Shown: positions 1-41,976, counted from the stretch's first letter. The stretch: DNA of 41,976 nucleotides from Deltaproteobacteria bacterium (GCA_013152945.1 JAADFL010000203.1:1-41976); one strand, 5' to 3'. Numbers and translations are program-made. The notes: a model not told the origin generated them from the sequence alone.

Positions 1-165
1 TCTGGGTCCCCTCTGGGTCCTGGCCCCGCCGACCCCGTGTCGCCAGCCACCCCGAACCCCCTCCGTCCCCCTTTGGCGCGTCCCTGTCGCCGGCTGTCCC
101 GAACCGCCTCCGTCCCCCTTCGGCGCCGTCCCCCTTCGGCGCCCCTTCGGCACTACCGTTCCCCG
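1..165. repeat. C-rich degenerate tandem repeats at left edge
   Basis: This is non-coding sequence downstream of the metallophosphoesterase stop. A roughly 47-bp unit occurs twice in tandem (about 41-87 and 88-134, imperfect). Nested inside the second copy, the 16-mer CGTCCCCCTTCGGCGC is repeated exactly at 111-126 and 127-142, with a shortened third copy after it. A shorter pair (TCTGGGTCC at 1-9 and 12-20) precedes them. The plus strand is strongly C-rich. A short open frame runs through it on the plus strand but looks like composition-driven noise. The repeat may continue beyond the window edge. Confidence 0.75.
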
Positions 166-1479
166 CTATCCAGAAGAATTATTCTCCGGTTCATCCGGCC
201 CGGTGTCGGCCGGTTCCACGAGCTCCGGCACAAGATTGCCGTCTTTGCCTTGAGCCTGCTCTTTCTTCTCCTGTTTCTCCTGCTGTTTCTCCATACGCTT
301 CAGGTCCTCGAACTCGCCCAGCAGTTCCTTCACCTTGGGGACCATGTCGAAAATGCTGTCCGGGAAAGACTCGGGCGGCCTGGCAGGACCCTGGAGCTCC
401 CTGCCGGTTATTCCCACTACGTGCTGGTCCTTGAGAAAAACTTCGTAAAAGGATTTCAACTTGGGTGTGAATGTCTTGCCATCGTCAGAGATGAAGTACT
501 CGTCCCTAATGCAACCGGATTGCAAAAGCCTTTTCTTGCCGTGATAGTAACTGCCCTGTTCGTGCAAATGCCCAATGATGAATAGTTCGGCAGGTTTTGA
601 ATCAAGGATCTTTTTGAGCCGCTTCTTGTTTAAATATACATTTGGATTGCTCGTGGTGAATCTTTTCATGGTTTCCTTTAAAACAGTCCAGTTGAATTTC
701 AACAGGGGATCCTTGATGAACAGCAGTTCCCTCCAAAAGTCCTTGCTCCAGTAACGCCAGCCCTTTGCCAGGAGCAGGTCTTTTACCTCGGGCAAGAGTT
801 GGAGGAGGAGTTCCTTTGGGCACAGTCTGTCATACAGGTAGAGTATGGGATGCAGAGGCATATACACATCGAGCAAGGCCACCATGGCCCAACTGATGTT
901 GAGCATGCGCTTGCCTCCAACTTGTACGAATGCCTTGTCGGGATCGATATGAAACAGTGGATCCAACTGGCTCCCATGCTCTATGTGTATTTTCCCCAAG
1001 CTCATTTCAAAGCCGTGAAATAATATCCGGTCGTTTCCACCGCCCAAAACCTTCAAGAAATCCTGGACCTCGGGGAATAACAGCTCCACATCGTGGTTGC
1101 CCACAATGAAGTGCACGGACTTGTTGCCGGATGGATGGTTCACAATATCCCTGATTGCCTCGAAGAACTTGGGATGTCTGCCGGATATAGAGGCTACCTT
1201 GGCAAGCGCCACGTCACTGGTTATGTGGTGTGGGTAGGTCCCGCCATAAGGTGTTTTGAGCAGGTCGAAGGTGTCACCGTTGAAGACGAAATCAATGGGC
1301 TTTTCAGATAGGGGGCCATCCAGGTACGATGACAACAGCTCGCCCAGAAAAGGCGTGTGTGGAAAGTCGTCGATGTCACCGCCGGAACCCATCTCGATGT
1401 CACTGAAAACCAAAAGCACCCGGTCGTACCTCGATCCGGTGACTGTATCCAGGCTCGATGCCCTTGCTGTGTGTCTCAT
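166..1479 (-). CDS. Metallophosphoesterase (calcineurin-like fold)
   Basis: 437-aa protein with the ordered metal-site motifs of the calcineurin-like phosphoesterase fold: SDIEMG near residue 27, NGDTFD (motif II), VGNHDVE (GNHD motif), an IEHG segment and IIGHLHEQG (GHxH motif). The general layout resembles UDP-2,3-diacylglucosamine hydrolase-like enzymes, but the protein is much longer than LpxH and its substrate cannot be read from sequence. Motif I reads D-x-E where the usual pattern is D-x-H. The C-terminal 40 or so residues are a charged Lys/Glu/Gln-rich tail. The ATG at 1479 is chosen because AGGTGG (minus strand, 1485-1490) sits five bases upstream; a GTG three codons earlier overlaps that site. 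The gene stands alone; no signal peptide is evident, so it is probably cytoplasmic. Confidence 0.85.
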   Translation of the reverse strand: MRHTARASSLDTVTGSRYDRVLLVFSDIEMGSGGDIDDFPHTPFLGELLSSYLDGPLSEKPIDFVFNGDTFDLLKTPYGGTYPHHITSDVALAKVASISGRHPKFFEAIRDIVNHPSGNKSVHFIVGNHDVELLFPEVQDFLKVLGGGNDRILFHGFEMSLGKIHIEHGSQLDPLFHIDPDKAFVQVGGKRMLNISWAMVALLDVYMPLHPILYLYDRLCPKELLLQLLPEVKDLLLAKGWRYWSKDFWRELLFIKDPLLKFNWTVLKETMKRFTTSNPNVYLNKKRLKKILDSKPAELFIIGHLHEQGSYYHGKKRLLQSGCIRDEYFISDDGKTFTPKLKSFYEVFLKDQHVVGITGRELQGPARPPESFPDSIFDMVPKVKELLGEFEDLKRMEKQQEKQEKKEQAQGKDGNLVPELVEPADTGPDEPENNSSG

Positions 1480-1873
1480 TATTACCACCTTTTAACCCTT
1501 TTAAAGCAAATGACGCCTACCCAGAAAATACATTGACCGGCTGAAAAATCAAGGTGCACGAGTTCACGGGTTCGTAAGGGCTCGCTATAACGGTTGGGCC
1601 ATACTTTTGAACGGCGCACCCTGCCGGTCCCCCAGGTTGCACGGTGATATGCTCGGAAAAACAACCGCTAATTCCCCCTGAACTAATTTGTTGTCCGCCA
1701 TTACCACCATTAGAGCAAGGTTGCATTCCTATGCCGTCTGTTGCTGTCCGTATCAAGGCTACTGAAAGTTACGTGACAATCAAAAAATTGGAGGATCATA
1801 GCCATTGCCGTTGGATCTCATTACTGATATGTAACTTTTCATGATTTGTCCGGTAAACAAGGTCTAGAAAGAC
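1480..1873. other. Divergent intergenic gap
   Basis: This stretch of 394 bases separates the metallophosphoesterase (minus) from the histidine phosphatase (plus) and should hold both promoters. I see no RNA gene, strong hairpin terminator or convincing sigma-70 hexamer pair. The short open frames here lack ribosome-binding sites and recognisable protein features. Confidence 0.5.
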
Positions 1874-2527
1874 ATGAAGGAAAAAACAAAGGCGGTTATA
1901 AAAGAAATCCTGCTCATCAGGCACGGCCAGACCGATTTCAACGTCCAGCGCCGTTTCTGTGGGTCAACGGACATTGAGTTGAATCCCCGGGGAATTGCAG
2001 AAACAGAAGCACTTGCAAAACGGCTGGCGGCCATGCAGAAGACACCCGGCAAAGAACTCTGCTACATACTTTCCAGCCCTCTTTTAAGGGCCAGGCGAAC
2101 CGCAGAGATTGTAGGCTGTTCAATAGGCATGGCTGTTGTTACGGACTTACGGCTTACCGAACTCGATCACGGAGAGCTGGAAGGCGAGATCGTCGAAGAC
2201 ACAAGGCGCAGGAATCCAGAAGTGCTGGAAAATTTCCTGCAAGGCGATTGCAAGGTTCCACTGCCGGGCGGCGAGTCGATGGAGCAGGTTCAAACCAGGG
2301 CATGGAATGTTGTTCAGGAACTTCAATCTTTTGCGCCAGGGCCGAGGGTAGCTCTTTTCACCCACCAAATGGTAATATTAACTATTGTTTGCAAGGTTCT
2401 GGGACTCCCGGTATCGGCATGGAGAAACATGCGCACCGACAGGGCGTCGATAACCTCAATAGTTTATTCAAGGGGAGGCTGGGTCTTGTACAAACTGAAC
2501 GATTCGGCCCACATCGACAATCCATGA
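1874..2527 (+). CDS. Histidine phosphatase family protein (phosphoglycerate mutase-like)
   Basis: 217-aa cytoplasmic enzyme of the histidine phosphatase superfamily. The phosphohistidine motif LIRHGQTDFN is at residues 14-23 with His17 as the predicted phospho-acceptor. A conserved acid lies in the LTELDHGELEG segment, and the second catalytic His (about residue 164) is in FTHQMV. Members of this branch include alpha-ribazole phosphatase (CobC), cofactor-dependent phosphoglycerate mutases and broad phosphatases. The motif following the acid (DHGELEG) resembles CobC-like members, but no cobalamin genes are nearby, so the substrate is open. It is followed after 21 bases by the methyltransferase at 2549, probably co-transcribed. 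The start codon ATG has only a weak purine-rich ribosome-binding site. Confidence 0.85.
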   Translation: MKEKTKAVIKEILLIRHGQTDFNVQRRFCGSTDIELNPRGIAETEALAKRLAAMQKTPGKELCYILSSPLLRARRTAEIVGCSIGMAVVTDLRLTELDHGELEGEIVEDTRRRNPEVLENFLQGDCKVPLPGGESMEQVQTRAWNVVQELQSFAPGPRVALFTHQMVILTIVCKVLGLPVSAWRNMRTDRASITSIVYSRGGWVLYKLNDSAHIDNP

Positions 2528-2548
2528 CTTGAACAAGGTGAATAAAAC

Positions 2549-3298
2549 TTGAAAACGAAACTCAGGATGAAAAACAGCAGTAACTGCAACCAGCTTGGCT
2601 CACCAAGTGAAGCACGCACAAGTAAACTGTTGACCGTGCAGGAGATGGAAGAGAGATTCGGACTAGTTATAAAGCCCCATAAAATAAGGGACATCGACCT
2701 GAAATTCATTGAAATCGAGCAACCGGACAAGCTGGTAAGGGAACACTATGCACAAGAGTTGCTAGGCTCGGGCGATGCCCCGACATGGCCGGTTTCTTGG
2801 CCTGCTGCGTACGGGCTGGCAGAATATGTCGCCCTGCAACTCGATGTTACAGGAAAATCGATGCTTGAGCTTGGATGTGGCACAGCCATAACCGGAGTCG
2901 TGGCAGAAAGGGCGGGCGCGGATTTTGTGTTGGCAACGGACAGGGATTGCCTGGCCCTTGTATTGGCGAGGCACAACGCAAAGATAAACAAGTGTAAGCA
3001 TTTTCGCACGGAATACCTTGACTGGTTCCGGCCCGGAATAAACAGCAGCTTCCAATACGTGCTCGGCTCTGATGTAGTGTACCTCGAGAGCACCTATGAC
3101 GCCTTGCTCGAAACAGCGCGCAGGGCATTGGTTCCGGGAGGCCTGCTCTTGTTGTCCGATCCGGGCAGAAAACAGATGGATGACTTATTGTTATTGGCTC
3201 GCAGTAAAGGGTGGAACACAACGAGCCGTAAAATAGTAGTTCATCTCCATGAGGCAAGTTACAGTGTGCGTATCAATGAATTGACATTATTGGGCTGA
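2549..3298 (+). CDS. SAM-dependent methyltransferase, family-16 (METTL21/ETFB-KMT) type
   Basis: 249-aa class I methyltransferase. The glycine-rich SAM-binding motif LELGCG is at residues 106-111, followed by the acidic end of beta-2 (ATDRD). A WPVSWPAAYGLAEYV segment and the post-motif DVVY (residues 175-178) match the W-P and DxxY signatures of family-16 methyltransferases, many of which methylate protein lysines. PGGLLLLSDPGR is the usual beta-6 region. The protein target is not deducible. The start is taken as TTG at 2549 because AAGGTG ends eight bases upstream; an in-frame ATG at 2567 would cost six residues and has a purine run too close to it. It sits directly behind the histidine phosphatase and converges on the DNA methyltransferase. 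Confidence 0.8.
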   Translation: MKTKLRMKNSSNCNQLGSPSEARTSKLLTVQEMEERFGLVIKPHKIRDIDLKFIEIEQPDKLVREHYAQELLGSGDAPTWPVSWPAAYGLAEYVALQLDVTGKSMLELGCGTAITGVVAERAGADFVLATDRDCLALVLARHNAKINKCKHFRTEYLDWFRPGINSSFQYVLGSDVVYLESTYDALLETARRALVPGGLLLLSDPGRKQMDDLLLLARSKGWNTTSRKIVVHLHEASYSVRINELTLLG

Positions 3299-3368
3299 TA
3301 AAAAAACCACCGCACAAATGTCTGTCTTTTTTCGTTCAGGATATGCAATTTTGTAATTACCGGAACGC

Positions 3369-4193
3369 TCAAACCAGATTATCGCAAGGCAAAGAGGCAT
3401 GTCCCACAGACATGATTTCATCCTTGATCCTGGGAATCGCAAGATCATCCAAATATTTTTTCTCTGAATCAATGCCGATAAAATTTCTTCCATTGCTGAC
3501 AGCGACAACACCCGTGGTTGCGCTGCCACAAAAAGGATCAAGGACGATGTCACCATTGTTGCTGCTTGCTGAAATTATTCTTTCCAGCAATGCTCTCGGT
3601 TTTTGGGTCGGATGTCTACCGTATTTCTTTTCATTACTTTTTGGACTATTTATGGCCCACACGCTTCTCATCTGCTTACCGCCTTTTTTGATGAAATCAC
3701 CACCCCAATCCCGGTTCTTCATCAAGTCGTAATTGAAAGTATGCTTGGCTTTTTTTGTTTTCTTTGCCCACAGCAGGTTTTCATGACTGGCGGTAAACAT
3801 TCTACAAGACAGGTTGGGAGGTGCATTTGGTTTGAACCAACAGATATCGTTAATCAGGTGCCAGCCTTGTTGCTGCAATGCAAATCCACATGTATATATT
3901 GAATGGTAAGTGCCGGAAATCCATAAGGTTCCAGTTGGTTTCAACACCCTGTGACAAGCTCGTATCCACTTGTCGTGGAATTTGAAATCTTCTTTTAATC
4001 CTCTGCTCTTGTCCCATTTTCCCTTGTTTACACTAACCCTTTTGCCTGCATGGCATGTAAAGCCATCATTGGACAAATTGTACGGAGGATCCGCAAAAAT
4101 CAAATCAATGCTTTCCTCTGGCAGTTCATTCAAAACTGAAATTGCATCACCAAGGTATAGGCACACTCCAATATCTTTAAAATATGTTTTCAT
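3369..4193 (-). CDS. DNA N6-adenine methyltransferase, DpnA-like (orphan)
   Basis: 274-aa beta-type amino-methyltransferase: the catalytic DPPY motif comes first (residues 35-38, in [11 protein letters not shown]) and the SAM-binding LDPFCGS motif comes near residue 220, after the HPTQKP segment. The segments around [27 protein letters not shown] and [18 protein letters not shown] closely recall the DpnA (M2.DpnII) branch, whose members methylate adenine in GATC-type sites; the actual target here is inference. No restriction endonuclease lies on either side, so it is either an orphan epigenetic methyltransferase or a remnant. The gene appears more A+T-rich and Lys/Asn-rich than its neighbours, suggesting horizontal acquisition. 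The ATG at 4193 has AGGG eight bases upstream. Confidence 0.88.
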
Positions 4194-4283
4194 GACCGAC
4201 CCTGGTTACAACTCATAGTTAAAAAGACAGCCAAGATCCACCCGCCCGAATTCGAATCTGTCATCCCGGCTTACTCTTAATAA

Positions 4284-6242
4284 TTATTCCAGGACCTTCT
4301 CCAACTGGTCCAGTGTTGAAGCGAACAGATCCATTGCCGATTGGATCGCTTCTGGTTTGGTCAGGTCCACTCCTGCCGATTTCAGCAACTCCAGAGGAGG
4401 TCTCGAACATCCGCCCTTGAGCATTCCAAGGTACGCCTGTCTTGCTTTCGGCCCCTTGTGCATGACCCTGTCGGCGAGTGCGATTGCAGAAGACAGGCCC
4501 GTGGCGTACGTAAACACATAGTACTTCCAGTAAAAATGCGGAATGTACGCCCATTCCATGTCATCATTCGAATCTATGGTATACGAAGGCCCATAATAAT
4601 CGCGTAGCAGACCCTTATATATTTTTCGAATTGTTTTGGGCGTCAATGCCTTGCCTGCCTCCACCTGCTGGTGAATTTTGAGTTCGAATTCGGCGAACAT
4701 TGTTTGCCTGTAGATGGTGGTCCTGATGGATTCGAGTTGCTTGTTCAAGAGGTAGGCTCGTTCTTTCTTGTCCTTTGCAAGTCCCAGCAGGTATTTCATC
4801 AACAAAGTTTCGTTGAACGTAGATGCGATCTCGGCCAGGAAGGGAACGTACCTGAACGTAATATACGGCTGGTGCGTCATGGCAAGGTGGCTGTGCATTG
4901 CATGCCCGAATTCATGTGCCAGTGTAAACACGTCTTCCAACCGGTTCTGGAAGTTGATCTTGACATATGGATGCCTGTTGTACACGGAGGCTGAAAAAGC
5001 GCCGCTCTCCTTGTGCTTGGACGGATAGACATCCACCCATCCGTTGGCGGGATTCATGGCCTTCTCCACTACGGACAGGTATTTTTTCCCAAGCGGCTTC
5101 AATGCATCGAGGACTATTCCGGCGGCTTCTCCGAAAGGAATATCCTTTTCCACGTTTTCCACCATGGGTACATAGAGATCATATATATGGATCTTTTCCA
5201 GCTTCATCCTTTTCTTGCGAAGCTCCACGTACCTGTGCAGAGCCGGAAGGTTTTTCCTCACTGCCTTTATCAGGCTGTCATACACCGCCGGCGTCAACCT
5301 GTCCTTGTCAAGATAGGCCTCTCTTGCAGTTTTGTACTTTCTCGCCTTTGCCAGGAATACGTTGAACTTTACCTGGCCCGCCAAGGTTGCTGCAAAGGCG
5401 TGCTGAAAAGACGCCAGGGTTTTGAAGAACTTTTCCACCGTGTCCTTTCGCACTCTCCTATCGGGTGAGGCCCTGTACTTGCCATAGTTGGAAAGGGTGA
5501 GCTGAACCTCCTTGCCGTTTTCGTCCTTTATCTTTGGTAACTTCAGGTCAGTCAGAAGTCCGATGAACGCAGACTCGGAAGAAGAAGGTATCTCGTTCAA
5601 ATCGATTTGGGCCCAAAGGTTGTCCCCGGCCAGCGAGAGCACTCTTTCTCCGTCCTTATCGAGCACGCGATCCTTTCTCCTGAACAACTCGTCCAGGAAA
5701 GGCTTGTAATCCTTCAACTTGGCAACCTTGGAATATGCCTCCTTCAGGTAATCGGATGAAAGGGCCAACACCTTCTGCCGCAACGTGGAACCGATTTGCA
5801 GCAAGTCATCAGTGAGCTTGAGCCCTGTCTGGTGATCCGTAAGACACTCGGGGTTTGTTGATTCTACATCTTTCCGCAGCTTTGCCCACAATGTCAGCCT
5901 GTTGATCTTTTCGTCCAGGCCGAAGTAGGCCTTGAGACAACTGTACAAAGATTGGGGCTTGGACAAATCCGAACATTTTCCGGGCAGTTCCTTGAGACCG
6001 GCCTTTGTCGCATCTATCTCCTTCAGCCATTCGGCCCTGTTCTTTGCCAGGGGGGAAAGATTCCACTTGTACACATCCGGAATCGCCGATCTTTCTGCAT
6101 TTGCGTCAGGATGCACCAAAGGCAGGCCCGGGAATATTCCCGCCCTCGATGCCTTGCCCGATACTGCACAGGACAACGCGAACGCCAAGACCGCAATGGA
6201 TCCCAGGGAGATTGCAGAACCAATCTTTATCGCTCTTTTCAT
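4284..6242 (-). CDS. pepF: Secreted/lipoprotein oligoendopeptidase F (peptidase family M3)
   Basis: 652-aa zinc metallopeptidase of the M3 family. The zinc motif is HEFGH in LAHEFGHAMHS, with His443, Glu444 and His447; the third zinc ligand is expected in the downstream IASTFNE segment. Upstream regions (KYRASPDRRVRKDTVEKFF, FNVFLAKARKYKTAREAYL) match the oligoendopeptidase F layout and the length is typical plus a leader. Unlike cytoplasmic PepF, it begins with a basic N-terminus, a hydrophobic stretch and FALSC, compatible with a lipoprotein signal; cleavage after a later Ala by signal peptidase I is an alternative. The role would be cleavage of short peptides outside the cytoplasm. The ATG at 6242 is chosen because GGAGG lies eight bases upstream; the TTG at 6257 overlaps that site. 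Confidence 0.9.
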   Translation of the reverse strand: MKRAIKIGSAISLGSIAVLAFALSCAVSGKASRAGIFPGLPLVHPDANAERSAIPDVYKWNLSPLAKNRAEWLKEIDATKAGLKELPGKCSDLSKPQSLYSCLKAYFGLDEKINRLTLWAKLRKDVESTNPECLTDHQTGLKLTDDLLQIGSTLRQKVLALSSDYLKEAYSKVAKLKDYKPFLDELFRRKDRVLDKDGERVLSLAGDNLWAQIDLNEIPSSSESAFIGLLTDLKLPKIKDENGKEVQLTLSNYGKYRASPDRRVRKDTVEKFFKTLASFQHAFAATLAGQVKFNVFLAKARKYKTAREAYLDKDRLTPAVYDSLIKAVRKNLPALHRYVELRKKRMKLEKIHIYDLYVPMVENVEKDIPFGEAAGIVLDALKPLGKKYLSVVEKAMNPANGWVDVYPSKHKESGAFSASVYNRHPYVKINFQNRLEDVFTLAHEFGHAMHSHLAMTHQPYITFRYVPFLAEIASTFNETLLMKYLLGLAKDKKERAYLLNKQLESIRTTIYRQTMFAEFELKIHQQVEAGKALTPKTIRKIYKGLLRDYYGPSYTIDSNDDMEWAYIPHFYWKYYVFTYATGLSSAIALADRVMHKGPKARQAYLGMLKGGCSRPPLELLKSAGVDLTKPEAIQSAMDLFASTLDQLEKVLE

Positions 6243-6311
6243 GTTCGACACCTCCAAAAGTGTGCGAGAGCATTTTTAACACATTTTCATCACATTTATA
6301 CTGCCGTGTGG

Positions 6312-6340
6312 AAACTATGAAAGTAAACGCAATAGGTCAA
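6312..6340 (-). promoter_or_regulatory. Possible sigma-70 promoter for the M3 peptidase
   Basis: On the minus strand TTGACC (6335-6340, five of six consensus bases) is followed after 17 bases by TAGTTT (6312-6317, three of six). It lies 70 bases before the peptidase start. The -10 element is weak. Confidence 0.3.
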
Positions 6341-6394
6341 GACCGCTTGACAGGATGACTCATTTTAGGGTTCAAAGATTTGGTGAGGTGCACG

Positions 6395-7279
6395 ATGGGG
6401 CAAGGCGGCAAGGATAGGAACAGGGCTCAAGAACTCATTGACCAGGCTTTCACGTGGCTGCAGGACCCGAAAAACGCATTTTGGGTCCAGGAGACCGCCC
6501 GGGAATTCTTTCCAAGCGATTACCCGGCCTGGGCGAATGAATGGCTTGCTTCCTTGTTTCCGGTGTGGCTGATGTTCGATTATAAGGACCGGGCAGGCAG
6601 GACAGGCCTGTACAAGTTCCGTGAGGCCATGGCCGGGTCTATTTCGGGCAATGATGAAAAGATCCTGGACAGAATGCTTGCCGAGAGGTTCAGGCTGGTA
6701 AAGGTGATGGGTTGCAAAAAGGGTCGATCAATCAGATTTGCAGACCTTGTTTCCGGCGAGGTCTTCGATGTTGTCGAGGAAAAGGCATCAGCCAAACTAA
6801 AAGCCGAAGACTTGTGCTTTGTCAGGCTCCGCCGGTTGCCGGGAGTTACCGGAATAGACACCCTGGCGTTCGTGCCGGCACAGCACAAGGACAGCCTCCT
6901 GCTTTCCATTGCATCAGCAGTGGATTCATACAGGCAACACGATCCCGGTTTCACGGAGGAAAGACTTTTCCAGGAGCAAGCGCCTGAAGTTTTCCGCATG
7001 GCCCTCGATCTTGCAATCAACAAACCAGGCCCCACGAACATACAGGATCTGCCGGAAAAGGAGCAGGACATCCTGAAAGCCGCGGTAAAGGATCACTTTG
7101 AGCGCTGGCTGGACACACCGCAGGTAGGCCTTGATGGAAAGACCCCGAGGCAGGCATCGGTTGAGCCGGGATTAAAGGATGAACTAAAAAGGCTGCTCGA
7201 AGAGGTGGAACAGAGGAGCGACTCCACTCCCTGGCTGTCCTCGTACATGATCGAACTTCGAGGCAAATTGGGGTTATAG
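6395..7279 (+). CDS. Uncharacterised protein
   Basis: 294-aa protein that I do not recognise. It has no signal peptide or membrane segment and is rich in aromatic and charged residues. The N-terminal part (WLQDPKNAFWVQETAREFF) is probably helical, the middle contains a beta-like region (RFADLVSGEVFDVVEEKAS), and the C-terminal third has a WLDTPQVGLDGKTPRQAS segment. A similar D/GGKTPRxA motif occurs near the C-terminus of several unrelated uncharacterised bacterial families, so it is not diagnostic. The ATG at 6395 is favoured because GAGGTG is just upstream; a TTG at 6380 in the same frame has no ribosome-binding site. It is divergent from the peptidase and convergent with the 423-aa gene, so it is probably monocistronic. 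Confidence 0.7.
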   Translation: MGQGGKDRNRAQELIDQAFTWLQDPKNAFWVQETAREFFPSDYPAWANEWLASLFPVWLMFDYKDRAGRTGLYKFREAMAGSISGNDEKILDRMLAERFRLVKVMGCKKGRSIRFADLVSGEVFDVVEEKASAKLKAEDLCFVRLRRLPGVTGIDTLAFVPAQHKDSLLLSIASAVDSYRQHDPGFTEERLFQEQAPEVFRMALDLAINKPGPTNIQDLPEKEQDILKAAVKDHFERWLDTPQVGLDGKTPRQASVEPGLKDELKRLLEEVEQRSDSTPWLSSYMIELRGKLGL

Positions 7280-7289
7280 GATTAGGCGT

Positions 7290-7400
7290 CAAGGTGCAAG
7301 CCCGGTTGTACGGCGGGAACGCGGCCAGCCGCGTGTCAGAGACCCTCTGTGGGAGCAAGAGAACCGGGACTGATTCGGCTAAGAAGTGCCTGGTACTAAC
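7290..7400. ncRNA. Candidate structured RNA element (unidentified)
   Basis: In the gap between two convergent genes, CCCGGTT (7301-7307) is the exact reverse complement of AACCGGG (7362-7368). The pair encloses two more hairpins: ACGCGGC/GCCGCGT (7319-7325 and 7328-7334) and CAGAG-ACC-CTCTG (7337-7349). A further hairpin AGTGC-CTG-GTACT follows at 7385-7397. The nested multi-branch pattern in a GC-rich island flanked by A+T-rich sequence suggests a folded RNA. I could not match it to a riboswitch, tRNA, tmRNA, 6S or intron domain. Either strand could be the transcript. Confidence 0.4.
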
Positions 7401-7570
7401 TACAGCGAATCGACCATGAATAAGGATACAAGCCCTTTGTGGCCACGCCTTCCAGCCTTTCTTTCCCTCATAGAGTTGCTCTGTCCGTACACAGCATCAT
7501 TTGCGCTGAATCCTGAAATCAGAATAAAAATAAACTAAACGACAAGGCCGTTAAACAAACTTAGGTTTTC

Positions 7571-8842
7571 TCACACATGCAGGTTTCTGGCGGCTATCAC
7601 GCCGATCTTCGCCTTGGTCAGCGCCCGGGCCGTCTTGTTGAGTGCATCGTGCTTGTCCAGGAAATTCCTGGTCATGGCATCCATGAGGCCCTGTTCGAGC
7701 ACGTCCTTTTTCGGCATGAAGTAATCCAGTATGTCTGTCGGATGTTCCCTTGTCCGTTCCACCTCGGGATCTCCTCCCTCGTGCTTGGCGGAGATATTGG
7801 GCACCGTCTTTGCTATTTCCACCAGCTCGGCCCTGCGGTTGTAAGGCTGGATTACAATCGATTTCCATGTCTCTGTTATGTGGTGCTCGAACCTGACATT
7901 ATCCTCCAATCCCAATTTTCGCCGGATCTCGTTGGAAATGCGTATGGTCTCATTGTTCACCGAGTTGGAGAAATTGAACCCGATAAGTGATGTCTTGCCT
8001 TTGCGGTCGGAAAGGAGCCTGGCGGTCATGAGGGTCCACATGACCGCGTAAGGGTTGTCATTGCCGAGGTACACGGAGATCTTGAATTCGTTGTCAATGC
8101 CCAGCTTGTTGAGCAGGTAACCAATCAAAATAGTCCCTGGGTTCACGTTCAAAACCTGCTTGATTCCGTACTCGGTGTAGTAATGCAGGAATTCCTCTGT
8201 CCACTGGATGGCGTGCTCGTTGGGCTGTCCCACGCCCCCGAAATACCCGGTAATGGTTTCCGGCCCGCCGAGGTGAATGTTGGAACCGTCCGTGCCCTTG
8301 GTATCCAGGGTTTCCACGTAAGAGGCCCCGATTATCCTCATGGATGCAGCAACGGCCAGTATGTCCGCATTGTCCTCGATCTGCTCCTTCATGGCCCTGA
8401 CCCTGATGTATCGCCCGGGCATCAACTCCTTTTTTTCAATTGCCTGCTTTGCCTCGGCGATCAAGAAGGGAAAATATTGGAGTGCGCTTATTTCAAGGGT
8501 GACGGCATTTACCTCGTTGAACGATCTCGAACCGGTCGAGCCGGCGAGTATGTTGTTCCTGTATTCCTTCATGGGAATGAAGGCCCCGTTCCTAGCCTGC
8601 CGCCGCAGCCACAGAACATCCTTGTAATATGGTGACCCGGACTCCTTGAGCCTTTTCAACAGGTTTGTGAGCCTGCCGGCGTTCTTTGCCTTCTTGTTTA
8701 TTTCTACAGGTCCGCCGTACTTCATGATCAGATCCAAGACCGCATCTACAGCCTCATTCTCGGGGTCCAAGAAGAACTCGTTCAACTCTTTGAGGCGCTT
8801 GCCGGGAATCACCAACTTTTTTCTCAAGTCTTCCTTGTTCAT
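7571..8842 (-). CDS. Conserved-looking uncharacterised protein, possibly a metabolic enzyme
   Basis: 423-aa soluble protein with no signal peptide or membrane segment. I do not recognise the family. It reads like a globular enzyme: blocks such as LAGSTGSRSFNEVNAVTLE, SYVETLDTKGTDGSNIHLGG, TGYFGGVGQPNEHA, QVLNVNPGTILIGYLL and FEHHITETWKSIVIQPYNRR have the Gly/Asn/His density of active-site loops, and alternating hydrophobic strands and helices would suit an alpha/beta barrel. The ATG at 8842 has GGAGG eight bases upstream; the TTG at 8848 has a poorer spacing. It follows the aminotransferase by 33 bases in the same direction, so it probably belongs to the lrp-aminotransferase operon and may act in amino-acid catabolism. 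That role is inference from position only. Confidence 0.75.
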   Translation of the reverse strand: MNKEDLRKKLVIPGKRLKELNEFFLDPENEAVDAVLDLIMKYGGPVEINKKAKNAGRLTNLLKRLKESGSPYYKDVLWLRRQARNGAFIPMKEYRNNILAGSTGSRSFNEVNAVTLEISALQYFPFLIAEAKQAIEKKELMPGRYIRVRAMKEQIEDNADILAVAASMRIIGASYVETLDTKGTDGSNIHLGGPETITGYFGGVGQPNEHAIQWTEEFLHYYTEYGIKQVLNVNPGTILIGYLLNKLGIDNEFKISVYLGNDNPYAVMWTLMTARLLSDRKGKTSLIGFNFSNSVNNETIRISNEIRRKLGLEDNVRFEHHITETWKSIVIQPYNRRAELVEIAKTVPNISAKHEGGDPEVERTREHPTDILDYFMPKKDVLEQGLMDAMTRNFLDKHDALNKTARALTKAKIGVIAARNLHV

Positions 8843-8875
8843 ACTCAAATCCTCCTTACAGATTACAAGATCGTA

Positions 8876-10084
8876 TCAACCTTTTATCATCTCCTTCAAA
8901 AGGCGCCCAAGCACTACTATGGCTTGCTCCAATGATTCATCGTCAGCCTCGGAATAAGATAATCTTACCGTGTTGGTTCCGCCGCCATCGACAAAGAAAG
9001 CAGACCCGGCGACAAAGGTCACGTTGTTTTTAACCGCCTTGTCAAGCAGGTCCATGCCCGACATGCCTTCAGGCAAATGAACGAACACGAAAAATCCGCC
9101 CTTTGGCCGATTCCACGTAACTTGCTTTGGAAAATTTTCATCCAGCAGGTCCAGTATCCTGTCGCGTTTCTTTATATAGTACGCGCGATTCTTCTCGATT
9201 TGTTTGTCCAGGAAACCCTTTTTCAGGAAATCAAGAAGCACGTGCTGGCCGAAAACATCGGGACAGGCGTCCTCGAACTGCCTTGCGATCACCATGTTTC
9301 TGACAACATCTTCCGGGCCGGCCAGCAAGGACAGCCTGAAACCAGGACAAAAGTTTTTTGAAAAGGATCTCAAGAAAACCACCCTGGAGTCCCGGTCGAG
9401 TGCCATCAGTGGCGGAAACGGCTCTCCTTCGAAGCTTAAGTCACGGTAAGGGCTGTCCTCGACCACGACCATGTCATACCTTGATGCTGTTTCCAGGATC
9501 TTTCGTCTCCTGTCCAGGGGAACAACCGCGCCGGTAGGATTCTGGTAATCAGGTATTATATACAACAACTTAGGCCTGTGCCCCTGTTCCATCGCAAAGG
9601 CGGCCCTCTTTTCAAGTTCGTTTGGTACCATGCCGTCCAAATCCAAGGGCACGCCAACCAGGTGGGCCCCGAATGCCTGGCAGGCGCCTATACCACCGAA
9701 ATAGGACGGCAGGCCTACAAACGCCGCATCCCCGGGTTCTAGGAAAACCTTTGCACAAAGTTCGATCCCCTGGGTCGAACCGCTTGTTATCATAATCTGG
9801 TCGGATGAACACTCAAAGCCATCTCTGTTTTGCAGCCACTCGGCCAGGGCCAGGCGAAGCTCGACCAGGCCTTCACTGGTTCCGTACTGAAGAGCGAGTT
9901 CCGGTTTCTCATCAAGCACATTCCTGACTATCTGCTTTACCTCTTCCACTGGAAACGTATCACCGGAAGGCCATCCGCCTGCAAGAGATTTGACATCCGT
10001 TTTTGCCGCAAGTTTGCATATCTCCCGTATTGCCGACGGTTGTGCCTTCAAAGCCCGCCTGGCAAAAAGTTTGTTGATTGCCAT
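8876..10084 (-). CDS. PLP-dependent class I/II aminotransferase
   Basis: 402-aa fold-type I aminotransferase. Visible signatures are the N-terminal LAGGWPSGDTFP segment (the usual sheet and gate region), LQYGTSEGLVELR, TSGSTQGIEL (phosphate-binding loop), PDYQNPTGAV, VVVEDSPYRDL and SFSKNFCPGFRLS with the predicted PLP Schiff-base Lys243. The C-terminal Arg in NTVRLSYSEA would bind the substrate carboxylate. The pattern fits the 2-aminoadipate/aromatic/multi-substrate (LysN-like) group; the amino donor is not certain. The ATG at 10084 overlaps the stop codon of the upstream Lrp/AsnC gene by one base, with GGAG six bases before it, implying translational coupling and joint regulation by that regulator. 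Confidence 0.92.
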   Translation of the reverse strand: MAINKLFARRALKAQPSAIREICKLAAKTDVKSLAGGWPSGDTFPVEEVKQIVRNVLDEKPELALQYGTSEGLVELRLALAEWLQNRDGFECSSDQIMITSGSTQGIELCAKVFLEPGDAAFVGLPSYFGGIGACQAFGAHLVGVPLDLDGMVPNELEKRAAFAMEQGHRPKLLYIIPDYQNPTGAVVPLDRRRKILETASRYDMVVVEDSPYRDLSFEGEPFPPLMALDRDSRVVFLRSFSKNFCPGFRLSLLAGPEDVVRNMVIARQFEDACPDVFGQHVLLDFLKKGFLDKQIEKNRAYYIKKRDRILDLLDENFPKQVTWNRPKGGFFVFVHLPEGMSGMDLLDKAVKNNVTFVAGSAFFVDGGGTNTVRLSYSEADDESLEQAIVVLGRLLKEMIKG

Positions 10085-10599
10085 CAATCGCTCCTTTTAG
10101 CGGCCTTATGCCCCTGCTCCAAAAGATTTCCCATCTCCAATTTCGTCTCATGTTTCAAGGTATCGAAGACAATCATGGTCGTAACCCTTTGAACCACTTC
10201 TAGGCGCGTCAAATCCCGCACAAGATAATCCCTGTAAGAATCGATATCCTTTACCACTACTTTCAAGAGAAAATCACCCTCACCCGATACATGGTAACAC
10301 TCCAGAACCTGCGGCGAATTCCGTACGGCTTCCTTGAACTCACCCATGCTTCCTTCCCTGTGAAAGGTCAAAGAAACGAGCACGAACGCCACGAGCGATC
10401 GCCCGACCTTTGCAGGATTCAGGAGCGCTGCATAACCCTCGATCACACCCCGGTCTTCCAACTTGCGGATCCTGTCCAGAACGCTCGGGGCCGAAAGGCC
10501 CACATTCTTTGCAAGCCTTGTACTTGTCATCCTGCCGTTATCCTGCAGCAGTTCGAGGAGTCGAACATCTATTTCATCCAATTCTCGAACTTGGTTCAT
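10084..10599 (-). CDS. Lrp/AsnC family transcriptional regulator
   Basis: 171-aa regulator. The N-terminal half is a winged helix-turn-helix (LDEIDVRLLELLQDNGRMTSTRLAKNVGLS then APSVLDRIRKLEDRGVIEGYAA), and the C-terminal half is the ligand-binding/oligomerisation RAM domain (VAFVLVSLTF, VLECYHVSGEGDFLLKVVVKD). Members are local or global sensors of amino acids, and this one most likely controls the aminotransferase translated directly after it. The ATG at 10599 precedes the canonical LDEIDxxLL start; a longer frame from a TTG at 10635 runs through a promoter-like element and is rejected. Almost no 5' leader would remain if the promoter below is real. The C-terminal 15 residues after LKHETKLEM are an extension. 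Confidence 0.93.
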   Translation of the reverse strand: MNQVRELDEIDVRLLELLQDNGRMTSTRLAKNVGLSAPSVLDRIRKLEDRGVIEGYAALLNPAKVGRSLVAFVLVSLTFHREGSMGEFKEAVRNSPQVLECYHVSGEGDFLLKVVVKDIDSYRDYLVRDLTRLEVVQRVTTMIVFDTLKHETKLEMGNLLEQGHKAAKRSD

Positions 10600-10607
10600 G
10601 CCTGGTA

Positions 10608-10635
10608 AAATTAGGCAGATTGTTAAATCTGTCAA
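10608..10635 (-). promoter_or_regulatory. Promoter with palindromic operator in front of the Lrp/AsnC gene
   Basis: On the minus strand a perfect -35 TTGACA (10630-10635) is followed 16 bases later by TAATTT (10608-10613, weak -10). Between them lies the perfect inverted repeat CAGATTGTTAAATCTG (10616-10631), six-base arms and a four-base centre. It overlaps the -35 box and fills most of the spacer. This placement suits autorepression by the adjacent Lrp/AsnC protein. Confidence 0.5.
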
Positions 10636-10737
10636 ATAAAAAAATATGAATCAATCGAATTACCTAAATTTATTAAGAAAGCATTGCTCATGCCGATCAC
10701 TGAACCACCGCTGATTTTGCCTTGCAAACGTTCGCCA

Positions 10738-10766
10738 TTGACCCGCTTATTAGCCTGGTCTAGTCT
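10738..10766 (+). promoter_or_regulatory. Possible sigma-70 promoter for the 10.8-15.5 kb operon
   Basis: TTGACC (10738-10743) and TAGTCT (10761-10766) are separated by 17 bases and sit about 40 bases before the GTG start at 10808. The -35 is good and the -10 poor. Confidence 0.35.
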
Positions 10767-10807
10767 GTTATGAAAGGCCTTTTAGATGGTAAACCGGAGG
10801 CGTGCTT

Positions 10808-11287
10808 GTGAAAGATGCCTTTTTGAAATCGGAAATTCGTCGAATAGAAAAGGCCATCACACGAAAGTGGCGGCATCTCATGGAAGACGAGACTATTCAC
10901 CTTACAGGATCCTTTGACGATGACTCTGTCCAGGTGGAACTGCTATTCAAGAACTCGGATGAGAGCCTGTACTATCCCATGCAGTGCAGGGTGGAAATGA
11001 ATAAAGAGGGTATTGAGCCATATCAGGCCAAGGATCTCGCAATAGATTTCCTGGATTGGTACTTGGGAGAATACCTCGAATCAGGCAGGAAATCCCTTTT
11101 ACATCTGGATTGGGCCGAGCATCGTTTCGGCGAGTATTCTATTTTTGCCCGCGGCGAGGTACGGAACAAGAGGCTCGACGAGTTGGCCGATGCCTTGCTC
11201 GAAGGCAGAATCGACGCCCGGGACCTGAACGAACTAACAGGTGAAAAGTCAAAAAAAAGTAAATCCGGGAAGCCTGGAAAAACATGA
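10808..11287 (+). CDS. Uncharacterised 159-aa protein
   Basis: Acidic, soluble protein with no recognised domain. It opens with a helical segment (RIEKAITRKWRHLME) and then has alternating beta-like stretches (ETIHLTGSFDDDSVQVELLFKN, YPMQCRVEMNKE), a Trp/Tyr-rich segment (LAIDFLDWYLGEYLESG) and a Lys/Ser-rich tail. The GTG at 10808 is preferred because GGAGG at 10796-10800 is seven bases upstream; a GTG at 10802 would be too close. It is the first gene of a four-gene plus-strand run with the nuclease-domain protein, the GH133-like protein and the FAD oxidoreductase, all separated by 40 bases or fewer. Confidence 0.65.
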   Translation: MKDAFLKSEIRRIEKAITRKWRHLMEDETIHLTGSFDDDSVQVELLFKNSDESLYYPMQCRVEMNKEGIEPYQAKDLAIDFLDWYLGEYLESGRKSLLHLDWAEHRFGEYSIFARGEVRNKRLDELADALLEGRIDARDLNELTGEKSKKSKSGKPGKT

Positions 11288-11316
11288 AACATGAAATTGG
11301 TCGGAGGGGGAATGAT

Positions 11317-11925
11317 ATGAAAAAAAATCCATACTTCTCACTGCTGTCAATTCTGCTTTTTTTCCTGTATTCGCTGTCTTCCATTGCAGGCGACAAGACC
11401 CGCATGCCAAAAGGCGAACATTCCAAATCCGGCGTCCCCATGCTGGAGATGGTTGTCAAGGATGTTATTGCACCGCCCGGCACCGGTGAATTCATTGTCT
11501 TGTTGCAGGAAAAATACGGGAAGCAGGTAGTGCCCATATCGATAGGTCCGACCGAGGGCCTTGTTATTTCAATGAGGCTGGCACGCCAGAAAGCGCCCAG
11601 GCCGCTTACCCATGACCTTTTGGACCTGGTAATGAAAACACTGGGCGCACACCTGGTCAAGGTCCATGTCGAGGATCTGCGGGACCAGGTTTTTCTGGGC
11701 AGAATATTCATCTCCAGAGGCAATAAAACTTATGATCTCGATGCCAGGCCAAGTGACGCCATTGCAATGGCCCTGGGTGCGGGCGTTCCGATATTCTGCA
11801 GCATAGACGTGATCAAGCAAACCGGCATCAACATGAAGGACCTCAACAAAACACTAGGGCCGCCTTTTCCTGCTCCCGGCCGACAAAAGGACCTCAAAGG
11901 AACAAACAAGGGAGAGTCGCTCTGA
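11317..11925 (+). CDS. Secreted bifunctional nuclease (BFN/DUF151) domain protein
   Basis: 202-aa protein with a signal peptide (MKK, hydrophobic core, likely cleavage after SSIA) followed by a BFN/DUF151 domain: LEMVVKDVIAPPGTGEFIVLLQEK, VVPISIGPTEGLVISMRLARQ, RPLTHDLLDLVMKTLG, VHVEDLRDQVFLGRIFI, and YDLDARPSDAIAMALGAGVPIF. The PSDAIAMA block is the most characteristic piece of the family. Plant members were reported to have DNase/RNase activity; bacterial secreted ones are uncharacterised, so the function outside the cytoplasm is open. The ATG at 11317 follows a strong GGAGGGG six bases away; an earlier in-frame ATG at 11284 overlaps the preceding gene and would bury the signal peptide. Confidence 0.88.
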   Translation: MKKNPYFSLLSILLFFLYSLSSIAGDKTRMPKGEHSKSGVPMLEMVVKDVIAPPGTGEFIVLLQEKYGKQVVPISIGPTEGLVISMRLARQKAPRPLTHDLLDLVMKTLGAHLVKVHVEDLRDQVFLGRIFISRGNKTYDLDARPSDAIAMALGAGVPIFCSIDVIKQTGINMKDLNKTLGPPFPAPGRQKDLKGTNKGESL

Positions 11926-11955
11926 CGCAGCTTGCCGAAAAGGAGAAAGTGCCAG

Positions 11956-13956
11956 TTGATATACCTCGACCACTCGATATGCACTGACAAGAGGGCGGCC
12001 CTGACCGTGGAATGGATATCCCCGAACAGCCGCAGCGGTTACTCCGCATCCACTGTGGCCGGCGCTTATACGAGACAAGAACACGGGCTCCTAGTGTCTG
12101 CAATCGTTCCCCCGCACGGCCAAACCGTCCTGCTTGCAGGAGTGGAAGAAAAGCTGGTACTGGAAAAAAGCGCTGCCCGGCTTTCGTGTCTTGCCGCAGA
12201 CGAAGCGGAAAGGCATGACGTTATGAGATACCTGCAGAGTTTTGCCTGGGACAGAAGAAATATCACCTCCGAGTATCTCTTCGACGGCCTCAAGATAAAA
12301 CGGGTCATTTCCGTGCTCCAAGGACTGGACGCAATAATCTTGTCTTACCAGGTATTGGAGATTCCGCCTCAATTAAGGAAACGGCCTATGCTGTTGGAGA
12401 TATCGCCATGGCTGGCCTATACTCTCCTGAATGATCCGGAATTAGAACATCCGGAAAAACTGGACCTCAACGTATATATTATTGACGACAAGGTCAGGGT
12501 GGATCCCCGGCCGCCGCTGCCGCCAATCTTTTTTACCCACGAGGCGGAGGTCTTCGTGCCGGAACCGGGATACATGGATCACCTTCCCCTGCCGGCTGGC
12601 GTTTCTTCCGGGCCGATTCCGGAGGCAACCTTGGGCACACCCGGCACCTTCATATACCAGCTCTCGCAGGAAAGGCCGGTGTTCCTGGCTGTTTCTGCAA
12701 CGGAACCCATTGAGGCGCCTCAGAGAGCCATTATCGTGCAAAGGCGGAAGCGTAATCCATACATTTTGAAATCCCGGCTGCCCGCCACTGGAAAGGGCCC
12801 CTTGACAAAGGCGTTGTTGGAGGCTTCCAAGGACTTCATCGTATCGGGAGAGAGGGGGCGGCGCTGGTTATCCGTAGGCTATCCTGGCGGCGGCATGGCA
12901 TGGGACGATGCTTTGCTGGCCTTGCCCGGAATGCTGATTTTTTCCGGGCTGCACGATGTTGCGAGAGAGGTTCTGCTCTGTGCAGCCAGATCAATGTACA
13001 AGGGAAGGTTGCCGCACTGCCAGGCGGATGCTCCCCCCAAATTTCCCGATTCAGTCAAGGCAAACCTGGCGGCCACGCTGCGGTTCATCGATTCGTGCGA
13101 ACTCTATCTGCGTAAATCCACAGATGTGAGAACCACGCGAAAGCAACTCTACCCGGCATGCAGGGATGCATTGGCCCACATCTTGAGCGGATCAGCGGGA
13201 ACCAGGGTAGACCCTGAAGGTTTGCTGGAAAGCAGGGCTCCTTCCAATACGTTCAGTCGCCAGGCCGGCATTTCAGGAGATGGGTTGACTCTCGACCGGG
13301 CATTTCTGGTGAGCCACAATGCATTGTGGTTTCGAGCCCTGGTGGCTGTCCGTGACATGGCAACAGAATTCAATGATAAGGGAACGGCCCACGAGGCGTC
13401 GACATTGGTCGACAAGGTGTCGGCTTCATTTGTCCAAAGGTTCTGGAACAATGAACGAGGCTGCCTTTTCAGGGCCGTTTGTTGCAGCGTTCCCGACCCG
13501 ACTCTTACCCCGCACCAGGTCCTGGCACTCACGGCCAGGCCCGCCCTCCTGGACAGGGAGAAGACCCTCTCGGTCCTGAGTGTGATCGAACGGGAATTGC
13601 TTACCCCACGTGGGCTGAGAACCCTGTCTCCGGCAGAGCCGGGTTACGCCGGTCTCGAGTGCCTGTTATACTCGAACTACCCGGATCTTCATTCAAGAGG
13701 TTCGGCGTACCCTTGGCTGCTCGGCCCTTTTGCCGAGGCCTACCTGTCTGCAAACGGGTTTTCAAAAGACGCGAAGCTACGAATATCGACCATGCTTTCA
13801 GAGTTCAATGCACACTTGAGGGAAGGCGCAATGGGACATATAGCCGAAAGATTCGATGGTGATGTCCCGCATGCACCCAGGGGGCTGCCGGCCTCTGCGG
13901 CCAGTGTGGGCGAACTATTGAGAATATGCTTGGAATTCTTGGACGGCTCGGTATAG
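11956..13956 (+). CDS. Glycogen debranching enzyme-like protein (GH133 family), catalytic motifs degenerate
   Basis: 666-aa protein with the two-part layout of bacterial amylo-alpha-1,6-glucosidases. The N-terminal glycogen-binding domain has SGYSASTVAGAYTRQEHGLLV, and the C-terminal (alpha/alpha) barrel contains ALLALPGMLIFSG, NALWFRALVA, RELLTPRGLRTLSP and AYPWLLGPFAEAYL. Several family hallmarks are altered. From memory of the family consensus, the sugar-binding DWGRD region reads MAWDDA here, the VDATLWF segment holding the proposed catalytic acid reads LAATLRF (Asp replaced by Ala), and the TWMDA motif is absent. It may therefore be a non-catalytic glucan-binding protein, or have changed chemistry. 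The TTG at 11956 with AGGAG ten bases before it is chosen; a TTG at 11932 lacks a close ribosome-binding site. It is probably cytoplasmic. Confidence 0.75.
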   Translation: MIYLDHSICTDKRAALTVEWISPNSRSGYSASTVAGAYTRQEHGLLVSAIVPPHGQTVLLAGVEEKLVLEKSAARLSCLAADEAERHDVMRYLQSFAWDRRNITSEYLFDGLKIKRVISVLQGLDAIILSYQVLEIPPQLRKRPMLLEISPWLAYTLLNDPELEHPEKLDLNVYIIDDKVRVDPRPPLPPIFFTHEAEVFVPEPGYMDHLPLPAGVSSGPIPEATLGTPGTFIYQLSQERPVFLAVSATEPIEAPQRAIIVQRRKRNPYILKSRLPATGKGPLTKALLEASKDFIVSGERGRRWLSVGYPGGGMAWDDALLALPGMLIFSGLHDVAREVLLCAARSMYKGRLPHCQADAPPKFPDSVKANLAATLRFIDSCELYLRKSTDVRTTRKQLYPACRDALAHILSGSAGTRVDPEGLLESRAPSNTFSRQAGISGDGLTLDRAFLVSHNALWFRALVAVRDMATEFNDKGTAHEASTLVDKVSASFVQRFWNNERGCLFRAVCCSVPDPTLTPHQVLALTARPALLDREKTLSVLSVIERELLTPRGLRTLSPAEPGYAGLECLLYSNYPDLHSRGSAYPWLLGPFAEAYLSANGFSKDAKLRISTMLSEFNAHLREGAMGHIAERFDGDVPHAPRGLPASAASVGELLRICLEFLDGSV

Positions 13957-13966
13957 AAGAACCCTC

Positions 13967-15457
13967 ATGAATGAAGCTCTCTCGAAACACCATTTTCAGG
14001 TTCTTGTGCTCGGCCGGGGACCGGGGGCTGCGGCATGTGCTGCAATCCTGGCAAAATCGGGATTGCGCACCGGCTTGGCTCAAAGCAGACGGCATGCCTT
14101 CGGGGACATGGGAAAGTCCATGCCGGCCCGCCCTCTTTTCGCGCCCCAGGCAGACGGATATCCGGGATTAAGCAGGATACTTTACGAACTCGGACTCCAG
14201 CAGGAATATGCCGAAGCTCTTTTCGAGCCGGATCCAATCATGCAGTTCATCGGACCCGGTTTCAGGATAGACCTGAAACATTCGAGGGCCGCAACCATAG
14301 ATGAACTGGAAAGAGAAATCCGGGGCGATTCATCAAAACTATACCAACGGTTGTTGCAGGCGGCCCAAGACACCTGCACATCTCTCGATACATTGCTTGA
14401 TGCCACGAAGCCTTATCCGCCGCTGGGATTTTTCGAAAAATTGGCTGTCAAGAAAATAACCAGGGACACACCCTGGCACAAGGACCGAACCAGGCCTCTT
14501 GAAAATCCGCTCCGCCTATTTAAAGACGATTCCGTACTTAGGGCAATATCGTTATCTGTTCCGGCATTTTCAGGGGCCATGAATGCGGATTGCTCATTCG
14601 AGGCAGGTACATTGGCCAGGAGTCTGGGGTGGCTGTCCCGTGGAGTATATGATCTCGATGGCAAGGAAAAGAAACTGACATCCATGTTTACAGCCAAGCT
14701 GAAGAGTAAGGGAGGCACGATTCTCCATGGCAAGGTAAACCGGATCGAGATGAGCCGTGCCAGGCCGGCCATTGCCAGGTGTGACAACGGGGTTGAAATA
14801 AACTTCGATATACTCGTATTGGCGGATCACCCGGCATACCTTCAAAGAGTGCTCACAAGCACCAGCGCCAATCGCAGGCTATCCAAAATATTGGAGGGCT
14901 GTTCTGCAGGAACCTGGTTGGGCGGCACCAAGATGACGGTTGCCCTCGAATGTGTACCCGAGCCTCTTGCACAAAGGGCTTTCATCATCAATGATCCGTC
15001 AGTTCCACTGTGCGGTGGTAACATGATCCTGGTCGACATCAAAAGAGGCCAAAGGAAAGCAGGTTATGAAAAACACGGAAAGAAGACCAAGGATGACGTC
15101 GCCGAGTTGAATGCATTCGCGATTTTCTCTAAACAAAACACGCCTGAATCCCCGGCTTCCCTTGAGCAGATTGTTAGAGAAAGATTGAAGTTATTGTTTC
15201 CATTCCTGGACGAGCACCTGAAATCCTCGCAAGTAATCGAGCCCGGCGATTATGCATCACCGGCTCACCTTGAGGCCCTGTCACCAATGCAAACCATTCC
15301 ATTCAAGCCGGTTATCCCGATTAAGGGCCCTTTCAATAACACGTTTTTCTTACATCCCTGGACGATTCCGGGCCTGGGCCTTGAATCGGAAATGCTTCTG
15401 GCTCTTAGGATAGCCCAAATTGTCCTTAAAAAACTCGGGAAATCCCCCAAACGATAA
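13967..15457 (+). CDS. FAD-dependent oxidoreductase, phytoene desaturase/amine oxidase-like
   Basis: 496-aa flavoprotein. The dinucleotide-binding Rossmann motif is VLVLGRGPGAAACAAILAKSG near residues 12-32. The C-terminal block FFLHPWTIPGLGLESEMLLALRIAQ resembles the FAD-contacting end of CrtI/amine-oxidase-type proteins, which carry a Gly-rich loop followed by a helix. The middle, with DILVLADHPAYLQRVL, fits the substrate/FAD interface of this group. The first glycine motif reads GRGPGA rather than the canonical GxGxxG form. The substrate is unknown; carotenoid genes are not nearby. It starts 10 bases after the GH133-like gene, hence almost certainly in the same operon, which is an unusual pairing. 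Confidence 0.75.
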   Translation: MNEALSKHHFQVLVLGRGPGAAACAAILAKSGLRTGLAQSRRHAFGDMGKSMPARPLFAPQADGYPGLSRILYELGLQQEYAEALFEPDPIMQFIGPGFRIDLKHSRAATIDELEREIRGDSSKLYQRLLQAAQDTCTSLDTLLDATKPYPPLGFFEKLAVKKITRDTPWHKDRTRPLENPLRLFKDDSVLRAISLSVPAFSGAMNADCSFEAGTLARSLGWLSRGVYDLDGKEKKLTSMFTAKLKSKGGTILHGKVNRIEMSRARPAIARCDNGVEINFDILVLADHPAYLQRVLTSTSANRRLSKILEGCSAGTWLGGTKMTVALECVPEPLAQRAFIINDPSVPLCGGNMILVDIKRGQRKAGYEKHGKKTKDDVAELNAFAIFSKQNTPESPASLEQIVRERLKLLFPFLDEHLKSSQVIEPGDYASPAHLEALSPMQTIPFKPVIPIKGPFNNTFFLHPWTIPGLGLESEMLLALRIAQIVLKKLGKSPKR

Positions 15458-15465
15458 TACTATTT

Positions 15466-15536
15466 GCCGGGCCGTAAGCATTACAGGCTGTTAGTTCGAT
15501 CCCTTTGAGACCCTTTCAGAAAAACGGCCCGCCGGC
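15466..15536. other. Inverted repeat between convergent genes
   Basis: GCCGGGCCGT (15466-15475) can pair with ACGGCCCG plus the following CCGGC (15524-15536) across about 48 bases. It lies between the convergent FAD oxidoreductase and tatD genes and could act as a transcription barrier or terminator, but there is no T-run. Confidence 0.3.
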
Positions 15537-15626
15537 CCCTGCGACCAAGCAGAGAAAAAGGAGCGAACAATCCATGGCTCAGCGGATCCAAACATGTTCC
15601 GAACCAAAATCAAGGCTGGGACCTTG

Positions 15627-16394
15627 TTATCTTTTACCGAAAAGCCTGTTTGCATTTCGGGCTGTGGCTTCTGCAATGTTCTCAACTCCGGTTGATCTAA
15701 TCTCTGCAATCGCCCCGGCTACGTACACGACGTGCGCGGGCTCATTTGTTTTCCCGCGGTACGGCACGGGCGCAAGATACGGCGCATCTGTTTCGATCAA
15801 CAGTGAGTCGAGGGGGGTCTTTTTGACCACTTCTTTCAGGTCATGGGCATTCTTGAAAGTCACGACACCGGTTACGCCTATATGAAACCCCATGTCCAAG
15901 ATCTTTCGAGCCATACTGTAATCATAGGAAAAACAATGCACCACACCGCCAAGCTCGAATGCCTTTTCAGCCCTTAATATATCCAGGGTTTCCAATGCTG
16001 CATCCCTGCTGTGTATCACTACGGGCAGGCCGAGGTCACGCGCCAAGTCTAGCTGGTCTGCAAAGGCCGTTCTCTGAACCGGCCTCGGGCTATGGTCGTA
16101 GTGAAAATCCAGACCGATTTCTCCGACTGCAACAGGACCCGCTCCGGCGATCTCCATTAGTTCTTCAACCGCCCTTTTATCCAAAGAGGATGCCTCGTGT
16201 GGATGGATTCCGACACTGAACGACACCTTTGGTCCATATTTTTCAGCAATGGCCCGGGCAGACTTTGAACTTTGAAGATCTGTACCGATGGTTACGAACG
16301 CATCGACCTTTTCATTCGTTGCCCGCTCCAACACGCCTTCGATGTCCCCGGACAGGGGCTCGAAATCCAAGTGACAGTGTGAATCAAAATACAT
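15627..16394 (-). CDS. tatD: TatD family metal-dependent hydrolase (DNase)
   Basis: 255-aa TIM-barrel hydrolase of the amidohydrolase superfamily. Metal ligands are visible in order: the DSHCHLDF opening (HxH), VAVGEIGLDFHYD (Glu), PVVIHSRDA (His), GVVHCFSYD (His) and LIETDAPYLAP (Asp). Length and motifs are those of TatD/YcfH-type 3'-5' deoxyribonucleases. The ATG at 16394 gives the usual MYFDSHCHLD start with AGG about eight bases upstream; an in-frame ATG at 16418 adds eight residues not expected in the family. The gene is the last of a minus-strand run starting with the fused MFS/spermidine-synthase-like gene and lgt. Confidence 0.93.
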   Translation of the reverse strand: MYFDSHCHLDFEPLSGDIEGVLERATNEKVDAFVTIGTDLQSSKSARAIAEKYGPKVSFSVGIHPHEASSLDKRAVEELMEIAGAGPVAVGEIGLDFHYDHSPRPVQRTAFADQLDLARDLGLPVVIHSRDAALETLDILRAEKAFELGGVVHCFSYDYSMARKILDMGFHIGVTGVVTFKNAHDLKEVVKKTPLDSLLIETDAPYLAPVPYRGKTNEPAHVVYVAGAIAEIRSTGVENIAEATARNANRLFGKR

Positions 16395-16451
16395 ACCAAA
16401 GACCTGCCTTACCTGCATGCCTGTTGCGGATGAAAATAGTCCAAAATATTT

Positions 16452-16850
16452 TCAACGGTCACCCCTCAAGATATCCCAGGCATCCCTCCAAATATCGGGC
16501 GTTATCCTGGTCACGATTTCAGGGGGATAATTGCTCAAAAGATAATGCATGGGAGGTGGGAATTTTCTGCATGACATGGCTATAAGGGCAGGCCCGAGCC
16601 ATTCGGCCATTATTTCAGCAACGGTTCTGCAAAGAGCCGTCCTGCACCTGATTCGGGCATTTTGGATCATCAGCCTGTCCTGAACCGGATCTTTGGCCCG
16701 GCTCTCGATCACACCGGCCCAACCTACAACCGCCTGGGCGTGTTGGGCGGCCTTTGGAACATGCCGTGCAGCGTGTGCAAGATCTCTTGCCAGTATAGCC
16801 ATAAAACGAGATTCCTCTATCAGTTCATCGGGGCTATAACGAAGCTGCAT
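16452..16850 (-). CDS. Small uncharacterised protein between lgt and tatD
   Basis: 132-aa protein with no recognised domain, signal peptide or membrane segment. The sequence is predicted to be mostly helical (RFMAILARDLAHAARHVPKAAQHAQ, CRTALCRTVAEIMAEWLGPALIAM) with several Arg/His residues and three cysteines, and ends in a Trp-containing helix (TPDIWRDAWDILRGDR). GGTGG lies ten bases before the ATG. It fits neatly between lgt (52-base gap) and tatD (57-base gap) on the same strand, which supports it being a real gene. Function unknown. Confidence 0.6.
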   Translation of the reverse strand: MQLRYSPDELIEESRFMAILARDLAHAARHVPKAAQHAQAVVGWAGVIESRAKDPVQDRLMIQNARIRCRTALCRTVAEIMAEWLGPALIAMSCRKFPPPMHYLLSNYPPEIVTRITPDIWRDAWDILRGDR

Positions 16851-16902
16851 CTTTCGGCTACCACCCTTAATTGGATAATAAGACGGACCCTCCGCACAGA
16901 TA

Positions 16903-17748
16903 TCAAGGGCTTCTGTTTTCTCGAAATTCTTCAGGCATCAATCCATCGTTTTCCGGGTCTTTCTTCGACCAAAAGACAAAGAACAGGATACCTGCAAGCA
17001 CCATGAGAATGGAAATAAATTGTGCCTGTGTAAGCCCCATGTGGATTCCGAAAACATGCCTTGGATTTCTCCTGACAAACTCCACTGTGAAACGCAGAAT
17101 TCCATGGATTATGAACCATTCGGCGAACAAACCTCCGGGTGTCCTGTGAGATTTTCTCCGCCACATAAGGTAGATAAAAGTAAGCAATGCAGCAGTCGCC
17201 TCCCAGACAGGGGTATTCAGCACGGGTACACTGGTCGGTGCGACTCCATGTGGAAAGGCCATGCAAAGAGGTGACGGAAGCAAGGTCTGGCATCCCGGCA
17301 CACTGGCGCCTACACAACACGAGATGCCGTAACATCCATCACCAGCAAGAAAACATCCCATCCTGCCGAAGCCATAGCCAAGGGCCAATGCCGGCACAAG
17401 CGCATCAGCACCTAAAAATACCGGTATCTTGCTTCGCTTGAATACCCAAAATATCAACAACCAAGCCACGATGAACCCGCCGTACCATGTGAGCCCGGAG
17501 CCGGAAAACAATGTTCCGAGGGGATTCTTGATAAAGATGTCCGGCCGTTCCAGCGCATAGAAGATTTTGGCCCCGACTATACCGCCGATAATACCGGCCA
17601 AAAGCACATTTCCAGCCGCCTGCACGGGCATCTTTCGTCTTCTGAATTCCCTGGTAATCAGGAAATCGGCTACAAGAAATCCGAGTGCCATCATTACGCC
17701 GTACGAATCGATAGTAAACGTTCCAATCCTGAATAGAACCGGGTACAT
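16903..17748 (-). CDS. lgt: Prolipoprotein diacylglyceryl transferase
   Basis: 281-aa inner-membrane enzyme that transfers diacylglyceryl from phosphatidylglycerol to the lipobox cysteine of prolipoproteins. It has about seven hydrophobic helices and the family signatures SYGVMMALGFLVA, ALGYGFGRMGCFLAGDGCYG (signature Arg) and GILRFTVEFVRR (the second essential Arg). Where E. coli Lgt has the essential His103 in a HGG motif, this protein has Tyr89 (TWYGGF); I believe this variant also occurs in related deltaproteobacterial enzymes. GGAG lies five bases before the ATG. The product would process the numerous lipoproteins encoded at 27-42 kb in this window. Confidence 0.95.
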   Translation of the reverse strand: MYPVLFRIGTFTIDSYGVMMALGFLVADFLITREFRRRKMPVQAAGNVLLAGIIGGIVGAKIFYALERPDIFIKNPLGTLFSGSGLTWYGGFIVAWLLIFWVFKRSKIPVFLGADALVPALALGYGFGRMGCFLAGDGCYGISCCVGASVPGCQTLLPSPLCMAFPHGVAPTSVPVLNTPVWEATAALLTFIYLMWRRKSHRTPGGLFAEWFIIHGILRFTVEFVRRNPRHVFGIHMGLTQAQFISILMVLAGILFFVFWSKKDPENDGLMPEEFRENRSP

Positions 17749-17812
17749 GTTTTTCTCCTTTACCAGCCGGAATAAGAGTATTGATCCGCAACCATCAAAA
17801 AGGCAAGCAGGT

Positions 17813-20800
17813 TTATTGACCCTTCATCGAATTATTCAGTGTTTTAAAACCAGACTCATCAATGAACCTCTCCATCCATGAAACCGCTTTCTGATTTTTT
17901 GCGCGCCATCCGTACGCCCTTGCAAGGTAGTAGAGTACGCCTGGTCTCCTTGCAACCAACCCTGGTTCGTGTTCAATCAGTTTTTCAAGGCTTTCAATGG
18001 CACCATCGAAGTCATCCGTAGCGTACTCAAGAAAGCCATGGAGATATTCCAGTTCCGGTGATGTATCACCGTCTTTTTTCAGGCCCTCTATTTCTTCCAG
18101 TGCCTCTTCGAATTTCTCCGATTCCACGTATTCTTTCAGAAGCGCCAGCCTGTCATATTCTATAGAACCGGGTTCGGGCCAATCCACGGCAGGTGCAAAC
18201 CTGTCTTCTTTCAAAAACAACATGCTCATCAAGTCCGCACGGCCGGCTTCTTCCACATAATCGTATTTCAACGCCTCTCCAGCTACCTGGCCGGCTGCGA
18301 CAAACCGGCCGTGCTTCAACAATGACATGGAAATCCGCGACAATTCTTTTGCCCGCTCCGGTTTGTTTGCCGGTATACCATCTACATATGACAGCAGGTC
18401 CTTTTCAAGAGAATCCCGGTAATATATCTCCAGTGCGAATTCTCTGTACCTTCCGTACTGAAGCATATCCCTTGGGGCGGAAAATTCTATAAGCATGTTA
18501 TCATCCGTATTTTTCGGTCCCGGCCCCAGCAAGGCGGGAATTTCCCGGTCACCCAGGAGAAACAAGGAAAGTATGTCCTGCCGGTTCTTCACTTTTGCCC
18601 GTTCGAACATCTTCTTTATTTTCTTGTTCTCGAAAGCGCGCTGCATCGAGGCAAGATTCAATCTTATCGGAGAGTCGGAGCCTATCATTATGGCATCAGT
18701 GGATTCGGGTTCAGAGACAAAAAGCAGAACATATTTAAAACAGGATGCAAAGGTCCTGGCCACTATCTTTACGTTTTTGGGAGATAATTCATACATCTGC
18801 AACCACTGGCAAAACAGGCCGCCCGGCTTGAGCCTCTGTTTTGCAATGGTGAAATAATCCACGGTAAACAGATTGGATACGCCTGTTATCCACGGGTTGG
18901 ATGGTTCGGACACAATCACGTCGAATCGCCTTGAAATAGAAGAAAACACATTTCTTCCGTCATCATACATTATTCTCAGCCTCGGGTCGCTTCTTGGGTG
19001 CCATGTATAGGATGCAAAAAATTCAGCAGCCTGTACTACCGCCTTTTCCAGTTCGATGGCCAAAACCGACTTCACGGGAAACTGCAAGGCCGCCCCTACG
19101 GTGGCTCCGCTTCCATAACCTACGACAGCGACATCCACGGGTTTTGGATGCAACAACAGCGGAATGGCGGACACCAGTATCTGGGTGGGCATATCTCCTG
19201 TACTGCTTGCATCTGTCTTGCCGTTTACCTTCAGTGCGAGAAATCCGCCCTCAAGTTTTTCAACCGTGACCGTGCAACTCGTGGAATGCTTGAAATACAA
19301 GATTTTCTTCGGAGGCGACCAATTTCGATGGCCATAGACCTCGTGTGCCAGGTAGACCCTGAAAAGACCGGCGGAAAGTTTGGCGGGATCCCATGACGGA
19401 GCTGCGACCACGGCAATGATACAGGCAACTGCTCCCAGGAAATGCGGCCATCTCCCTTGCATGGATTTCGCCAAATTTTTCCCGGACGTACCGGCTTCAG
19501 AGAAGGCCTGGGCTACAGCATCACCGGCGGCCAGTATAATGGCCAGGATCAAATCTATAATCAAGGCGACTGCAATCGTCCACTTGCCGCCCAGAAATGG
19601 AAGCATGAGGAACGCCGCCGAGAATGCGCCCAGAATAGAGCCCAGTGTATTCGCGGAATAGACCCTGCCGACCGAACTTCCTATTTGCCTGTCATCCAGC
19701 GCCGACAACCTGATAACCACGGGGAAGACCGCACCCATGCAAAAAGTCGGTATAAATATTACCAGGCATGTCAAACCAAACTCGCTGAACAGCAGGTTGG
19801 AAACATGAACCCTTCCACCCCGAACCAATTCGAGGACTGCAAAAGGCAGGCTGTCAAGGTACAACGAACCTGCAAAGGCGGAGATGCCGATGCCGAGGAA
19901 TATTACCGCCAGGTATGTCACCGGTCTCTTCAGCCTGTCCACCCTGCGGGAGGTAAAATACAGGCTCCCTGTACCCAAACCCAGAATAAAGGCAAGCAAG
20001 ATGAGGCTGAACGAATATACGGAAGAACCGAATGACAAGACAAGAGTCCTGGTCCATACAACCTGGTATACCATGGCGCTGAAACCGCCAAGAGCGAATG
20101 ACATTACCACCATGCTGCGAAGCCATGACGGCAAATGTGCATCATTTTGGTACATTGCCTCTCTCTGAGGGTAAAGGAGTTCCTGTAGGTCGGCGTCGGG
20201 ATCTTCCTTTTTTTTATCAAGCAGTCCTTTCAAGGCCATTACGGACATGACGGCACATATCGTCAAATCCATGGTTACGGTAAAATAGTTGCTTGCTTTG
20301 ATTCCAAACACGGGCATGAGAAAGAAGCCGCCCAGAAGCACACCGGCGGCAGCACCCAGTGTATTGAGCGAATACAGGTACCCGACCTTTCTGCCTGCTT
20401 CCACCGCCCTTGATGTAACCTGTCTCGACAGCAGGGGCAGGGTTGCGCCCATCAGTGTAGTCGGAACCAGGAGGATCAACGAAGCAATAAAAAACCTCGC
20501 CAGGCTGAAGGTATAGAAAGATGCTGCAAACATGGACCAAACGGCCCGGTGAAGCACAGGGGCGGCTCCGAGCATTGCGGGAAACAACAGACCGTAAATA
20601 CCTATCGCGCCCTCGGCCATGGCATAGGCCAACACAGGCCTCTCGATCCTGTCTGCCAGTTTGCCCCCGAGCCAACTTCCCAGTGCCATGCCGCCCATGA
20701 ACACTGAAACCACTGTTGCGACTGCAATATGGCTTGCGCCGAAAACTGAGGTCGTCAGCATCCTGACCCATAGAATTTCAAAGGTGAGGGAAGTGACACC

Positions 20801-20863
20801 TGAAAGTAAGAAGCAAAAGGCTATTGCCGGATGAAACAAGCCCTGCCTCCGAGCAGGCGCCAT
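17813..20863 (-). CDS. Fused MFS-type transporter / spermidine synthase-like protein with C-terminal TPRs
   Basis: 1016-aa membrane protein in three parts. Residues 1 to about 480 carry around 12 hydrophobic helices in two halves (each beginning with a FLLSGVTSLTFEILWVRML- or GGFSAMVYQVVWTRTL-like segment), as in the fused MFS/spermidine synthase family. Roughly residues 520-790 form a spermidine-synthase-like Rossmann domain with VAVVGYGSGATVGAAL, VLAIELEKAVVQAAEFF and FDVIVSEPSNPWITGVSNLF. The last 170 residues contain helical TPR-like repeats (ALEEIEGLKKDGDTSPELEYLHGFLEYA). The family is widespread but uncharacterised, and polyamine chemistry is not established for it. It is the first gene of the lgt-tatD group, 64 bases ahead of lgt. 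Confidence 0.85.
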   Translation of the reverse strand: MAPARRQGLFHPAIAFCFLLSGVTSLTFEILWVRMLTTSVFGASHIAVATVVSVFMGGMALGSWLGGKLADRIERPVLAYAMAEGAIGIYGLLFPAMLGAAPVLHRAVWSMFAASFYTFSLARFFIASLILLVPTTLMGATLPLLSRQVTSRAVEAGRKVGYLYSLNTLGAAAGVLLGGFFLMPVFGIKASNYFTVTMDLTICAVMSVMALKGLLDKKKEDPDADLQELLYPQREAMYQNDAHLPSWLRSMVVMSFALGGFSAMVYQVVWTRTLVLSFGSSVYSFSLILLAFILGLGTGSLYFTSRRVDRLKRPVTYLAVIFLGIGISAFAGSLYLDSLPFAVLELVRGGRVHVSNLLFSEFGLTCLVIFIPTFCMGAVFPVVIRLSALDDRQIGSSVGRVYSANTLGSILGAFSAAFLMLPFLGGKWTIAVALIIDLILAIILAAGDAVAQAFSEAGTSGKNLAKSMQGRWPHFLGAVACIIAVVAAPSWDPAKLSAGLFRVYLAHEVYGHRNWSPPKKILYFKHSTSCTVTVEKLEGGFLALKVNGKTDASSTGDMPTQILVSAIPLLLHPKPVDVAVVGYGSGATVGAALQFPVKSVLAIELEKAVVQAAEFFASYTWHPRSDPRLRIMYDDGRNVFSSISRRFDVIVSEPSNPWITGVSNLFTVDYFTIAKQRLKPGGLFCQWLQMYELSPKNVKIVARTFASCFKYVLLFVSEPESTDAIMIGSDSPIRLNLASMQRAFENKKIKKMFERAKVKNRQDILSLFLLGDREIPALLGPGPKNTDDNMLIEFSAPRDMLQYGRYREFALEIYYRDSLEKDLLSYVDGIPANKPERAKELSRISMSLLKHGRFVAAGQVAGEALKYDYVEEAGRADLMSMLFLKEDRFAPAVDWPEPGSIEYDRLALLKEYVESEKFEEALEEIEGLKKDGDTSPELEYLHGFLEYATDDFDGAIESLEKLIEHEPGLVARRPGVLYYLARAYGWRAKNQKAVSWMERFIDESGFKTLNNSMKGQ

Positions 20864-20982
20864 CTATTTGACCGCCGCGATTACAAAAAGCGCCTGTTAG
20901 GCTGATAACAGGCCATCCTGTGTCCGGTCAAGGGGCACAATGGAAACCAAATTGATATAAAAAATAAAAATAACGTGTTTTC

Positions 20983-21012
20983 TTGACCGAATGCAGTAGC
21001 CTTGATTACTAT
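20983..21012 (+). promoter_or_regulatory. Possible sigma-70 promoter for the MshEN-REC-TPR gene
   Basis: TTGACC (20983-20988) and TACTAT (21007-21012) are 18 bases apart and about 60 bases before the GTG start at 21073. The surrounding gap is A+T-rich. Five of six and four of six consensus matches. Confidence 0.4.
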
Positions 21013-21072
21013 CGAATTTGTATTAACATGTATCTCACCAGGGGATGGCTTTTGTTCTTGAGGAGATGAACA

Positions 21073-22656
21073 GTGGGTGAAGAAAAATACCTTGGACACA
21101 TGCTGGTCGAGGCCGGGCTCATGGATGCATACCAGGTGAAAAGTGCGCTCGGCCGGCAAAAAAAATTCGGCGGGAGATTTGCCAGCAACGTGAAGGCTCT
21201 TGGTTTTTTGAAAGAACGTGAGCTTGCTATTTTTCTTTCGAGGCAGATCGGAGTTCCGGCCATCGACATCAGCCAAAGCGTAATAAAACTAAGCAATTTC
21301 GATCTTATTCCAAGGGAAGTAATGCAGTCCCACAACATTGCACCGGTGAGGTTGGAGGGAAACAGGCTCTTCCTTGCGATGGCGGAGCCCAAAGATATAG
21401 CAGTAATAGATGAAGTCCAATTTCTTACGGGCATGCGGGTGATCGAACACGTTGCACTGCTGGCTTCCATAATTGAACTTATCAATGACGCCTTTGCCAT
21501 TAAAGCTTCTTCTACCAAGGGATTCTATTTCGGCGAAGACGTATCCGCCGATGTCCCCAAAGATCCCCTGGGATACCTGGAAATAGTAACCGGAGATTCT
21601 CCTATAAACCCGCCGGACAAGACAGCAGGAAAAGCCTCCACTTCCAATGTTTCGAACGATCAATTCATTCAAGCCCCGGGACCGACTTTTGAACTCGATG
21701 CATTGGAAGAAGACAAGCAATCGCAGCCCGGCATTTCCTTCGACGATCCCCTTCCCATGCTGGAGCCGGAGCCAACATCTGAAAATGCAAGTGTTCCAAT
21801 GGCAGAACCTGTCGTGTCGATTGAAGACGGACAGGAGACAGGACGAGAAACCAATGAAGTTGCAGATGGCGTAAAAAAGGGAGGGGCGAAAATTCTGGTC
21901 GTGGACGACGAAGAAGATATTCTGCTCATGGTGCAGCGAGTTCTGGAGAAAAACGACTATACCGTCGTAACGGCATCCACGGGGACCGAAGCGCTCTTGA
22001 AGATCAGGGATGAGGCGCCTGACCTGATATTACTGGACGCCATGTTACCGGAAATACACGGTTTCGAAATCTGCCAGAAAGTTAAAGCAAGCAAGCGCTT
22101 CGCAAATACGCCGATAATCATAGTATCTGCAATATACAAAGGTTGGAGATTCAAACAGGATGTAAGCGAACTCTATGGAGCTGACGGCTATGTCGAAAAA
22201 CCTTTCAAGTTGCCTGCTCTTTTGAAAGAGGTGGACAAGCTGCTGCATGCCAAGCATGAAAAAGAAGGAGATGACGACAGGGAGACACAGGACGTGACCG
22301 AGTCGGCCAAACGGGAATATGAAATAGGGCTCAAAGCCTACCAGGGTAAACATAACGACGAAGCACTTGAACACTTCACAAAGGCTGTCAAACTCTCGCC
22401 GTTCTCGTACAAGCTTCATTTCTATTTGGGCAACTTGTATACAAGGTCCGACAAACTCTATCAGGCGATAAACGAGTACGAAAAGGCTGTGGACTTATCT
22501 CCCAATTTTTTCCCGGCCCTGAAAAACCTGGCCCTCTTGTACCAGAAGATGGGTTTTCGCAACAAGGCACTCGAAATGTGGGAACGGTCCTTGAGGGCAG
22601 TTGAAGACGGGGACACCAAGAAAAAGATAAAGCAACAGATATTGACTCTTCTTTGA
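21073..22656 (+). CDS. MshE-N domain / response regulator receiver / TPR protein
   Basis: 527-aa cytoplasmic protein. Residues 1-140 form a MshEN (type II secretion/type IV pilus ATPase N-terminal) domain: LGHMLVEAGLMDAYQVKSAL, LAIFLSRQIGVPAID and LAMAEPKDIAVIDEV. In MshE this domain can bind c-di-GMP. Residues 141-270 are an acidic, Pro-rich linker. Residues 273-395 are a receiver domain with Asp278/Asp279, phospho-acceptor Asp322 (LILLDAMLPEIHG) and Lys376. Residues 410-520 are TPR repeats. No ATPase or DNA-binding output is present, so the output is probably protein-protein contact. GTG at 21073 with AGGAG seven bases upstream; the ATG at 21067 is out of frame and stops at once. It converges on the AgmX-type gene. 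Confidence 0.9.
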   Translation: MGEEKYLGHMLVEAGLMDAYQVKSALGRQKKFGGRFASNVKALGFLKERELAIFLSRQIGVPAIDISQSVIKLSNFDLIPREVMQSHNIAPVRLEGNRLFLAMAEPKDIAVIDEVQFLTGMRVIEHVALLASIIELINDAFAIKASSTKGFYFGEDVSADVPKDPLGYLEIVTGDSPINPPDKTAGKASTSNVSNDQFIQAPGPTFELDALEEDKQSQPGISFDDPLPMLEPEPTSENASVPMAEPVVSIEDGQETGRETNEVADGVKKGGAKILVVDDEEDILLMVQRVLEKNDYTVVTASTGTEALLKIRDEAPDLILLDAMLPEIHGFEICQKVKASKRFANTPIIIVSAIYKGWRFKQDVSELYGADGYVEKPFKLPALLKEVDKLLHAKHEKEGDDDRETQDVTESAKREYEIGLKAYQGKHNDEALEHFTKAVKLSPFSYKLHFYLGNLYTRSDKLYQAINEYEKAVDLSPNFFPALKNLALLYQKMGFRNKALEMWERSLRAVEDGDTKKKIKQQILTLL

Positions 22657-22685
22657 AGCTTTCGATCCAGAGCCTTCTTTTTTTT
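22654..22685 (+). terminator. Weak intrinsic terminator after the MshEN-REC-TPR gene
   Basis: A short imperfect stem (GAAGC pairing with GCCTTC, one bulge, 12-base loop) directly follows the stop codon and runs into eight Ts. The T-run is good, the stem is weak. Confidence 0.35.
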
Positions 22686-22934
22686 CCAGGGTTATTGCCA
22701 ATGGTTTCTTAGTTTTTACCGGTATCGCGTCAAACAATAAGAACTTTAAGCGAGGCACTGCTGGAAGGTACTCCTGCAAAGGTGAAACAGCACCGAGACA
22801 AATGATAACAATGATGCGGTGTGGTTCAAGAGACGGATGATCCGGGAATCCATTGTATGCGGGCTGTTTTCCTGTAATTACCGGCTTTGGCTAATCAGCG
22901 CCGACAAGTCTCCCCTGAAGCTTGGGAATTACAT

Positions 22935-24656
22935 TTACCTGTTCACGGAAAAAGGCAGGCTGACCTGGAATCCGGCCTTGGAGGGGAATTGCCATTTGCC
23001 GAGTTCGGCCCTGATGCAGGAGAGAAACTTTGGTGTATTTCCCTCGAGGTTGCCCAAAGATATACTTCCGGCTCGCCCTGCTGCGGTTATCGTAAAGTCG
23101 ACAGTGAAATCACCCTCAAAATTAGAATTCCTCCTAACCTCGGCCCTGATACAGCGTTTCAAACCGACTTGGCTTTTCGCAATAATACGGTTGATTGCTT
23201 CCCTTGAAGCATGGTTGTCGGTAGTTGCGGAAAAATCTTCGACATGGTTTCCAAAGTTCGCCGTATTTTTAAATTTTTTATCCGGACCCTGCCTGGAGGT
23301 TGCATTATTGCTTGCCCGGGCAATGACCCTGTTCGCCGATTTTCTGTTTTTCTTTTGTCTAGTGGAAAAACCACCTTTCCTGGATTTGTAATTTTTCTTT
23401 TTTCGCACAATATCTTTGGCATGCCTCTTCGAATTTTTCCTGGCCCGTGATTTATGTTCTTTTAATGAATTCCTCCTTGTTGCTCTCCGGTTAAGGGCCT
23501 TTGTTACGGTATTGCCCGAGACAGCCCTGGTTTCACTCGATTCCGCAACCAAAGGTTTTTTTTCCTTGCCGGTATATTCAGAGGAAAACAGGTTGATTGC
23601 CACGAGGGTAAGTGATGTCATTACCGCTAAGGCTCCCAATGCTATGCCCCCGATCTTGAGGGCCTTGAGCAAGGCTTCCCGTTTCAGGGCCTTCTCTGCA
23701 GCCAACCTGGCCCTTTGGGCCTGCAACTTGGCCTTGGCCCTTGCCACTACGGGCCAAAATTCCTGTGAATCTCTTAAGAGCCTCCATTCGCCTTCATCCT
23801 CTGATATTTCCCAGTCTTCGGATAATTCACCTGTCTCGATCTTATTTGCCATGTCGCGGCCCGAAAACGGGCCGTAAACAATACCATCCTTTCTGAACAA
23901 CCAATGTTCTTCCAAGTCGTCTTCCACAGATCTCTTGGCAACTACACGATCCTTGCCGCCGCCGATGGAGCGCCCGATTCCCACAGCACCGGGAAATGCG
24001 GACTCTTTCAGCACCGTGGCCGATGGAACTGAATTAGTGGTCTTGGGCGGTTCCAGTTTGGGCAAGGGTGCGGGCGGAGCAGGAACTTGGCCGGGAGGCC
24101 TCGAAATAATCCCGGTGCTTGGAATACGGGCGGACCATTCAAGAGGGCTCGGTCCGTTACTTTTGACCGGCGCCGGCGGTTCAGAGCGCTCTCCAGGTTG
24201 TTGTGATATTCTGTCGAGAGCCTGACTCGGCTCGAGAGCTGGAGGAGGCGCACCCACCGGCCTGGGTGGGGCAGGAGTTTCGATGCCTGGAGAAAAGACG
24301 TTCGTACGCAGCCTGCCGGCGGCCCAACCAAAGGGACTGGGGCCATGAGACAACCCAGGCATATTCGTTCGATTGGGCACAGGCATTCCAGCCGGTCTCA
24401 CGGGTGCTTGCGTCGGCACTGCAATGGATGGCTTTCTTATTCTTGGTTCAGTATTCTCCGGAACGCCGACAGGTTTGTACTCGGGAATCGTATGTTCCGT
24501 TATGGTCTCGGATTCTTGAGTTGAAGCCTGAAAATGAGCTTCACCACTCCCGCTCTCGGTCTCACCCGGAGCTATGTGTTGTCCGAGATCGGCACCGCAC
24601 CTGCCGCAGTACCTTCCTCCCTCGGGAACCTGAGCACCGCAATTAGGGCAATACAT
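22935..24656 (-). CDS. Zinc-ribbon / GYF-type / AgmX-PglI C-terminal domain membrane protein
   Basis: 573-aa protein. It begins with a zinc ribbon (MYCPNCGAQ then RYCGRCGAD, two CxxC knuckles). A Pro-rich low-complexity region of about 200 residues follows, and then a GYF_2-like domain (WLFRKDGIVYGPFSGRDMANKIETGEL, DEGEWRLL). A Lys/Ala-rich helix leads into one transmembrane segment (IALGALAVMTSLTLVAINLF). After a very basic Lys/Arg linker comes a C-terminal AgmX/PglI-type domain (INRIIAKSQVGLKRCI, GDFTVDFTITAAGRAGSISLGNLEG, FLSCIRAELGKWQFP), which resembles TonB C-termini. Related proteins belong to the myxobacterial adventurous gliding machinery. Topology would place the zinc ribbon and GYF in the cytoplasm and the AgmX domain in the periplasm. 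The ATG at 24656 gives the standard MYCPNCG start; a ribosome-binding site is not obvious. Confidence 0.85.
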   Translation of the reverse strand: MYCPNCGAQVPEGGRYCGRCGADLGQHIAPGETESGSGEAHFQASTQESETITEHTIPEYKPVGVPENTEPRIRKPSIAVPTQAPVRPAGMPVPNRTNMPGLSHGPSPFGWAAGRLRTNVFSPGIETPAPPRPVGAPPPALEPSQALDRISQQPGERSEPPAPVKSNGPSPLEWSARIPSTGIISRPPGQVPAPPAPLPKLEPPKTTNSVPSATVLKESAFPGAVGIGRSIGGGKDRVVAKRSVEDDLEEHWLFRKDGIVYGPFSGRDMANKIETGELSEDWEISEDEGEWRLLRDSQEFWPVVARAKAKLQAQRARLAAEKALKREALLKALKIGGIALGALAVMTSLTLVAINLFSSEYTGKEKKPLVAESSETRAVSGNTVTKALNRRATRRNSLKEHKSRARKNSKRHAKDIVRKKKNYKSRKGGFSTRQKKNRKSANRVIARASNNATSRQGPDKKFKNTANFGNHVEDFSATTDNHASREAINRIIAKSQVGLKRCIRAEVRRNSNFEGDFTVDFTITAAGRAGSISLGNLEGNTPKFLSCIRAELGKWQFPSKAGFQVSLPFSVNR

Positions 24657-25122
24657 GAGGTCAACGTTCCAATTTCCAGCTTTTAAGCTAGCATCGGCCT
24701 TCAATTGCGGTCAACCGGAAAATGGATACCAGGATGTCATTCACGCAATCAACCGACAAGAAAACGGGAAGAAAAAGCAATGATAAGAAAAACTATGAAA
24801 AGGAGAGCAATAAAGAGAATAAGCGCTTTGTGTACTGCTGACAACTCTGTGGACAAGAATGTGGACAAACTTGCAACTAACCGTAAAGACCGGGCTCTAA
24901 GTGCCGATATTCTACATGTCCGAAAATATGGCTTTTCTGTGCAGGATGCCCTTGTTTACAGGCCTTCTAAAGTCTCTTTTCGGTCCAATACCTGTGGAAA
25001 ACCCGATCATGCGCAATCGGCCGTATTCGCCCCAGGCCGGGATTGATCAAAAATACATGCCTGGGATACTGCCCACACAAGTCAAGCAGAGGAGCCGACA
25101 TTATGCAGAATGGATTGTTGCT
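24657..25122. other. Divergent gap before dnaA with DnaA-box-like sites; candidate origin or autoregulatory region
   Basis: This 466-base gap separates the AgmX-type gene and dnaA. TGTGGACAA (reverse complement TTGTCCACA) occurs at 24848-24856 and again at 24860-24868, spaced 12 bases. TGTGGAAAA (reverse complement TTTTCCACA) is at 24993-25001. All three have the same orientation. A purine- and A-rich stretch lies at 24759-24830. TTGTCCACA is the preferred box in some lineages and TTTTCCACA fits the E. coli TTWTNCACA consensus. The cluster could be oriC or DnaA autoregulation. Confidence 0.5.
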
Positions 25123-26457
25123 ATGACCGACGAATGGTTACAGGTATTGGATTCCCTCAAAGAACTGGTGCCGGGTCATGCATTCGACTCGTACTTGAGG
25201 GACATAGTACCATCTGAATTGGGAGATTCAGGAAGACTGATCCTTAATGTGCCGGACAGGTTCACTGTTGACAGGATAGAGCGGTCGTTCGCCCCATTGA
25301 TAGAGACTGAATTCGAAAAAATCGTTGGAAAACCCATAAAGGTGGCCTTTAACATAGACGAAACCCTGAAGAGGAACAATTCTTCGCAGGAAGAGCTGCC
25401 CGAAATAACCGAAGAGTCTTTGCCCAAAACCAGGCCGGGACCGGTAGGGGTCAACCCTGATTACACCTTTGATAATTTCGTAGTAGGCCCATGCAACCAG
25501 GTTGCCAGTGCTGCCGCCATGGCCCTGGCGGAAAGAAACGGCGGTCTTCTGAATCCCTTGTTTCTGTTCGGAGCCACCGGGCTTGGAAAAAGTCACCTGG
25601 CTTGCGCCATTGCCCATCATGTCAATTCATCACACAAAAGAAAAAACAAGGTGATGTACATTTCCGCCGAGAGATTCGTCAACGAGATGGTGACCTCTCT
25701 CAGGCAAAACAGGATATACGAATTCAAAGACAAGTTCAGAAAGAGCTGTGACCTGTTGATAGTTGACGACGTGCAGTTTCTTACAGGCAAGGTCATGACC
25801 CAGGGAGAGTTGTTCCATACTCTGGATGAGCTTCAATCCGCGGGCAAACAAGTAGTCCTGGTCAGTGACGTGCCACCCAGGGAGATACCCGACCTGGATG
25901 AAAGATTAAGGTCCAGACTCGGCTCGGGCCTAGTGGTCGATCTCAAGCCGCCGGGCAGGGAAACCAGGAAAGCCATACTACGCCACAAAGCCCACAGGGA
26001 GGGACTTGACGTACCAGAAGAAATAATAGATTACATCGCATCCCTGGTTGCAACCAATGTAAGAGACTTGGAGGGCGCCCTGGTGAGGGTGGTCTCGACG
26101 GCTTCTTTCAGTAATAGGAAACTATCATTGAAGCTAGCCGAAGATGTCCTCCGGGATGTTGTGCCGGCCGCGCTGTCCGTATCGATGAACGCGATAACCG
26201 CGCTTGTTTGCAGGTACTACCAGTTGAAACCTCAGGTCTTGCTCGGCAAGAGCCGAAAACGTAATGCAGTACTTGCAAGACAGGTTGCCATGTACCTCTC
26301 CAGGCGGTTCAGCGATGCATCGCTGAATGAAATCGGGCAGGAATTCAACCGTGATCATTCAACAGTCCTGCATTCGATTCAAACCATCAATAAAAAGATA
26401 CAGGAAAATGCGGCATTTTACCGGCAGATCGAATTCCTGGCGTCCAAGATCGGCTAG
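25123..26457 (+). CDS. dnaA: Chromosomal replication initiator protein DnaA
   Basis: 444-aa replication initiator. Domain I starts at MTDEWLQVLDSLKELVP. A short acidic linker precedes domain III at PDYTFDNFVVGPCNQVA. Walker A is GATGLGKS (Lys156), Walker B is LLIVDDVQFL, sensor/arginine-finger residues lie in LDERLRSRLGSGLVVDL, and domain IV has the DNA-binding signature in ARQVAMYLSRRFSDASLNEIGQEFNRDHSTVLHSI. The signature has FNRDHST where FGGRDHST is common. The ATG at 25123 gives the normal length; the open frame extends 74 codons upstream through the DnaA-box region but that extension has no domain I character. No strong ribosome-binding site precedes 25123. dnaN, recF and gyrB are not adjacent. 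Confidence 0.95.
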   Translation: MTDEWLQVLDSLKELVPGHAFDSYLRDIVPSELGDSGRLILNVPDRFTVDRIERSFAPLIETEFEKIVGKPIKVAFNIDETLKRNNSSQEELPEITEESLPKTRPGPVGVNPDYTFDNFVVGPCNQVASAAAMALAERNGGLLNPLFLFGATGLGKSHLACAIAHHVNSSHKRKNKVMYISAERFVNEMVTSLRQNRIYEFKDKFRKSCDLLIVDDVQFLTGKVMTQGELFHTLDELQSAGKQVVLVSDVPPREIPDLDERLRSRLGSGLVVDLKPPGRETRKAILRHKAHREGLDVPEEIIDYIASLVATNVRDLEGALVRVVSTASFSNRKLSLKLAEDVLRDVVPAALSVSMNAITALVCRYYQLKPQVLLGKSRKRNAVLARQVAMYLSRRFSDASLNEIGQEFNRDHSTVLHSIQTINKKIQENAAFYRQIEFLASKIG

Positions 26458-26556
26458 GGTTCTGGAGCCGTTGCCAATAATGTTTTCTATATATAAGCCG
26501 GCTTCCGAAGCAAATTATTCGAACATCTGGTTTGTGGCTTGCGTTATCCTGCATAT

Positions 26557-26565
26557 TGTGGAAAA
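26557..26565 (-). promoter_or_regulatory. DnaA-box-like 9-mer downstream of dnaA
   Basis: TGTGGAAAA at 26557-26565 (reverse complement TTTTCCACA) matches the TTWTNCACA consensus and is identical to the site at 24993. It lies in the 137-base gap between dnaA and the zinc-ribbon gene. Confidence 0.4.
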
Positions 26566-26594
26566 TTATTAGACACTTTTTAAGGAGGGGAACC

Positions 26595-26993
26595 ATGCGT
26601 TGGAATTATTCATGCCCGAAATGCAAAGCAATGCTGAACCCTGATGAAACCATTATCCTCATAGGCAGGCTTGAAAAAGTAAAGTGCCTGATGGGATTTC
26701 ATCCGGAACCTGGGAACTACAAGATCTTTGTTCCGCCGGGGATAACCGTGAATCAAGGAGACATCTGGAATTTTTCGTGCCCGGTTTGCGGGCAGGATCT
26801 CACCGCCGAGCAGGACGAGAAATTATGTGCCCTGAATACAAATATAGAGGAGGAAACTCATTTGGTTCTTTTCTCCAGGGTAGCGGGTGAAAAGGCGACT
26901 TTCATCGTCGGCAAGACCGGTCTGAAAGAAAGGCATGGTGAACACGTCGAAAGCTATCTGCCAAGGTTGATACAGATGAAGTATCTTCTCTAG
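26595..26993 (+). CDS. Uncharacterised zinc-ribbon protein
   Basis: 132-aa soluble protein beginning MRWNYSCPKCKAMLNPDETIILIG, with a CPKC pair and a second CPVC pair (FSCPVCGQDLTAEQ) about 46 residues later, together forming a likely four-Cys zinc site. Between them is a short beta-rich insert with IFVPPGITVNQGDIW. The C-terminal part (LVLFSRVAGEKATFIVGKTGL) is beta-like. I do not recognise a functional family. GGAGGGG lies immediately upstream of ATG 26595, a strong ribosome-binding site that decides the start over an upstream in-frame ATG at 26532. It is the gene right after dnaA. Confidence 0.75.
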   Translation: MRWNYSCPKCKAMLNPDETIILIGRLEKVKCLMGFHPEPGNYKIFVPPGITVNQGDIWNFSCPVCGQDLTAEQDEKLCALNTNIEEETHLVLFSRVAGEKATFIVGKTGLKERHGEHVESYLPRLIQMKYLL

Positions 26994-27191
26994 GCCGGTT
27001 TTTAAGGCCTGTACTTGTCTTGTGGGCATAGGATTATAAAAAATATTTTTTAAGACCTTGTCCTTGGTTTTTTATAAGAGCATCCATAATTTTTTTATAT
27101 GTGTTTTTCAATTTTCCAACCTGTTTGCACCCTGAATTATTTTTGAGTAGACTGGTATCATGAAAATTCAGATGTGCACCAGAGGCTGATT
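26994..27191. other. A+T-rich gap with 14-bp A/T palindrome
   Basis: A 5-bp stem AGGCC/GGCCT (26992-26996 and 27006-27010) overlaps the preceding stop codon; it has a T-rich loop but no T-tail. AAAAAATATTTTTT (27038-27051) is a perfect 14-bp palindrome. A weak promoter-like pair, TTGGTT (27064-27069) and TAATTT (27087-27092), is 17 bases apart. The stretch to about 27117 is markedly A+T-rich and could be a curved promoter region or an unwinding element. Confidence 0.4.
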
Positions 27192-28544
27192 ATGATTTTA
27201 CTTATCTATTTCCGGCTATCCGAAATAACGGCCAAGGCATTGCTCCTTTTGCTTACCGGAGCACTGATCTCATGCTCCGGCTCGGTGGCCGATAATAACA
27301 ATGATACTTCCCAAAAGATCCCGTGTTCAAGGAACAGTGACTGCCCGCCGAATTGGACATGCATGTTCGACTGGTGCGTCAAGGGCGGCAGTGATAGTGA
27401 TTCGGATACTGACACGGATTTGGATACCGACACTGATATTGACACCGACACTGACACCGACACTGACACTGATACTGATACAGGCGCTTCATATGGCGGC
27501 TCGTGCCGTAGAAACGGAGACTGTGCTTCAGAGAAATGCCTGGTCTTGAAAGATCTTGCTGTCAGCAACTGCACCAAGAATTGTGCATCCAACCAGGATT
27601 GTTCCAAGATGAGCGGATGGACATGCGAGAAATTGTACGGCGAGTTGGTGTGTGCTCCATTGCATGGGGGAGACACGGACGCGGATACGGATACGGACAC
27701 GGACATGGATGCCGACACGGACACGGATGCCGATACGGACACTGACACAGACACGGATACCGACACGGATACGGATACCGGCACGGATACTTGTCCTGAA
27801 AAACCTACCATAGCCGGCGGTGTTACTGTGTACGAGTTGATCTTCCCGGATATGCTCTCCAGTTACAATCGAGGGAATGCCTTTGCCTTCTTCGGGCAGG
27901 TGAAAACCGGCAATGGCAACGAAGTCCAGCCTGATTGGAAAAACGACAAATGTGCAGCATACGTCGGTCAGGACCTAAGCACCTCTTACGAGCCAAAAGC
28001 CAGTCTCGACGCAGGCAAAATAACAGTAACGGGCACCAAGGCCAGGACAACGCTTACAAGGGATGCTTTTGACAAGACATACTCGAGTTCGCTGAATAAA
28101 GACAACAAAGACATCTTTGACAGCAACAGGACAATCATGGTCCAGGCCGAAGGAGGCGGGGACATCGGTCCATTCAACTTGGAAGTCAATTCACCTTCCT
28201 CTGTGACCGTCACATCACCCAGCAGCGGTTCAACTATCAGCAAATCCTATGATCTTACGATCAAGTGGGTTCCATCCGGCACAGGAGGAATCAGTGTTCT
28301 TGTTTCGGCTGTGGTCAAGGAGGGAGATACCATCAAGGAGGCCACCAGTATCGTTTGCGGAGCAAAAGACCAGGATGGATCGGTAATAATCCCCAAGGAA
28401 GCCCTTTCGTTGTTGCCTTCAAAAGCCAGTACCGGCGGTTTCTCTGTGACGAGGGCCAATGCAGCCGGTGAAACCATGTGCGAAATTGGGGTGGGCTTGA
28501 CCGTTAGTACGACTTTCGGCGGGTATTTTAATATTACTCCCTAA
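27192..28544 (+). CDS. Surface lipoprotein with two Asp-Thr repeat blocks and Cys-rich modules
   Basis: 450-aa predicted lipoprotein. The signal has a hydrophobic core ending LTGALISC, a good lipobox. A small Cys-rich module follows (CPPNWTCMFDWC), then a first Asp-Thr/Asp-Ser block of 30 residues. A second Cys-rich module comes next (SCRRNGDCASEKCLVL ... CTKNCASNQDCSKMSGWTC), then a second block of 40 residues. The C-terminal 250 residues are beta-rich, with an Ig-like end (VTSPSSGSTISKSYDLTIKWVPSG). No catalytic motif is seen; a binding, adhesive or structural role is likely. ATG 27192 is favoured because AGAGG is six bases upstream; a GTG at 27174 is the alternative. The style matches lipoproteins common in myxobacterial-type genomes. 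Confidence 0.85.
   Translation: MILLIYFRLSEITAKALLLLLTGALISCSGSVADNNNDTSQKIPCSRNSDCPPNWTCMFDWCVKGGSDSDSDTDTDLDTDTDIDTDTDTDTDTDTDTGASYGGSCRRNGDCASEKCLVLKDLAVSNCTKNCASNQDCSKMSGWTCEKLYGELVCAPLHGGDTDADTDTDTDMDADTDTDADTDTDTDTDTDTDTDTGTDTCPEKPTIAGGVTVYELIFPDMLSSYNRGNAFAFFGQVKTGNGNEVQPDWKNDKCAAYVGQDLSTSYEPKASLDAGKITVTGTKARTTLTRDAFDKTYSSSLNKDNKDIFDSNRTIMVQAEGGGDIGPFNLEVNSPSSVTVTSPSSGSTISKSYDLTIKWVPSGTGGISVLVSAVVKEGDTIKEATSIVCGAKDQDGSVIIPKEALSLLPSKASTGGFSVTRANAAGETMCEIGVGLTVSTTFGGYFNITP
27393..27482 (+). repeat. Asp-Thr coding repeat, block 1
   Basis: Ninety bases of hexamer-type GAYACN repeats encoding Asp alternating with Thr (occasionally Ser, Leu or Ile). Third-base variation keeps the DNA from being a perfect microsatellite. 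Confidence 0.9.
27672..27791 (+). repeat. Asp-Thr coding repeat, block 2
   Basis: About 120 bases of GAYACN repeats encoding Asp alternating with Thr, Ala, Met or Gly, separating the Cys-rich module from the beta-rich C-terminal half. Confidence 0.9.
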
Positions 28545-28766
28545 GACAAGCTTGGACCTGCGGTACTTTATTCGGTAATAATTAAAAACCTCTAAAACCT
28601 CGATCGATGATTCATGGAACAATATGAGCTGTTGGAGGGCATCCCGATTAGAGCTGAAATGCACCAACACTTGACCGGTGCTCCTTATTTCCGGAGAATT
28701 ATCCAATGGAGTATTTGACTCGAAGAATCACCCGGTGGATATATGAACTGCAAGGAGAAGATTGGA
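28545..28766. other. Gap ahead of the amylolytic gene cluster
   Basis: This 222-base gap is the only sizeable break in the plus-strand run from 27.2 to 41.9 kb and should carry the main promoter of the six-gene amylolytic unit. I could not pick a convincing promoter pair or operator, and no clear terminator follows the preceding gene. Confidence 0.35.
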
Positions 28767-31700
28767 ATGAGCCTTAAAAATAAAAACATGGAATCCTATT
28801 TTCCTGTTTCGCTTTCAACTATTTTCTTACTGACTTGTATCCAGGTTTTCGCCGCCGGTTGCAGCACGGGTGGGAGTTCAAATGACCTCTGCTTGGACAA
28901 GGATTGCGGCGATTACGGTGAGTGCGTGGTTACAGGGGGCCGTGCCTCCTGTCTCTGTGTAGCCGGTTATATCGAAGACCAGGGCAAGTGCATCAAGAAT
29001 CCTTGTTCTTCATCTCCATGTGCTCACGGCACATGCACGCCGGACGGCAAGAATGCATTGTGCAAATGCGAGCCCGGGTACTCGGGGGCATTGTGTGACC
29101 AATGCGGCCCCGGTTACCACGTGCAAGGACTCACCTGCGTGCCGGGATCGCCTTGCAGGGACGATCCCTGTGTATACGGGAGATGCAGAAACGTGGGAGG
29201 AGTTCCAATCTGCGAGTGCTTTACCGGTTATTCAGGAGACCTGTGTGATAGATGTGCATCAGGCTATCACACAGAAAACCTCAAGTGTGTATCCGATACA
29301 GCCTGTGATCCCGATCCCTGCGTGCATGGTTTGTGTATCGAACAGGAAGGAAGTGCAAGCTGCAAGTGTGATCCCGGATACTCGGGAGATTACTGTAACC
29401 AGTGCGCAAACGGTTACCACGAAGAAGATCTCTTATGCGTTCCGGATATGGGTGGACCATGTGATCCCAACCCCTGCAAGGAACAAAACAAGACGAGATG
29501 CAAAGAACAAGGCCAAGGTGGCTTTGTTTGCTTGTGCGATCCCGGGTTCCACGAGGAAAATGGAACCTGTGTGGAAGATACGGAGTGTTCGCCCAACCCG
29601 TGTGATGAAGTCAACAAGACCGTATGCAAGGAGGATGGAAAGGGAGGCTTCGTATGCAACTGCGATGCGGGATACCATGAGGACAACAATGATTGTGTTC
29701 AAGACACCGTCTGTTCGCCCAACCCGTGCAACGAAGTCAACAAGACCGTGTGTAAGGAGGATGGGAAGGGAGGTTTCGTATGTAACTGCGATGCGGGATA
29801 CCATGAAGACAACAATAATTGCGTTCAGGACACTGTTTGTAATCCGGGCACGACTTGTTCGGGGCATGGCACCTGCACCGGAAACGGTCTTGAATGTTCC
29901 TGCAACTCGGGATTTACAGGCGAACATTGCAATACATGCGATGCAGGATACCACGAAAAGAACGGAACGTGTCTTGCGGACACACCTTGCGATCCCAATC
30001 CGTGTAAGATTGTTCACAAGACATCATGCCAGGAGGTTTCGGGGAAGGCGGAATGCGACTGTGACCCGGGTTATCAGGATGAAGACCATGACGGCGCCTG
30101 TAAACCGGACTGTGAAAACGCCGGCCTGAATTGCGGAGACCACGGACACTGTGAAATATTGCTTGGAACGGCCTCTTGTACCTGTGACACCGGTTACACC
30201 GGTACTACCTGTTCCGGATGCGATCAGGGTTTCCAGGACAATGACAACAATCAAACATGCATGCCGGATTGCGAACATGCAGGGCTGGATTGCAGGGGCG
30301 GATCATGTGACGACAGTTCAGGCATTGCCGCCTGTGCAGGCCAAAGGTCATGCAAGACAGTAGTAAGTTATGATCCGGCGGGCGAGAAGGTTTCATCGAT
30401 ATACATTCGTGGAGAATTCAACGGATGGTCGTTGGATAATCCGTTGGTCCTTCAGCCGGACGGCATATTCAAGGTCGAACTCGATCTTCAACCCGGAGAC
30501 TATGGTTACAAATTCTATGACCAAGGCAATGATCGCTGGTTCGAAGATCCGGCAAATCCATATTTCAAATGGGTCGATGGAAATCAAAACTCAAGACTCA
30601 GGGTGCCTGATTGCAGCCTTCCAATGCTCCAGTTGGTTTCCGCACCAGTTGTCCAGGGAGGAAACATCAGTTTCAAGGTTCATTATCTGGATGGCTCCAA
30701 AGGGGCCGGGCTGGATGCGTCCAGGGTTACGGCCCGGAGAAACGGCGTGGATCTTGGCTTGTCCTTCGATCCGCAAAGCATGGAGTTGTCCGTGAACGAC
30801 AAAGGCCTGGCTCCCGGCAAATACAGCTATACGTTCAAGGCGTTCGACAAGGCTTCCAGACCTACGCAACTTCTTTTCGTACCTTTGTGGGTGGAACAAG
30901 AACATTTTTCATGGCAGGATGCCATCATGTATTTTGTACTGACCGACCGGTTCAAGGATGGGGATCCATCCAATGACAATCCCACTCCCGGAGTGGATCA
31001 AAAGGCCAACTGGCAGGGAGGGGACTTCAAGGGAATACTGGAGGAGATCGAAGACGGATATTTCGACGGCCTGGGAGTCAATACCTTGTGGATATCGTCT
31101 GTAATCCAGAACACCGGCAACTCAGGCCTGGGTAGTGACGGCCACTTGTACTCGGGCTACCATTCATATTGGCCCATAGCCACGGGCTGGAGGGATGACA
31201 ACCCGCTGCCCGGGGTAAAGCCCATAGACCCGCATTTCGGAGACCTCAATCTCCTGAAGCAGCTCGTCCAGACTGCTCACGAGCATGGAATAAGGATAAT
31301 CGTGGACTTTGTGGCCAATCACGTGCACCAGGACAGTCCCCTTTGGCTCGAACATAAGGATGACGATCCTCCATGGTTTCACGACCTGTATGTATGTGGC
31401 TGGGATCAGCCCATCAATTGCTGGTTCGCTCCCTACCTTCCCGACTTTGATTACAAGAACCTGGATGTATTGAAAACCGTCGTGGAACACGCGATTTGGC
31501 TTGCTCAACAAACTAATATCGACGGCTTCAGGTTGGATGCCGTAAAGCACATGATACATGATTTTTCCTTTGCGCTTAGGGCCAGGATCCAAGAGAGTGT
31601 AGCTACCACAGCCACACGATTCTACATGGTGGGAGAAACATTCACAGGAGAAGACGGCGCTGGTTTGATCAAAGAATACGTAAGGCCCGAAGAGTTGGAT

Positions 31701-32435
31701 GGTCAATTCGATTTTCCCTTGTACTGGCAGGTAGTCAAGACTTTCTTGAGAGAAGAACAGGATTTTCGCGGTCTGGAGTCCATGCTCGAGTGGGACCAGG
31801 GGTACTATGGATCGTGGGCGATCATGTCCAACTTCATGGGCAACCATGATGTTCCAAGGGCGCTTTCCCATGCAGCCGGCCAGATTGCCGACATGTGGGG
31901 GAACGGCGCAAAAGAACAGGGCTGGAGTAATCCGCCCGGACTGCCGCAGGGAGATTTGGCTTTTAAGCGTCTTTGTTCAGCCTGGACGTTTCTTATGAGC
32001 ATTCCGGGTATTCCCTTGATATATTACGGTGACGAGATCGGCATGCCTGGAGCGGGTGACCCGGATAACAGGAGACCAATGATATTCGGAGACCAACTGG
32101 ATCCGAGACAAAAGGCCACGCTTGACCATGTTGAAAAACTGACTGCGGCAAGGGCTGCACATCCTGCTTTGAGGTACGGTGTCAGACAACAACTCTACAT
32201 GTCCGGTGACGGTCTGATTTGGTCTTACGGGCTGTCCCATGGAAATGATTGGGCCATAGTCGCATTCAATCGCACGGACAAGGATCAAACAATAGATATT
32301 CCTGTCTCCGACATGGATATTTCAGGCGGCACAAGGCTGAAAGATGTAATAAGCGGGAACGTTTCAACAGTATCATCGGGTAAATTATCCATAAACCTTG
32401 CATCAAGGGAGAGCGCTCTCTTGGTCCTGGAGTAG
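28767..32435 (+). CDS. EGF-repeat / CBM48-like / GH13 alpha-amylase family lipoprotein
   Basis: 1222-aa predicted surface lipoprotein. The signal ends FAAGC. Some 520 residues of EGF-like modules follow, with Cys patterns like DPCVHGLCIEQ then CKCDPGYSGDYC; two units are near-identical tandem copies. A CBM48-like starch-binding domain (IYIRGEFNGW) and an all-beta linker precede the GH13 barrel. All four GH13 regions are intact: VDFVANHVH (about 31302), GFRLDAVKH with the nucleophile Asp codon at 31536-31538, VGETF with the acid/base Glu at 31635-31637, and GNHDVPR with the transition-state Asp at 31848-31850. It should cleave internal alpha-1,4 (or alpha-1,6) bonds of starch, glycogen or pullulan outside the cell. 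ATG 28767 has GGAG nine bases upstream; ATG 28743 is the alternative. The next gene starts four bases after the stop. Confidence 0.9.
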   Translation: MSLKNKNMESYFPVSLSTIFLLTCIQVFAAGCSTGGSSNDLCLDKDCGDYGECVVTGGRASCLCVAGYIEDQGKCIKNPCSSSPCAHGTCTPDGKNALCKCEPGYSGALCDQCGPGYHVQGLTCVPGSPCRDDPCVYGRCRNVGGVPICECFTGYSGDLCDRCASGYHTENLKCVSDTACDPDPCVHGLCIEQEGSASCKCDPGYSGDYCNQCANGYHEEDLLCVPDMGGPCDPNPCKEQNKTRCKEQGQGGFVCLCDPGFHEENGTCVEDTECSPNPCDEVNKTVCKEDGKGGFVCNCDAGYHEDNNDCVQDTVCSPNPCNEVNKTVCKEDGKGGFVCNCDAGYHEDNNNCVQDTVCNPGTTCSGHGTCTGNGLECSCNSGFTGEHCNTCDAGYHEKNGTCLADTPCDPNPCKIVHKTSCQEVSGKAECDCDPGYQDEDHDGACKPDCENAGLNCGDHGHCEILLGTASCTCDTGYTGTTCSGCDQGFQDNDNNQTCMPDCEHAGLDCRGGSCDDSSGIAACAGQRSCKTVVSYDPAGEKVSSIYIRGEFNGWSLDNPLVLQPDGIFKVELDLQPGDYGYKFYDQGNDRWFEDPANPYFKWVDGNQNSRLRVPDCSLPMLQLVSAPVVQGGNISFKVHYLDGSKGAGLDASRVTARRNGVDLGLSFDPQSMELSVNDKGLAPGKYSYTFKAFDKASRPTQLLFVPLWVEQEHFSWQDAIMYFVLTDRFKDGDPSNDNPTPGVDQKANWQGGDFKGILEEIEDGYFDGLGVNTLWISSVIQNTGNSGLGSDGHLYSGYHSYWPIATGWRDDNPLPGVKPIDPHFGDLNLLKQLVQTAHEHGIRIIVDFVANHVHQDSPLWLEHKDDDPPWFHDLYVCGWDQPINCWFAPYLPDFDYKNLDVLKTVVEHAIWLAQQTNIDGFRLDAVKHMIHDFSFALRARIQESVATTATRFYMVGETFTGEDGAGLIKEYVRPEELDGQFDFPLYWQVVKTFLREEQDFRGLESMLEWDQGYYGSWAIMSNFMGNHDVPRALSHAAGQIADMWGNGAKEQGWSNPPGLPQGDLAFKRLCSAWTFLMSIPGIPLIYYGDEIGMPGAGDPDNRRPMIFGDQLDPRQKATLDHVEKLTAARAAHPALRYGVRQQLYMSGDGLIWSYGLSHGNDWAIVAFNRTDKDQTIDIPVSDMDISGGTRLKDVISGNVSTVSSGKLSINLASRESALLVLE
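29586..29837 (+). repeat. Tandem 126-bp EGF-module duplication
   Basis: Two near-identical copies of 126 bases (29586-29711 and 29712-29837), each encoding a 42-residue EGF-like unit that starts CSPNPC and ends in a GYHEDNN-containing stretch. The small number of differences implies recent duplication or gene conversion. Confidence 0.85.
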
Positions 32436-32439
32436 TACT

Positions 32440-35400
32440 ATGTCTTTTGAAAAAAACAGGCATGTATCTTTTTCTCCGTTTCATCTATTACCTGCATTGT
32501 TACTTGTCTCCCTGGCAGCCTTGATTTTGTCCTCCGGTTGCAGTCCATCCAAAACCGGTGATCTTTGCAGAGACGTGGATTGTTCCCTGCATGGCGTATG
32601 CAAGGTAAGAGGCAACCTGGCTGTATGCGATTGCCAGCAAGGATATGTCGCAAGGGGCCTTACGTGTATTAAGGATCGTTGCAGTGAAATGGACTGTGGT
32701 AACGGCATGTGTTCCCAGGACGCGGACAGTGCCTGGTGTGACTGCAAGGCCGGCTGGCAAGGGGACCGTTGCGATACATGTGCTGCAGGCTACCACGAAG
32801 ACGGTTCTGAATGCGTTCCGGACAAGCCGTGCTCCCGGGATCCATGCATACACGGTAAATGCAGGGTTACCGGACAAGGTAAGGAGACCTGTGACTGTGA
32901 CAAGGGTTATTCAGGGAACATCTGTGAAAAATGTGCAGATGGGTACAAACCAAGCGGGCTTACATGCGTGCCTGATTCAGGTGATGCAGATACCGACACC
33001 GACACAGACACCGATATTGACACCGACACAGACACAGACACAGACACCGATACAGACATTGACACAGATACCGACACTGATACGGATACCGACACAGACA
33101 CTGACACCGACACAGACACTGACACCGACACTGACACTGACACCGACACAGACATTGATACAGACACCGACACAGACACTGACACCGACACTGACATTGA
33201 CACCGATATTGACACCGACACCGACATTGACACCGATACAGACATTGACACAGATACCGACACCGACACGGATACCGACACCGATACGGATATCGACACT
33301 GACACTGACACCGATACGGATACCGACACTGGTTCGAATGCCTGCCCTTACGGCTATTCCGGATTCCCAAAATGCAACCAATGTGATGCCGGTTTTCATG
33401 AGCAAGGCATGGTTTGCATACCGGACTGCACATTTTCAGGATCCGCCTGTGACAAGGCAAAGCAATCAGCCACGGCCCTTGTTTCGGCCAATGGCCATGG
33501 TGCAATCGTGTACGACATACCATCCAGAAAGGCTACTGTGCTTTATGAACATCCTTATAGAAACTGGGACAAGGATGTATGGACGAGAGACATCCTATAT
33601 GACACGTACTTGGGTATTCGAACTCCTTCGATACATACCTGGCTCAATGAGATAGAACCAAAGGGAGTGGAATACTTCGACCAGACAGGCATCATTCATA
33701 CTGTTCACACAGCGGGCGGCTTCAGAATCGATAGTTACATCTATGCACCCTGGGAGATAGGCAGGCCGGCACTTGTAATTATTGGCAAGGTGAGTAACAT
33801 TTCTGATACCGAATCCAAGGTTTCACTGTATACGATACACAATTATCACCTGGGTTACACCTCGGACCAGGACCATGTAAATCCGGATGCAAGGGATGAG
33901 GAAATAAAATACCTGGCCGAAGAAAACGCCTATGTTGAAACCGGGCCGGGCGGCGCCATTGTACACAAGGCTCTTGGAAAACCGGATCACTTTGGATGCA
34001 CGCCCGACAACCCGTGGCAGGCGCTGAATCAAGGTCTGGACCTTGCAGATACAAGTGAAAGCGGGAAAGGCTATGATCGGGTACCCGGTTTCCAGAAGGA
34101 TTTCGACCTTTCTCCGGGCCAATCCGGTTATTTCGGTGTTGTGTCCGTATTTGACAATTTCGGCGACGAGGCCACGCTGCTTTCAGATGTAAAAAAGGCC
34201 TATGCAGCAATGGACGCAGAAACTACGCTCAACAAGGCCATTGGCAATTGGAGGGCTTGGCGATCCGAACCTCCCTTGGGACTTTCCAAGGCCGAACTGT
34301 TCACATTCAGGCAGTCCGAGGCCATACTGAGACAAGGGCAGGTTTGGGAGCCCAATGATGAAAACCAAAATCCCAGGGGCCAGGTTGTTGCGTCCCTTCC
34401 GCCGGGAAAGTGGAACATCTGCTGGGTGCGGGATATGTCCTATGCACTCGTGGCCTTTTCAAGGGTGGGCCATCTCGACGAGGCAAAAGCAGGTCTTGAT
34501 TTCGTTTTTACGGCTGATTCCGGACTGTACCAAAACCAATATGTAAAGGTTCCGTACAAGGTGTCTGTAACACGTTATTTCGGCCGTGGAAAGGAAGAGA
34601 CAGACTTCAACCAGGACGGTCCGAATATCGAGTTCGACGGTTTCGGCCTGTTCTTATGGGCACTGGGTGAATATTACAGGGCATCATCCGATACTACCTT
34701 GGTTGCTGCCAGGTGGAACACGATCAAGAACGAAATAGCAGGAGCCCTGCTGGCCTTGTTGGACCAGGACACCGGTCTCATCAGTCCTGATTCTTCGATT
34801 TGGGAGGTACACTGGAATGGCAACCAAAAGAGGTTTGTCTACACGTCATCGGCCGCTGCGCGAGGTCTTTGCGAGGCATCCAAACTTGCGGTCGCAATGA
34901 AAGACGACCAGGCATCCAATGGTTTTGAAAACGCCGCCGTGTCCATAAAACAGGCCATATCGTCTGTGTGCACGGATAAAAACTCGACCCTGGCAAGTTC
35001 GTACGAACAGTTGCAGCAGGGTTCCGGTTACCTGGACATGGCTGTCGTGGAGGCCATGAACTGGATGTTGTTCGACCCCGCGGGAACTGTCGTAACATCC
35101 ACGTTGAATGCACTCGAACAGGACCTTAAGGTCGACAGTAAAATGGGATTCTTCAGGAGAAACGCTCCCGGTTCCGATTGGTACGATGCTCAAGAATGGG
35201 CATTCCTGGATTTGAGAACATCTTCTGTTTACAGGCATGCAGGAAAAAGCGAGCCGGCTGACGCCCTTCTCGACTGGACGACCGCACAGGCGATAAAGAA
35301 TTATGGAATGATAGCAGAGTTGTACAATCCCGACAGCAGTGAGTACGAAGGAGAAGTCCCAATGGTGGGCTTTGGGGCCGGTGCTTATATAATGGCGTTG

Positions 35401-35457
35401 CTTGATCGAGTATACGGTCCTGCAGTGTCGCCGGATTGTGGTTTCTTCGGTAAATGA
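32440..35457 (+). CDS. EGF / Asp-Thr stalk / GH15-like glucoamylase lipoprotein
   Basis: 1005-aa predicted lipoprotein. The signal ends LSSGC. Three EGF-like modules follow (for example DPCIHGKCRVTG then CDCDKGYSGNIC), then a 116-residue Asp-Thr stalk, another Cys pair region (CPYGYSGFPKCNQCDAGFHEQGMVC) and a catalytic region of about 670 residues. The latter begins with a beta-sandwich-like part (NWDKDVWTRDILYDTYLGI) and continues with an (alpha/alpha) barrel of the GH15 type: CWVRDMSYALVAFSRVGH, GFGLFLWALGEYYR, SSIWEVHWNG with the likely acid Glu codon at 34804-34806, and IAELYN with the likely base Glu at 35317-35319. It should release glucose or short sugars from non-reducing ends. ATG 32440 has GGAG seven bases upstream. 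The next gene overlaps by ATGA. Confidence 0.85.
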   Translation: MSFEKNRHVSFSPFHLLPALLLVSLAALILSSGCSPSKTGDLCRDVDCSLHGVCKVRGNLAVCDCQQGYVARGLTCIKDRCSEMDCGNGMCSQDADSAWCDCKAGWQGDRCDTCAAGYHEDGSECVPDKPCSRDPCIHGKCRVTGQGKETCDCDKGYSGNICEKCADGYKPSGLTCVPDSGDADTDTDTDTDIDTDTDTDTDTDTDIDTDTDTDTDTDTDTDTDTDTDTDTDTDTDTDIDTDTDTDTDTDTDIDTDIDTDTDIDTDTDIDTDTDTDTDTDTDTDIDTDTDTDTDTDTGSNACPYGYSGFPKCNQCDAGFHEQGMVCIPDCTFSGSACDKAKQSATALVSANGHGAIVYDIPSRKATVLYEHPYRNWDKDVWTRDILYDTYLGIRTPSIHTWLNEIEPKGVEYFDQTGIIHTVHTAGGFRIDSYIYAPWEIGRPALVIIGKVSNISDTESKVSLYTIHNYHLGYTSDQDHVNPDARDEEIKYLAEENAYVETGPGGAIVHKALGKPDHFGCTPDNPWQALNQGLDLADTSESGKGYDRVPGFQKDFDLSPGQSGYFGVVSVFDNFGDEATLLSDVKKAYAAMDAETTLNKAIGNWRAWRSEPPLGLSKAELFTFRQSEAILRQGQVWEPNDENQNPRGQVVASLPPGKWNICWVRDMSYALVAFSRVGHLDEAKAGLDFVFTADSGLYQNQYVKVPYKVSVTRYFGRGKEETDFNQDGPNIEFDGFGLFLWALGEYYRASSDTTLVAARWNTIKNEIAGALLALLDQDTGLISPDSSIWEVHWNGNQKRFVYTSSAAARGLCEASKLAVAMKDDQASNGFENAAVSIKQAISSVCTDKNSTLASSYEQLQQGSGYLDMAVVEAMNWMLFDPAGTVVTSTLNALEQDLKVDSKMGFFRRNAPGSDWYDAQEWAFLDLRTSSVYRHAGKSEPADALLDWTTAQAIKNYGMIAELYNPDSSEYEGEVPMVGFGAGAYIMALLDRVYGPAVSPDCGFFGK
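32983..33330 (+). repeat. Long Asp-Thr/Asp-Ile coding repeat
   Basis: 348 bases of GAY-ACN/ATT hexamers encoding 116 residues in which every second residue is Asp, mostly alternating with Thr and at irregular intervals Ile. Thr codons are mixed (ACC, ACA, ACT, ACG). It separates EGF modules from the catalytic part of the glucoamylase-like lipoprotein. The reverse strand gives long Ser-Val open frames that are shadows. Confidence 0.95.
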
Positions 35458-37664
35458 CAAAAATGGGCAGGCATTCCATTACACCCGCGCCTCGTTCGCT
35501 CCGGGGCTTATTTCCAGCAGCTATTGTTATTGTTTTCTGCCCATCTCTCCTCTTTCCTGGATGCATGGAAGGCTCTACATCGGGCATTACCGGTACAATG
35601 CATTCGAGAACGGATTGCTCGTTCATTGCCATGTTCGAGCCCACCGGACCTGTTTCGGATATCGAGGTCGTGGGAGACTTCAACGGTTGGGTCAAAGGAT
35701 CGGATTACATGCATGATAACAACAATGACGGTGTATACTGGGCCGAACTCAAAGCACCCAAGGGTTGGCATCAATACAGGATACTGGTTGACGGCGAGAC
35801 ATTTCAGGATCCCTTCAATCCCCTTACCCTGTTCGACGAAGCAGGAAGAGAGAACTCCGCCTTTTATATCCCTGACTGTTCCAGGCCCAAGCTTTCGCCG
35901 TACAGTCTCGACGTGAGCCGGGATGGTTCGGTTACGGCACGGGTGCTTTTCGAACAGGGCGCCAAAGGAACAGGGCCGGACAGGGCCGGCACTTTTGCAA
36001 TTTTGGACAATGATTTCGAACTCGAACCGGATGTCGATAACAACGGTACGATATCGATCGAGACTTCGGATCTGCCCCCGGGAAAGCACATTATTCGAAT
36101 CAATGCCGTGGATGAGGCGGGAAAAAAGGCAGATCCCCTTGCCTTGCGGTTCTGGGTGGAAGACAGGAAATTCGACTGGAGAGATGCAATCATATACCAG
36201 GTGATGATAGACAGGTTTCGAAAGGCAGACGGCGCTTTGGATTCATCTTCTTCCATCTCATTCTTTCATGGTGGTGACCTGGATGGAGTGCGGCAGGCTC
36301 TGGAGGATGGATACTTCACAAGCCTCGGAGTGAATGTAATCTGGCTCTCACCTGTGTACGAAAACCCTGAAGGAACATTTACAGGCAGGGACGGCTATCC
36401 TTCACAGGCATATCATGGGTATTGGCCCAGTCAGCCGAGGTCGGTGGAAGAACGTTTCGGCGGTGACGAGGCATTGGCAAGACTGGTCCGGGCTGCACAT
36501 GAAAGAGGTATCAGGATCATGGCGGACCTGGTTTTGAACCACGTAGAAAAAGAACATCCGTATTTCAGGAATTATGGGGGGGCCGGCTGGTTCAACCACC
36601 CTGATGGTGATTGCATTTGCGGCTCAACCTGTCCCTGGTCCACGAGCATCGAGACCTGCTGGTTCGATCCGTTTCTCCCGGATCTGAACTGGAAGAACAC
36701 ACACGTCGTGGAGCAATTGATTTCAGATGCCGAGTACTGGGCCGGCCATTTCGACTTGGACGGTTTCAGGCTGGATGCAGTTCCAATGATGCCCAGGCTG
36801 GCCACCAGGCATCTCGCAAAGGCCATGGAGAAAGGACCCGGGGTGTCCGGTTTGAAGTTTTTCCTGTTGGGAGAGACCTACACCATGAAGCAGGGACAGA
36901 TGCAGATTCAATATTATCTGGGCCCGCACGGACTTTCAGGACAATTCGATTTCCCTGTTATGTGGGCATTGAGAGATGCCCTTGCTGGGCGTTCCACCAT
37001 GGCCGACCTTGACGATGAGATTAAAGCCGGCGAAGATGCCTGGAAAGGTTCCGGGGCCGTTATGGGCATGATCCTCGGAAATCACGATGTGGCTAGGTTC
37101 ATTTCAGATATAAACAATGACAATATTCATGACCCAAGAAACAATCCGCCGGCCAGGCCTCAAACCAAGAAACCATATGAATTGATGAAAATGGCGTGGA
37201 CCTTCCTGTTCACAATGCCAGGCATGCCCGTAATATACTATGGAGATGAATTCGGCATGCCAGGCGCCACAGACCCGGACAACCGCAGAAACATGAGGTT
37301 TCAAAACGATTTGAGTCAAAATGAAAAGGCCTTGCTGGACTATGTTAGAAAACTGGCAAAGGCACGAACCTGTTCCGATGCACTGAGAAGGGGTGAACGG
37401 ACAACACTGGAGGCAAGACCTCTTATCTATGTGTACGCAAGAGATTGCGGAAACGGTTACCCTGCCGTGGTTGCATTCAACTCGGCTATTGAACAACGTA
37501 CCATCAAGATAAATCTGCCTGAAAACATCAAGGTCGCGGCAGGCGCTGAATTCAAAGATATTCTTTCAGGAAAAGCCTGGGGCCGGGCCGGGGAACTTGA
37601 AATCGACATCGGGCCCAGATCTTCAGTTTTGTTGCTTTCCGGCCCCAAATGCAATTCGAGGTGA
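35454..37664 (+). CDS. CBM48-like / GH13 alpha-amylase family lipoprotein
   Basis: 736-aa secreted protein, paralogous to the gene at 28767 without its EGF part. The N-terminal hydrophobic segment ends LLFPGC; Pro before the -1 residue is atypical for a lipobox. A CBM48-like domain (IEVVGDFNGW, WHQYRILVDGE) and a beta linker lead into the GH13 barrel: ADLVLNHV; GFRLDAV with nucleophile Asp441; LGETY with Glu474; and GNHDVAR with Asp545. Region II continues PMM where the paralogue has KH, a change at residues that contact plus-side sugar subsites, so product pattern may differ. PGMPVIYYGDEFGMPGATDPDNRR matches cyclomaltodextrinase/neopullulanase-like enzymes. The ATG overlaps the previous stop (ATGA), indicating translational coupling. 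Confidence 0.88.
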   Translation: MTKMGRHSITPAPRSLRGLFPAAIVIVFCPSLLFPGCMEGSTSGITGTMHSRTDCSFIAMFEPTGPVSDIEVVGDFNGWVKGSDYMHDNNNDGVYWAELKAPKGWHQYRILVDGETFQDPFNPLTLFDEAGRENSAFYIPDCSRPKLSPYSLDVSRDGSVTARVLFEQGAKGTGPDRAGTFAILDNDFELEPDVDNNGTISIETSDLPPGKHIIRINAVDEAGKKADPLALRFWVEDRKFDWRDAIIYQVMIDRFRKADGALDSSSSISFFHGGDLDGVRQALEDGYFTSLGVNVIWLSPVYENPEGTFTGRDGYPSQAYHGYWPSQPRSVEERFGGDEALARLVRAAHERGIRIMADLVLNHVEKEHPYFRNYGGAGWFNHPDGDCICGSTCPWSTSIETCWFDPFLPDLNWKNTHVVEQLISDAEYWAGHFDLDGFRLDAVPMMPRLATRHLAKAMEKGPGVSGLKFFLLGETYTMKQGQMQIQYYLGPHGLSGQFDFPVMWALRDALAGRSTMADLDDEIKAGEDAWKGSGAVMGMILGNHDVARFISDINNDNIHDPRNNPPARPQTKKPYELMKMAWTFLFTMPGMPVIYYGDEFGMPGATDPDNRRNMRFQNDLSQNEKALLDYVRKLAKARTCSDALRRGERTTLEARPLIYVYARDCGNGYPAVVAFNSAIEQRTIKINLPENIKVAAGAEFKDILSGKAWGRAGELEIDIGPRSSVLLLSGPKCNSR

Positions 37665-37667
37665 AAC

Positions 37668-38213
37668 ATGAGTCGTTCAATTATAGACTCGGCCAAACGG
37701 ATGACGCGAACCGTAGAAATATTGGTGGTCCTGATATTCCTGGTTGCAGGGGCCATGCCATCATGCGGCGATCTCCATACATCGGTCGATCAGGAGGAAT
37801 ATCAAAATCACGAAGAGCCGAAGCCTGAAGACCAGTGGAGGCCGAAGGAAAAACCGTCCAATGATTGCAGTTACGGGTACGGCGAAGAATGCCCCGAACC
37901 CGCGGTGGATTGCGGCAAGGCTCCGTGCATCCACGGCATTTGCGTAGACGGTGAAAAAGGCGCTGAAGATTATTGCCTGTGTGACACAGGATATGCAGGG
38001 CTTCTATGCGACACATGCGCAAAAGGATTCAAGCCAAAGGACCTCGAATGTGTGCCTGATTCGCCATGCGCCGGCGGCCCGTGCGTCTTTGGAACTTGCA
38101 GGGAAAAGGACAATGGTTTTTGGTGTGACTGTTACACGGGTTATACGGGTAGACTTTGTGACACTTGTGCCGATGGATACCATTCTGCCGGCATGCAATG
38201 CGTGCCGGATTGA
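37668..38213 (+). CDS. Stand-alone EGF-module lipoprotein
   Basis: 181-aa secreted protein: a basic N-terminus, a hydrophobic core, then MPSC as a possible though non-canonical lipobox. An acidic Glu/Pro/Lys-rich spacer follows, and then two EGF-like modules (KAPCIHGICVDG then CLCDTGYAGLLC; GGPCVFGTCREK then CDCYTGYTGRLC). The protein stops right after the CVPD that in the neighbouring lipoproteins leads into further modules. It thus looks like the EGF portion of the cluster without an enzyme, either a scaffold/docking partner or a truncated paralogue. GAGG is six bases before ATG 37668, only three bases after the preceding stop, so it is clearly part of the operon and is translated. Confidence 0.8.
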   Translation: MSRSIIDSAKRMTRTVEILVVLIFLVAGAMPSCGDLHTSVDQEEYQNHEEPKPEDQWRPKEKPSNDCSYGYGEECPEPAVDCGKAPCIHGICVDGEKGAEDYCLCDTGYAGLLCDTCAKGFKPKDLECVPDSPCAGGPCVFGTCREKDNGFWCDCYTGYTGRLCDTCADGYHSAGMQCVPD

Positions 38214-38288
38214 TTCTATATTGTTAATCCTGATCACGATTGACTGGGACACGTTCACCTAATAGACTCACTGCAACCTGGAGGAAAA

Positions 38289-39758
38289 TTGGAGAGTAAA
38301 TCCGTTCGCAATTTTTTGGTTTGCTTACTGGCCGTTTATCTCTATTCTCCTTCCGTGCCGGCACAAGGCCATGTAATCAGGAAAGACCAGAATACGAGCC
38401 CCGTATTGTTGCAACCGAAAAAGCAGGAAGCAAAGAAACAGAAAGATTCGAGGCACTTGAAACTGAAAATAGAAGAGGGATTCCAGTTCGGTTCGTACGG
38501 CAGGGTCTCAGTTGGTTCGGACATGGAGGGAGGCACGGGAAGGCAGGTAAGGGTGATAGCACACCCTCCGAGATTGCTGGAAGCGCCCTATGCAGAGATA
38601 GACCTCTCCTATACCCAGAAGGTATCGGATACAGGTGCATGTTTTCATACCCAGACGACGCTTGCACTGGGTGAGAAGCTCTTTCATTTCACCGGTGATT
38701 TCACTTCGGACATTGCAGTTCGAAACCTGTACCTCGAAACCAGGGACGCACTTGCCAAGGGCCTTGATATCTGGGCCGGCTCCAGGATGTATCGTGGTGA
38801 CGACGTGTACCTCCTCGATTTCTGGCCCCTGGACGAACAGAATACGGTCGGCGGCGGGCTTGTCTATTCATTCGGCGAAAGCAACGTGCGATTGCACGTG
38901 GGATTCAACCGGCTTAACGACAAGTTCCAGACACAGACAATCGTTGTTCCCGGAGAGAAAACAGGGACCAAGCAGGTTCTTTTCATGGACCGCCAGAGGA
39001 CTGTATTGACCTTGCGTGGAGAGCATCATTTCGAACTTCTTCCGAACCTGAAACTCAAGGCAGTGCTGTACGCAGAAGGACATACCTTGCCGTCGGGAGT
39101 GTACAAGACTCCCGACCGGGACGAGGAAAGACTTCCTGCGGACGCAGGCTGGCTTGCCGGGGCTGAGGCGGGCCTGTACCAACCGGGCACGAGCAACCAT
39201 CTAAATCTTTTCGCCAGGTACGCGTCCGGCCTGGCCGCGTACGACGAGCTGGCCGTCCCTTTCGGCCTGGACAGGAACAAGAAGACATCAGGCGCCAAGG
39301 AGGTTCTGCTTGCTCTCTCGGGCAATTACGAGCCTGCATCGGCAGCAGGTATGCTGCTCGGCGCTTACCTTAGATATTTCGTGGATGCCGACCCGAACGT
39401 ATACGACCGCGACGATGCTTGGGAACTCGGGCTCGCTTTCAGGCCTGCATGGTTTGTAACCGAACACTTTCAGCTCTTGGGAGAGGTCAACATGCAGTAC
39501 CTGAGGCCCAACGGCCTGAACCCGGAAAGCCTGGAACAAGACAAACCTCTTGTGGTCGAGACGGCAATAATGCCGTCCTTATCCCTTGGCAAGGGAAGTT
39601 ATTCAAGACCCCAGTTGAGGCTGATATACGCCCTTACATGGCTCAATGACGCTGCTCTTCGTACCTTTGCCCCCCAAGATCCCTTGCGAAAGAGGTCATT
39701 GAGGCAATTTTTCGGACTCAGCGTGGAATGGTGGTTCCACAGCTCGAGGTACCATTAG
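38289..39758 (+). CDS. Maltoporin-like (LamB family) outer-membrane porin
   Basis: 489-aa predicted outer-membrane beta-barrel. The signal peptide (SVRNFLVCLLAVYLYSPSVPAQ) has a likely cleavage after PAQ or PSVPA. A Lys/Gln-rich N-terminal insert follows, then the LamB pattern: FGSYGRVSVGSD, PYAEIDLSY, LYLETRD, WAGSRMYRGDDVYLLDFWPLD, SRPQLRLIYALTW and a final VEWWFH strand ending in aromatic residues. Many alternating amphipathic strands separate these. Family members form trimers that let maltodextrins or other sugars diffuse across the outer membrane, consistent with the amylases on both sides. Start TTG 38289 lies four bases after GGAGG; no in-frame ATG exists before the mature part. I avoid the symbol lamB because sugar specificity is unproven. 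Confidence 0.85.
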   Translation: MESKSVRNFLVCLLAVYLYSPSVPAQGHVIRKDQNTSPVLLQPKKQEAKKQKDSRHLKLKIEEGFQFGSYGRVSVGSDMEGGTGRQVRVIAHPPRLLEAPYAEIDLSYTQKVSDTGACFHTQTTLALGEKLFHFTGDFTSDIAVRNLYLETRDALAKGLDIWAGSRMYRGDDVYLLDFWPLDEQNTVGGGLVYSFGESNVRLHVGFNRLNDKFQTQTIVVPGEKTGTKQVLFMDRQRTVLTLRGEHHFELLPNLKLKAVLYAEGHTLPSGVYKTPDRDEERLPADAGWLAGAEAGLYQPGTSNHLNLFARYASGLAAYDELAVPFGLDRNKKTSGAKEVLLALSGNYEPASAAGMLLGAYLRYFVDADPNVYDRDDAWELGLAFRPAWFVTEHFQLLGEVNMQYLRPNGLNPESLEQDKPLVVETAIMPSLSLGKGSYSRPQLRLIYALTWLNDAALRTFAPQDPLRKRSLRQFFGLSVEWWFHSSRYH

Positions 39759-39777
39759 CAAACAAGGGAGCGCTCGA

Positions 39778-41862
39778 ATGTTCTATAAAAAGGCAGGTGA
39801 TGATTTCGGGACAGGGTCCGGGGCGGGATCATATATCAACAGGATCGAGTACCTGTTGATTGCCGTAATGGGGCTGTATTTCCCGGCGTGCGTTTCCCCG
39901 CCCCCTGCCTTCGGGAATCTCACGGACAATGTAAAGGATTGGCGGGATGAGATAATCTACCAGGTGATGATTGATAGGTTTGCCGACAGTGATTCTTCGA
40001 ACGATTACAACGTGAACCTGTCCGATCCATCAGCTTACCATGGCGGTGACTGGAAGGGATTGATCAGCAAACTGGACTATCTTCAAACATTGGGGATAAC
40101 CGCGATTTGGATATCACCGGTTGTAAGGAACGTAGAGGAAGACGCCGGCTTTTCAAGCTACCACGGGTACTGGGCACAAGATCTTACGAGGACGAATCCC
40201 CACTTCGGCGATATATCCGCGCTGAAGGAACTCGTGGATGACGCCCATGCAAGGGGCATCAAGGTAATACTCGATATCGTGACCAACCACGTTGGACAAG
40301 TCTTCTTCTACGACATCAACAAGAACGGAGTGCCCGACGAGTTCTTCATCGGGCAGGGCGGCAAGATCATACCCATCGGGCAGGAGGGAGATACGTCCGA
40401 CCTTGTGAGGGTCACCGAATGGGACCCGGATTTCAACATCAACGGGATCCAGGCATGGACGTCACTGGGGCCGTCCGGCGAAGCGCCGGTTGTCTTTGTG
40501 CATGATCCCTCCATCGACCGCGTACCACCTTATCCTCCGCCGCTTGACAAGGCATATGCATACAATCGAAAGGGACGTGTCACTGTATGGACCAAGCCGC
40601 AGGTATGCGGATGCGAGTCCTGGGGATGTCCGTGGAACAACAAATGCCGCAGGGAACAGGAAGTACTCGGCGATTTCCCGGGAGGCCTCAAAGACCTGGA
40701 TACGACCAGGCAGGACGTGAGGAACGCGTTGTTCTGGTCATACAGCAGGTGGGTTGACATCGCGGATTTCGATGCATTCAGGATCGACACGTTGAAACAT
40801 GTTGAACCGGAATTCTTCGATGATTTTTGCCACAGGATGAGACAACACCTGGCGGCACGCGGCAAACACAACTTCTTCATGTTCGGAGAGGCCTTCGATG
40901 GTGACGACAATCTGCTCGGAAGCTATACCAAGGGACAGGGAGTCGACAGCGTATTTTACTTCTCCCAGTATTACACGGTATTCAGGGGAGCACTGATGGG
41001 CGACGGCCAGAGGACTTGTGAGATAGAAAGGCTTCATTGCCGCAGGTTGGGATGCATCTCTGATCCGTGCGGAGAGGGCGGGGCCATTGCATCGGTGTAC
41101 GGGGACCAGGGCAAGACCGGAGGAGTAACAGACGGTGACACTGGCGATCCCTTGAATTCGAGACAGGTGGCCGTCAATTTCATATCCAACCACGACGTAG
41201 GCAGGTTGCTCTTCTTTATGCCCGGTACATGGAGTGAGACCACAAAGCGCAAGACACTGCACCTGGCTCTTGCATACATGATGACAGAAGATGGAATCCC
41301 TTGTCTTTACTATGGAGTCGAGCAGGAATTCAGCGGCGGAAACGATCCTGCGAACAGGGAGACCATGTGGGACCCCGCGAGCTACACCAAGCAGGTATGG
41401 AAGGACGGCAGGTGGCAGGATGCAAGAAGAACCTATGATTCGGACCAGGATGGACTGGATGACACGGTATGGCTTCCGTTCGATACCGGGAACCCCACGT
41501 TCAAGTTCATTCAAAAACTAATCAGGATAAGAAAGGATCACGAGGCATTGAGAAGGGGGAATTTCACAGTCCGCTGGAGCACCAGGACCGCGGACGGCCC
41601 GGACAAGGGCATATTCGCCTTTGAAAGGACATACCATGACCAGACAATGCTTATCGTAATGAATCTTTCCCTGAAAGGTGAAAGTGAGACCAGGAGCAAC
41701 GCAGTCTCAATGTCAGTGAACTTCAGCCCCGGACAAGTGCTTACGGACTTGTTGGATCCCGGGTCCATGTTTACGGTCACGGACAAGGGATGCGAGGCGG
41801 GCAATGGGTGCCTGGATGTCAAGGTCCCTGCCAGGGGTATCAGGATACTGTCCTTGGAATAG
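39778..41862 (+). CDS. GH13 alpha-amylase family lipoprotein without CBM
   Basis: 694-aa secreted enzyme. A hydrophobic stretch ends YFPAC, a possible lipobox with the same unusual Pro at -2 as its neighbours. The GH13 barrel begins almost at once (RDEIIYQVMIDRFADSDSSNDY) and has LDIVTNHV; AFRIDTLKHV with nucleophile Asp337; MFGEAF with Glu371; and ISNHDVGR with Asp473. Two calcium-loop-like segments (DINKNGVPDE and DSDQDGLDD) and a Cys-rich insert (CGCESWGCPWNNKC) occur; the latter sits just before region II and is probably disulfide-bonded. It differs from the two CBM48-bearing paralogues and resembles extracellular alpha-amylases. GGGAG is eight bases before the ATG, 19 bases after the porin gene. 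Confidence 0.9.
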   Translation: MFYKKAGDDFGTGSGAGSYINRIEYLLIAVMGLYFPACVSPPPAFGNLTDNVKDWRDEIIYQVMIDRFADSDSSNDYNVNLSDPSAYHGGDWKGLISKLDYLQTLGITAIWISPVVRNVEEDAGFSSYHGYWAQDLTRTNPHFGDISALKELVDDAHARGIKVILDIVTNHVGQVFFYDINKNGVPDEFFIGQGGKIIPIGQEGDTSDLVRVTEWDPDFNINGIQAWTSLGPSGEAPVVFVHDPSIDRVPPYPPPLDKAYAYNRKGRVTVWTKPQVCGCESWGCPWNNKCRREQEVLGDFPGGLKDLDTTRQDVRNALFWSYSRWVDIADFDAFRIDTLKHVEPEFFDDFCHRMRQHLAARGKHNFFMFGEAFDGDDNLLGSYTKGQGVDSVFYFSQYYTVFRGALMGDGQRTCEIERLHCRRLGCISDPCGEGGAIASVYGDQGKTGGVTDGDTGDPLNSRQVAVNFISNHDVGRLLFFMPGTWSETTKRKTLHLALAYMMTEDGIPCLYYGVEQEFSGGNDPANRETMWDPASYTKQVWKDGRWQDARRTYDSDQDGLDDTVWLPFDTGNPTFKFIQKLIRIRKDHEALRRGNFTVRWSTRTADGPDKGIFAFERTYHDQTMLIVMNLSLKGESETRSNAVSMSVNFSPGQVLTDLLDPGSMFTVTDKGCEAGNGCLDVKVPARGIRILSLE

Positions 41863-41950
41863 GACAAAATAGAACAAGACAGGGACCGGGGCTATAGGTG
41901 AATAGTCGACTTGGGCGAGAAGTTGAAAATCATTGACGGCCCGCGGGTGT

Positions 41951-41972
41951 GGTCGCCTTGTGCAAGGCAACC
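41951..41972. other. Inverted repeat at right edge
   Basis: GGTCGCCTTG (41951-41960) and CAAGGCAACC (41963-41972) are inverted copies with one mismatch around a two-base centre. It follows the last amylase gene by about 90 bases and could be part of a terminator or an operator; no T-run is visible before the window ends. The rest of 41863-41976 shows no gene. Confidence 0.35.
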
Positions 41973-41976
41973 AAAA

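Follow-up and report, generated by a model that had tools for sequence, protein, structure and literature searches.

Two described systems come closest to the locus reported here. The enterobacterial Mal system, taken together with the pullulanase PulA of Klebsiella, combines a maltoporin, an ABC importer of the MalK/E/F/G type, a lipoprotein of glycoside hydrolase family GH13, and a type II secretion system (T2SS) with GspN, a protein required for the surface display of lipoproteins, pullulanase included (PMC12802150). MalS of E. coli is a periplasmic enzyme (PMC10223318). The Sus system of Bacteroides pairs lipoprotein alpha-glucan enzymes with an outer-membrane channel in one locus. Two further groups of proteins bear on the comparison: myxobacterial proteins with the MYXO-CTERM signal, which directs them to the cell surface and is linked to the T2SS (PMC11980579), and the Sdr/Clf adhesins of Gram-positive bacteria, which carry long acidic dipeptide stalks.

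Here, we describe a six-gene locus from an uncultured deltaproteobacterium of the Myxococcota that probably represents a Mal-type alpha-glucan foraging system, with tethered lipoprotein enzymes, a LamB porin, and a Mal importer. The stretch of DNA that was analyzed, hereafter the window, is 41,976 nucleotides long and constitutes one entire contig (C203) of a 4.84-Mb genome that is 94% complete. ORF calling placed six plus-strand genes at 28743-41862, with the contig ending 114 bases past the last of them. Together with one neighbor, the features are as follows.

27174-28544, plus strand: neighboring lipoprotein with an Asp-Thr stalk (ORF; matches no Pfam family)
28743/28767-32435, plus strand: GH13a, a lipoprotein with about 10 EGF modules, a CBM48 module, and a GH13 domain (ORF, Pfam, catalytic residues)
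32440-35457, frame open from 32398, plus strand: GH15 lipoprotein with three EGF modules, an Asp/Thr stalk, and a GH15 domain (ORF, Pfam, AlphaFold model, fold search)
32983-33330, plus strand: Asp-Thr stalk within the GH15 protein (116 residues, 58 dipeptides)
35454-37664, plus strand: GH13b, a lipoprotein with CBM48 and GH13 (ORF, Pfam, catalytic residues)
37668-38213, plus strand: EGF-only lipoprotein (Pfam; homologue at the equivalent place in nine other loci)
38289-39758, plus strand: LamB-family maltoporin (Pfam, 18-strand model, fold search)
39778-41862, plus strand: GH13c, a GH13 lipoprotein without EGF or CBM (ORF, Pfam, catalytic residues)

The preliminary description of this DNA had listed six genes encoding, in order, EGF-CBM48-GH13, EGF-GH15, CBM48-GH13, EGF-only, LamB, and GH13 products, separated by gaps of -4 to 75 bases, and both the ORFs and the Pfam matches bear this out. 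The gaps measure 4, -4, 3, 75, and 19 bases in gene order (the first 4 bases of GH13b coincide with the end of the GH15 gene, stop codon included), and every catalytic family as well as LamB exceeded its Pfam cut-off. The genes may be expressed jointly. Promoter-like and terminator-like sites occurred at chance level, with one of each between the EGF-only gene and lamB, and a search of the window against Rfam yielded zero matches.

All three GH13 proteins, which are the only ones found in the genome, appear catalytically intact. Pfam recognized EGF, AMPK1_CBM (CBM48), and GH13 (4.8e-36) in GH13a, AMPK1_CBM (CBM48) and GH13 (9.3e-51) in GH13b, and GH13 (5.7e-57) in GH13c. The catalytic Asp/Glu/Asp residues lie in conserved regions and were invariant in each alignment: D932/E965/D1036 in GH13a (n = 21 sequences), D441/E474/D545 in GH13b (n = 20), and D337/E371/D473 in GH13c (n = 41). 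In GH13a, the lipobox Cys codon at 28860 is followed by the EGF array (~28887-30330), the CBM48 (30357-30605), and the GH13 barrel (30933-32051); within the array, two EGF modules at 29586-29840 form a recent tandem duplication with a 126-base unit and 89% matches.

The GH13 and GH15 families also contain enzymes of other specificities. We infer that the substrates here are alpha-glucans, and the more specific idea of a cyclodextrin route can be weighed on the same data. In such a route, GH13a would make or open cyclodextrins outside the cell, LamB would pass them, and GH13b or GH13c would act as cyclodextrinases. Many CGTases did occur among the solved relatives of GH13a, after the alpha-amylases, and cyclomaltodextrinase was the top NCBIfam model for both GH13a and GH13b; however, that model has a cut-off of 540 bits and scored only ~150, and the top PDB match of GH13a, like that of GH13c, was an alpha-amylase. 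We thus regard the cyclodextrin route as very unlikely.

The second enzyme of the locus can be assigned to GH15 by sequence and by fold. Pfam detected EGF and GH15 (2.4e-9; 37 bits versus a cut-off of 22), and the glutamates in the motifs DSSIWEVHW and IAEL were invariant in 13 sequences. These catalytic residues, E451 and E622 in the numbering of the aligned fragment, correspond to E803 and E974 of the frame that opens at 32398. The AlphaFold model (pLDDT 86.7) displayed an N-terminal beta-sandwich and a helical barrel. A sequence search of the PDB returned zero matches for this protein, and its relatives came from the fold search, where the nearest structures were dextran dextrinase, a bacterial glucoamylase, and glucodextranase (Z of 38 to 40, with the sandwich included).

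Between its EGF modules and its catalytic domain, the GH15 protein carries the Asp-Thr stalk, which had been reported as (DT)116 and which in fact comprises 116 residues, i.e., 58 dipeptides (49 DT, 8 DI, and 1 DA). Its codons are mixed, using synonymous forms, and it is therefore not a simple slippage repeat. Weak NCBIfam matches of the stalk were to the Ser-Asp repeats of Sdr/Clf adhesins; this likeness is compositional only, and the protein here differs from those adhesins in its lipoprotein anchor and in the use of Asp-Thr rather than Ser-Asp. Asp-Thr tracts are abundant across the genome, the neighboring lipoprotein at 27174-28544 being one example. The DT codon pattern gave 1801 + 1140 overlapping matches genome-wide, versus 13 + 4 for the reversed control, and zero matches in nine genomes with a locus of this kind. 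Because the tracts occur throughout this genome and are lacking from those nine relatives, the stalk reads as a habit of the lineage and as no special part of a starch machine. Likewise, since the loci of the relatives are devoid of DT tracts, the neighboring stalk lipoprotein probably lies outside the locus. Of the EGF and acidic stalk regions that had been suggested as tethers, the EGF arrays are present on two enzymes and the stalk is not specific to the locus. Both the EGF and the DT regions may serve as tethers.

The fifth gene encodes the only LamB found in the genome. It matched the Pfam profile from position 2 to 378 of 378 (3.8e-27; 96.6 bits versus a cut-off of 25.1), and its model (pLDDT 80.7) contained 18 long strands. 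When compared with known structures, this barrel was closer to LamB and the sucrose porin ScrY (Z of 33 to 35, rmsd 2.8 to 3.3, 356 to 371 aligned residues) than to other porins, the next unrelated fold reaching a Z of 21. By profile and model, the protein is a true maltoporin-family pore, for which the passage of maltodextrins is predicted. It carries an ordinary signal peptide without a lipobox. No close LamB relatives were found in viral contigs and plasmids.

Using the LamB of the window as query, we found relatives that were mostly Myxococcota or “Deltaproteobacteria” MAGs, with a few record titles at odds with the position of the sequence in the LamB tree. A LamB match occurred in 21 of the 57 genomes searched (the window’s own included), several of them with GH13 genes directly on either side; for the scan of named genomes, the best 80 of 276 LamB relatives were kept. 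A glycoside hydrolase of these families lay directly 3′ of lamB in 38 of 70 loci with at least 1.5 kb downstream (the window’s included) and directly 5′ in 18 of 70 loci with at least 1.5 kb upstream. Adjacency of lamB and GH13 genes is common across Myxococcota. EGF-bearing versions occurred in roughly twelve genomes of this phylum; in the LamB tree they formed two well-supported groups of 5 and 8 rows, the larger including the window and one locus that is truncated upstream. A search for the same gene order, as had been proposed, recovered the full set (EGF-GH13, EGF-GH15, GH13, EGF-only, LamB, and GH13) in L114 (identical to L025), L118, L120, and L124. The conserved gene order and the intact, invariant catalytic residues together indicate that the locus is more than a chance assembly. 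Myxococcota hereby gain a recognizable candidate locus for starch or glycogen foraging, which can be found through gene order.

These relatives also point to how the sugars would enter the cell. In L114, L120, and L124, genes for MalK, MalE, MalF, and MalG come next downstream of the set, and in L118, MalK does. In the genome studied here, the MalK/MalE/MalF/MalG genes sit on another contig, C44; the predicted importer is therefore present, with linkage to the locus seen in relatives. On C44, MalK and MalE share a single open frame of 854 residues (L092:10327-12891, minus strand), which encodes an ABC ATPase with MalK OB/TOBE domains, next a likely membrane helix, and finally a periplasmic binding protein. 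The relatives inspected have a separate MalK with its own stop, and L025 instead carries a fusion of MalE to MalF. An apparent MalK-MalE-MalF triple fusion in one relative (a 1652-aa open frame) was rejected, as MalK has its own stop there as well. The Mal-type assignment draws on this importer, both on its position directly downstream in relatives and on its presence on C44.

A comparison with the Bacteroides system leads to the same assignment. The preliminary description had likened the locus to Sus lacking SusC and SusD. A LamB-type porin indeed stands here in place of SusC, and a search of the genome with the SusD_RagB profile gave zero matches (the control matched only in Bacteroides), which upholds the absence of SusD genome-wide; the absence of a SusC-type TonB-dependent transporter holds for the six genes of the locus, where LamB is the only channel. 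Yet the analogy itself is not the best one, given the Mal importer that follows the locus in relatives and lies on C44 here. By analogy, the nearest functional counterpart is LamB/MalEFGK with the surface pullulanase PulA, not Sus. The locus departs from the enterobacterial route in having several lipoprotein enzymes, a GH15 among them, with putative EGF and DT tethers, in the clustering of these enzymes with lamB, and in the MalK-MalE or MalE-MalF fusions. The EGF tethers, the GH15, and the clustering with lamB are what set it apart from the known maltose route.

Where the enzymes reside is a question on which several lines of evidence bear. Lipoboxes were read directly on every enzyme (FAAG-C, LSSG-C, LFPG-C, and YFPA-C), in agreement with the hydrophobic, Cys-ending N termini noted earlier, and on the EGF-only protein (AMPS-C). 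The genome further encodes, on one contig, a full-length type II secretion GspD (5.6e-168) and GspN (4.7e-53), so that lipobox-bearing GH13 enzymes and a T2SS with GspN occur together, as in the Mal system. A GH15 orthologue without EGF, from a locus of the same kind (L112), passed the MYXO-CTERM model TIGR03901, which describes a C-terminal Cys motif, a helix, and an Arg-rich tail, with 22.5 bits against a curated cut-off of 20; three more GH15 orthologues scored slightly under this cut-off. In the window, MYXO-CTERM was absent among the seven NCBIfam families matched by the GH15, which instead has an N-terminal lipobox and an EGF array. From the lipoboxes, the GspD and GspN genes, and the MYXO-CTERM signal of the orthologue, we favor display of the EGF enzymes and the GH15 on the cell surface. 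Because the GH15 of one branch has a lipobox with EGF modules and that of another has MYXO-CTERM, these loci offer a natural test of lipoprotein routes to the surface in Myxococcota.

The residues that follow the lipidated Cys did not clearly set these enzymes apart from other lipoproteins. Mean counts of Gly/Ser/Asp/Asn were 2.2 to 2.4 in the three GH13 groups, compared with 3.3 in background lipoproteins; GH15 (n = 4) reached 5.3 and the EGF-only proteins 4.3. These residues, which are not clearly of a surface-sorting type, together with MalS-type alpha-amylase models among the best NCBIfam matches of GH13c (far under cut-off) and the periplasmic location of E. coli MalS itself, speak for an arrangement in which all the lipoproteins face the periplasm, forming a MalS-like enzyme set that receives only maltodextrins through LamB, with EGF and DT regions as periplasmic spacers. 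Such an arrangement is unlikely: CBM48 on two enzymes fits polymers that are too large for LamB, a GH15 orthologue bears the MYXO-CTERM surface signal, and the genome has both GspD and GspN. For GH13c, a periplasmic, MalS-like placement could nevertheless apply, as it lacks EGF and CBM and, in the window, its post-Cys residues resemble the published surface motif least. The machine may thus not be wholly on the surface, as had been claimed.

For a Mal-type system with surface-displayed enzymes, the following course can be proposed. The EGF arrays, plus the Asp-Thr stalk on GH15, would keep the catalytic domains off the membrane, and maltodextrins would cross via LamB. Their trimming would fall to GH13c, perhaps in the periplasm, and their uptake to the MalK/MalE/MalF/MalG importer, whose genes lie elsewhere in this genome and beside the locus in relatives. 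An alpha-glucan degradation locus of lipoproteins with a LamB porin, as originally described, is supported by the Pfam matches, the catalytic residues, and the porin fold, with alpha-glucan as the presumed substrate. Myxococcota include predators, and the sequence leaves the source of the glucan unfixed, so the enzymes might instead serve predation or envelope turnover, degrading alpha-glucans of the cell itself or of prey (capsule, or glycogen released when prey lyse) and not starch from the environment. We consider this most improbable, as LamB, and the Mal importer that is linked to the locus in relatives, point to nutrient uptake, whatever the source.

The animal-like EGF modules are not strange in themselves in this setting, as many genomes of the phylum have them (119 of the 282 that were searched, versus 0 of 14 control genomes). 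In two relatives, an EGF-GH31 protein (L104:3634-7266) and an EGF-GH57 protein (L102:850-3474) lie upstream of the same lamB locus, and in L106, the GH15 domain is preceded by one EGF module and a Gly/Ala-rich linker. EGF arrays hence appear to be exchangeable tethers among GH13, GH15, GH31, and GH57 catalytic domains, suggesting a bacterial mode of hydrolase display on swapped EGF arrays. No EGF-tethered amylase system was described in the open-licence literature searched, which is weak evidence of absence. In the same genome, an EGF module is joined to an S41 peptidase/tricorn-like protein (L094:8-1906), and EGF modules are thus not confined to glucan enzymes.

The EGF-only lipoprotein, which matched EGF families only in Pfam, consists of its lipobox, an acidic linker with a conserved W-x-P, and two EGF modules. 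Counting that of the window, ten loci have a homologue placed after GH13b and before lamB, with the lipidated Cys and the W-x-P of the acidic linker invariant and with one or two EGF modules. Owing to this fixed position beside lamB, the most interesting role for the protein would be that of a dedicated LamB partner, with EGF-EGF contacts gathering the enzymes over LamB into a surface starch-degrading complex, a SusD counterpart on a passive porin; we put this forward as a speculative and rather unlikely possibility.

Elsewhere in the window, a glycogen-debranching-type amylo-alpha-1,6-glucosidase (GDE_N and GDE_C) is encoded at 11932-13956, ~15 kb upstream of the locus, and a DnaA protein with a complete domain set at 24901-26457, ~2.3 kb upstream of the locus start.
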